Shown: piece after piece, positions 1 through 35,720 of the stretch
How positions within the stretch are numbered: position 1 is the stretch's first letter
How the letters are laid out: the number at the start of each line of letters is the position of its first letter
Source of the DNA: Methanoculleus sp. MH98A
Lineage (GTDB): Archaea > Halobacteriota > Methanomicrobia > Methanomicrobiales > Methanoculleaceae
Length of the DNA stretch: 35,720 nucleotides
Direction of reading: 5' to 3'
Assembly (NCBI RefSeq): GCF_000691865.1
Contig: NZ_JMIO01000060.1
Coordinates: 1 to 35,720 of the forward strand
Position numbers and translations under genes: made by a program
Notes under the pieces: model-generated
What the model saw: only the letters and a program-made list of their open reading frames with translations
Told to the model about the DNA's origin: nothing
Database searches by the model: none

Positions 1-366
1 CTCTTGGAGAAAAAGGTGCCTCAGCACCTTTTTCGACTAAGAATGGGTTGGGCCTGACCCGGGGGGTCAGGCCGGAGAAGTTACTCTTGGAGAAAAAGGT
101 GCCTCAGCACCTTTTTCGACTAAGAATGGGTTGGGCCTGACCCGGGGGGTCAGGCCGGAGAAGTTACTCTTGGAGAAAAAGGTGCCTCAGCACCTTTTTC
201 GACTAAGAATGAGTCAGGCCTGACCCGGGGGGGTCAGGCCGGAGGAGTCATTCTTGAAGAAGCGGCGCGAAGCGCTCGCTTCGACTGAGGGTGAGTCCGA
301 AGGTCAGGCCGGAGGAGTCATTCTTGAAGAAGCGGCGCGAAGCGCTCGCTTCGACTGAGAATGACA
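1..366. repeat. Tandem composite palindromic intergenic repeat (five units)
   Basis: Three units with a period of 83 bases start at 1, 84 and 167. The first two are identical and the third diverges after about 210. Two related units with a period of 70 follow, sharing the block that begins at 232 and 302. Every unit has the frame TCTTGRAG, a hairpin, TCGACTRAG, and most have a GTCAGGCCGGAG module. Two hairpin cores alternate within this frame: an 11-bp stem (GAAAAAGGTGC / GCACCTTTTTC) in the 83-base units, and CGAAGCG-CT-CGCTTCG in the 70-base units. The 83-base units also hold a GGCCTGACCC / GGGTCAGGCC stem. The region runs upstream of adkA and no gene is credible in it. It looks like a REP/BIME-like extragenic element that expanded in place. 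Confidence 0.85.
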
Positions 367-467
367 CCTCCCGATTCTCACTCTCCCCCAAAACCGCACA
401 GAACCCATTTTCTACCCGGGCCCACCGGGCCCCATGTGATTCCGAAAGGCATTACTCTTTCAGGCAC

Positions 468-478
468 GGATTTATCTT
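468..478 (+). promoter_or_regulatory. Possible TATA element for adkA
   Basis: The stretch GGATTTATCTT lies about 35 bases before the chosen adkA start in otherwise GC-rich sequence just after the repeat array. It resembles an archaeal TATA box and would give a short leader carrying the GGAG ribosome-binding site at 499-502. This is a weak call made from sequence alone. Confidence 0.3.
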
Positions 479-508
479 ACAGCGAATGATACCCAAACGG
501 GAGTGATA

Positions 509-1087
509 ATGTTGGGAAAGAAAGTTGTCGTGACGGGGGTTCCCGGTGTCGGAAAGACCACCGTCATTAATGGCGCGATGGAGAGGCTGGCGGCCGAAGG
601 CGTTGCGTATGAGGCCGTCAACTTCGGCACGTTCATGTTTGAGGTGGCTAAAAAAGAGGATCTGGTCTCGGATCGGGATGAGATGCGCAAACTCGAGAAA
701 GATGTCCAGAAACGCCTTCAGCAGGCGGCCGCCTCGGGAATCGCCGCCATGAGCGGGGAGGCAAACATCATCATCGACACGCACAGCAGCGTCAAGACCC
801 CGACGGGGTTCCTTGCGGGGCTGCCCGAATGGGTGCTCCGCGAGTTGATGCCCGATATCGTCGTGCTGGTGGAGACCGACCCCGACCAGATCCTGATGCG
901 CCGGCTCGGCGACGCCTCGAGAGCCCGCGACATGGAAGGATACCGCGCGATCGCCGAACACCAGGAGTTCAACCGCGCAGTCAGCGCGGCATATGCGATG
1001 TATACCGGCTGCACCATCAAGATCGTCCGGAACGAGAACTTCCTGCTCGAACAGGGCATCGACGACCTGGTGAGTGTGCTGAGGTAA
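509..1087 (+). CDS. adkA: Adenylate kinase, archaeal type (AdkA)
   Basis: Converts ATP + AMP to 2 ADP in the cytoplasm. The 192-residue protein opens with a nucleoside-kinase P-loop, GVPGVGKTT, at residues 10-18. It matches the archaeal AdkA family, which lacks the bacterial LID zinc motif and is about 190 residues long. An IIDTHSSVKT segment near residue 90 and the arginine-rich MRRLGDASRARD segment near 130 fit the AMP-binding and lid arginines. The ATG at 509 is preferred over the upstream in-frame GTG at 503, because GGAG at 499-502 is properly spaced only from the ATG. It leads a three-gene operon with the membrane protein and cmk. In many archaea this trio sits next to secY in the ribosomal protein cluster; here a repeat array lies upstream instead. 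Confidence 0.93.
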   Translation: MLGKKVVVTGVPGVGKTTVINGAMERLAAEGVAYEAVNFGTFMFEVAKKEDLVSDRDEMRKLEKDVQKRLQQAAASGIAAMSGEANIIIDTHSSVKTPTGFLAGLPEWVLRELMPDIVVLVETDPDQILMRRLGDASRARDMEGYRAIAEHQEFNRAVSAAYAMYTGCTIKIVRNENFLLEQGIDDLVSVLR

Positions 1088-1093
1088 CCTGAT

Positions 1094-1714
1094 ATGGTAG
1101 ACCTGAAGAAGCAAGGCCCGACGATCGCCCTCCTCTTTACCATGCTCGTGATGCTCTCGTACAGCGTCGAGTGGATACGGGTGACGGTCGGTTCGGCGAT
1201 GGATGTAGTGCTGGGCCCCTTCATCGACACCCTCGGGGTGCCGTTCTTCGTCATGATCCTGATCCTCTCGAGCATCACGGGCCTCTACTCCTCGCTCGTC
1301 CAGAAGTACACCATCGACTACGAGAAGATGCAGGAGACGCAGGCGAAGATGAAGGTCTTCCAGAAGGAGTTCCGGGAGGCCCAACTCTCCGGGGACGAAA
1401 AGAGGATCAAGAAACTCCAGGGGAAGCAGGAGCGGATGATGCAGGACCAGCTCGACATCTCCCGGCAGCAGTTTACGCCGATGGCGATCATCCTCGTGCT
1501 CTCCGTGCCGATCTTCTTCTGGCTTCTCCTGCGGCTTCCCGAGATCGGTGCATCGCCCGCCATTGAGACCGGTATCGTGCTGCCGTTCCTCGGTGCGGTC
1601 AGCCTCTCGGGCTTTGCGTTCTGGATCGTCCCCGCGTGGATTCTCTGGTACATGATCTGCTCGCTGACGATCAGCCAGGTGATCAGAAAGGCCCTCAACA
1701 TCGGAGGGCTCTGA
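1094..1714 (+). CDS. DUF106 / EMC3-TMCO1-like membrane insertase of the YidC-Oxa1 superfamily
   Basis: A 206-residue membrane protein. Hydrophobic segments lie at about 10-25, 48-68, 128-147 and 162-195. A charged cytoplasmic coiled coil (about 72-125, rich in K, E and Q) sits between the second and third membrane segments. This is the layout of archaeal DUF106 proteins, related to YidC/Oxa1 and eukaryotic EMC3/TMCO1, which help insert membrane proteins. The gene starts 6 bases after adkA, and its TGA overlaps the cmk ATG by one base, so translation is probably coupled. The family is recognised from topology, the coiled-coil position and conserved adkA-cmk neighbours. Insertase activity is inferred from the superfamily. 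Confidence 0.85.
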   Translation: MVDLKKQGPTIALLFTMLVMLSYSVEWIRVTVGSAMDVVLGPFIDTLGVPFFVMILILSSITGLYSSLVQKYTIDYEKMQETQAKMKVFQKEFREAQLSGDEKRIKKLQGKQERMMQDQLDISRQQFTPMAIILVLSVPIFFWLLLRLPEIGASPAIETGIVLPFLGAVSLSGFAFWIVPAWILWYMICSLTISQVIRKALNIGGL

Positions 1715-2259
1715 TGCGGATCACCATCAGCGGCCCGCCGGGGAGCGGCACCACGTCGCTCGCCCGCTACCTCGCCGGGAAGCACGGGCTCGACCTCATC
1801 TCCGCGGGAGAGGTCTTCCGCCAGCTCGCGAAGGAGCACGGCATGGACCTCGCCGATTTCGGGAAGTTCGCGGAGAACGATCCCTCGGTCGACAGGATGA
1901 TCGACGCCCGGCAAAAAGAGATCGGCGAAACCGCCGAAAACATCATCATCGAGGGAAGGCTCTCGGGGAGGATGGTCGGGAACGCCGATCTCAGGATCTG
2001 GCTTTCGGCATCACTTTCCTGCCGGGCAAGGCGCATTGCGGGGCGTGACGGGATGGACGAAGAGGGGGCCCGGGCCTATACCGAGAACCGGCAGCGATCG
2101 GAGGCCACCCGCTACCGGAACTACTACGGTATCGAGATCGACGACCTCTCGCCGTACGATATCGTCCTCTCGTCCGAGACCTTCGGCGTGGACGCTCTGG
2201 GCACTATCGTGGACGCCGCGATCGCGTCCCTTGCACGGCAGCAGGCCGCCGACCTCTAA
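1714..2259 (+). CDS. cmk: Cytidylate kinase, archaeal type
   Basis: Phosphorylates CMP/dCMP with ATP. The 181-residue protein starts MRITISGPPGSGTT, with the P-loop at residues 7-14. The threonine pair in place of the usual GKS/GKT is typical of archaeal Cmk, as is the later EGRLSG motif (about 71-76). The C-terminal RNYYGIEIDDLSPYDIVLSSE region also matches the family. The start is set by the one-base overlap with the preceding stop; the open frame continues upstream but that extension is out of keeping with the family. It converges with atpD, and the two stop codons overlap by a few bases, leaving no room for a separate terminator. Confidence 0.92.
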   Translation: MRITISGPPGSGTTSLARYLAGKHGLDLISAGEVFRQLAKEHGMDLADFGKFAENDPSVDRMIDARQKEIGETAENIIIEGRLSGRMVGNADLRIWLSASLSCRARRIAGRDGMDEEGARAYTENRQRSEATRYRNYYGIEIDDLSPYDIVLSSETFGVDALGTIVDAAIASLARQQAADL

Positions 2260-2900
2260 AGCCCCCCCGTCCTCTTTGCTTTTATCTTTTTGATGCGCCG
2301 GAGCCGTGTCCATTCCTGGCGCTCCATCTCGTCGCGCTGATTCTCGATGAACCGGCGGGCCTCCGTGAGTTCCGGGATGATCTTGAACTCCAGTGCGTTC
2401 ACCCGCCGCCGCGTCTTCTCGATGTCGTCGAGCAGGTGTTTGACTCCTCCTTCGAGTTCGGCGGTTGCGATGATCGCTTCGAGGAGTTCTTCGTAGGCGT
2501 CGGCCGCGTCGTCGATGACCGACGATGTTCCGAGGATGCCGTAACCCCGCTGGTCGAGCGTCTTTCTCACCATCACCGGTTCGAGGTCCGGGAGCCGCAC
2601 CCCGAATATGTTCCTGTGCCCGGTCGTATAGGTAGGATTGGCCTCCACCGAGAGCGCTGCAAGGAGCACTCCCGTCGCCCCCTCCATCATGGCGGCGACC
2701 GCTACCATCTCCCGTGCCCCGGCGTACTTCTTTTCGAGTTCCTGACGCTCTCGAGCTGCCTGATCGGTGAGCCTGACCAGTTCCAGCATCATGCCGTCGA
2801 GTTTCATCGATAAAAGCCGGTGTACCCTCTCTGCGAGCGCAAACCGCCGCCTGACGATCAGGAGGCCGGCCCTGGTGGGTTTGATGTCGTCGGTCGGCAT
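2256..2900 (-). CDS. atpD: A-type (V-type) ATP synthase subunit D
   Basis: The 214-residue protein has the D-subunit signature. KPTRAGLLIVRRRFALAERVHRLL near the N-terminus corresponds to the usual KPTR-x-L-x3-KKR-x4-GHKLLK-x-KRD pattern. The body is a long alpha-helical hairpin, and the C-terminus is basic. In A1A0 ATPases subunit D is the central rotor shaft. The start at 2900 gives the standard N-terminus; an upstream in-frame start lies inside atpC. The sequence looks diverged (for example RRRF...ERVHRLLSMKLDGMML). Only subunit C precedes it, so the catalytic A and B subunits and the membrane subunits must be elsewhere, or this pair belongs to a second, incomplete set. Confidence 0.85.
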   Translation of the reverse strand: MPTDDIKPTRAGLLIVRRRFALAERVHRLLSMKLDGMMLELVRLTDQAARERQELEKKYAGAREMVAVAAMMEGATGVLLAALSVEANPTYTTGHRNIFGVRLPDLEPVMVRKTLDQRGYGILGTSSVIDDAADAYEELLEAIIATAELEGGVKHLLDDIEKTRRRVNALEFKIIPELTEARRFIENQRDEMERQEWTRLRRIKKIKAKRTGGL

Positions 2901-2910
2901 GATATCTCTC

Positions 2911-4038
2911 CTATAGGACGATATACTGCCATATTCGCTCGGGCGAGAGGCCGTATGCTTTCCCCCGCGCGATTGCCCGCAGGTTCGCGACCTCGTACTT
3001 CTTCCGCTCAAGGTAGGCAAGCACCGGCAGAACCGAGAACGGGTGTCGCCGGGAGAGGCCCTCCAGCTGGTGGAGCCTGACGCGGGTGACCGCCATCTCG
3101 ACCTCGTGAACGGGCCGCCTGCGCCTGTGCCATCGCTGCCAGATTAGTTCCGCGGCGTCAACGCTCGCGAACTCCGGGTCCTGCCGGAGTTCGCGCACCG
3201 CCTGGGCAAGAACAGGGGCAATGTCGGTCTCGAGGAAGACGCTGACGAACTCGCCTTCCGTCTCGATGCCGTAAAGCCTTCGGAAGAGGGCGACGGGGAT
3301 ACGGCCGCCGGGGATCATGGTTCGGTCGATGGTCGCGATATCGCACGCCTCCTCGGCGCAGTGGAGCCGGAGGAGGTTCCTCATGTTGGTGATGTCAATC
3401 TCGAACCGGAGGTAGGCGATCAGCTCCTGCAACCCGCTGTACCCGGTTGCGGCAAGACCGAGCAGATCGGCGTAGTACTGCCGGTAGAGTTCGTTCTCGA
3501 CCTGAGCAAAGGCGCGCGCCTCTCCGAGGTCGCGGTGGTGCTCTGCAAGAACCGGGTAGAGCCGCCAGCCCTGGAGTTCCTCGACGATTCGGTTGCAGGC
3601 CGCGAGATCGAGGAGGTGTTCGAGGGTCGTGCCCTCGAGTTCCCCTGCCGGGATGAGGAGGTCGCGGATCTGCCGCCGGGGTATATCGTGTGCCGTGCCC
3701 CGCAGGATCGCCATGACGTTTGCGATGTCCCACCGGTTGAGATACTCCCGGGTCAGGGTCTGGAGGTTCCCCTGGACGATTGCGATGGCGTGCTGGAACG
3801 ACTGCGCCAGGTTACGGTTTACCGCTTCCTCGATGAGCTGGGCGCCGGAGAAGTCGTGCGCGAGATCCAGGACCATCTGCCTGTAATCCTCCCGCCGGCT
3901 GAGGTAGCCGATCACCCCTGGTATGTCCATTTGCATGATCCGCAGGTACTCTTCACGGGGAAGGAGCGTCGTCCTCCTGACCCGAAACCGGGTGCAGGCA
4001 TAGATGCACGAGGGTGAGGTCACGCCCGGCGCGGGCAT
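2911..4038 (-). CDS. atpC: A-type (V-type) ATP synthase subunit C
   Basis: The 375-residue protein matches archaeal AtpC, a helical protein that couples the central stalk to the membrane rotor ring. The N-terminal YACTRFRVRRTTLLPREEYLRI segment corresponds to the conserved YxxxRxRxxxxxLL-x-xxxY/F start of the family, and the length is normal. The ATG at 4038 has AGGAG just upstream. It is followed 10 bases later by atpD in the same direction. The gene order C-D is not the standard archaeal order (H-I-K-E-C-F-A-B-D), and no other ATPase gene lies within the window. Confidence 0.85.
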   Translation of the reverse strand: MPAPGVTSPSCIYACTRFRVRRTTLLPREEYLRIMQMDIPGVIGYLSRREDYRQMVLDLAHDFSGAQLIEEAVNRNLAQSFQHAIAIVQGNLQTLTREYLNRWDIANVMAILRGTAHDIPRRQIRDLLIPAGELEGTTLEHLLDLAACNRIVEELQGWRLYPVLAEHHRDLGEARAFAQVENELYRQYYADLLGLAATGYSGLQELIAYLRFEIDITNMRNLLRLHCAEEACDIATIDRTMIPGGRIPVALFRRLYGIETEGEFVSVFLETDIAPVLAQAVRELRQDPEFASVDAAELIWQRWHRRRRPVHEVEMAVTRVRLHQLEGLSRRHPFSVLPVLAYLERKKYEVANLRAIARGKAYGLSPERIWQYIVL

Positions 4039-4060
4039 GTACTCCTATTACCCGTCCCCC

Positions 4061-4071
4061 TGCTATAAATC
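4061..4071 (-). promoter_or_regulatory. TATA-like element before atpC
   Basis: Read on the minus strand the sequence is CGATTTATAGC, a fair match to an archaeal TATA box in the 151-base space between the GyrI-like gene and atpC. It would place transcription start only a few bases before the atpC ATG, which is awkward given the AGGAG there, so confidence is low. Confidence 0.3.
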
Positions 4072-4189
4072 GCACCCGGTTGACCGGGGATGGGGGGCGG
4101 CCCCCTTGGAACGTACCGGCAACGACTCCGGGCGACAGGATAAGGTGTCGCCCTCCCCCGGAGAACCGGCCGGGAGGCATGTTTGAGGC

Positions 4190-4651
4190 TTACAGCAGCG
4201 GCATGACGATCATCGTCAACAGTTCGCTCTCCGGGTACTCGGGCCCGTTGTAATAGTATTCGTAGACGGTGCCGGCAGGCGTAAGCCCGTTCTTCTCTAT
4301 CCAGTCCGCCATCTCCTCGTAGGTCGACGCCATCTCTCCATACGCGCCGCGGTGCATGCAGAAGACGACGTTGCTTTCCGGGATGGAGCCCGATTGGATC
4401 TTTCCCTTCTCCGGCAGTATCTTCGATACGGGAAACCCCATCTCCACATCGAGATCCTGCATGTCCATGTTGTGATATGCCACATACGGGACGTCTGAGA
4501 GAAGTTCCCCCAGTTCCTTCAGATAATCAGCCATTCTGCCGTACCCCTCACCGATCAGCATCGGCAGATCTTCGACCTTTGCCCGGGTGCGGATCGATAT
4601 GATGAGTTGCTCTCGCTTTCGCAACAGTTCGATATTCGATACTCTCGGCAT
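4190..4651 (-). CDS. GyrI-like small-molecule-binding domain protein
   Basis: A 153-residue protein made of a single GyrI-like/AraC effector-binding domain, the SOUL-like beta-alpha fold that binds small hydrophobic or cationic ligands. Supporting features are the opening SNIELLRKREQLIISIRTRA strand, the VEMGFPVSKILP segment typical of these domains (residues about 75-86), and the TYEEMADWIEKNGLTPAG helix followed by YEYYYNGPEYP near the C-terminus. There is no DNA-binding domain, so it is a stand-alone ligand binder or sensor rather than a complete MerR/AraC regulator. The ATG at 4651 has GGAGGGG a few bases upstream, which outranks a start 56 codons earlier. It is transcribed divergently from the deacetylase-fold gene. 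The ligand is unknown. Confidence 0.75.
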   Translation of the reverse strand: MPRVSNIELLRKREQLIISIRTRAKVEDLPMLIGEGYGRMADYLKELGELLSDVPYVAYHNMDMQDLDVEMGFPVSKILPEKGKIQSGSIPESNVVFCMHRGAYGEMASTYEEMADWIEKNGLTPAGTVYEYYYNGPEYPESELLTMIVMPLL

Positions 4652-4817
4652 CTTACCCCTCCAACTCTCCCGACGCGCCCCTTTACCCTGCAAGCGTTCC
4701 GGGCTCTCTCTGTCGATGATTCCATCTCGCTCTTCAAATACTTTCTGCCGGCGGGCCGCTTCCCGCCCCCTGCAGATAAGGTTCATATCCGGAGCCGCCA
4801 ACCCATCATCGATCGCC
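4652..4817. promoter_or_regulatory. Divergent promoter region
   Basis: The 166 bases separating two divergent genes. An AT-richer patch around 4731-4745 (TTCAAATACTTT) and TTCATATC near 4783 are the best TATA-like candidates, but neither is strong. The GGAGGGG ribosome-binding site of the minus-strand gene lies next to its ATG at 4651. Confidence 0.35.
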
Positions 4818-5810
4818 ATGCCCTATTCGGTCGTGACGGGGGATTTCTTCTCGGCCCACGACGCGCCCGGCCACCCCGAGTCGCAGGCTCGCCTCGACGC
4901 CGCCCTCACGGGGGTGCCGACCGGTGCCCGCCGCATCGCCCCGGAGCGGGCGACGGTCGACGACCTGGCACGGGTGCATACAAAGCGGCATATCGAAGGC
5001 GTCCGCTCGTTTGGCAGGGAGTGTCCGCCCGGCCGCGCCCGCTACCTCGACCCGGATACCTACGTCACGGCCGGTTCGTTCGACGCGGCGCTGTATGCGG
5101 CCGGAGCCGCATGGCAGGCGGTGGAACGGGCTCTCGACGGCGAGCACTGTTTCGCTCTCGTCCGCCCGCCGGGGCACCATGCCGCACCGGACCGGGCGAT
5201 GGGGTTCTGCCTCTTCAACAATGTTGCCGTGGCAACCGCGAAAGCACTGTTATCGATCGACCGTGTGGCGGTCGTGGACTGGGACCTGCACCACGGGAAC
5301 GGCACAGAGGAGGCGTTCTACACCTCGGACCGGGTGCTCTACTGTTCGGTTCACCAGGCGGGGATCTTCCCCGGTACCGGGTGGCCGGAGGAGCGGGGTG
5401 CCGGGCCGGGTGCGGGGTATACCGTCAACGTGCCTCTTGTATCGGGTTCGGCCGGCGCCGACTACGCGCTCGTCTTTAGCCGGGTCTTCGTCCCGATGCT
5501 CCGGCGGTTCGAACCGGACGTCGTGGTGGTCTCGGCAGGCCAGGACGCGCTCTTCGACGACCCGCTCGGTTCGATTCGTCTTTTGCCCGAAGACTTCGGG
5601 GCGCTGGCCGGGATGCTCGTGGACGCGACCCCTGCACCTCTCGCCCTCGTGCTCGAAGGGGGTTACGGCCGGTCGCATGCAGGGGCGATCGGGGCAATCC
5701 TTGCCGCCCTCGACGGAGCCCGCTTCAGTCCTGCAGGCGGCGGGGCGAAGGCGAGCACCCGGCACCTCGTGGAGGCGCATGCCGTCGGCCGGCATGCCGT
5801 CTCCCCCTGA
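4818..5810 (+). CDS. Histone deacetylase-family zinc amidohydrolase
   Basis: A 330-residue arginase/deacetylase-fold protein. The active-site signature is complete: RPPGHHA with the His dyad at 120-121, DWDLHHGNGT with zinc ligands D156 and H158, SAGQDALFDDPLG with the third zinc ligand D243, and the catalytic-site GGY at 281-283. The Gln in SAGQDA replaces the Phe common in eukaryotic enzymes. Archaeal and bacterial members (acetoin-utilisation/APAH type) remove acetyl groups from polyamines, acetylated lysine or small amides, and the substrate here cannot be read from sequence. The start at ATG 4818 gives the normal MPYSVVTGDFF opening. It sits divergently from a GyrI-like ligand-binding protein. 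Activity is well supported; substrate is open. Confidence 0.88.
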   Translation: MPYSVVTGDFFSAHDAPGHPESQARLDAALTGVPTGARRIAPERATVDDLARVHTKRHIEGVRSFGRECPPGRARYLDPDTYVTAGSFDAALYAAGAAWQAVERALDGEHCFALVRPPGHHAAPDRAMGFCLFNNVAVATAKALLSIDRVAVVDWDLHHGNGTEEAFYTSDRVLYCSVHQAGIFPGTGWPEERGAGPGAGYTVNVPLVSGSAGADYALVFSRVFVPMLRRFEPDVVVVSAGQDALFDDPLGSIRLLPEDFGALAGMLVDATPAPLALVLEGGYGRSHAGAIGAILAALDGARFSPAGGGAKASTRHLVEAHAVGRHAVSP

Positions 5811-5859
5811 CGGGATCAGGTTCATCATCTCCCGGGTCGACCGGATGGCGGTGAACCGC

Positions 5860-6441
5860 ATGCCTGACCGAACCCTGATACTCGCGGGTGCCCTTCTCCT
5901 CCTCACCCTTGCCGCTACCCCGGCGGCCTCCGCCGTCGCCGTATACCCGGGCAGCGAGGTGACGCTCACGGGTACGAGCACGGGAAGCGATACCGTCTAC
6001 CTCTTCGTGACCGGCCCGAACCTCCCGCCCGCCGGCGGGCGGCTTGACGATCCGCATACGCCCGTCCGCCCGGGAGATCCGGGGAGTTTCACGGCGGTGA
6101 CGGTCGGTAGCGACGACCGCTGGACCTACCGATGGAGGACGGGCGAGGCCGGGCTCGATCCCGGGACATATACCGTCTACGCCGTGGATGCGCCCGTCGA
6201 CCGCCGGAACCTCGCCGGCCACGGCTACACGACCATCCCGGTCACCCTCGGGTCCCCGCCGGGAACCGCGGCTCCGGGAACCGCCGTGCCTGCCGCATCG
6301 CCCGTGGAGACGGAGACGCCGACGGCTACGATACCGGCAACGACGCCCGCTCCTGAGCCCACGACAGCAGCACCTTCCCTCGCCGTCCTCATGACGGCCG
6401 GTGCGGCGGTTGCTGCGGCGATCATCTTCCTGCGGCGCTGA
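5860..6441 (+). CDS. Secreted, membrane-anchored surface protein with Thr/Pro-rich stalk
   Basis: A 193-residue protein with a signal peptide (about 1-25, ending AASA), one beta-rich domain (about 26-130), a Thr/Pro/Ala-rich linker (about 135-168) and a C-terminal membrane helix ending in LRR (about 171-193). The domain contains DTVYLFVTGPNLPP, DDRWTYRWRTGEAGLDPGTYTVYAVDAP and VTL. These resemble a domain repeated in large surface proteins of Methanomicrobiales, here as a single copy. GGTGA at 5850-5854 is correctly spaced for the ATG at 5860; an ATG at 5845 is the alternative. The design is a short cell-surface display protein. Function is unknown. It lies between the deacetylase-fold gene and the ECF operon, probably as its own unit. 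Confidence 0.65.
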   Translation: MPDRTLILAGALLLLTLAATPAASAVAVYPGSEVTLTGTSTGSDTVYLFVTGPNLPPAGGRLDDPHTPVRPGDPGSFTAVTVGSDDRWTYRWRTGEAGLDPGTYTVYAVDAPVDRRNLAGHGYTTIPVTLGSPPGTAAPGTAVPAASPVETETPTATIPATTPAPEPTTAAPSLAVLMTAGAAVAAAIIFLRR

Positions 6442-6469
6442 CCTGCCCGGACGGGGTTTCCACTCCCAT

Positions 6470-6479
6470 AAATATATAT
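6470..6479 (+). promoter_or_regulatory. TATA box of the ECF transporter operon
   Basis: The AAATATATAT run is a strong archaeal TATA box in an otherwise GC-rich region. It predicts transcription start near 6502-6506 and hence a leader of about 100 bases before the ATG at 6608, which is long for this genome region. Confidence 0.7.
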
Positions 6480-6486
6480 TCAATAA

Positions 6487-6502
6487 TGTACTATTTTGTA
6501 CA
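6487..6502. promoter_or_regulatory. Candidate operator: TGTAC-N6-GTACA palindrome
   Basis: A perfect 5-bp inverted repeat separated by TATTTT, placed between the TATA box and the predicted transcription start of the ECF operon. This is where an archaeal repressor would block polymerase recruitment. The regulator is unknown; no regulator gene is adjacent. Confidence 0.5.
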
Positions 6503-6507
6503 ATGAT

Positions 6508-6574
6508 GTGTGGCGAAGTCAGAGCCGTCCGGTCACACCGGCCTCCGTCCCGCTACACACGTTCCGTCTGAACG
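6508..6574 (+). ncRNA. Candidate structured leader RNA of the ECF operon
   Basis: The predicted leader can fold into an outer stem GTGTGGCG (6508-6515) with CGCTACAC (6551-6558), containing one G-U pair. The outer stem encloses a CCGGT-CAC-ACCGG hairpin (6529-6541). A second hairpin, CGTTC-CGTCT-GAACG (6560-6574), follows immediately. This lies in front of a micronutrient-type importer, where riboswitch control is a reasonable idea. No known riboswitch consensus was recognised, so it could also be chance pairing in GC-rich sequence. Confidence 0.35.
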
Positions 6575-6607
6575 CTCGTCGAACCTCAATAGTATGAGAT
6601 TGATACC

Positions 6608-7174
6608 ATGAAATCAAGAGATATTGCAATCGTCGGCATACTCCTTGCCATAGGGGCCATCATCAGGTACATGTCCCTCCTGATCCCCGGCCCTATCGTA
6701 TCGAACCTCGTGATCGCCTTCTACTGCCTCGCCATCATCCTCATCGCGCCCACGTTCCGTGAGGCGCTCGGGATCGGCATCGTGGCGGGCGTCGTCTGTG
6801 CGCTCCTCAGCCACTCGATCTTCCCGCCCGCAAACCTCATCAGCGAACCCATCGGTGCGGTCGCCTGTCTCGGGGTCTACCTGGTGCTGAGAGACCGGTT
6901 CGTCCTCGCTCCGGCGGTAACGACGCTTCTCGCCACGTTCGCGAGCGGGTTCTCGTTCATCTTCATCTCCATCCTTGCCGTGGCCCCGACGGTTCTTGAC
7001 AAGTTCGGAACCCTCGAGGCGTTCCTCGCGGTCACCGTGCCGATCGTCCTGATCACGGCGGGGGTCAACGCCGCCGTCGCGCAGGCGCTCGAGATGCCGG
7101 CATCGCGGGCGCTGATGCGGGGGGCCCGACAGGCGGCCCCCGGACGGGACATGAGGCCGGTCGATGAGTCCTGA
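6608..7174 (+). CDS. ECF transporter S component (substrate-binding membrane protein)
   Basis: A 188-residue integral membrane protein with five or six hydrophobic segments (about 5-25, 30-52, 54-72, 78-98, 102-128, 135-165) and short loops. This is the layout of ECF S components, the small membrane proteins that bind a vitamin, amino-acid-derived nutrient or metal with high affinity. The opening MKSRDIAIVGILLAIGAIIRY is typical of the superfamily. It is the first gene of an S-AA'-T operon and overlaps the next gene by 11 bases. The substrate cannot be assigned; its specificity would also explain the operator and leader upstream. The family call rests mainly on topology and on the adjacent EcfA and EcfT genes. 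Confidence 0.8.
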   Translation: MKSRDIAIVGILLAIGAIIRYMSLLIPGPIVSNLVIAFYCLAIILIAPTFREALGIGIVAGVVCALLSHSIFPPANLISEPIGAVACLGVYLVLRDRFVLAPAVTTLLATFASGFSFIFISILAVAPTVLDKFGTLEAFLAVTVPIVLITAGVNAAVAQALEMPASRALMRGARQAAPGRDMRPVDES

Positions 7175-8693
7175 GACCGGGCGGGAAACCGCCCTTTCCC
7201 TCCGGGGGGTCTCCTACACCTACCCCGGCTCAGAGACGCCGGCGCTCAACGGGATCAGCCTCGAGCTCCGGAAGGGAGAGATCGTCTTCGTCACCGGCCC
7301 TACCGGGGCGGGCAAGACGACGCTCTGCCTTGCGGCGTCCGGCATCCTCCACCACGAGTACGGCGGTACGCTCGATGGCGCGATCACCATCCTCGGCAAC
7401 AATGTCCGGGACTACCGGAACATGGGCGAGATCGGGCGGCACGTCGGGGTGGTCTTCGACGACGCCGATGCCCAGCTCATCTTCACGACCGTCGAGGAGG
7501 AGGTCGCGTCCGGGCTTGAGAACCTCGGCCTCTCGCGGGAGGAGATGCAGCGGAGGCTCCGCGAGGTGATGGAGGCGACCGGGATCGCCGATCTTGCGGA
7601 CCGTGCCCCGCACACCCTCTCCGGGGGGCAGAAACAGCGGGTCGCCATCGCCGCAACCATCGCTCTCGGCACGAAGATCCTGATCCTCGACGAACCCACC
7701 GCCGAACTGGACACGGAAGCGACCGGTGCGGTATCCGCCCTTCTCCGGCGGCTCTCCGGCGAAGGTACCGCCGTGCTCATCGTCGAGCAGAAACTCGGCG
7801 ACCTAGCCGCCATCGCGGACAGGATGGTCGTCGTCGAAGACGGAGCGATCGTCAGGGAGGTCCTTCCCGAGCAGATGGCGGAGGACGCCTGCCTGCAGCA
7901 CCCGGCAGGCGACGGCGCCCGGCCTCCCGCACCGGCGGCAGCCCCCCCGGGGGCGCCACCCGTCATATCCGTCCGGGGGCTCGTCCACCGCTACGACGGG
8001 GTTGTGGCCGTCCGGGACCTCGACCTCGAGGTCGCTTCAGGAGAGATCGTCGCCGTGGTCGGGGAGAATGGGTCCGGGAAGACGACGCTCGTCAAGCACT
8101 TCAACGGGCTGCTCCGCCCGACCGAAGGCAGCGTCACCGTGGACGGGCTCGACGCCGGAAGCGTTCCGATAGCCGAGCTCGCGCGCCATGTGGGCCTTGT
8201 CTTCCAGAACCCGGACACCATGCTCTTTGCGGAGACCGTGGCGGAGGAGGTGGCGTTCGGCCTCAAAAACATCGACCCCGGCGCTTCGGAAGAGCCGGTC
8301 GACGCGGCCCTTCGCGAGGTCGGTCTCATCCACCGGAAGACGGCCTACCCGCGTTCGCTCTCACGGGGCGAGCGGCAGCGTCTGGCCATCGCCTGCGTCA
8401 TCGCCATGAAACCAAAGATCATCGTGCTCGACGAGCCTACGACCGGGCTAGATACCCGCGAGGCGGGGAGGGTCATGGAGATCCTCGGCCGCCTGCGGCA
8501 GGGCGGCCACACGATCATCATGGTGACGCACGACATGCGTCTTGGAGAGGAGTACGCGGACCGCACCGTCAGGATGGAGCAGGGAAGAATCATCCGTGAC
8601 AGCGGAATTTACGAGGAGGAACCATGTCTGAAATCATGCAGTACGTCACCCGGGAGAGCGCCTTTCACCGCCTCCACCCGCTCACCAAACTGA
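7164..8693 (+). CDS. ECF transporter energy-coupling ATPase, fused double ABC domain (EcfA-EcfA')
   Basis: A 509-residue protein with two ABC ATPase domains in tandem. The first has its P-loop GPTGAGKT at 45-52, the signature LSGGQ near 151 and Walker B ILILDEPTAELD. The second has its P-loop GENGSGKT near 298, a variant signature LSRGE near 398 and Walker B IIVLDEPTTGLD. A Pro/Ala-rich linker (about 255-268) joins them. In most ECF importers these are two separate subunits that pair as a heterodimer, so here the heterodimer is fixed in one chain. It hydrolyses ATP to drive substrate release from the S component through EcfT. The reading frame runs 70 bases into ecfT, giving a non-conserved basic tail. 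Confidence 0.9.
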   Translation: MSPETGRETALSLRGVSYTYPGSETPALNGISLELRKGEIVFVTGPTGAGKTTLCLAASGILHHEYGGTLDGAITILGNNVRDYRNMGEIGRHVGVVFDDADAQLIFTTVEEEVASGLENLGLSREEMQRRLREVMEATGIADLADRAPHTLSGGQKQRVAIAATIALGTKILILDEPTAELDTEATGAVSALLRRLSGEGTAVLIVEQKLGDLAAIADRMVVVEDGAIVREVLPEQMAEDACLQHPAGDGARPPAPAAAPPGAPPVISVRGLVHRYDGVVAVRDLDLEVASGEIVAVVGENGSGKTTLVKHFNGLLRPTEGSVTVDGLDAGSVPIAELARHVGLVFQNPDTMLFAETVAEEVAFGLKNIDPGASEEPVDAALREVGLIHRKTAYPRSLSRGERQRLAIACVIAMKPKIIVLDEPTTGLDTREAGRVMEILGRLRQGGHTIIMVTHDMRLGEEYADRTVRMEQGRIIRDSGIYEEEPCLKSCSTSPGRAPFTASTRSPN

Positions 8694-9409
8694 TCTTTGC
8701 GGCCGTCGTCGTGGCCCTTGCGGTGCTGACGAGCGATACCGTGATGCTTGCGGCGCTTGCCGGGGCGGTCGTGGCCATAGCGATCGTGAGCGGGCTCGCC
8801 CGCGATCTCCTCCGCCAGGTTCCGCTGCTCATCTCGCTCGCGGTGAGCCTGCTCGCCCTCACCGTTCTCACCATCAGGAGCGGGGAGATCATCTGTTACC
8901 TGGTTCCGCAGTCGATCCCGGTCATCGGGGGGGCGTTCCCCGTCACGGCGGGGGCGATCGACCTTGCGCTCGCGATGTCGCTTCGGTTCGCCGCGATGCT
9001 CTTTGCGTTCCAGCTCCTGGTCATATCGACCCAGCCGCGCGACCTCGTCCACGTCATGGACCGCCTCAGGATGCCGGTCGACTACACCCTCATGTTCCTG
9101 ATCGCGCTCCGGTTCATCCCGAGCCTGCAGCTCGAGGGAAAACGGATTCACGAGGCGCAGCTTGCCCGCGCCTATAACCCGGGGAACGGCCTTGCCGGGA
9201 AGATACGGGGACTCTTCCCCATCATCATCCCCCTGGTCTCGAACTCGCTCGGGAAAGCCACGATACTCGGGCTGACCATCGATCTCCGCGGGTATCGTTC
9301 CGGCAGGCGGACGCCGATGCGCGACCTCTCCCCGGGCCGGGCCGACGTCGCCGGGATCTGCTGCATGGGCCTTGTGGTCGCAGGGTATTTGGCCGTCCTG
9401 CTCGTATAA
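8624..9409 (+). CDS. ecfT: ECF transporter transmembrane coupling protein EcfT
   Basis: The 261-residue membrane protein joins the ATPase to the S component. Features are the RLHPLTKL N-terminus common in EcfT, membrane segments in the regions 20-75, 78-95, 105-135 and 235-258, and two coupling motifs in the long cytoplasmic helices. The motifs are QLARAYNPG and TIDLRGYRSG, variants of the paired A-R-G elements that contact the ATPase grooves. In the first motif ARA replaces the more usual ARG. The ATG at 8624 follows GAGGAGG and lies within the 3' end of the ATPase frame, which suggests translational coupling. Confidence 0.88.
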   Translation: MSEIMQYVTRESAFHRLHPLTKLIFAAVVVALAVLTSDTVMLAALAGAVVAIAIVSGLARDLLRQVPLLISLAVSLLALTVLTIRSGEIICYLVPQSIPVIGGAFPVTAGAIDLALAMSLRFAAMLFAFQLLVISTQPRDLVHVMDRLRMPVDYTLMFLIALRFIPSLQLEGKRIHEAQLARAYNPGNGLAGKIRGLFPIIIPLVSNSLGKATILGLTIDLRGYRSGRRTPMRDLSPGRADVAGICCMGLVVAGYLAVLLV

Positions 9410-9415
9410 TCTGGT

Positions 9416-9820
9416 ATGTGCGGCGGTGCACCTCCGGCGGCGTTCGAATTCTACCTGGGCGGGAGCGTCGGGCCGTCCCTCTACGTCAGGCTCGCGGACG
9501 GCCGGCTCCTCTACGAGTGGGCGAGTGCCGGCGGCTACTCCGGGGTGGTGACGGAAACGTCGCCGAAACCGGAGGAATGGGCGCGGTTCCGGGAGGCTGT
9601 CGACCGGCTTGGTGTCCGGGAGTGGGAGCCGGAGTACGTCTCCGCCCACTCCTGCTGCGACGTCACCTACTGGCACCTGCGGATGGAGGTGGACGGGTGG
9701 AGCACCGTCGTCCGCGGTGCAAACGCCTACCCGGGCTCACCCGGCCCGGAGGTCTCGAAGCAGTTTCGGGAGTTCCTCGCGGCGGTGAAGCGGCTGATCG
9801 GGCGCTCCCCCGACCATTGA
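9416..9820 (+). CDS. Uncharacterised small protein
   Basis: A 134-residue soluble protein with no family I recognise. It opens with MCGGAPPAAFEFYLGGSVGPSLYVRLADGRLLYEW, followed by a likely beta-rich middle with paired cysteines (HSCCDVTYWHL) and an amphipathic C-terminal helix. No signal peptide or membrane segment is seen. It starts 6 bases after the ecfT stop, so it may be co-transcribed with the ECF operon, but the ribosome-binding site is weak. Codon use resembles its neighbours, which favours a real gene. It converges with btuF 38 bases later. There is no basis for a function. Confidence 0.55.
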   Translation: MCGGAPPAAFEFYLGGSVGPSLYVRLADGRLLYEWASAGGYSGVVTETSPKPEEWARFREAVDRLGVREWEPEYVSAHSCCDVTYWHLRMEVDGWSTVVRGANAYPGSPGPEVSKQFREFLAAVKRLIGRSPDH

Positions 9821-9858
9821 GACGCCGCACGACCGACGCTGTATTCCCGTTCAGGGCA

Positions 9859-10923
9859 CTACCGCTTCGCCCGGATCAGGAATACGGCAACGACGGCACC
9901 AATGAGCGGGATCACGCCGAACCCCGGCGACTGAACCGCCCCGGTCGGCTTCGGCGTGCCCTCCCCGGAGGTGCCCGGATGGAGGTAGCCCGCCACTTCT
10001 TCAAGCGCATCCACAATCCGCGGGCTCCCCCGGCTGACGACGTCAGCGTCGATGACGTAGACGCGGTCGTTCCTGACCGCGTCGAGGTTCTGCAGGCGGG
10101 GCTCGTTGATGATGTAGTTGTAGATGGCGTCGTAGCCGTCCCGGTCCATCCCGCTGCCCGAACTGACCAGGATATAGTCGGGATTCGTGGTGATGAACTC
10201 CTCGAGGCTGACGATGCTCCAGCCGTCGACCGAGCCGAACGCATTGGTTCCGCCGGCAATCGTGATCACCTCGTTCTGAAACGTTCCCTGCCCGCAGACC
10301 CAGAGCGGGTCGTGCCAGATGACGTGGGCGACGGATGGCTTTTCGGCCTGGCTCCCGGCCGCCTTTTCGGCAACAACTCCTATGCGGTCCCGGAGTTCTT
10401 CGATGAGTGTTGACGCCTGCTCTTCCTGCCCGGTCGCTCTTCCGGCAAGTTCGATGTCGTGCAGGACGCCGTCGATCGTCTGCGGGTCAAGGAAGACGAC
10501 GGTCATCCCCAGGGTTCGCAGGCGGTCGATGACTTCGTCGGTGTTGGCGGGCGCGGCGAAGATCAGGTCGGGTTCCGCGGCGATCACTTTCTCGATGTTG
10601 ACGGTGCTAAACCCGCCTACCTTCGGCTTATTGGCTGTTGCCGGCGGATAGTCGCAGCGTTCGGTGACGGCGACGATGCGGTCATCAAGCCCGAGGGCAT
10701 ACAGGATCTCGGTATTGGAAGGCGCGAGCGAGACGATTCTCTGTGGTGCTCCCCGGATGAGGACGGTCTTCCCGGAGTCGTCGGTCACCGCCACGGATCG
10801 TTCGCCGCCGTCCGCTGTTGCGAGCGGTTCTTCAGGAGGCACGGGTGCCGCGCCGGCCGTCCCGGCGAGCAGGAGCAGCACGACGAGCGGTGCAAGAGAG
10901 TGTATCAGGCGCGTGGTTTGCAT
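9859..10923 (-). CDS. btuF: Cobalamin/iron-type ABC transporter substrate-binding protein, PGF-CTERM anchored
   Basis: A 354-residue type III periplasmic-binding protein of the BtuF/FepB family. A signal peptide covers about 1-27 (LVVLLLLAGTAGA). The binding domain starts near residue 45 (VAVTDDSGKTV, then RIVSLAPSNTEILYALGLDDRIVAVTERCDYP, the classic BtuF opening). The C-terminus SPGFGVIPLIGAVVAVFLIRAKR is a PGF-CTERM-like sorting signal, so it is probably processed and lipid-anchored by an archaeosortase. The ATG at 10923 gives the proper signal peptide; the frame extends 17 codons upstream without support. It has its own AT-rich promoter, 150 bases beyond the btuD end. Cobalamin is the favoured substrate by family resemblance and the high corrinoid need of the Mtr complex; a siderophore or heme cannot be excluded. 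Confidence 0.85.
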   Translation of the reverse strand: MQTTRLIHSLAPLVVLLLLAGTAGAAPVPPEEPLATADGGERSVAVTDDSGKTVLIRGAPQRIVSLAPSNTEILYALGLDDRIVAVTERCDYPPATANKPKVGGFSTVNIEKVIAAEPDLIFAAPANTDEVIDRLRTLGMTVVFLDPQTIDGVLHDIELAGRATGQEEQASTLIEELRDRIGVVAEKAAGSQAEKPSVAHVIWHDPLWVCGQGTFQNEVITIAGGTNAFGSVDGWSIVSLEEFITTNPDYILVSSGSGMDRDGYDAIYNYIINEPRLQNLDAVRNDRVYVIDADVVSRGSPRIVDALEEVAGYLHPGTSGEGTPKPTGAVQSPGFGVIPLIGAVVAVFLIRAKR

Positions 10924-10960
10924 TACTATAGTACACTTGCGTTGAGGTAATAATAACTTA
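10924..10960 (-). promoter_or_regulatory. btuF promoter with TACTATAGTA palindrome
   Basis: Read on the minus strand, an AT-rich TATA-like stretch (AAGTTATTATTACC, about 10947-10960) is followed about 20 bases on by the perfect 10-bp palindrome TACTATAGTA (10924-10933). The palindrome touches the ATG and lies at the expected transcription start. A repressor bound here would block initiation. Confidence 0.45.
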
Positions 10961-11073
10961 CAAATCGTGTTCACGCTATGGCACTGAAGCGCCTGCCGAT
11001 CGCGCGTTTCCCGTTCCCAAAACGGTCCGGCGCATACCGGCGGGTTTGATGGCCGCAGGGTGCGGTCCGGGGT

Positions 11074-12330
11074 TCAATCGCGATCGGAGCCGTCCCGCGA
11101 GAGGCGGGCGAGAAGTTCCTCCGCCCCCTCGACCCGGAGCGCCCCGCGCGCCTCCAGGTTCGCCAGCACCGCACCGGCTTCGCCCCCGGTGCAGTCTTCC
11201 ATCCGGGTGCTGTGGTCTCTTGCATAGAAGAGGACGGGTTTTGCCGGATAGTCGAGCAGCACCCGGAGGTTGTCGAGGTTCCCCTTGCCGATCGGCATCG
11301 CCGTAACGATGACGGCGTCTGCACTCTCCAGGCACTTCCTGAGGCCCGAGAGCGATTCCGGGGTGATGCCGTGAAACGGGGGCTCTGCGACACAGGGAAG
11401 ACCGAGGTGCATGGCCGTTCCGTAGTCTGTGTCGAGGACATTTAAGACGCCGCAGGTGACCGTGAAACCCGCGGCATGGAGCAGGTGGAGGATATCGGAG
11501 CCCGTTCCCCCGCCGCAGACGACGTGCACCCGCCGGTTCGCTCCCGCACTCGACTGGTGCATGTATACCGGCAGGACGTATGGTTTTCCCGTAAGCGGGT
11601 GCGGTTTGACGAGCATCTCCATCCCGAAGATCTCACGGATGTTCTCACGGGTCAGGACCGCCCCGGGCGCTCCTGCGGCGTAGACCTTCCGGTCTTTGAG
11701 GAGCAGGAGCCGGTCGCAGTAGTATGCGGCCAGGTTCAGGTCGTGAAAGACGCTTACGACCGTGATCTCACCCGCGAGGTCCCTGATGATGTTGAGGATC
11801 TCGACCTGGTGGCTGACGTCGAGGTTCGAGGTTGCTTCGTCGAGCAGCAGGATCGTCGGTTCCTGCGCAAGCGCCCGCGCTATGAGCACACGCTGGCGTT
11901 CTCCGCCGCTGATGTCGTGCACCGAGGCCCCGGCGAGAGCTGCGACGTTTGCAAGGTGCATGGCGTGGTCGCAGATCTCCACGTCCCGGGCCGTCTCGGA
12001 GGCAAACCGTCCGATGTAGGGGTGCCTGCCCATCATGACGACGTCGCGCACCGAATAGTCGAAGCCGATCGAGATGTCCTGCGGAACGACCGCAACCCGG
12101 CGCGCAAGTTCGCGGTGCCCGAGCGAGTCGAGATCCCGGTCATCGAGCCGGATCTCCCCGTTATCGCGTGCGACGATCCTGGTCATTGCTTTCAGGAGCG
12201 TCGTCTTTCCCGACCCGTTCGGCCCGACGATGCCGAGGATCTCGCCTGCGTCCGCGTGGAACGTGATTGCTTCGAGGATCTTCTTTGCGCCGTAAGAGAC
12301 GTCGATATCGGTGATCTCAATCGGTTTCAT
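11074..12330 (-). CDS. btuD: Cobalamin-type ABC transporter ATPase with extra C-terminal domain (BtuD)
   Basis: A 418-residue protein. Residues 1-255 form a FepC/BtuD-type ABC ATPase: P-loop GPNGSGKTT at 36-44, signature SGGERQ at 141-146, Walker B ILLLDEATSNLD near 160-171 and switch His in FHDLNL at 196. Residues about 266-418 are a second, Rossmann-like domain that starts RRVHVVCGGGTGSDILHLL and is not part of the normal ATPase. The function of this domain is not known to me; the glycine-rich turn suggests nucleotide or cofactor binding. The ATG overlaps the btuC stop by 4 bases (ATGA), so btuC and btuD are coupled. Confidence 0.88.
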   Translation of the reverse strand: MKPIEITDIDVSYGAKKILEAITFHADAGEILGIVGPNGSGKTTLLKAMTRIVARDNGEIRLDDRDLDSLGHRELARRVAVVPQDISIGFDYSVRDVVMMGRHPYIGRFASETARDVEICDHAMHLANVAALAGASVHDISGGERQRVLIARALAQEPTILLLDEATSNLDVSHQVEILNIIRDLAGEITVVSVFHDLNLAAYYCDRLLLLKDRKVYAAGAPGAVLTRENIREIFGMEMLVKPHPLTGKPYVLPVYMHQSSAGANRRVHVVCGGGTGSDILHLLHAAGFTVTCGVLNVLDTDYGTAMHLGLPCVAEPPFHGITPESLSGLRKCLESADAVIVTAMPIGKGNLDNLRVLLDYPAKPVLFYARDHSTRMEDCTGGEAGAVLANLEARGALRVEGAEELLARLSRDGSDRD

Positions 12331-13277
12331 GCTTTCATCCGGCTCCGGAGGAGGTATATGAAGAACGGTGCGCCGAAACAGGCGGTCAGGATGCCGACAG
12401 GCATGTCGCTCGTGAAGGTTCGCGTGAGCGCGTCCGCCCATACGAGGAGGATGGCGCCTGCAAGTGCGGCCGCGGGAAAGAGGAAACGGTGGTCGGGGCC
12501 GACGATCAGCCGCATCACGTGCGGGGTAATGAGGCCGATGAACCCGATTGAGCCGGCTACTGCAACGGCTATTCCGGTCACGAAGGCGCTCAGTGCGAGG
12601 AGGATCTGTTTCGCCCGCTCGACGTTCACCCCGAGGTGGGTTGCGTCCTCTTCGTTCAGGGCGAGGATATTGAGGTCGCGTGCGAAGAGGTAGATGCCCG
12701 CACCCCCGATCAGGATGGGAAGGGCGACGACGACGTCGTTCCACGATATGTTCCAGAACCCTCCCATCAGCCAGAACATGATCTGGTGCAGACTTTTTCC
12801 TGCGGTATACATGAGGAAGGAGAGGAGTGCCGACAGAAGCGTCGCGAGGGCGACGCCGGAGAGCAGGAGCGTCTCGACCGGGATCTTGCCCCCTCTGCGG
12901 GCGATGAAGTAGACGGTAAACGTTGCGATCATCGCCCCGGCGAATGCAAGCACGGTGCGTCCCGTACCGGCGAAAAAGACGATTGCGAGGGTTGCCCCGA
13001 GCGCTCCGCCCGACGACGTGCCGATGATGTAGGGGTCGGCCATGGGGTTTCGGAACAGCGCCTGCATGGCCGTGCCTGCCACGGCAAGCCCGCACCCGAC
13101 CAGCGCTGCGGCGATCACCCTCGGCAGCCGGATCTCCCAGAGGATCATCCAGGCGTTATCCGAGGTAAGCAGCGATCCGAAGGCGATCCCGCTTGGTCCG
13201 AGAGCGACCGCAGCGGCCATGCTGATGAGGAGCACGCAGATGAGTGTTGCGATGATGATCGGTGCTGTTCTCCGCAT
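12327..13277 (-). CDS. btuC: Cobalamin-type ABC transporter permease (BtuC, FecCD family)
   Basis: A 316-residue polytopic membrane protein with about nine to ten hydrophobic segments. It has the FecCD family landmarks: RLPRVIAAALVGCGLAVAG near residue 50, ALFRNPMADPYIIGTSSGGALGA near 74-96, and the ATPase-contact and late motifs GFIGLITPHVMRLIVGPDHR (about 244-263) and ADALTRTF. It transports the substrate delivered by BtuF and is powered by BtuD, with which it overlaps. It is the first gene of the btuCD unit and lies behind an AT-rich promoter. Cobalamin over ferric-siderophore specificity is an inference from family resemblance and context. Confidence 0.88.
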   Translation of the reverse strand: MRRTAPIIIATLICVLLISMAAAVALGPSGIAFGSLLTSDNAWMILWEIRLPRVIAAALVGCGLAVAGTAMQALFRNPMADPYIIGTSSGGALGATLAIVFFAGTGRTVLAFAGAMIATFTVYFIARRGGKIPVETLLLSGVALATLLSALLSFLMYTAGKSLHQIMFWLMGGFWNISWNDVVVALPILIGGAGIYLFARDLNILALNEEDATHLGVNVERAKQILLALSAFVTGIAVAVAGSIGFIGLITPHVMRLIVGPDHRFLFPAAALAGAILLVWADALTRTFTSDMPVGILTACFGAPFFIYLLRSRMKA

Positions 13278-13282
13278 ATGTG

Positions 13283-13328
13283 CTCATAAAATTAAGTTAC
13301 ATTTATTAAAATTCATTTGGATTTATTG
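13283..13328 (-). promoter_or_regulatory. AT-rich promoter of btuCD
   Basis: This 46-base AT-rich patch in GC-rich surroundings reads on the minus strand with TTTTAATAAATG and AATAAATCC elements, both TATA-like. It begins a few bases upstream of the btuC ATG at 13277. No palindromic operator like that of btuF was seen here. Confidence 0.5.
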
Positions 13329-13754
13329 CGCCGGTTCCCGCCCCCTGACCGGGTGTTTGCGTTCAGGATTGCGGTGATGCGCGGATATAGTCTCCCCCAG
13401 GCAGCACCAGTGTTTCGCTAAAATGTTTTAGACAGCCCTCCAGGTGTTCAAAACATTGACTCCCGTCGCAACCTGACGGTTGCTCAAACTCCGGGTGTTC
13501 AGCCCATCGCACCCTTCAGTTCTTCTCATGCTCCGACCCGGTGCGCTTCGCGGCTTCGCGTTCTTCGCGTGAAATCTCGGCACTACGCCTACCGTCACCT
13601 CACGCGAAGGCGCAAAGGGCGCGAAGGGCGATGGATGATACCCGGAGTTTGAGCACCGGAGGTGCGGACATTGCTCGATCTCGGATGTCAAAAAGAGTGA
13701 AGTACTGAGCATGGAGCAAACCTCATTGCCCTGGATAACCAAGAGATCAGGCAT
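13329..13754. other. Intergenic region between btuC and the EF-Tu-like gene
   Basis: Together with the btuC promoter, this forms a 477-base gap without a gene. Apart from the inverted-repeat element at 13482-13654 it contains a short stretch at 13430-13460 with GGTGTTCAAAACA, partly similar to GGTGTTCAGCCCA inside the element. About 100 bases before the ATG at 13755 show no clear TATA box. Confidence 0.6.
13482..13654. repeat. Long imperfect inverted-repeat element (hairpin, MITE-like)
   Basis: The ends are a perfect 15-bp inverted repeat: GCTCAAACTCCGGGT at 13482-13496 and ACCCGGAGTTTGAGC at 13640-13654. Weaker pairing continues inward (CCCATCGC with GCGATGG). A nested pair lies inside: CTTCGCGTGA (13563-13572) with TCACGCGAAG (13600-13609), and a further CTTCGCG with CGCGAAG outside that pair. 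The whole 173-bp unit can fold as one long hairpin. The CACGCGAAGGCGCAAAGG-type core resembles a dispersed intergenic repeat seen in methanogen genomes. No credible gene is encoded. Confidence 0.75.
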
Positions 13755-14720
13755 ATGGGCAATCTGAATGTTGCCGTGCTGGGACCCGCCGGTTACGCAA
13801 AAGACCTCGGGAAGAAAGGCACGGAATCCGATATCACCTTTTACAATCTGAAGAAGGGCGAGGACACCGTCACCGTCATCGAACCTACCCGGTATCCCGA
13901 ACGGCTGGCCCCGCTCTTCTACGCCGCATCGATGGCGGATGCGGCTCTCGTCGTGGTGAGCGAGATCACCCCGATGCTCGGGGAGTGGGTGCTGATGCTC
14001 AATGAGGCGGGGGTGGAGCGGGGCTACATTGTCCTCCGAAACTACCTCACCCCTGACGACGTCGCGCCGCTCCTGCGCGGGACGGTGCTCGAGCATTATG
14101 CGTTCGTGAACGAAGACCCGATCGCGCTGCGCGATCTCCTGCTTGGCGAGGCGCATGCCCACTCCTCCGTCCCGCTCGCCGCCGGTGCCGTGGGAACCAT
14201 CCCCATCGATCACCACTTTAACGTCCGCGGCATCGGGACGGTCATCCTCGGCGGCGTGGTGCGGGGCGGGATCAAGAAACACGATACCCTGAAGGTCTAC
14301 CCCGGGGAGAAGGCAATCACGGTGCGGTCGATCCAGAAGCACGACGACGACTTCGACTGGGCTGGCGAGGGCGACCGCGTGGGGCTTGCGCTCAAGAACA
14401 TCGAGTCCGACGACCTCGATCGCGGTTTCGTCCTCTCCGACGACCCCGCGATCCGGGTGGGGGCGAACCTCGAGGCACGGGCGACCCTGGTCAGGTACTG
14501 GCCGGCGCCGCTCACGGCGGGAACGGTGCTCCACCTCGGCCACTGGATGCAGTTCATCCCGGCGAGGGTGGAGGCGGTGCAGGACGACGGCGACTGGCGG
14601 CAGCCGACGCTCACGCTTGTGCTCGAGCGGGATCTCGTCTACCTCCCGGGGGATGCGGCGGTGCTCCACTACCTCGAGGGCGGGAAACTCCGGATCGCCG
14701 GGCATATCGAACTCGCGTAA
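13755..14720 (+). CDS. EF-Tu/SelB-like translation factor paralogue with degenerate GTPase domain
   Basis: A 321-residue protein in the elongation-factor family layout. An N-terminal Rossmann-like domain (about 1-140) is followed by an EF-Tu domain 2 (about 150-235, IDHHFNVRGIGTVILGGVVRGGIKKHDTLKVYP, GEGDRVGLALKNIESDDLDRGFVL) and a domain-3-like beta barrel (about 240-321). The GTP-binding motifs are gone. The P-loop position reads GPAGYAKDLG instead of GHVDHGKT, the DxPGH position reads EPTRYPERL, and the NKxD position reads LRNYL. It therefore should not hydrolyse GTP in the usual way. Similar proteins are annotated in methanogens as EF-1-alpha-related; their role is not established. The gene stands alone, followed by a T-rich terminator. 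Confidence 0.8.
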   Translation: MGNLNVAVLGPAGYAKDLGKKGTESDITFYNLKKGEDTVTVIEPTRYPERLAPLFYAASMADAALVVVSEITPMLGEWVLMLNEAGVERGYIVLRNYLTPDDVAPLLRGTVLEHYAFVNEDPIALRDLLLGEAHAHSSVPLAAGAVGTIPIDHHFNVRGIGTVILGGVVRGGIKKHDTLKVYPGEKAITVRSIQKHDDDFDWAGEGDRVGLALKNIESDDLDRGFVLSDDPAIRVGANLEARATLVRYWPAPLTAGTVLHLGHWMQFIPARVEAVQDDGDWRQPTLTLVLERDLVYLPGDAAVLHYLEGGKLRIAGHIELA

Positions 14721-14764
14721 GCGGCCGATGCGGGGAAGCCCTTCGCCTTCCGGCAGGCACACTC

Positions 14765-14771
14765 TTTTTTT
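14765..14771 (+). terminator. T-rich terminator of the EF-Tu-like gene
   Basis: A run of seven T on the plus strand, 45 bases after the stop codon, is a standard archaeal-type transcription end signal. A 7-bp hairpin (CTCCTGG 14806-14812 with CCAGGAG 14822-14828) follows at some distance. Confidence 0.5.
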
Positions 14772-14889
14772 CGGGCGTTTTAACCGGTAAACATCTCCGA
14801 CGCCGCTCCTGGGTTCGCGAGCCAGGAGACCTGCGGTTTTCGTTGAAGGGATGCGGCGTTCCGGGAGAGACCGGACGTAAGGACGGCGT

Positions 14890-14896
14890 AAAAAAA
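14890..14896 (-). terminator. T-rich terminator of the mtr operon
   Basis: Seven A on the plus strand read as T7 on the minus strand, 8 bases after the mtrH stop. This marks the likely 3' end of the mtr transcript. Confidence 0.6.
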
Positions 14897-14903
14897 GTAG
14901 GGT

Positions 14904-15941
14904 TTAGATGAGCCTGAAGAACGGGTGGCTGTCCACCTGGGGCTCGATGCCGAAGTCGCGTGCCGCTTCCAGCACGACGATGTCGGTGTAGGCCTGCGCG
15001 GTGATCATCGCTTCCACGTTCTCGATCGGGCCGTACATGATCAGGTCGGCACCGAGGGTGCTTGCAATCATGTTGCAGCCGATATCGGGCGCGGACCAGG
15101 CTGCCTGGCGCATCCCGTCCGTACCACCGAGGTAGTGGTGCAGGAGCTGCTCGACGAGCCCTTCCTTGCCCTCGAGGCCGGCGAGCTGCTGCGAGGGGGT
15201 CTTCTTCGTTCCCTTCCAGCGCTTCAGCCAGGTCCAGGAGACGGTCATGTTGTGGTAGGCACCACCGGTCGGCAGGCCGTGGATCGCCTTGCAGGCGAGG
15301 ATCTCACGGTAGGAGCCACCGGAGCCGAGACCGAGCGGGGTTGCCGCGGTGTCGAGGATCGGGCGGGTGATACCGCACTTCTCCGCGATCTCGAGCATAC
15401 CCATCTCCTGTCCGGCGACACCGCCCTCGACCAGGACCTTCTCGCGGCCGGCAACCGAGGGGTCGGCGGGGTTGAAGGCGAGGACAATGGCTGCGTTCAC
15501 ATCGCTCTTGGCCAGCGCCTCGATGTTCTCCGGTCCGATCGAACCGTTGATCGAGTTGTAGATCGCACGGTCGGCGACACCTGCTTCGGTGACGTACTCG
15601 CATGCGTGGGCGAGCGCCGCCGGGACGGACGAGTCCATCAGGAACGCGGTCTTGTCATCGATGCTGCAGAACCAGTCGATGTAGCTCTCGAAGGCCTCGC
15701 CGAACTCCCCGATGATCTGGATGAAGTGCGGAATGCCGGTGAGATCCGAGAGTTCCTGGCAGCGGTTCCAGAGCGCCTCTGCCTTTGGTTTGTCAATCTT
15801 TCCAGTGTGGTCATCCAGTACAACTTCGTGCTTGTTGTAGAAGATGGATGCACCGAGCACGGTCGGGTACTCTCCAGGCTGCCCGCCGATCATGGTACCG
15901 TTGAAGTCGTGTACCGTCTGCTCTTTTTCGAATTTGAACAT
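14904..15941 (-). CDS. mtrH: Tetrahydromethanopterin S-methyltransferase subunit H
   Basis: A 345-residue soluble subunit that binds methyl-tetrahydromethanopterin (or methyl-tetrahydrosarcinapterin) and transfers the methyl group to the corrinoid of MtrA. The opening MFKFEKEQTVHDFNGTMIGGQPGEYPTVL and the pterin-binding TIM-barrel segments (SINGSIGPENIEAL, ILDTAATPLGLGSGGSYREI) are typical. The length is normal for the methanogen subunit. AGGAGG lies just upstream of the ATG at 15941; an in-frame start ten codons earlier lies within the Shine-Dalgarno region and is rejected. It is the last gene of the mtr operon, in the usual position after G. Confidence 0.96.
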   Translation of the reverse strand: MFKFEKEQTVHDFNGTMIGGQPGEYPTVLGASIFYNKHEVVLDDHTGKIDKPKAEALWNRCQELSDLTGIPHFIQIIGEFGEAFESYIDWFCSIDDKTAFLMDSSVPAALAHACEYVTEAGVADRAIYNSINGSIGPENIEALAKSDVNAAIVLAFNPADPSVAGREKVLVEGGVAGQEMGMLEIAEKCGITRPILDTAATPLGLGSGGSYREILACKAIHGLPTGGAYHNMTVSWTWLKRWKGTKKTPSQQLAGLEGKEGLVEQLLHHYLGGTDGMRQAAWSAPDIGCNMIASTLGADLIMYGPIENVEAMITAQAYTDIVVLEAARDFGIEPQVDSHPFFRLI

Positions 15942-15957
15942 ATTCGTCAATCCTCCT

Positions 15958-16698
15958 TTACAGGTACCCAATCAATTTGGGCAGTAATACCAACAACATC
16001 ATGAATACAATCAAACCTGCGACCAGTCCGTACAGGATGCCGATATCGCGCCCGACCTTTCTTCCGACGCGCTGTGCGATCTCGGCATCGACGAACTCGA
16101 TCCTCTCCTCAATGGCGTTGAGCCTTTCTTCGATCTCAAGGAACTGCGGGTTTGCACCTGCAACGGCAACTTCCGCCGCACCGCCTCCTGCTTCCTTTAC
16201 CTCGACGACCATGGGTTCCGCGCCGAAGGCACCGGGGTCTCTGGCCTTGAGCTCGTCGATCTTGGCCTTGATGACACCCATGTCCTCGCTTTCCATGATG
16301 TTGACGATCTCGACCTGTTCCTGGAAGCGGCTGATCGCATCGTCGGAGAGGTTCTCGATGAACGGGATGGCTCCCTGGGCGCCGACAATCTTTCCGTCGG
16401 AGACTCCGCCTTCGTGCAGGGCTATGAAGCTCTGCCCGGACAGGTGTCCCTTGACCTCCGTACCGCAGCAGAGGATGAACCTGATGTTGGGGTTGGAGAT
16501 GACGTTCGCGATGATCTTCTCAAGGCCGAGGTTCTCGGTCTTGCAGGACCCGGCGATTGCCGCTCCGGCATCGCAGATGGCCTGTTCGTCGAGGTGGGAT
16601 CCCATGGTGACGACGCCGACGCAGCTCTGTGCATCTCCCGTGTGGAAGTCGCCCTGAACGATCGGCCATCCGCTGGCCGGTGATTTCTTCTCAACCAT
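15958..16698 (-). CDS. MtrA-MtrG fusion: second corrinoid subunit joined to subunit G
   Basis: A 246-residue protein in the place where a small mtrG gene is expected. Residues 1-172 are the MtrA cytoplasmic corrinoid domain, differing from the true MtrA by only 6 residues. EVKGHLSG carries H85, the position of the cobalt-ligating His84 of characterised MtrA. Residues about 183-246 are a full Mtr[24 protein letters not shown], then the conserved [14 protein letters not shown] and a C-terminal membrane helix (about 222-242). A Gly/Ala-rich linker joins them. Either the complex holds two corrinoid domains per protomer, or this domain is structural. It lies between mtrF and mtrH, and its ATG is one base from the mtrF stop. 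Frame and both domains are intact, so it is not a pseudogene. Confidence 0.93.
16191..16698 (-). repeat. Direct repeat of the mtrA 5' region, copy in the fusion gene
   Basis: About 508 bases, colinear without gaps with 17133-17640 at an offset of 942. I count about 15 mismatches over the roughly 500 aligned bases (about 97% identical). The similarity stops where the MtrG linker begins. The closeness points to recent duplication or ongoing gene conversion. Confidence 0.9.
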
Positions 16699-16699
16699 G

Positions 16700-16909
16700 T
16701 TAGATCGCCCCCAGCATCAGTGCCGGAATCACAATCAGAAGCACGGCTACGACGAGCCCGATCGCGAATCCGAGGATCCCTTTGCCCATGATGCCCGACT
16801 CAAGTTTGGTCGTGCGGGCAAGGATCTGTGCCTTGTACCGGATGGCGTCCATCATGTTGTTGATCGAGGTCATCCGGATGGGGCCTGCCTGTGTAACTTC
16901 TTCTGCCAT
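16700..16909 (-). CDS. mtrF: Tetrahydromethanopterin S-methyltransferase subunit F
   Basis: A 69-residue subunit with a short N-terminal helical part resembling the MtrA membrane-proximal segment ([28 protein letters not shown]) and one C-terminal membrane helix (about 45-68). The length and sequence fit MtrF, a small structural component of the membrane-bound Mtr complex. It lies between mtrA and the fusion gene, with almost no spacing on either side. Confidence 0.92.
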
Positions 16910-16914
16910 TTATC

Positions 16915-17640
16915 TCACCCCAGCAAGATGAACCCCAGAATCACGAACGAGACGATCAGGCCGATCATGAGACCTTCGATCTTGCCCGAGTAGACACCGG
17001 CGGCAAACTTGTTGCGGTAGCCGATGTCGGTGACCATCCGCTCGATGACTTTCATCCGTGCGTGTACCAGTGCCAGTTCGCCGGAGAGCGGCTGTACTTC
17101 ACCGGTCGCTTCCTCTGCGCCGGCACCGCCCGCTTCCTTGACCTCGACGATCATGGGTTCCGCGCCGAAGGCACCGGGGTCTCTGGCCTTGAGCTCGTCG
17201 ATCTTGGCCTTGATGGCACCCATGTCCTCGCTTTCCATGATGTTGACGATCTCGACCTGTTCCTGGAAGCGGCTGATCGCTTCGTCAGAGAGGTTCTCGA
17301 TGAACGGGATTGCTCCCTGGGCGCCGACAATCTTTCCGCCGGAGACTCCGCCTTCGTGCAGGGCTATGAAGCTCTGCCCGGACAGGTGTCCCTTGACCTC
17401 CGTACCGCAGCAGAGGATGAACCTGATGTTGGGGTTGGAGATGACGTTTGCGATGATCTTCTCAAGGCCGAGGTTCTCGGTCTTGCAGGACCCGGCGATA
17501 CCTGCTCCGGCATCGCAGATGCCCTGCTCGTCGAGGTGGGATCCCATGGTGACGACGCCGACGCAGCTCTGTGCATCTCCTGTGTGGAAGTCGCCCTGAA
17601 CAATCGGCCATCCGCTGGCCGGTGATTTCTTTTCAACCAT
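16915..17640 (-). CDS. mtrA: Tetrahydromethanopterin S-methyltransferase subunit A (corrinoid protein)
   Basis: A 241-residue subunit that carries the cobamide accepting the methyl group from MtrH and passing it to coenzyme M. The corrinoid domain (1-172) includes [25 protein letters not shown], and EVKGHLSG with the cobalt-ligand His at 85. A linker and a membrane-proximal helix ([29 protein letters not shown]) precede the single C-terminal membrane helix (about 220-240). This is the standard MtrA layout, unlike the fusion gene downstream. ATG 17640 is chosen over an in-frame GTG at 17652 because it gives the same [10 protein letters not shown] start as the other copy and leaves GAGGTG as the ribosome-binding site. 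Confidence 0.95.
17133..17640 (-). repeat. Direct repeat of the mtrA 5' region, copy in the authentic mtrA
   Basis: Partner of the repeat at 16191-16698. It includes the start codon and stops after the conserved VEVKEAGG codons. The 3' part of mtrA (linker and membrane helix) is unrelated to the fusion gene. Confidence 0.9.
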
Positions 17641-17653
17641 GTTCTTCTTCACC

Positions 17654-17938
17654 TCATAGCAGTCCTAATACGACGACACCGGCAACCAGAAGGCCGATTG
17701 CCATGCCGTACCAGAATGCGGTCACGCCTCCGGCGACGTTGAGAACACCTTCTCTGTTCGGGAACGATGCCAGGAAGTTGCCCTCTCCGGAGAGCATGCC
17801 GACCAGGTCGTCGGTAATCTTCTCAAGTTCCGTTACCTGCTCGAGCACGGGGGTGTACGAGACACCGGCGGTGGTGACAATGCCGACCATCGGGTCGGCG
17901 ACCAGGCCGAACTCGGGCAGTACCTGAACGTACGCCAT
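17654..17938 (-). CDS. mtrB: Tetrahydromethanopterin S-methyltransferase subunit B
   Basis: A 94-residue subunit with a soluble N-terminal part ([21 protein letters not shown], typical of MtrB) and one C-terminal membrane helix (about 72-94). MtrB helps join the core of the Mtr complex. Its ATG follows directly on the mtrC stop (TAAATG), so translation is probably coupled. Confidence 0.93.
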
Positions 17939-18790
17939 TTAGGCACCTCCCTTGGGCTCCATAATGGGCTGAGCGTCGAGCCATGCGTAGGCGTCACGCT
18001 TCGAGAGCGCGATGTACTTCGTGTAGGTGTAGAGCCACCCGATGATGGAGATCACCAGTGCGATGAAAGCGGCATATGTGCCGATGAACGCGAACGAGAT
18101 GATCGCGACGGCGATCATGGAGAGGAACCCGCACTCTGCGGCGAGCATGAGCGTCCGGTCCTGCTGCTCTCCCGGCCCGAGACAGGCGTTGAAAGAGTGC
18201 TGGATGGCGATGGCGCCGAGCATGAAGATCACGGCGATGATGCTGCCGCCGATGACCGAAGTCTCGTAGGTCTGTACGGTGAATCCGAGGAAGGATACCG
18301 TGCCGGTGATCATGCCGAGGAACTCGAACGTTCCGCAGGCCATGGTCGCGAGGCCGAGCACCGTCATTGCGCCGACGATGGCAAGCTCGATCAGCGAGAC
18401 AATCATGACGGGGATGTCCATCCGGACCACGTGGTTTGCCATCAGCCCGGCGACCGCGCCGATGATTGCGGCGATGATGATCGTCACGATGGGCGCGAAT
18501 ATGCCGGTCGTGGCTCCGAAGAGCGCGGCGACGACACCGGACCCGAGGGCGATCATACCTGCCGACGGGACACCGGTACCGAGACCGTAGCTGCAGAGGT
18601 GCTTGATCGTGTCGGTACCCCAGATGAGTGCGGCGATGGCGGCAAGTCCGCCGAAGAACGCGAAGTACTGGGTCTGGAAGTACGTGTTCAGGTATGTCAG
18701 GTAAATCAGGACGAGCGATCCTACAAGTCCGTAGATCAGGACCTGGTTGTGCGGGATGCCGCCTGCTCCGACTTCAATTTTTACTGACAT
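17939..18790 (-). CDS. mtrC: Tetrahydromethanopterin S-methyltransferase subunit C
   Basis: A 283-residue polytopic membrane subunit with about seven hydrophobic segments. Matching stretches are IPHNQVLIYGLVGSLVLIYLTYLN at the start, the GTDTIKHLCSYGLGTGVPSAGMIALGSGV region and FNACLGPGEQQDRTLMLAAECG. With MtrD and MtrE it forms the membrane core thought to carry the sodium path. The start abuts the mtrD stop (TAAATG). No oddity seen. Confidence 0.95.
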   Translation of the reverse strand: MSVKIEVGAGGIPHNQVLIYGLVGSLVLIYLTYLNTYFQTQYFAFFGGLAAIAALIWGTDTIKHLCSYGLGTGVPSAGMIALGSGVVAALFGATTGIFAPIVTIIIAAIIGAVAGLMANHVVRMDIPVMIVSLIELAIVGAMTVLGLATMACGTFEFLGMITGTVSFLGFTVQTYETSVIGGSIIAVIFMLGAIAIQHSFNACLGPGEQQDRTLMLAAECGFLSMIAVAIISFAFIGTYAAFIALVISIIGWLYTYTKYIALSKRDAYAWLDAQPIMEPKGGA

Positions 18791-19642
18791 TTAGAATACC
18801 CCCACCAGTTCGAGCAGCGCAATCGCGAAGAAGCCTGCCACGGCGGACGCCACGGCGGCTGCGATGATCGCTCTCGGGAACCGCTTGAACTTGGGGTCGT
18901 GCGGCCCTTCGATCGTACCGGTGATGTTGTATGCCGCAAGCACGGCGTTGATCAGGAACATACCGACCGCGAAGATGCCGGCAAGCGAGATTGCGACGGG
19001 CGCGATCTGCTCGACCGTGGCGTTCAGGAGTACGGGCAGCTGCGCCTGGTAGATGTCGAGGAGCTCGAGGTAGATGAGCGTTCCCCCAAGACCGCCGAGC
19101 GCGCCGCCGACGACACCGCCGACCCAGGAGATGAACGGGAGGCCGTGCCCCTCGGTACCCTGGCTCTTGTACTCGGGGAAGGTGTCGCCCGTGATCGGGT
19201 CCTTGTCGACCTTACCGGATGCTGCCGGGATACCCATACCGAAGATGTAGATGACGTTGACCATCGTACAGGTGATCGCCATCAGAAGACCGCCGCCGAC
19301 CGCACCGCCCGCGAGGGCGACTGCGAGTCCGAACGGAGCGGCCCATGCGCCGCCGAAGAGTCCGGCAAGGCCGGCACCGGCCGCGAGCATCGCGACACCG
19401 GTCGCGATACCGGGCGACTGTCCCATTGCAGCGGGGGCACCGCCGACCGGGACGAAGTGGACGCCGAATGCGACCAGGACACCGCCGATGATGATGCCGA
19501 CGAGAGCGATCACTCCGGCCATCTGTACGAGGAAGTAGGCGAGTCCGAGTGCGACGATGATAAGAACGATGCTGAGGACGATACCCATTGCCGTCGGGGA
19601 CTGGACGCCTCCTGTCTGTTTAGGCCCGCCAAGTGCGCTCAT
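18791..19642 (-). CDS. mtrD: Tetrahydromethanopterin S-methyltransferase subunit D
   Basis: A 283-residue polytopic membrane subunit, rich in Gly and Ala, with about six membrane segments and the conserved ITCTMVNVIYIFGMGIPAASGKVDKDPITGD loop near the middle. It also has GTEGHGLPFISWVGGVVGGALGG. The protein is longer than the roughly 230-250 residues common in other methanogens, because of an N-terminal stretch (MSALGGPKQTGGVQSPTAMG) before the first helix. The ATG overlaps the mtrE stop by 4 bases and has GAGGAGG upstream. It is part of the sodium-translocating core. Confidence 0.95.
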   Translation of the reverse strand: MSALGGPKQTGGVQSPTAMGIVLSIVLIIVALGLAYFLVQMAGVIALVGIIIGGVLVAFGVHFVPVGGAPAAMGQSPGIATGVAMLAAGAGLAGLFGGAWAAPFGLAVALAGGAVGGGLLMAITCTMVNVIYIFGMGIPAASGKVDKDPITGDTFPEYKSQGTEGHGLPFISWVGGVVGGALGGLGGTLIYLELLDIYQAQLPVLLNATVEQIAPVAISLAGIFAVGMFLINAVLAAYNITGTIEGPHDPKFKRFPRAIIAAAVASAVAGFFAIALLELVGVF

Positions 19643-20538
19643 GATGATGCCTCCTCAGGAGCCGCCGAATAGGGGCCGAAGTTCTTCCTTGCCCAGACCT
19701 CGATGTAGCGGTCGATGATGGCAAAGAGCAGGATAACGACGACACCGACGATGATCGGTCCCCAGATGTTGAGCTCTTCGAAGACCACGGTACGCCAGAG
19801 TTCGAAGAAAACGATCAGGCCAAAACAGATGCCCGACGCGGGGCCGCCGAGTTTGGCGCTGAAGAAACCGTTGTCGAGCGAGTTCCGCTGGCCGGCCTCG
19901 GCGTAGCGGACGATGTTTCCGGACGCAGAGATCGGAACGCCTGCTCCGAACGCCTGCTCCTGGTACTGCCGCTCCTTTCCGTAGAACGGGTTACCGGTTG
20001 CAGACCCGGCTGCACCGAGTGCGATACCCCAGACGAGACCCAGAAGCGGGAGCGGGAAGGGGTGGCCGAGTGCGCTGATCATCAGGTGACACATTGCGAC
20101 GGTGGTGAAGATTGCTACGAACGCGTGTGCCATGGTCACGGTCGTCATCGATTTCAGAATATCGATATAGACCGGCTGTCCGAACTTGGCGAGACTTGCA
20201 GTACGGCCGAGGTATGCGGTAGTCGCATACACGCCCTGCACGAAGACCGCGAGAGCGCTCCCGAGCACGATTGCAAGTATCGGGTTTATCTGCATCGCCA
20301 TGAATGCCCAAGCAAGGCCTGCACCCAGAGCAACCCATAGGCCGTACGCGGGGGGTTCACCGGCAACTGCCTTGTTGAAGATGCGGTGAATATATCCCAT
20401 CTGCGGAGCCAGCTGAACCTGTGAGTTCGGGTCACCCTGTGATCCGATATCAGATTCAGTGTCTTCCGCAGCGCCGGCGACGGTTGCAAGAGCACCTGCC
20501 AATGCGGTAATGCCGATGCCAAATACGATCTCTTCCAT
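19639..20538 (-). CDS. mtrE: Tetrahydromethanopterin S-methyltransferase subunit E
   Basis: A 299-residue polytopic membrane subunit, first gene of the mtr operon. It begins MEEIVFGIGITALAGALATVAGAAEDTESDIGSQGDPNSQVQLAPQMGY, the hallmark MtrE N-terminus, and has about six membrane segments. The conserved GNPFYGKERQYQEQAFGAGVPISASGNIVRYAE loop is present. GGAGGAGG lies upstream of the ATG. MtrE is proposed to contain part of the sodium channel and the coenzyme M site with MtrC and MtrD. Confidence 0.96.
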   Translation of the reverse strand: MEEIVFGIGITALAGALATVAGAAEDTESDIGSQGDPNSQVQLAPQMGYIHRIFNKAVAGEPPAYGLWVALGAGLAWAFMAMQINPILAIVLGSALAVFVQGVYATTAYLGRTASLAKFGQPVYIDILKSMTTVTMAHAFVAIFTTVAMCHLMISALGHPFPLPLLGLVWGIALGAAGSATGNPFYGKERQYQEQAFGAGVPISASGNIVRYAEAGQRNSLDNGFFSAKLGGPASGICFGLIVFFELWRTVVFEELNIWGPIIVGVVVILLFAIIDRYIEVWARKNFGPYSAAPEEASS

Positions 20539-20616
20539 TCAGCATCCTCCTCCGGTGCTCATGGCACCAGAGTATGAGTTCAAAACCTTTTTGGTTCATT
20601 TAACAGTTGTTTATGA

Positions 20617-20628
20617 CTTAATTAAAGG
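20617..20628 (-). promoter_or_regulatory. TATA box of the mtr operon
   Basis: On the minus strand, CCTTTAATTAAG lies about 80 bases before the mtrE ATG and predicts transcription start near 20595, with a leader of about 55 bases. The surrounding 60 bases are markedly AT-rich relative to the genes. Confidence 0.55.
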
Positions 20629-20637
20629 TTTCGAAAA

Positions 20638-20656
20638 GTTGCGCCGATATCGCAAC
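20638..20656. promoter_or_regulatory. Inverted repeat GTTGCG-N7-CGCAAC upstream of the mtr TATA box
   Basis: A perfect 6-bp inverted repeat with a 7-base spacer, about 10 bases upstream of the TATA-like element on the minus strand. That is the usual place for an archaeal activator or a competitor of TFB. The bound factor is unknown. Confidence 0.4.
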
Positions 20657-20712
20657 GAAACGTAAAAAATAGGCCGGAATGTCTTTTTTATGCATGTAGG
20701 GTTACGGTAGGG

Positions 20713-20720
20713 AAAAAAAA
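20713..20720 (-). terminator. T-rich terminator of the mcr operon
   Basis: Eight A on the plus strand give T8 on the minus strand, about 12 bases after the mcrA stop. Further T-rich runs follow at 20663-20669. Together they probably separate the mcr transcript from mtr. Confidence 0.6.
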
Positions 20721-20732
20721 GTTGATTTGGGT

Positions 20733-22439
20733 TTACCGGGCCGGGATGATGAGCGAGCGCTCGCCGGCGGGCATGAATTCGCGGATCGCACCCTTCGCGA
20801 ACTCGCGGCGGGGCTCGGCGAAGTCGAACTTCAGCGCCGGGTCGGCGAAGCAGATCGCTACCCGCGGGTCGAAGCACCACGCATCGCCGCGCCCGTAGTG
20901 GGCACCGCCGACGATGGCGGCGTACTCGCCCTGGTGTCCGACGTTCATCGCGTAGTTCGGGTAGTTCGGTCCGCGGACCTCGCCGATCGCGCCCTCGTCT
21001 CCGCGGATGGAGAGGGAGTTCGCGGACCCGCACTGGTCCTGGAGGTCGTAGCCGAAGAAGCCGAGACGTGACCATCCGTCCTTGTGCAGGAGCATGGAGA
21101 GGTACCATCCGTTCAGGCCGGCGTTGGAGTTGCCGGTACCAATGGAGCAGGTCAGACCGCAGGCGGCGGCAATGACGCCGGCACGCTGGGAACCGCCGAA
21201 GTGGTCCTCCATAAGGGTCGGGAACTGCTCGTACTGCTCCATGGCGTTGATGGCGACCTCGGTCGCCATGTCGTTGACGACGTCGTAGGTCGGCTTGACC
21301 TTGTCGTCCGGGCTCGGGTTGCGCCAGTCGACCTTGTACTTGTCCTTGATGTAGTCCATACCGTAGTAGGTGTACTCATCGAGGATGTTGTCGGTGTAGG
21401 CCGCGGTCGCGTACTGCGTGAAGCCAACGCCGCCGGACATGTAGGAGCCGAGCCAGATCTGGTCGAACAGCATGGTTCCGGCGCCGACGACCTCGAGAGA
21501 GGCCTTCGCGGGGTCGTTGGGGTACTTCCGGTTCGCCTGGATGATATCGCTGAAGAGACCGAATCCAAGACCGCCGGGCTCATTCGGGCCACGGGCACGC
21601 CGGGCGGGCAGGTGGGACGCCATCTGGATGACGCCTGCGTGCTTCGCGGCGTAGGAGAGGTCGGCGACGGCCGCTTCACCGGCGCACATGCGGTAGGCAC
21701 CGATGAAGGACATACCGATCTGCATCGCAGACCACCGGGAGGTCGTTCCGCCGTCACAGGTCCTTGAGACCGTGGTCGGGATGTGGATCGCCTGCCAGAG
21801 GGACTTTCCTACGGCTGCGGAGAGCGCTTCGGCCTGCTTCGCCGGGAAGAGTTTCTCGACGTCGAGGACGAACTGCGGCTCGAGGTCGTCGGCGAGTTCC
21901 TGGTCGCCGGTGAAGACCTTGACGTAACAGTCGTCGACGAGGCCGGGGTGAGTCTCGACCATGTGCTCCTGGACGACGGCCGCGCCGGGCATCGCGTGGT
22001 TCAGCACGTGGAGATACTCGTTGATCGTCTCGGGGGTGACTTCTTTGCCCAGACGCTTCTGCAGGGTCTGGTGGGCGAGGTCCATGTTGACGATGACGGT
22101 TCTCCTGATATCGTCCCAGAACTGCTGCATCGCAGAGTTGTTGACGAAGTGCAGGTCGTCACCCTCCACAAAGACGCCGGTGCCGGAGACCTCGTAGGTC
22201 ATCAGCTGGCGCTGGCCGAGCGGGATACCGCCCAGGTGGCAGCGCACGGGGTCGTACATGGAGATACCGCGGTCCATCTCGACGGCACGGCTTGCCTTCA
22301 CGAACTCCTCCTTGCGGGGAGACTGGTGGTAGCCGTTGAACTTGTAGAATTCGGTCGTCTCGGACTGGACGTCCTGGCCCTGGAACTTCTCCTTGAGCGA
22401 TTTCAGGAAGAGTTTCTGGGTTCTCTCAATCTTTGCCAT
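20733..22439 (-). CDS. mcrA: Methyl-coenzyme M reductase subunit alpha
   Basis: A 568-residue catalytic subunit. With McrB and McrG it binds F430 and reduces methyl-CoM with coenzyme B to methane and heterodisulfide. The nickel ligand Gln is at 157 (VVQEHM). Residues modified in studied enzymes are conserved: H267 (KHAG, methyl-His), R281 (LPARRARG, methyl-Arg), Q418 (GGSQRAG, methyl-Gln), G463 (FFGYDLQ, thioglycine), D468 and C470 (DQCG). Offsets from the Methanothermobacter numbering are consistent, +10 then +18, implying an 8-residue insertion between 281 and 418 (around [12 protein letters not shown]). The modifications themselves cannot be seen in DNA. It is the last gene of mcrBDCGA. 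Confidence 0.98.
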
Positions 22440-22444
22440 CGTAA

Positions 22445-23209
22445 TCAGGCCTCCTTGGGTAGGAACCCGTATTTTGTTCGCAGCGTGTGGATGCGCTGGA
22501 CGTACTCGACGTACTCCTTGTCGTCACGGTAGGCGGTGCCGCCGAGCGAGTGGAAGATCGTCGTGTGCGCCTTGAGCCACTTCTCGTCCAGCGGCTTGCC
22601 GACGGCAACCGCACGGTCGAGGGGCTCGCCGATCTGGTTCTTGACGTAGCGGACGATGCCGTCCTCGCCAAGGACACTCCTCTGGAGCATGTCGAACATC
22701 ATGCCGTTCTCGGCAAGACGGAGCGAGTGGCCGTGCACGGTCGCGCCGCGGATGCCGGTGCGGGCCGGGTCGAGGAGTTCGGTCTCGATGAGTTCCTTGG
22801 AGTACTTCTCGAGGTCGCGCTCGCGGCACTCGACGATCTGACGGCCGGAGAGCGTACCGGGGTCGATACCGCGGAAGCGGTAGCACTCGGTGTAACTCCT
22901 CTGGTAGGGGTGGCAGGGGGCGAAGAACATCGAGTCCGTAAACTGGATGTAGCGAACACGGTCGCCTGCCTTGGCACCCTCCGTTGGGGTTACAATCTTC
23001 CTGATGGGGCAGTCGGGCTCCTGCTGCTCGGCGAGCGGCGGGTGGGACGTCGGATAGGCGGCTCCCGGCGCCCTGTGGCCGAGGATAAGCACGATGTCTT
23101 CATCAGTTACGTCACGCATTTTCTCAAGCTTCTGGTTGGGGTCCATCTGCTTGCGCCGGTTTGCGGCGACGTTGGATGTACCCGGCCCGAATTGGGGCTT
23201 GTATGCCAT
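22445..23209 (-). CDS. mcrG: Methyl-coenzyme M reductase subunit gamma
   Basis: A 254-residue subunit, close to the roughly 250 residues of the family. It starts [25 protein letters not shown] and contains [20 protein letters not shown] and [23 protein letters not shown], which contribute to the F430 and CoM pockets. ATG 23209 is chosen because it gives the conserved N-terminus and follows GAGGTG. An in-frame start seven codons earlier lies ahead of that site. It is separated by 5 bases from mcrA. Confidence 0.97.
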
Positions 23210-23226
23210 GTTTCTTTTCACCTCAT

Positions 23227-23850
23227 TCATGTTGGGCTTTTTAGCACTTTCATAACGGCACGAATGACCTCTGCCAATTTTTCCCTGCCAGGTGTCTGGC
23301 CCCTTGTTACGCCGCTGACGATATCCATCACGATGCCCTTCGTCTTCGTCCGGTCGGGCGGCGGCATAACCACCGCGGTCCTGACCCCCTCTTTTGCGAG
23401 ATCCTCGAAGTCGATCGGAACCTGGGATACGACGATAGCCTTGATGTTCGCGTGCTCAAGGATAAACCGGACTTTCTGCACCACATGGGAGCGGACGTTC
23501 CCATGATGCAGGATGGCTACCTTGTGCTGCTCGATCTGGGCGATCTCTTTCTCCGTAAGTCCGAAATAGGCTCCGAGAACGTGACCCGCGACGGGTGAAT
23601 CTGCCGGAACCCCGCTCCCTGCATTGAGGACGAGCGTGGTCACGGAGAACTCCGCCCCCTCCCTCCGGAGACCGGAGGTGATGTCGCAGACCGGTTTCGT
23701 CACGTGCCTGCGGCCGGGGGACATTCCAATCACGATCACATCCGGGGATCTGGTCTCGGAGATGGTGCCCCGCTGGGCGAGACCGCCTCCTTTTCCCATC
23801 CCCATGCTTTCGCGGCAATCGACGACCTGGGTTACTCTTCCGATTGGCAT
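23227..23850 (-). CDS. mcrC: Methyl-coenzyme M reductase operon protein C
   Basis: A 207-residue protein starting MPIGRVTQVVDCRESMGMGKGGGLAQRGT, the typical McrC opening with its conserved Cys and Gly-rich loop. It also has LNAGSGVPADSPVAGHVLGAYFGLTEKEIAQIEQHKVAILHHGN. McrC is not part of the purified reductase; it has been linked to the ATP-dependent activation complex that reduces nickel to Ni(I). It sits one base after the mcrD stop, in the standard operon order. Confidence 0.93.
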   Translation of the reverse strand: MPIGRVTQVVDCRESMGMGKGGGLAQRGTISETRSPDVIVIGMSPGRRHVTKPVCDITSGLRREGAEFSVTTLVLNAGSGVPADSPVAGHVLGAYFGLTEKEIAQIEQHKVAILHHGNVRSHVVQKVRFILEHANIKAIVVSQVPIDFEDLAKEGVRTAVVMPPPDRTKTKGIVMDIVSGVTRGQTPGREKLAEVIRAVMKVLKSPT

Positions 23851-23851
23851 C

Positions 23852-24328
23852 TTACTTGTTTCCCTGAATGATAACGGGACCGCCTTTCTTTCTGGGATCG
23901 ACGAGCCCGAGAACTTCTCTGTCGACGTCAGGTCCGTATTTCGCGTAGTCGGACACCGTCGGCCGGGACTTCATGAACCGCCCCTTCTGGACGGTGCAGG
24001 AGAAGTCCTTATCGGCAAAGACTTCGTCGACCGCTTCCTCGATGGCCGGGATGTACGACTCGTCCTCGAGTTCCAGGATAACGTTTCCGACCTGTACCTG
24101 GAGTTGGACATCCTGGTCTCCGATACGGATGACCTTGCGGTCCGGGTGGGGATTGGGTTTCCCCCGTGCCGGGCCGTAGGGAACGGTGGCGGGAAGGTTC
24201 TGTCCGGTAAGAGACATCCGGAGAATCCCGCCGACCCGAACAAGCCTGTTCAGGAGTTTTTCCACCGTGTCGGGTCTGAGGAATCGCGCAGAAACGATTC
24301 GAACCTGAGGGTATATGGCTTCGGTCAT
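23852..24328 (-). CDS. mcrD: Methyl-coenzyme M reductase operon protein D
   Basis: A 158-residue protein matching McrD: IVSARFLRPDTVEKLLNRLVRVGGILRM near the start and LTGQNLPATVPYGPARGKPNPHPDRKVIRIG in the middle. It has a ferredoxin-like alpha/beta layout. McrD binds the reductase and is thought to act as a chaperone in assembly or F430 insertion. It lies directly after mcrB. Confidence 0.93.
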   Translation of the reverse strand: MTEAIYPQVRIVSARFLRPDTVEKLLNRLVRVGGILRMSLTGQNLPATVPYGPARGKPNPHPDRKVIRIGDQDVQLQVQVGNVILELEDESYIPAIEEAVDEVFADKDFSCTVQKGRFMKSRPTVSDYAKYGPDVDREVLGLVDPRKKGGPVIIQGNK

Positions 24329-24345
24329 TGGTATCCTTGTGTTAT

Positions 24346-25650
24346 TTACACACCCTGTGCGATCTGCTGCATCGGCTTGTTGAAGACGTCAACCTGGCCG
24401 AAGGTGTCGCCGTAGACCTTGGATGTGCTCTCCGGCGAGAACATCTGCGTTCCGGCATCGAGTGCCGCCGCAGCGACCACGCACGGGATAGCCACGCCTG
24501 CGGCGTGCCTGGTGACGACGTGGTTGCCGTTGAAGACACCGGGTCCGCCGCCACCGTAGATCGAGTGGCTGAAGAACGAGAACCCGACGGCGGTACCCAT
24601 AACACGGCCGTAGTCACAGCCGGGGAGACCGGTCTCGTGCTCAAGCAGGTCGTTGAAGTACAGGAGCGTCGAGGAGACTGCCTGGGCGAACCGTCCGGCA
24701 CCGCAGTTGACCATGGTGGCTGCCATGGTTCCCGCAGCGGCGTAGGCGTTCCAGAGCATGGGGTCCTTCGTGTCGTAGAACTGGAAGTACCCGCCCTTCT
24801 TGCCGGGGGTGATGACCTTGTCCTCGATGGCGCGCTCGACCAGACTCTGCACGACCGTGCCGATGGTTCCGGTCTCGCCGTTTTCCTTGACGAGTTCGTA
24901 GACCATGTTGTTCGCGTTCAGGCCCTGGTAGGCATAAGTGAGCAGCTGGGCACGCTCAAACGGTCCGATGGCGTTACCCATCTCAAACATTCCTGCCTGT
25001 TCGAAGGTGGACGAGAGTGCGGCGCCCTGCATCGCGTTCCTGCCGGTGATCATCACGGCGTGATTGACCGGGATGTTCCGGAGCGCGTAGCCGAGGCCTT
25101 CGTTGTTCTGGGGGAGCGACAGGATGGACGTGACGTTGGCGCCGGTAAGGTCCACCGTGTGCGGGTAACCGCCCCAGACTGCTGCCTTGACCATCGCTGC
25201 GTCGAACGCTCCGATATCGAACTGCTCGACAATCGAGAAGGTGGTCGCGGCTGCGACCGACGCGATTGCAGCGTCGTAGGTGGATGCGGCCTCCATGCGG
25301 ATGCTGGGCACCTCGACGAGAATGAGCTTGCCGCCGCCGAACTCGCGGATGTTGGTGTTGTCACCGTCCTCGACCTGGACCATCTCCTTGATCTTTCCGA
25401 TGATGGCGTCCTTGTTGCCGATGATGTCGAGGTTAAGCTCACGCCCGAGGACATAGCCCTTGGCTACCTTTCCGGTCTTCAGGCCTTCCTGAATACCGCC
25501 CAGGTTGACTGCAACCGTCCTCTTGGTAAGGTCGATAATTTTCCGGGTTGCCGGGTTGATCACCGGGCTGATCTTCTCGAGCGGCACTCCACTCTTCAAC
25601 TGCTTGCCTGCATCATCGTACAGGTCAATAGTTTCCTTGTATTTTGCCAT
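24346..25650 (-). CDS. mcrB: Methyl-coenzyme M reductase subunit beta
   Basis: A 434-residue subunit, first gene of mcrBDCGA. It begins MAKYKETIDLYDDAGKQLKSGVPLEKISPVINPA and carries the conserved SIYGGGGPGVFNGNHVVTRHAAGVAIPCVVAAAALDAGTQ block near the C-terminus. That block shapes the coenzyme B channel and F430 site. GGAGG lies 6 bases before the ATG. A long AT-rich promoter and leader precede it. Confidence 0.97.
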   Translation of the reverse strand: MAKYKETIDLYDDAGKQLKSGVPLEKISPVINPATRKIIDLTKRTVAVNLGGIQEGLKTGKVAKGYVLGRELNLDIIGNKDAIIGKIKEMVQVEDGDNTNIREFGGGKLILVEVPSIRMEAASTYDAAIASVAAATTFSIVEQFDIGAFDAAMVKAAVWGGYPHTVDLTGANVTSILSLPQNNEGLGYALRNIPVNHAVMITGRNAMQGAALSSTFEQAGMFEMGNAIGPFERAQLLTYAYQGLNANNMVYELVKENGETGTIGTVVQSLVERAIEDKVITPGKKGGYFQFYDTKDPMLWNAYAAAGTMAATMVNCGAGRFAQAVSSTLLYFNDLLEHETGLPGCDYGRVMGTAVGFSFFSHSIYGGGGPGVFNGNHVVTRHAAGVAIPCVVAAAALDAGTQMFSPESTSKVYGDTFGQVDVFNKPMQQIAQGV

Positions 25651-25783
25651 AATTTTCCTCCATTACCCTCTTTAAGTGCATACAATCCGGGAGTGTGAAA
25701 TGAACGCTAAAAGCATCGCTGACTGTGACTGTTGGTGACTACTGCACGTCCTCGTGGGACAAAATGATAGTATCCTTCTCGGA

Positions 25784-25825
25784 TGATATAAGCATTGCTG
25801 TTTATGTCTATGAACAAATATATAT
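25784..25825 (-). promoter_or_regulatory. Promoter elements of the mcr operon
   Basis: On the minus strand a strong TATA box, ATATATATTT, lies at 25816-25825. It predicts transcription start near 25793 and a leader of about 140 bases. A second candidate, GCTTATATC at 25784-25792, would give a shorter leader. Two alternative promoters are possible. Confidence 0.6.
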
Positions 25826-25834
25826 CGCGAGTCC

Positions 25835-25847
25835 GATATTAAATATC
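25835..25847. promoter_or_regulatory. Palindrome GATATT-A-AATATC upstream of the mcr TATA box
   Basis: A perfect 13-bp palindrome 10 bases upstream of the main TATA box of mcrB. It may be a binding site for a regulator, but AT-rich DNA makes short palindromes likely by chance. Confidence 0.35.
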
Positions 25848-25997
25848 TGCTGGGAATATTTCGATCGCTCAGAAGAGTATACGTATCCTGCCTCATCTAT
25901 CGTAACATGGAAAAAGCAAAATTTTGTTATTTCGTGCTACGTTTTTTACACTGTTCGCATCCGCTCTCCGACGTTCGGTACTGCGTATATGTGCTCG

Positions 25998-26006
25998 AAA
26001 AAAAAA
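25998..26006 (-). terminator. T-rich terminator of the fwd-hdr operon
   Basis: Nine A on the plus strand give T9 on the minus strand, 7 bases after the fwdC stop. This is the strongest terminator signal in the window. Confidence 0.65.
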
Positions 26007-26013
26007 GAGAGTT

Positions 26014-26820
26014 TCAGGCCTCGATCCGCTGGTAGAGTTTGGCGTAAATCGTCTGGCCCTTCCGCTTTCGGTGGCGCTCCCCGAGGTCGCCCTCGTAGAG
26101 AGCAAACCGCCCTTTGATGCCGTCCATATCGACGTCGACATCCTCGCGGTATGCAAACCCGGGCATCATGACATCGATGGTGCCAAGGACGTAGATCTCG
26201 CCTTCAACCATCTGGCCGCCGAGGCGGCTCTTTGCATTGCCCTTGATGACGATCTTTCCACCCTCGGCATGAGTGGCGACATGGACGTCGACGTCGCCGC
26301 CGACGACGATCTCGCCGCCGTTCATGAAGGTGCCGATATCGCTTCCGGCATTGCCGGTGACGGTGATCTTTCCGCCCTTCATGCCGCGCCAGTCGCCACG
26401 ATAGGCGGCGCCGAGGTAGTTCCCGGCGTTGCCGTTGACGACAAGTTCGCCGCCCTTCATGCCGGTTCCGGCAAAGGCGTCAACGTTCCCGTTCACCGTG
26501 ATCTTGCCGCCCTGCATCCAGGCTCCGACGTACATGTCGGCGTTGCCGTTGACGACGACCTCGCCGCCGGTCATCTTCATGCCGATGTACTTGACCCGGG
26601 AAAGATCGCCGTTGACGACGATCTTCGTCTCCTCGGGCGTTGCTCCGGCGTTGCCGGAGACCTCGAAGAATTCTCCGAGCCGGTGCTGCTCCCTGCCCAC
26701 GTACACGTGGAGGTCGGCGATCTCTTCGGCTTTCTTCCCGGCAACCGCGTCGGGTGCGATGTTGTCGGCCTCGAGGAAGAGATCGGGCTGGTTCTTTATG
26801 GTGAGTGTAACAGTTTCCAT
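26014..26820 (-). CDS. fwdC: Formylmethanofuran dehydrogenase subunit C
   Basis: A 268-residue subunit dominated by a right-handed beta-helix. It contains about seven repeats of a GGxxxVNGNA-type unit (for example MTGGEVVVNGNADMYVG, MKGGELVVNGNAGNYLG). It resembles the C-terminal domain of glutamate synthase large subunit, as all FwdC do. It scaffolds FwdA, FwdB and FwdD around the internal formate tunnel. It is the last gene of the operon; mcrB follows after a terminator. Confidence 0.96.
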   Translation of the reverse strand: METVTLTIKNQPDLFLEADNIAPDAVAGKKAEEIADLHVYVGREQHRLGEFFEVSGNAGATPEETKIVVNGDLSRVKYIGMKMTGGEVVVNGNADMYVGAWMQGGKITVNGNVDAFAGTGMKGGELVVNGNAGNYLGAAYRGDWRGMKGGKITVTGNAGSDIGTFMNGGEIVVGGDVDVHVATHAEGGKIVIKGNAKSRLGGQMVEGEIYVLGTIDVMMPGFAYREDVDVDMDGIKGRFALYEGDLGERHRKRKGQTIYAKLYQRIEA

Positions 26821-26832
26821 CCTTCTCTCACC

Positions 26833-28539
26833 TCACTCGGTCGCGTCAACCTCAATCACGTACGGGTTCGGGAGATAGTGCCCGGCGACCTCGTAGTTGT
26901 TTAAGTTGACGGTGTAGTAGCGGAGGAACTTCTCCTTGACGTCACGCATCACCTGCGGGTTCTCGTTGACCTTTGCGTTCACCCAGAGCGTCCGCTTGTT
27001 GCCGTTCGAGGCGATCTCGTGGTCTTTGACGACCTGTACGCCGGCCTTGAAGACGTGCTCTGCGTTCAGGAACGCCTTCTCGATGTCGTCGGGCACATAG
27101 GGCTTGTTCGGGTTGAAGTCGTACACAGCGACATCCGCTTCGAGGCCGGGCGCAAGCCCGCCGTAGAGGTGCGAAAGACCGAGCGATTTTGCCGTTCCTG
27201 TGCGGGTCATCTGCGCGATCTCGTAGAGACCGAGTTCACGGTCGATGCCGGCAAGGTTGGTCGCGTCGATGACCTTATCCTTGTGCTTGAAGGCGTCGAA
27301 CTGCTGCTCACGCGCTTCAGTGCTCATGAGCCACTTCATGATCCGCGGGTAGCGGATAAACAACCCGGCGTTCGGGTGGTCGGTGGTTATGAAGACCCGC
27401 ATGGGGTCTTTCGCGAGCAGCGCGAGCTCGAGGCCGATGCACCACTGAATGGCGCAGACCTTGATGTTCGGACTGTAGAGATACGGCACGACCCCCGCGG
27501 CGGTCTCGAGTTCCACGTCGGCGTTCGCCCACTTTAAGTGGTTCAGCTCCGTGAGGTGGTGCTCGAACGGCCCGTCGGCGGTCATGGTCGTGGTCTCGTC
27601 GAGCGTCACCTGACCTATGTCGATGGTGATGTTGTCGTGGGAGTTCACGTAGTCCATGATCTCCTTCGCCTTCGACTCCATGTTCCCCCAGGAGTCGCCG
27701 CCGTAGGAGTGGAACTGGACGTGGGTGTGGTGCAGCACCTGGTCGCGGCCGAACTTGCTCTTCGGCTTGATGCCCTCCGAGAGTTTGAACGAGTCGAGCG
27801 TCGTCGTGTAGTTGCCGGGGTTCCCGAGGTTGTTCGCATGCATGTGCATCGAGTGCGGGAGACCCAGGTACTCGTTCGCCTCGATGAGGCCCTTGATGAT
27901 CTGGGCCGGCGTGATGTCGAAGTAGGGAACCGGGTCGTGAACGTTCTCGCAGTTCAGACCCCATCCCCAGGCCTCGGTGCCGCCGGGGTTGACGACCTTG
28001 ACTGCGTAGCCCTTCGTGACCCTGAGAAGCCAGGCGATGTAGGCGGCGGTGTTCTCAATCTCGTGGTTCTTGAGGTACTCGAGCACGAACCAGTTATTCC
28101 CGAAGACCGGGTAGGCCCCCTGGTCGAGGATCGGCGTATCCCGCATCTCCTCGTGGGTGTGCCGGGCGTAGAGCGGCGGCATGGCCGCTTCCATCACGGT
28201 GGTATAGCCCATGCGGGCGTAGTTGTAGCCGGTCCGGATCGTCGTCGGGACCGAGAACCCGCCCTGCATCCGCTCGATGCCGTTCTTGGGCTTGTAGGTG
28301 AAGAGTTTGTCCTCAGGGCGGAAGTTCCTGCCGATGTTCACCTTCGGGCCGGCAACATGGGCGTGGATATCGACCCCGCCGGCCATGACGGTCTTACCCG
28401 TGGCGTCGATGACCTTCGGGCTGCTGAGAGCAGTCGTCTCGACGATCTTGCCGTCCTTGATGGCGACGTCGACTGCATCTCCCTTGATGCCCTGGACCGG
28501 GTCGAAGACGAAACCGTTCTTGATAAGATACTCTGCCAT
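26833..28539 (-). CDS. fwdA: Formylmethanofuran dehydrogenase subunit A (binuclear zinc amidohydrolase)
   Basis: A 568-residue amidohydrolase-superfamily subunit that condenses formate with methanofuran. The metal site is visible: HAH in VDIHAHVAGP (about 58-60), the probable bridging lysine in AVKVVNPGG, HMHAN and HTHVQFHSYGG histidines, and the late TTDHPNAG aspartate. Formate made at FwdB travels here through an internal tunnel. It starts 3 bases after the fwdB stop. Length and motifs are normal. Confidence 0.96.
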   Translation of the reverse strand: MAEYLIKNGFVFDPVQGIKGDAVDVAIKDGKIVETTALSSPKVIDATGKTVMAGGVDIHAHVAGPKVNIGRNFRPEDKLFTYKPKNGIERMQGGFSVPTTIRTGYNYARMGYTTVMEAAMPPLYARHTHEEMRDTPILDQGAYPVFGNNWFVLEYLKNHEIENTAAYIAWLLRVTKGYAVKVVNPGGTEAWGWGLNCENVHDPVPYFDITPAQIIKGLIEANEYLGLPHSMHMHANNLGNPGNYTTTLDSFKLSEGIKPKSKFGRDQVLHHTHVQFHSYGGDSWGNMESKAKEIMDYVNSHDNITIDIGQVTLDETTTMTADGPFEHHLTELNHLKWANADVELETAAGVVPYLYSPNIKVCAIQWCIGLELALLAKDPMRVFITTDHPNAGLFIRYPRIMKWLMSTEAREQQFDAFKHKDKVIDATNLAGIDRELGLYEIAQMTRTGTAKSLGLSHLYGGLAPGLEADVAVYDFNPNKPYVPDDIEKAFLNAEHVFKAGVQVVKDHEIASNGNKRTLWVNAKVNENPQVMRDVKEKFLRYYTVNLNNYEVAGHYLPNPYVIEVDATE

Positions 28540-28542
28540 CGC

Positions 28543-29856
28543 TTACACCCCCTGGATCTCCTTGACGCGTCCAAGAACGCGTTTCAGGAATTCCTCGTCG
28601 GTCATCATGCCCTCCGGGGGCTCGACGACCTTCCTGGTCTCAATCGGCACGTTGTCCATCCGGTATGCGCACCCGCCCACCTCGACGCCGACGAAGGCGA
28701 CGGGAACGTGGACCTTGCAGACCTCGGTGGTCGGGGTCTCGTGGGGGTCGATAACGACCGACGGGCGGTTGTAGATCTTCTTCACTGAACTGAACGGGAA
28801 GTGTGCGCCGGGGTCGCTTCCGAGGACAAAGACGGCGTCCACCTCGTCCCTGCGGAGCAGGTCGTTTGAGGTCGTCTCGCCGGGGTTGTAGCGGGCGAAG
28901 CCCCGGGAGAGGTCCACTGCATAGGGGAACCCGAACAGCCAGCCCCATACCTGGCCGGAGCCGGTGACGTTGTAGTGCCCGCGCATCGGCATAATGGCTG
29001 CTTTCGTGTACTCGTTTAAGTCACGGGTGACCGCGATAGCCTCGTCGATGTTGTGGTTCTTCCCGAGCGACTGGGTCACGCCCATACCGAAGAAGATAAT
29101 CGCGAAACGGCCGCTCTTGAGCATATCGGCGACTTCGTAGATCTTCTCCTTCGGGATTCCCGCGACGACATCGGGGAGCTGCTCGCCCTTGAACGCCACA
29201 CGAAGAGCGTCGAGGAGTTCGTAGTCGTGTCCCTGCTCGATCTGCAGGTGGATGTCAGCCAGACTCGCAGTGTCGGTGGGACGCGGATCGACGACGATCA
29301 TCTTACGGCCCGCATGGCCCTTACCGGTGAAGAATCCACGAGGGAAGATCGAGTAGCGGGACATGTGCCGCGGATGGGCGTGCGCCGGGTTGCATCCCCA
29401 GAAGAGGATACGGTCGGCACGGTTCTTGATCTCACCCAGCGTACAGCTCGGGATCCCGATATCCTGAACAGCGATAAGGGATGTTCCATGGCAGACAGTC
29501 GCCGTGTTGTCCATGACCGCTCCGACGGCCTCGCCGATCTCGGACCCGACGGCCTGGGCTTCACAGTTCGTGGAGCTCCAGCCGTACATCAGGGGCTTCT
29601 TTGCTTCGGTGAGCATCCGGGCGGTATACTCGATTGCTTCGTCGTAGGAGATCTCTTTCCAGGAGCCGTCTTCCTGCCGCATGCGGGGGCGGGTGATACG
29701 GTCCTTTGCCTGGGAGTGGAGGAACTTCTCGGCGCCGATAGCGCACGCGTTGTAGACTTCGAGGAGATCCTTTCCGTCATCGCTGACGACGACCTCGAGG
29801 TCGTCGCAGAGTGTCCCGCAGAACGGGCAGATAACGTCGGTTACAGTTCTGGTCAT
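28543..29856 (-). CDS. fwdB: Formylmethanofuran dehydrogenase subunit B (tungsten/molybdenum pterin catalytic subunit)
   Basis: A 437-residue formate-dehydrogenase-like subunit that reduces CO2 to formate. A [4Fe-4S] site is formed by C10, C13, C17 and C38 (CPFCGTLC). The metal ligand is a cysteine, C122 in TATVCHGTS; there is no in-frame TGA, so this is not a selenoprotein. Pterin-binding stretches include LFWGCNPAHAHPRHMSRYS and FVLGSDPGAHFPFSS. Metal type (W versus Mo) cannot be fixed from sequence; the fwd name is used by convention. It overlaps the fwdD stop by 4 bases. Confidence 0.96.
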   Translation of the reverse strand: MTRTVTDVICPFCGTLCDDLEVVVSDDGKDLLEVYNACAIGAEKFLHSQAKDRITRPRMRQEDGSWKEISYDEAIEYTARMLTEAKKPLMYGWSSTNCEAQAVGSEIGEAVGAVMDNTATVCHGTSLIAVQDIGIPSCTLGEIKNRADRILFWGCNPAHAHPRHMSRYSIFPRGFFTGKGHAGRKMIVVDPRPTDTASLADIHLQIEQGHDYELLDALRVAFKGEQLPDVVAGIPKEKIYEVADMLKSGRFAIIFFGMGVTQSLGKNHNIDEAIAVTRDLNEYTKAAIMPMRGHYNVTGSGQVWGWLFGFPYAVDLSRGFARYNPGETTSNDLLRRDEVDAVFVLGSDPGAHFPFSSVKKIYNRPSVVIDPHETPTTEVCKVHVPVAFVGVEVGGCAYRMDNVPIETRKVVEPPEGMMTDEEFLKRVLGRVKEIQGV

Positions 29857-30254
29857 GCTAGTTCACCCCTGCACCCCTTGCGCACCAGTTCCAGTGAGCC
29901 GAGGACGGGTTCGTTTTTGGCGACCTCCACTTCCACCGGCGTACCTTTAAAGGTAGGCATACCGGTCGAGTAGGTGTTCGGGTTGACCACCATGTTTGCC
30001 CAGGGCCCCATCGGTATATACGCTACACCGGGGTGAGGGCCCTGGGTTGCATCGACCGCCTTAACGATGACGCTGCCGTAACTGCTGGTGACGCGTACGT
30101 TCGTGTTGCGGTAAGTTCCCAGCTTTTTAAAGTCCGCCGGGTCGAGTTCGATGATCCCGCAGGCGGTGGTGTAGGCGGGTTTTTCCTTCCCCGCCTCCAT
30201 GGACACCCCCTGCTGGATCGTGCGACCCGTGATCAAATTCACTCTGATTGCCAT
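29853..30254 (-). CDS. fwdD: Formylmethanofuran dehydrogenase subunit D
   Basis: A 133-residue subunit equivalent to the C-terminal molybdopterin-dinucleotide-binding barrel of formate dehydrogenases, here as a separate chain next to FwdB. VNLITGRTIQQGVSMEAGKE at the start and GVAYIPMGPWANMVVNPNTYSTGMPTFKG are typical. Its position after mvhD, 27 bases away, marks the change from the hdr to the second fwd block. Confidence 0.94.
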   Translation of the reverse strand: MAIRVNLITGRTIQQGVSMEAGKEKPAYTTACGIIELDPADFKKLGTYRNTNVRVTSSYGSVIVKAVDATQGPHPGVAYIPMGPWANMVVNPNTYSTGMPTFKGTPVEVEVAKNEPVLGSLELVRKGCRGELA

Positions 30255-30281
30255 TCTTATTCATCCCCTGTCTATTGTGTA

Positions 30282-30707
30282 TTATCTGGCAAACTCTTTG
30301 AGCGGGCTTGGACCAAGCTCGGTGACGGTCTTGACGACGTCTTCCATGACCGTTCCCCACTTTGCACCCTCGGATGCGGAGACGAAGGTCATCCTGAGAC
30401 GCTTGTCGTCAAGGCCAATGTTCTTGAGGACACTCTTCAAGAGGAACATCCTCTTGGCTGCCTTGTAGTTGCCCTCAAGGTAGTGGCAGTCGCCGAAGTG
30501 ACAGCCGGAGACGAGCACGCCGTCCGCCCCGTCCTGGAATGCCTTCAGGATGAAGAGGGGGTCGACCCGGCCCGTGCACATCACGCGGATGGCACGGATG
30601 TCGGGTGGATACTGAATGCGGGCGCCGCCGGCAAGGTCCGCACCGGCGTAGGAACACCAGTTGCAGATGATGGCGATGATCTTTGGTTTCCAGTTCTCGT
30701 CTGCCAT
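30282..30707 (-). CDS. mvhD: F420-non-reducing hydrogenase-type iron-sulfur subunit MvhD
   Basis: A 141-residue [2Fe-2S] protein that links HdrA to its electron source. The cysteines C15, C18, C44, C69 and C74 (CNWCSY, VMCTGRVD, SGCHFGDC) fit the family. In Methanothermobacter it connects the MvhAG hydrogenase to HdrABC; in formate users related proteins connect to formate dehydrogenase. No mvhA or mvhG is in the window, so the partner here is unknown. It starts directly after hdrA. Confidence 0.94.
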   Translation of the reverse strand: MADENWKPKIIAIICNWCSYAGADLAGGARIQYPPDIRAIRVMCTGRVDPLFILKAFQDGADGVLVSGCHFGDCHYLEGNYKAAKRMFLLKSVLKNIGLDDKRLRMTFVSASEGAKWGTVMEDVVKTVTELGPSPLKEFAR

Positions 30708-32729
30708 TTACTGTTCACCTCCGAGGAGGAATGCATCGATCTGTGCAACGATCTGTGGGGTTGTAAAGTGCTGCATCTTGATTGCACCGCCGGGGCAGAA
30801 CCCGCCGCAGGTGCCGCAGCCCTTGCACTTGGCTTCGGTGACCTGCATGACCTTGCGGCCGTCCTTCTCGACGAGCGCGAGGGCACCGTAGGGGCATAGG
30901 TTGACACACAGTCCGCATCCGGCACATTTCTCCTCGATACACTGGGCGAAGTAGGGCTCGAGCTCCACCTCTCCCCTGTGGATCGGGATGGACGCCGCGG
31001 ATGCCGCGCCCTCTGCCTGGGCGACCGTGTCCGGGATATCCTTCGGTCCCTGGCAGACGCCGGCGAGGTAGACGCCGGCAGTGGTGGTGCCGCACGGGTT
31101 CAGCTTCGGGTGTGCCTCAAGGAGCCAGCCGTCCTGCGAGCAGGAGACACCGAAGAGTCTCCGCGTCTTCTCGGTCTCGGCGGAGGGCTCAACGGCGGCC
31201 GCGAGCACAACCATGTCGACTTCTATGTCGAGGGGCCGGCCGAGGAGCGTATCCTCTGCGTTGACGTGGAGGTTCTTGGTCACCGGGTCTTCGAGGATGT
31301 TTGCTACCCTGCCGCGGATGAACTTCGCACCCTCGTTCTGGATGCGGTAGTAGAACTCCTCGTACATCTTCCCGAAGGACCGGATGTCCATGTAGAAGAT
31401 GTAGGGCACCGCGCCGGGGATCTTCTCGATGATCTGGTGGGCGTGCTTGAGCGAGTACATGCAGCAGAACCGCGAGCAGTACGGCTTGCCGACGCCGGTG
31501 TTGTCACGGGAACCCGCACAGAGGACGAACGCGACCTTCTTCGGGGTTTCGCCGTCGCTCGGGCGGACAAGGTGGCCGCCGGTCGGGCCGGACGCGCAGA
31601 TCAGCCGCTCGAACTCGAGCGAGGTGATGACGTTGTCGAATCTCTTGTAACCCCACTCGAGCTTCTTCTCGATGGGGAAGATATCGTAGCCCGTGGCGAT
31701 GATGACGGTACCAACCTTGACGGTCATGAACTCGTCCTTCGCATCGAGGTCGATTGCCTTCTTCTCGCCGCATGCCTCGACACAGAGGCCGCACTTGACG
31801 CAGGCGTCGAAGTCGACGGTGTAGATCAGCGGGGAGACCTGCGGGTGGTAGATGTAGATCGCCTTTCTCGGCGCCATGCCGAGCTCGAACGGGTTCGGCT
31901 TGATGACCGGGCAAACGGCTTCACAGTCGCCGCAGCCGGTGCAGCCGCCGCCGATGATACCGCGGGCTTCCGCCTCGGCCGGGGTGAGGACCCCGCGTGC
32001 CTTCTTCCTGAGGGTCACGTCGAAGTTGCCGATGTAACCCTCGACTCCCTCGACCTCGGTGTAGGTGAGGAGCTCGATGTTTTCGTTGCGGTAGACATCC
32101 ACCATCTTCGGGGTCAGGATACACTGCGAGCAGTCCAGCGTCGGGAAGGTCTTGTCGAGCTGGGACATCCTGCCGCCGATCGTGGGGTTCTTCTCCACGA
32201 GATAGGTCTTGATACCTGCGTTCGCAAGGTCGAGCGCTGCCTGCATGCCGCCGACACCGCCGCCGACGACCATGGCCGCCTTCTCCACGGGAACGCTCTT
32301 CGGGATGAGGTCTTCAAGCAGGGAGGCTTTTGCTACGGCGATCCGGACTGCGTCCTTCGCCTTTGCGGTTGCCTCTTCGGGCTGGTGCATGTGCACCCAC
32401 GAGTTCTGCTCGCGGATGTTTGCCATCTCGAACCGGAAGGGGTTTAAGCCGCCTGCCGCGGTCGCGTTACGGAACGTGGGCTCGTGAAGACGGGGCGAAC
32501 ATGCCGCCACGACGACGCCGGTCAGATTATGCTCGGCGATGGCGTCTCTGATCTTGTTCTGGCCGGGGGTCGAGCACATGTACTGGTAATCGTCGGCGAT
32601 GGCGACATTCGGGAGCGTCTTGGCGTAATCCCTCACCGCCGCGACGTCGATGGAGCCCGCGATGTTGGTACCACAGTGGCACACAAAAACGCCAATTCTT
32701 GGCTCTTCGTTCTTTTTGATTTCTGCCAT
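30708..32729 (-). CDS. hdrA: CoB-CoM heterodisulfide reductase subunit A (flavin bifurcating)
   Basis: A 673-residue subunit with an N-terminal domain (GVFVCHCGTNIAG), an FAD domain with VVGGGVGGMQAALDLANAG near residue 155, and several [4Fe-4S] motifs. Two sit in the middle insert (CTGCGDCEAVCP and CVKCGLCVEACGEKK) and two near the C-terminus (CAGCGLCVNLCP and CKGCGTCGGFCP). The flavin splits electrons between ferredoxin and the heterodisulfide. No in-frame TGA replaces a cysteine. ATG 32729 follows GAGGTG; five extra upstream codons are rejected. It lies between hdrB and mvhD. Confidence 0.96.
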   Translation of the reverse strand: MAEIKKNEEPRIGVFVCHCGTNIAGSIDVAAVRDYAKTLPNVAIADDYQYMCSTPGQNKIRDAIAEHNLTGVVVAACSPRLHEPTFRNATAAGGLNPFRFEMANIREQNSWVHMHQPEEATAKAKDAVRIAVAKASLLEDLIPKSVPVEKAAMVVGGGVGGMQAALDLANAGIKTYLVEKNPTIGGRMSQLDKTFPTLDCSQCILTPKMVDVYRNENIELLTYTEVEGVEGYIGNFDVTLRKKARGVLTPAEAEARGIIGGGCTGCGDCEAVCPVIKPNPFELGMAPRKAIYIYHPQVSPLIYTVDFDACVKCGLCVEACGEKKAIDLDAKDEFMTVKVGTVIIATGYDIFPIEKKLEWGYKRFDNVITSLEFERLICASGPTGGHLVRPSDGETPKKVAFVLCAGSRDNTGVGKPYCSRFCCMYSLKHAHQIIEKIPGAVPYIFYMDIRSFGKMYEEFYYRIQNEGAKFIRGRVANILEDPVTKNLHVNAEDTLLGRPLDIEVDMVVLAAAVEPSAETEKTRRLFGVSCSQDGWLLEAHPKLNPCGTTTAGVYLAGVCQGPKDIPDTVAQAEGAASAASIPIHRGEVELEPYFAQCIEEKCAGCGLCVNLCPYGALALVEKDGRKVMQVTEAKCKGCGTCGGFCPGGAIKMQHFTTPQIVAQIDAFLLGGEQ

Positions 32730-32740
32730 GTATTTGCACC

Positions 32741-33643
32741 TCACAGGATCTTCTTCAGGAACGGCTCAACATCGATGGCATGGAGGTCGAGTGCAAGCTC
32801 GTCCGGGCTCATGCCCTGTGCCAGTCCCAGGAGTTCGTTGTAGTGCAGGACGGGGAGTCCCCATTCGATGCCGAACTTTTCCTTGATCTCGACCTGTCCC
32901 CTGTCGTACTGGAGCTGGCAGAACGGGCAGACTTCTGTCAGCGCATCCGCGCCCGCTTCCTGCAGGTTGATCATCTTCTCGTTCGTGATGTCGATAGCGT
33001 GTGTCAGGTCGTATCCCCGGACACCGCCGCCGGCACCGCAGCACAGCATCTTGTTGCGGTACTGGACCGGTTCGGCGCCGAGCGCGGCGACGAGTTCTTC
33101 GATCCACATCGGGTTCTCGGTGTCCCCGAAGTGCCGCTCTTTCTTGGGTTTCATCAGGTGGCAGCCGTAGTGGACGGCGATCTTCGCGCCGGTCAGGGGG
33201 CGCGTGACGCTCTCAGCGATCTTGTCGACGCCTACGATCTTGGGGTCGTAGTAGAGTTCGGCGAGGTGCCAGACGTCGATGGTGCCCTTGAACTCCATAT
33301 CGATCTCTGCAAGCACCTCGTTGGCCCCGTCGCGGAGGTCATCGTTATGCTTCAGTTTCTCGTTGACTTCGTAGATCGACTTGTAGCACCCGTTGCAGAT
33401 CAGGGTGATGTCCATGCCCATCTGCTCGGCGAGCACGATGTTTCTGGCTGCCATGGCGTACCAGATGTTTAAGTCGATCGCACCGAACGCACCCGGTGCC
33501 GGACAGCAGCTTGCACCCTTCAGGGGCAGGAGTTCGATGCCGACCTTCTCACTGGTCTTGATGGCCGACGCCTCGATGCCGGGGTACCGGTTCGGGGCGA
33601 TGCACCCGAGGAAGAATGCATACTGGCGCTTGTTTCCGCTCAT
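32741..33643 (-). CDS. hdrB: CoB-CoM heterodisulfide reductase subunit B
   Basis: A 300-residue subunit with the two CCG-domain cysteine sets that bind the pair of noncubane [4Fe-4S] clusters where CoM-S-S-CoB is cleaved. The first set is C14, C46-C47, C83 and C86. The second is in HYGCH, MLCCGAGGG and CPFC. ATG 33643 is preferred over GTG 33655 because GGTGAG lies 7 bases before the ATG and the GTG lacks room for a binding site. It follows hdrC by 4 bases. Confidence 0.96.
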   Translation of the reverse strand: MSGNKRQYAFFLGCIAPNRYPGIEASAIKTSEKVGIELLPLKGASCCPAPGAFGAIDLNIWYAMAARNIVLAEQMGMDITLICNGCYKSIYEVNEKLKHNDDLRDGANEVLAEIDMEFKGTIDVWHLAELYYDPKIVGVDKIAESVTRPLTGAKIAVHYGCHLMKPKKERHFGDTENPMWIEELVAALGAEPVQYRNKMLCCGAGGGVRGYDLTHAIDITNEKMINLQEAGADALTEVCPFCQLQYDRGQVEIKEKFGIEWGLPVLHYNELLGLAQGMSPDELALDLHAIDVEPFLKKIL

Positions 33644-33647
33644 GGTT

Positions 33648-34229
33648 TCACTCACCCTCCGACAGGATCTTGTCTGCGCGTTCTTTCAGTCCGTAGTGGT
33701 CTATGATCTTCCTGAGGCCCGGCAGGTACTCGGGGTACTTGTGCGTCGTCTCAGGCTCCTCATCGAGGCCGAGCTTCTTCCGGGCGGCACGGTTCGCGTC
33801 GTTGTTCGGAACACCGTGACCGGTCTCGTAGATCAACTGGGTCGTCTTGAGGAAGTTGCGCGGTATGATGTCGCGCCGGGCCGCGAGGTTCCTCATCGCC
33901 ATGATAACGTCGGTCGGCGCGAGATTGCGGGGGCATCGGTCGGTGCAGCTGTAACAGGTGGTGCAGAGCCAGAGGTCCGGGTCGGTGAGGATCTCTTCCT
34001 CGAGACCGAGGATTGCCTTGCGCATGAACAGCCGGATACGGTACGAACTCCGGGGTGCCGAGGGGCACGAACCGGTGCAGGTACCGCACTGGTAGCACAT
34101 GTGGGCGGCTGTCCGCCCGATCTGCTCAACTTCCTTGATAAACTCGGGGTTGCTGTCAGGGATGTAGTAATTCCTGTCCCGGAGTTTCTCAACGAGTTTC
34201 TGGTCTTTATAGTCTTTCTTCACTGCCAT
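33648..34229 (-). CDS. hdrC: CoB-CoM heterodisulfide reductase subunit C
   Basis: A 193-residue electron-transfer subunit with two [4Fe-4S] sites: C45, C48, C51, C55 (CYQCGTCTGSCP) and C89, C92, C95, C99 (CTTCYSCTDRCP). It carries electrons from HdrA to HdrB. It lies between fwdF and hdrB with short spacing, as part of the mixed fwd-hdr operon. Confidence 0.95.
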   Translation of the reverse strand: MAVKKDYKDQKLVEKLRDRNYYIPDSNPEFIKEVEQIGRTAAHMCYQCGTCTGSCPSAPRSSYRIRLFMRKAILGLEEEILTDPDLWLCTTCYSCTDRCPRNLAPTDVIMAMRNLAARRDIIPRNFLKTTQLIYETGHGVPNNDANRAARKKLGLDEEPETTHKYPEYLPGLRKIIDHYGLKERADKILSEGE

Positions 34230-34239
34230 TGGCTATCCC

Positions 34240-35409
34240 TCATGCCTCTTCTGCTTCTCCCACAACTTTGACCTCAATCTCTCCGGGGGCGGTCTCTTTG
34301 ACCTTTGACGTCCTCGGGGTGAGCAGTTTCTCCTTGATCTGCTTGAAGAGGTCCGTCTCTTTATCCTTCATCCGGATCCCCGTCCGCCGCAGAACAATTG
34401 CATCCTCGCTCGGGCAGGCATTGACGCAGGCGCCGCAGAGGATACAGAAGTCTTTGTTGATGGCGATATTGGCCTCAACCTGTCCCGCCATATCCTTTGC
34501 AGGGACGGGGGAGGGCAGGTAGAGCGCGTTGCAGGGGCAGACCTCGACACAGGTCGAGCAGCCGCCGGGGCACTTCTCGGGGTGGATCTCGATGTCTCCC
34601 TCGAAGATCTTCTCGACGGTGATTGCCTCCTGGGGGCAGGACTGGACGCACCAGGTGCAGGTGCAACAGTTGTCCTGCTCGATGTCGACCTTGCCGGACA
34701 GCTTGCTGCTGACGATCTCCCGCTCGAGGGTGATTGCATCCTGGGGGCAGGCCTCCACGCAGATCTGACATCCGTCGCAGGTGCTCTCTTCCCACTTGAC
34801 TTCCCCTTCGATCTTGCCGGTCTCGGGGTTTGGAGCGTTGCGGATGACGGTGATGCTCGGACAGAGTTCACCGCAGATGCCGCAGACGTCGCACTTCTCG
34901 GTATCGACGGTAAACGTCGTCTTGGTCTGCAGTGCAGCCTGACGCGGTTTGCCGGCTTCGTCGCCGCCTTCGAATGCGGGGACGTCGCGGTTGATGGCGT
35001 CCCTCGGGCAGACTTCCTCGCAGATGGTGCACCGGTCGCACTTCTCATCGTCGATTACGGTGACCATGTCGTAGGTGGGGAATCCCTCCTGCTCAAGAAT
35101 CGGGAGGCGCTCCTCCCCGTCGATCTTGAGTGTCATCGCATTGAAGGGGCACATGATGACACACACGCCACAGTACGAACACTTCTCAGGGTTGACGTCG
35201 ACGGGTTCTGCGTAGTCGATTGCCCCGCGCCGGGTCGCACCGACGGGTCCGAGCACGATTGCCTCTTCCGGGCAGGCGTCGACACAGATGCCGCAGCCCG
35301 TGCAGGTTTCGGCGTTCAGGATCAGGTTGTTGACCGCCTTCAGGAGCCTCTGCTCCATGATGACGTTCTGGCCTTCCCGCGTTTTGGAATACTTTGGAAA
35401 CAATGCCAT
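34240..35409 (-). CDS. fwdF: Polyferredoxin, formylmethanofuran dehydrogenase subunit F
   Basis: A 389-residue protein with eight ferredoxin-like CxxCxxCxxxCP motifs, enough for eight [4Fe-4S] clusters. Examples are CTGCGICVDACP, CSYCGVCVIMCP, CDRCTICEEVCP and CILCGACVNACP. One motif has a one-residue insertion (CPGGCSTCVEVCP). FwdF wires electrons across the complex to FwdB. In this operon it precedes hdrC, which fits direct electron flow from HdrA. GGAGTG lies upstream of the ATG. Confidence 0.95.
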   Translation of the reverse strand: MALFPKYSKTREGQNVIMEQRLLKAVNNLILNAETCTGCGICVDACPEEAIVLGPVGATRRGAIDYAEPVDVNPEKCSYCGVCVIMCPFNAMTLKIDGEERLPILEQEGFPTYDMVTVIDDEKCDRCTICEEVCPRDAINRDVPAFEGGDEAGKPRQAALQTKTTFTVDTEKCDVCGICGELCPSITVIRNAPNPETGKIEGEVKWEESTCDGCQICVEACPQDAITLEREIVSSKLSGKVDIEQDNCCTCTWCVQSCPQEAITVEKIFEGDIEIHPEKCPGGCSTCVEVCPCNALYLPSPVPAKDMAGQVEANIAINKDFCILCGACVNACPSEDAIVLRRTGIRMKDKETDLFKQIKEKLLTPRTSKVKETAPGEIEVKVVGEAEEA

Positions 35410-35424
35410 ATTCTTGTATCACTC

Positions 35425-35697
35425 CTAGGCTTCCACTTTTCGGGCCTTCGCCCGGCTTTCCCACGGTCCTACAAGCTTGATAACTCCATAGGGGCATGCC
35501 TGGACGCATACGCCGCAGCCGGCGCAGAGCTCTGAGTTGAAATCAAGGATGACGGCCTTGCCGTCTCTGACCTTGTAGATCTTCTCCTTGGTTGCTGGAT
35601 CTTCGGTGTAGAGCTCGAGAGCGTCGACCGGACATGCCACCACGCAGTTGTTGCAGCCTGTACATCGTTCCATATTGATGTGCAATGCAAATGCCAT
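35425..35697 (-). CDS. fwdG: Ferredoxin-type subunit G of formylmethanofuran dehydrogenase
   Basis: A 90-residue protein with two [4Fe-4S] motifs (CTGCNNCVVACP and CAGCGVCVQACP), matching FwdG, which links FwdF to FwdB. ATG 35697 is preferred over GTG 35709 because GGTG lies upstream of it. It is the first fwd gene visible; the promoter is probably just outside the right edge, so whether more genes precede it cannot be told. Confidence 0.9.
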   Translation of the reverse strand: MAFALHINMERCTGCNNCVVACPVDALELYTEDPATKEKIYKVRDGKAVILDFNSELCAGCGVCVQACPYGVIKLVGPWESRAKARKVEA

Positions 35698-35720
35698 GGT
35701 ATCACGCACCAGATCTGATC

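What the first reader, a model, noticed from the sequence alone, without database searches (positions are those of the whole stretch)
15958..17640. Second MtrA corrinoid domain fused to MtrG in place of a plain mtrG
The mtr order is E-D-C-B-A-F-(A-G)-H. The protein at the mtrG position has a complete MtrA cytoplasmic domain, including the cobalt-ligand His in EVKGHLSG, followed by a complete MtrG. The complex would then hold two potential corrinoid carriers per protomer, or an idle second one. A plain mtrG is not found in the window. I cannot say whether this arrangement has been described.
Basis: partly seen in the sequence, partly recalled or inferred. Interest (0 to 1): 0.8.

Follow-up and report, generated by a model that had tools for sequence, protein, structure and literature searches.

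The report
Known MtrA-MtrG fusion of Methanomicrobiales
A methane-making archaeon of the genus Methanoculleus carries a second copy of the B12-carrying part of its sodium-pumping methyltransferase, joined to another subunit; the arrangement was published in 2015 and is widespread in its order, but what the second copy does is still untested.

Summary
On the minus strand the operon reads mtrE-D-C-B-A-F-(A-G)-H. The gene at the mtrG position is one 246-aa frame with a complete MtrA domain (PF04208, E 3e-84) followed by MtrG (PF04210, E 7e-23); no other mtrG was found in the assembly. It is not new: Wang et al. 2015 (PMC4632066) described this mtrA-2b (mtrA-G) fusion in Methanomicrobiales and its homogenisation by gene conversion. 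I extend that. Of 138 genomes of the order inspected, 135 have A and G in one frame and 3 break at a contig end; of 145 genomes outside the order with an mtrG match, none shows a fused-size frame among listed matches. In the 104 genomes with both copies complete, the cobalt-ligand His is present in both, including 19 diverged pairs (dS 0.5-1.6, dN/dS 0.04-0.12). That argues against an idle second domain. New here: the order's MtrH has a stretch 20-33 residues longer, and its MtrB arm is 5-6 residues shorter, than in plain-mtrG neighbours. Most likely the second domain is a working corrinoid carrier tethered through MtrG; loading and catalysis are unshown.

The parts
15958..16698 (-). mtrA-mtrG fusion (mtrA-2b), 246 aa
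   Evidence: One open frame; PF04208 + PF04210; TIGR01149 mtrG above cut-off
16189..16698 (-). MtrA corrinoid domain of the fusion, codons 1 to about 170; the stretch that stays alike with mtrA-1
   Evidence: identity profile (87 pairs) drops at about codon 170; Foldseek to 5l8x/5laa, TM(target) 0.92-0.95
16444..16446 (-). His85 codon of the fusion, the cobalt ligand position (His84 of M. marburgensis)
   Evidence: role from PMC4915002
16150..16191 (-). Linker between the MtrA domain and MtrG
   Evidence: AlphaFold2 pLDDT below 50 at residues 170-188
15988..16149 (-). MtrG part (PF04210 positions 10-63 of 64)
   Evidence: 9qtq_S and 8q3v_G
16915..17640 (-). mtrA-1, ordinary MtrA with its own stalk and membrane helix, 241 aa
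   Evidence: TIGR01111 335 bits
17386..17388 (-). His85 codon of mtrA-1
16700..16909 (-). mtrF, not fused
17654..17938 (-). mtrB, with an N-terminal arm 5-6 residues shorter than in the plain-mtrG neighbours measured
17939..18790 (-). mtrC
18791..19642 (-). mtrD
19639..20538 (-). mtrE
14904..15941 (-). mtrH, 345 aa
15105..15191 (-). Insert in MtrH (about residues 251-279), absent from M. mazei MtrH; edges approximate
   Evidence: alignment break

Best explanation
This is the mtrA-2b (mtrA-mtrG fusion) of Methanomicrobiales in a Methanoculleus, a published arrangement. The second MtrA domain hangs from the N-terminal, cytoplasmic end of MtrG by a flexible linker of about the same length as that of mtrA-1, so each protomer of the trimeric complex would hold two corrinoid domains (six per trimer). 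The most likely mode of action is that both bind cobamide and both shuttle methyl groups between MtrH and the MtrCDE globe. Gene conversion over the domain alone keeps the two copies interchangeable for their shared partners, while the anchor parts stay distinct. Shown here: the fusion, its wide presence in the order, likeness confined to the domain, conserved cofactor residues, and low dN/dS. Inferred: that gene conversion is the cause (as published), and that the protein is made full-length, loaded with cobamide, and turns over.
For: Domains, fold and order. One frame with A and G in 135 of 138 inspected genomes of the order, the other 3 ending at a contig edge. In the 104 with both domains complete, D17, K53, T54, E55, N56, G58, N65, H85, G109-A110-I111, F113, E115 and N116 are 104/104 in both copies (roles of most from PMC4915002); in no inspected genome is mtrA-1 complete and the fused domain not. 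Paralogues share a median 0.969 nt identity against 0.736 for mtrA-1 between species; identity falls sharply at about codon 170. In 19 of 104 pairs below 0.90 identity, dS is 0.49-1.60 with dN/dS 0.039-0.121. Linkers: A1 30-33 residues in 86 of 104, A2 29-31 in 99 of 104. MtrG's N-terminus is cytoplasmic in the solved complex (PMC10998594).
Against: No expression, mass or cofactor data were found. In most genomes conversion would preserve the residues whether or not the second domain works, so mainly the diverged pairs inform. The 104/104 counts are over complete copies only: L038, L047, L131 and L133 have frame breaks or missing stretches in the fused copy (L047 lacks residues 34-105, His included, in both copies; L131 lacks 30-120 in the fused one), dropped before the count and taken as draft-assembly faults without proof. 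Between relatives, A2-A2 dN/dS exceeds A1-A1 in 4 of 7 pairs, clearly in two (0.080 against 0.031; 0.143 against 0, the L137/window pair). The window's own pair is not a sister pair. Essentiality cited for the second paralogue (Sarmiento 2013, as cited in PMC4632066; not read) could come from the anchor subunit. Only three MtrCDE globes exist per trimer, so a second carrier is not obviously needed.
Confidence: 0.7

Rival explanations
1. The second domain is an idle passenger, kept only because gene conversion from mtrA-1 keeps rewriting it and because it sits in front of an essential mtrG.
For: Copies are very alike in most genomes: 70 of 104 pairs at 0.95 nt identity or more, 7 identical. MtrG is part of the stalk and its seal (PMC10998594, PMC12774963). 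A2-A2 dN/dS is above A1-A1 in 4 of 7 relative pairs.
Against: In 19 diverged pairs (dS 0.49-1.60) dN/dS is 0.039-0.121 and no listed cofactor residue is lost. In none of 138 inspected loci is mtrA-1 complete while the fused domain is not; the four loci with a damaged fused copy also have a damaged, merged or unreadable mtrA-1.
Confidence: 0.1
2. The second domain is specialised by position: tethered to MtrG, it serves the membrane-distal MtrH of each MtrH dimer, giving one corrinoid domain per MtrH (6:6), while mtrA-1 serves the proximal MtrH.
For: M. mazei Mtr has six MtrH and one MtrA per protomer, and its authors think the distal MtrH unlikely to be reached (PMC12774963). The fused lineage also has a longer MtrH stretch (137 of 137 measured) and a shorter MtrB arm (110 of 110 measured), against 0 of 19 and 0 of 19 in plain-mtrG neighbours.
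Against: The lineage changes amount to one branch, so their link to the fusion is untested. In two clades checked, the domain cores of the two copies do not diverge consistently, so any specialisation would be by tether alone. The MtrH insert has not been placed in a structure.
Confidence: 0.25
3. The fusion is cleaved after translation into a soluble MtrA domain and a plain MtrG.
For: The linker is predicted disordered; soluble MtrA homologues exist elsewhere (PMC4915002).
Against: By eye the linker has no conserved site beyond a Gly/Ala/Glu-rich stretch; the end next to NPQF is conserved and looks like the MtrG N-terminal strand. No evidence of cleavage was found, and none could be sought here.
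Confidence: 0.05
4. Assembly artefact: a misjoined repeat created the fusion.
For: The near-identical repeat does break or collapse assemblies: many short MtrG frames end at a contig edge, and L092, L112 and L140 lack mtrA-1 and mtrF between mtrB and the fusion.
Against: The intact layout occurs in 101 of 138 loci, including single-contig genomes, and the fusion in the named genera; it was published from complete genomes (PMC4632066).
Confidence: 0.01

Closest known systems
mtrA-2b, the mtrA-mtrG fusion of Methanomicrobiales (Wang et al. 2015, PMC4632066)
   Same: Same order of methanogens, same operon place between mtrF and mtrH, same domain architecture, same pattern of copies alike over the domain only; two Methanoculleus species are in its sample.
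   Different: Nothing in architecture. In this larger sample the homogenisation is not continuous: 31 of 104 pairs are not sisters in the tree, the window's among them. The MtrH and MtrB changes are not in the parts of that paper I read, and 'insertion' does not occur in its main text.
mtrA-2a, the mtrA-mtrF fusion of Methanococcales and Methanocella arvoryzae (PMC4632066)
   Same: Second MtrA domain on another stalk subunit, with gene conversion.
   Different: Carried by MtrF, between mtrA-1 and mtrG; independent origin according to that paper.
EDCB[AF]FGH operon of TACK archaea, Methanoliparia and ANME-1 (PMC9982363)
   Same: An MtrA domain fused to another stalk subunit.
   Different: There mtrA is fused with a duplicate mtrF; known to me from passages only.
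Canonical Mtr of M. marburgensis (8q3v) and M. mazei (9qtq-9qts)
   Same: The fusion's two halves match their MtrA and MtrG chains.
   Different: One MtrA per protomer and a plain MtrG; M. mazei MtrH lacks the insert.

Membership tests
mtrA-2b / mtrA-G fusion of Methanomicrobiales | MtrA domain followed in one frame by MtrG | tested here: met
mtrA-2b / mtrA-G fusion of Methanomicrobiales | Located between mtrF and mtrH in an mtr operon that also holds mtrA-1 | tested here: met
mtrA-2b / mtrA-G fusion of Methanomicrobiales | Organism belongs to Methanomicrobiales | tested here: met
mtrA-2b / mtrA-G fusion of Methanomicrobiales | MtrA domain closer to the paralogue than to orthologues of other species | tested here: inconclusive
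   0.971 paralogue identity against a between-species median of 0.736-0.744, but the nearest species exceed it (mtrA-1 0.990 to L137; fused copy 0.973 to its nearest), and the pair is not a sister pair in the tree; 67 of 87 genomes meet it strictly, the window does not
MtrA, corrinoid subunit | Cobalt-ligand His and its Glu/meander network | tested here: met
MtrA, corrinoid subunit | Bound cobamide | not testable with these tools
   needs protein
MtrG | Stalk and membrane helix with the GRDIGILYG stretch | tested here: met
   Pfam positions 10-63; the first 9 profile positions are not matched and the linker stands there

The most novel reading that the evidence does not exclude
Methanomicrobiales run a variant Mtr with six loaded corrinoid domains per trimer, one for each MtrH, in which the MtrG-borne carriers open the otherwise unused distal MtrH sites; the MtrH insert near the mouth of the barrel and the shortened MtrB docking arm, found in every fused genome where they could be measured, are part of the same rebuild.
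Probability: 0.22. Interest if true: 0.65.

Novelty: already known. Interest (0 to 1): 0.35.

Why it matters
Mtr is the only chemiosmotic coupling site of many methanogens. A natural complex with twice the corrinoid carriers would test whether MtrA shuttling limits the pump, and whether the second MtrH of each dimer is used. The arrangement is in print, so its value lies in the untested function and in the MtrH/MtrB changes noted here.

Tried and rejected
One search compared the two genes without gaps from starts one codon apart; its 0.31 identity is out of register and is discarded (searches give the right figures). A first regex count of the MtrH and MtrB gaps missed many loci (48 of 138 fused and 2 of 20 plain unmeasured for MtrH; 61 and 8 for MtrB); it was replaced by an alignment count, which agrees in direction. 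A first pass on 87 pairs was superseded by 104 pairs, except for the identity profile and the between-relative dN/dS, which were run on the 87 only. The A1 linker regex failed for 52 rows; the wider one left 3 unmeasured and gives 15 short outliers (20-28) that are probably regex misplacements. Of 138 loci, 34 were left out of the pair counts because one or both MtrA domains were not complete in one frame. L225 was dropped before the structure alignment because it carries an mtrA-1; L217 because its frame holds a stop. Sigma-70 style promoter and terminator scans were near chance and are not suited to archaea. Methanococcales MtrH was not checked for the insert: I had no handle to that phylum.

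Paper searches listed, by title and abstract start, no study of the second copy's function apart from PMC4632066; I opened only six papers (PMC4632066, PMC10998594, PMC4915002, PMC12774963, PMC9982363, PMC13370731). Only open-licence PMC papers were searched.

Full report
What is there. On the minus strand the window holds mtrE (19639-20538), mtrD (18791-19642), mtrC (17939-18790), mtrB (17654-17938), mtrA (16915-17640), mtrF (16700-16909), an mtrA-mtrG fusion (15958-16698) and mtrH (14904-15941). The fusion is a single 246-aa frame. PF04208 (MtrA) covers residues 4-172 at E 3.1e-84 and PF04210 (MtrG) residues 184-237 at E 7.1e-23; NCBIfam's TIGR01111 (mtrA) and TIGR01149 (mtrG) both pass their cut-offs. 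By sequence its halves match the MtrA and MtrG chains of the solved Mtr complexes. AlphaFold2 (38 sequences, mean pLDDT 78) gives an MtrA fold, a low-confidence linker at 170-188 and one long helix 184-245; Foldseek matches MtrA structures 5l8x and 5laa at target TM 0.92-0.95. The assembly (306 contigs, 96% complete) has two MtrA matches, both here, and one MtrG match, the fused one.

It is in print. Wang et al. 2015 (PMC4632066; abstract, methods, results up to the start of the MtrH section, the discussion, and passages) report that Methanomicrobiales carry mtrA-1 plus mtrA-2b, an mtrA-G fusion between mtrF and mtrH, in eight genomes including two Methanoculleus, and that gene conversion homogenises the MtrA domains. 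Methanococcales and Methanocella arvoryzae have an mtrA-F fusion. A later paper notes a further A-F fusion in TACK archaea (PMC9982363, passages only).

How widespread. In the order, 179 of 232 held genomes have an MtrG match (127 of 135 of good quality). I inspected the DNA of 138 of those 179 (and the window). In 101 of 138 the full row mtrB, mtrA, mtrF, mtrA-G, mtrH is seen; 135 of 138 have MtrA and MtrG sequence in one open frame, and the other 3 (L034, L035, L036) end at a contig edge right there. Several assemblies break, collapse or lose stretches inside the repeat. In the phylum sample (392 genomes), 226 have MtrG; by my count 81 are in the order and 145 outside. For the 145, the listed MtrG frames are 57-143 aa (92 genomes, 53), too short for a fusion; second matches in two genomes (G429, G536) were not listed. 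Twenty such plain loci were read: 20 of 20 have a single MtrA and a separate MtrG; mtrF was not detected in one (L234). Named records put the fusion in Methanoculleus, Methanocalculus, Methanolinea, Methanoregula, Methanogenium, Methanospirillum, Methanocorpusculum, Methanofollis, Methanomicrobium and Methanorbis; the window's closest is Methanoculleus sediminis, 97%. That search kept the best 80 of 139 matches.

Is the second domain alive? In 104 genomes both domains are complete. The cobalt-ligand His85, its partner Glu55 and D17, K53, T54, N56, G58, N65, G109-A110-I111, F113, E115 and N116 are present in 104 of 104 in both copies; the two hydrophobic positions that sandwich the lower base vary conservatively (18: F or Y; 62: V, I or L), and Pro112 is Ala in 7 of 104 in each copy (roles from PMC4915002, passages). 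These counts are over complete copies: 34 of 138 loci were left out. Four of them have damage in the fused copy: L038 a frame break, L047 a gap over residues 34-105 in both copies, L131 a gap over 30-120 (and a break in mtrA-1), L133 a gap and frame break in the only copy seen. I take these as assembly faults in a near-identical repeat, which is unproven. In no locus is mtrA-1 complete and the fused domain not.

Paralogue identity is a median 0.969 at the DNA level (range 0.799-1.000) against 0.736 for mtrA-1 between species, and on 87 pairs it falls from about 0.91 to 0.54 and then 0.37 as one passes codon 170 into the linker. Conversion alone would conserve residues, so the informative cases are the diverged pairs: 19 of 104 are below 0.90 identity, with dS 0.49-1.60 and dN/dS 0.039-0.121. 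Of seven pairs of relatives, A2-A2 dN/dS is below A1-A1 in three, slightly above in two (0.062 against 0.057; 0.067 against 0.055) and clearly above in two (0.080 against 0.031; 0.143 against 0 for L137 and the window); all are well under 1. This favours a functional second domain, perhaps a little less constrained than the first. Only 73 of 104 pairs are sisters in the tree, so homogenisation is less continuous than the 2015 sample suggested, though some non-sister cases, the window among them, are just very close species. In eight Methanospirillum loci (one genus label, g36; one contig length equals that of M. stamsii) the copies differ consistently only near the ends of the domain (residues 3, 5, 6, 24 and 159-161), and neither copy forms its own clade.

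How it would work. Solved Mtr is a trimer of protomers; the MtrA domain swings on a linker between MtrH and MtrCDE, and MtrG starts in the cytoplasm and forms the three-helix bundle on the axis in the membrane (PMC10998594, passages; PMC12774963, first three parts of ten plus passages). A domain on MtrG would start close to that on MtrA. The two linkers are nearly equal (A1 30-33 residues in 86 of 104; A2 29-31 in 99 of 104, from the DPG motif to the stalk helix). So six carriers per trimer is the plain expectation. M. mazei Mtr has six MtrH for three protomers, each with one MtrA, and its authors think the distal MtrH is unlikely to be reached; six carriers would make the numbers equal. That last step is inference.

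New observation. In 137 of 137 measured fused genomes (1 of 138 unmeasured) the MtrH stretch between the HN motif and the DIGxN motif is 50-57 residues, against 24-30 in 19 of 19 measured plain neighbours (1 of 20 unmeasured). The MtrB arm is 35 residues in 110 of 110 measured (28 unmeasured) against 40-41 in 19 of 19 (1 unmeasured) (alignment). Against M. mazei MtrH the insert follows residue 249, close in sequence to the Arg239/Lys242/Lys243 patch that PMC12774963 places at the cavity exit, and in that structure the MtrB N-terminus docks MtrH. This is one branch of the tree, so it is a correlation of one event with another. A search for MtrH, insertion and Methanomicrobiales listed three papers (listing only); I did not open them.

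Verdict. A correct and well-read observation of a known arrangement. The open question is what the second carrier does; sequence evidence favours a working one.

Noticed in passing
window 15105-15191 (mtrH) and 17654-17938 (mtrB): MtrH carries a stretch 20-33 residues longer and MtrB an arm 5-6 residues shorter in every genome of the order where these were measured (137 and 110), not in the 19 plain-mtrG neighbours measured.
   Followed up: partly
window 20733-35409: By eye from the translations, mcr genes (20733-25650), formylmethanofuran dehydrogenase genes (26014-29856) and heterodisulfide reductase genes (30708-34229) lie on the same strand upstream of mtr: a methanogenesis cluster (not scanned against families).
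   Followed up: no
window 9859-13277: A periplasmic binding protein, an ABC ATPase and a FecCD-type permease lie just past the mtr operon; they could be a corrinoid uptake system next to a corrinoid enzyme.
   Followed up: partly
window 13755-14720 (+): A 321-aa protein with an EF-Tu domain 2 match, convergent with mtrH.
   Followed up: no
L092, L112, L140: In these assemblies mtrA-1 and mtrF are missing between mtrB and the fusion, as a collapsed repeat would give; such MAGs could be misread as having lost mtrA-1.
   Followed up: partly
L047 (G166): Both MtrA copies lack the same stretch, residues 34-105 with the cobalt-ligand His, in a five-contig, 97% complete genome. Probably an assembly fault, but the identical gap in both copies would also fit gene conversion of a real deletion.
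   Followed up: partly
L038 (G134), L131 (G227), L133 (G163), L145 (G061): Frame breaks or gaps inside one or both MtrA copies in draft assemblies, probably sequencing or assembly errors.
   Followed up: partly
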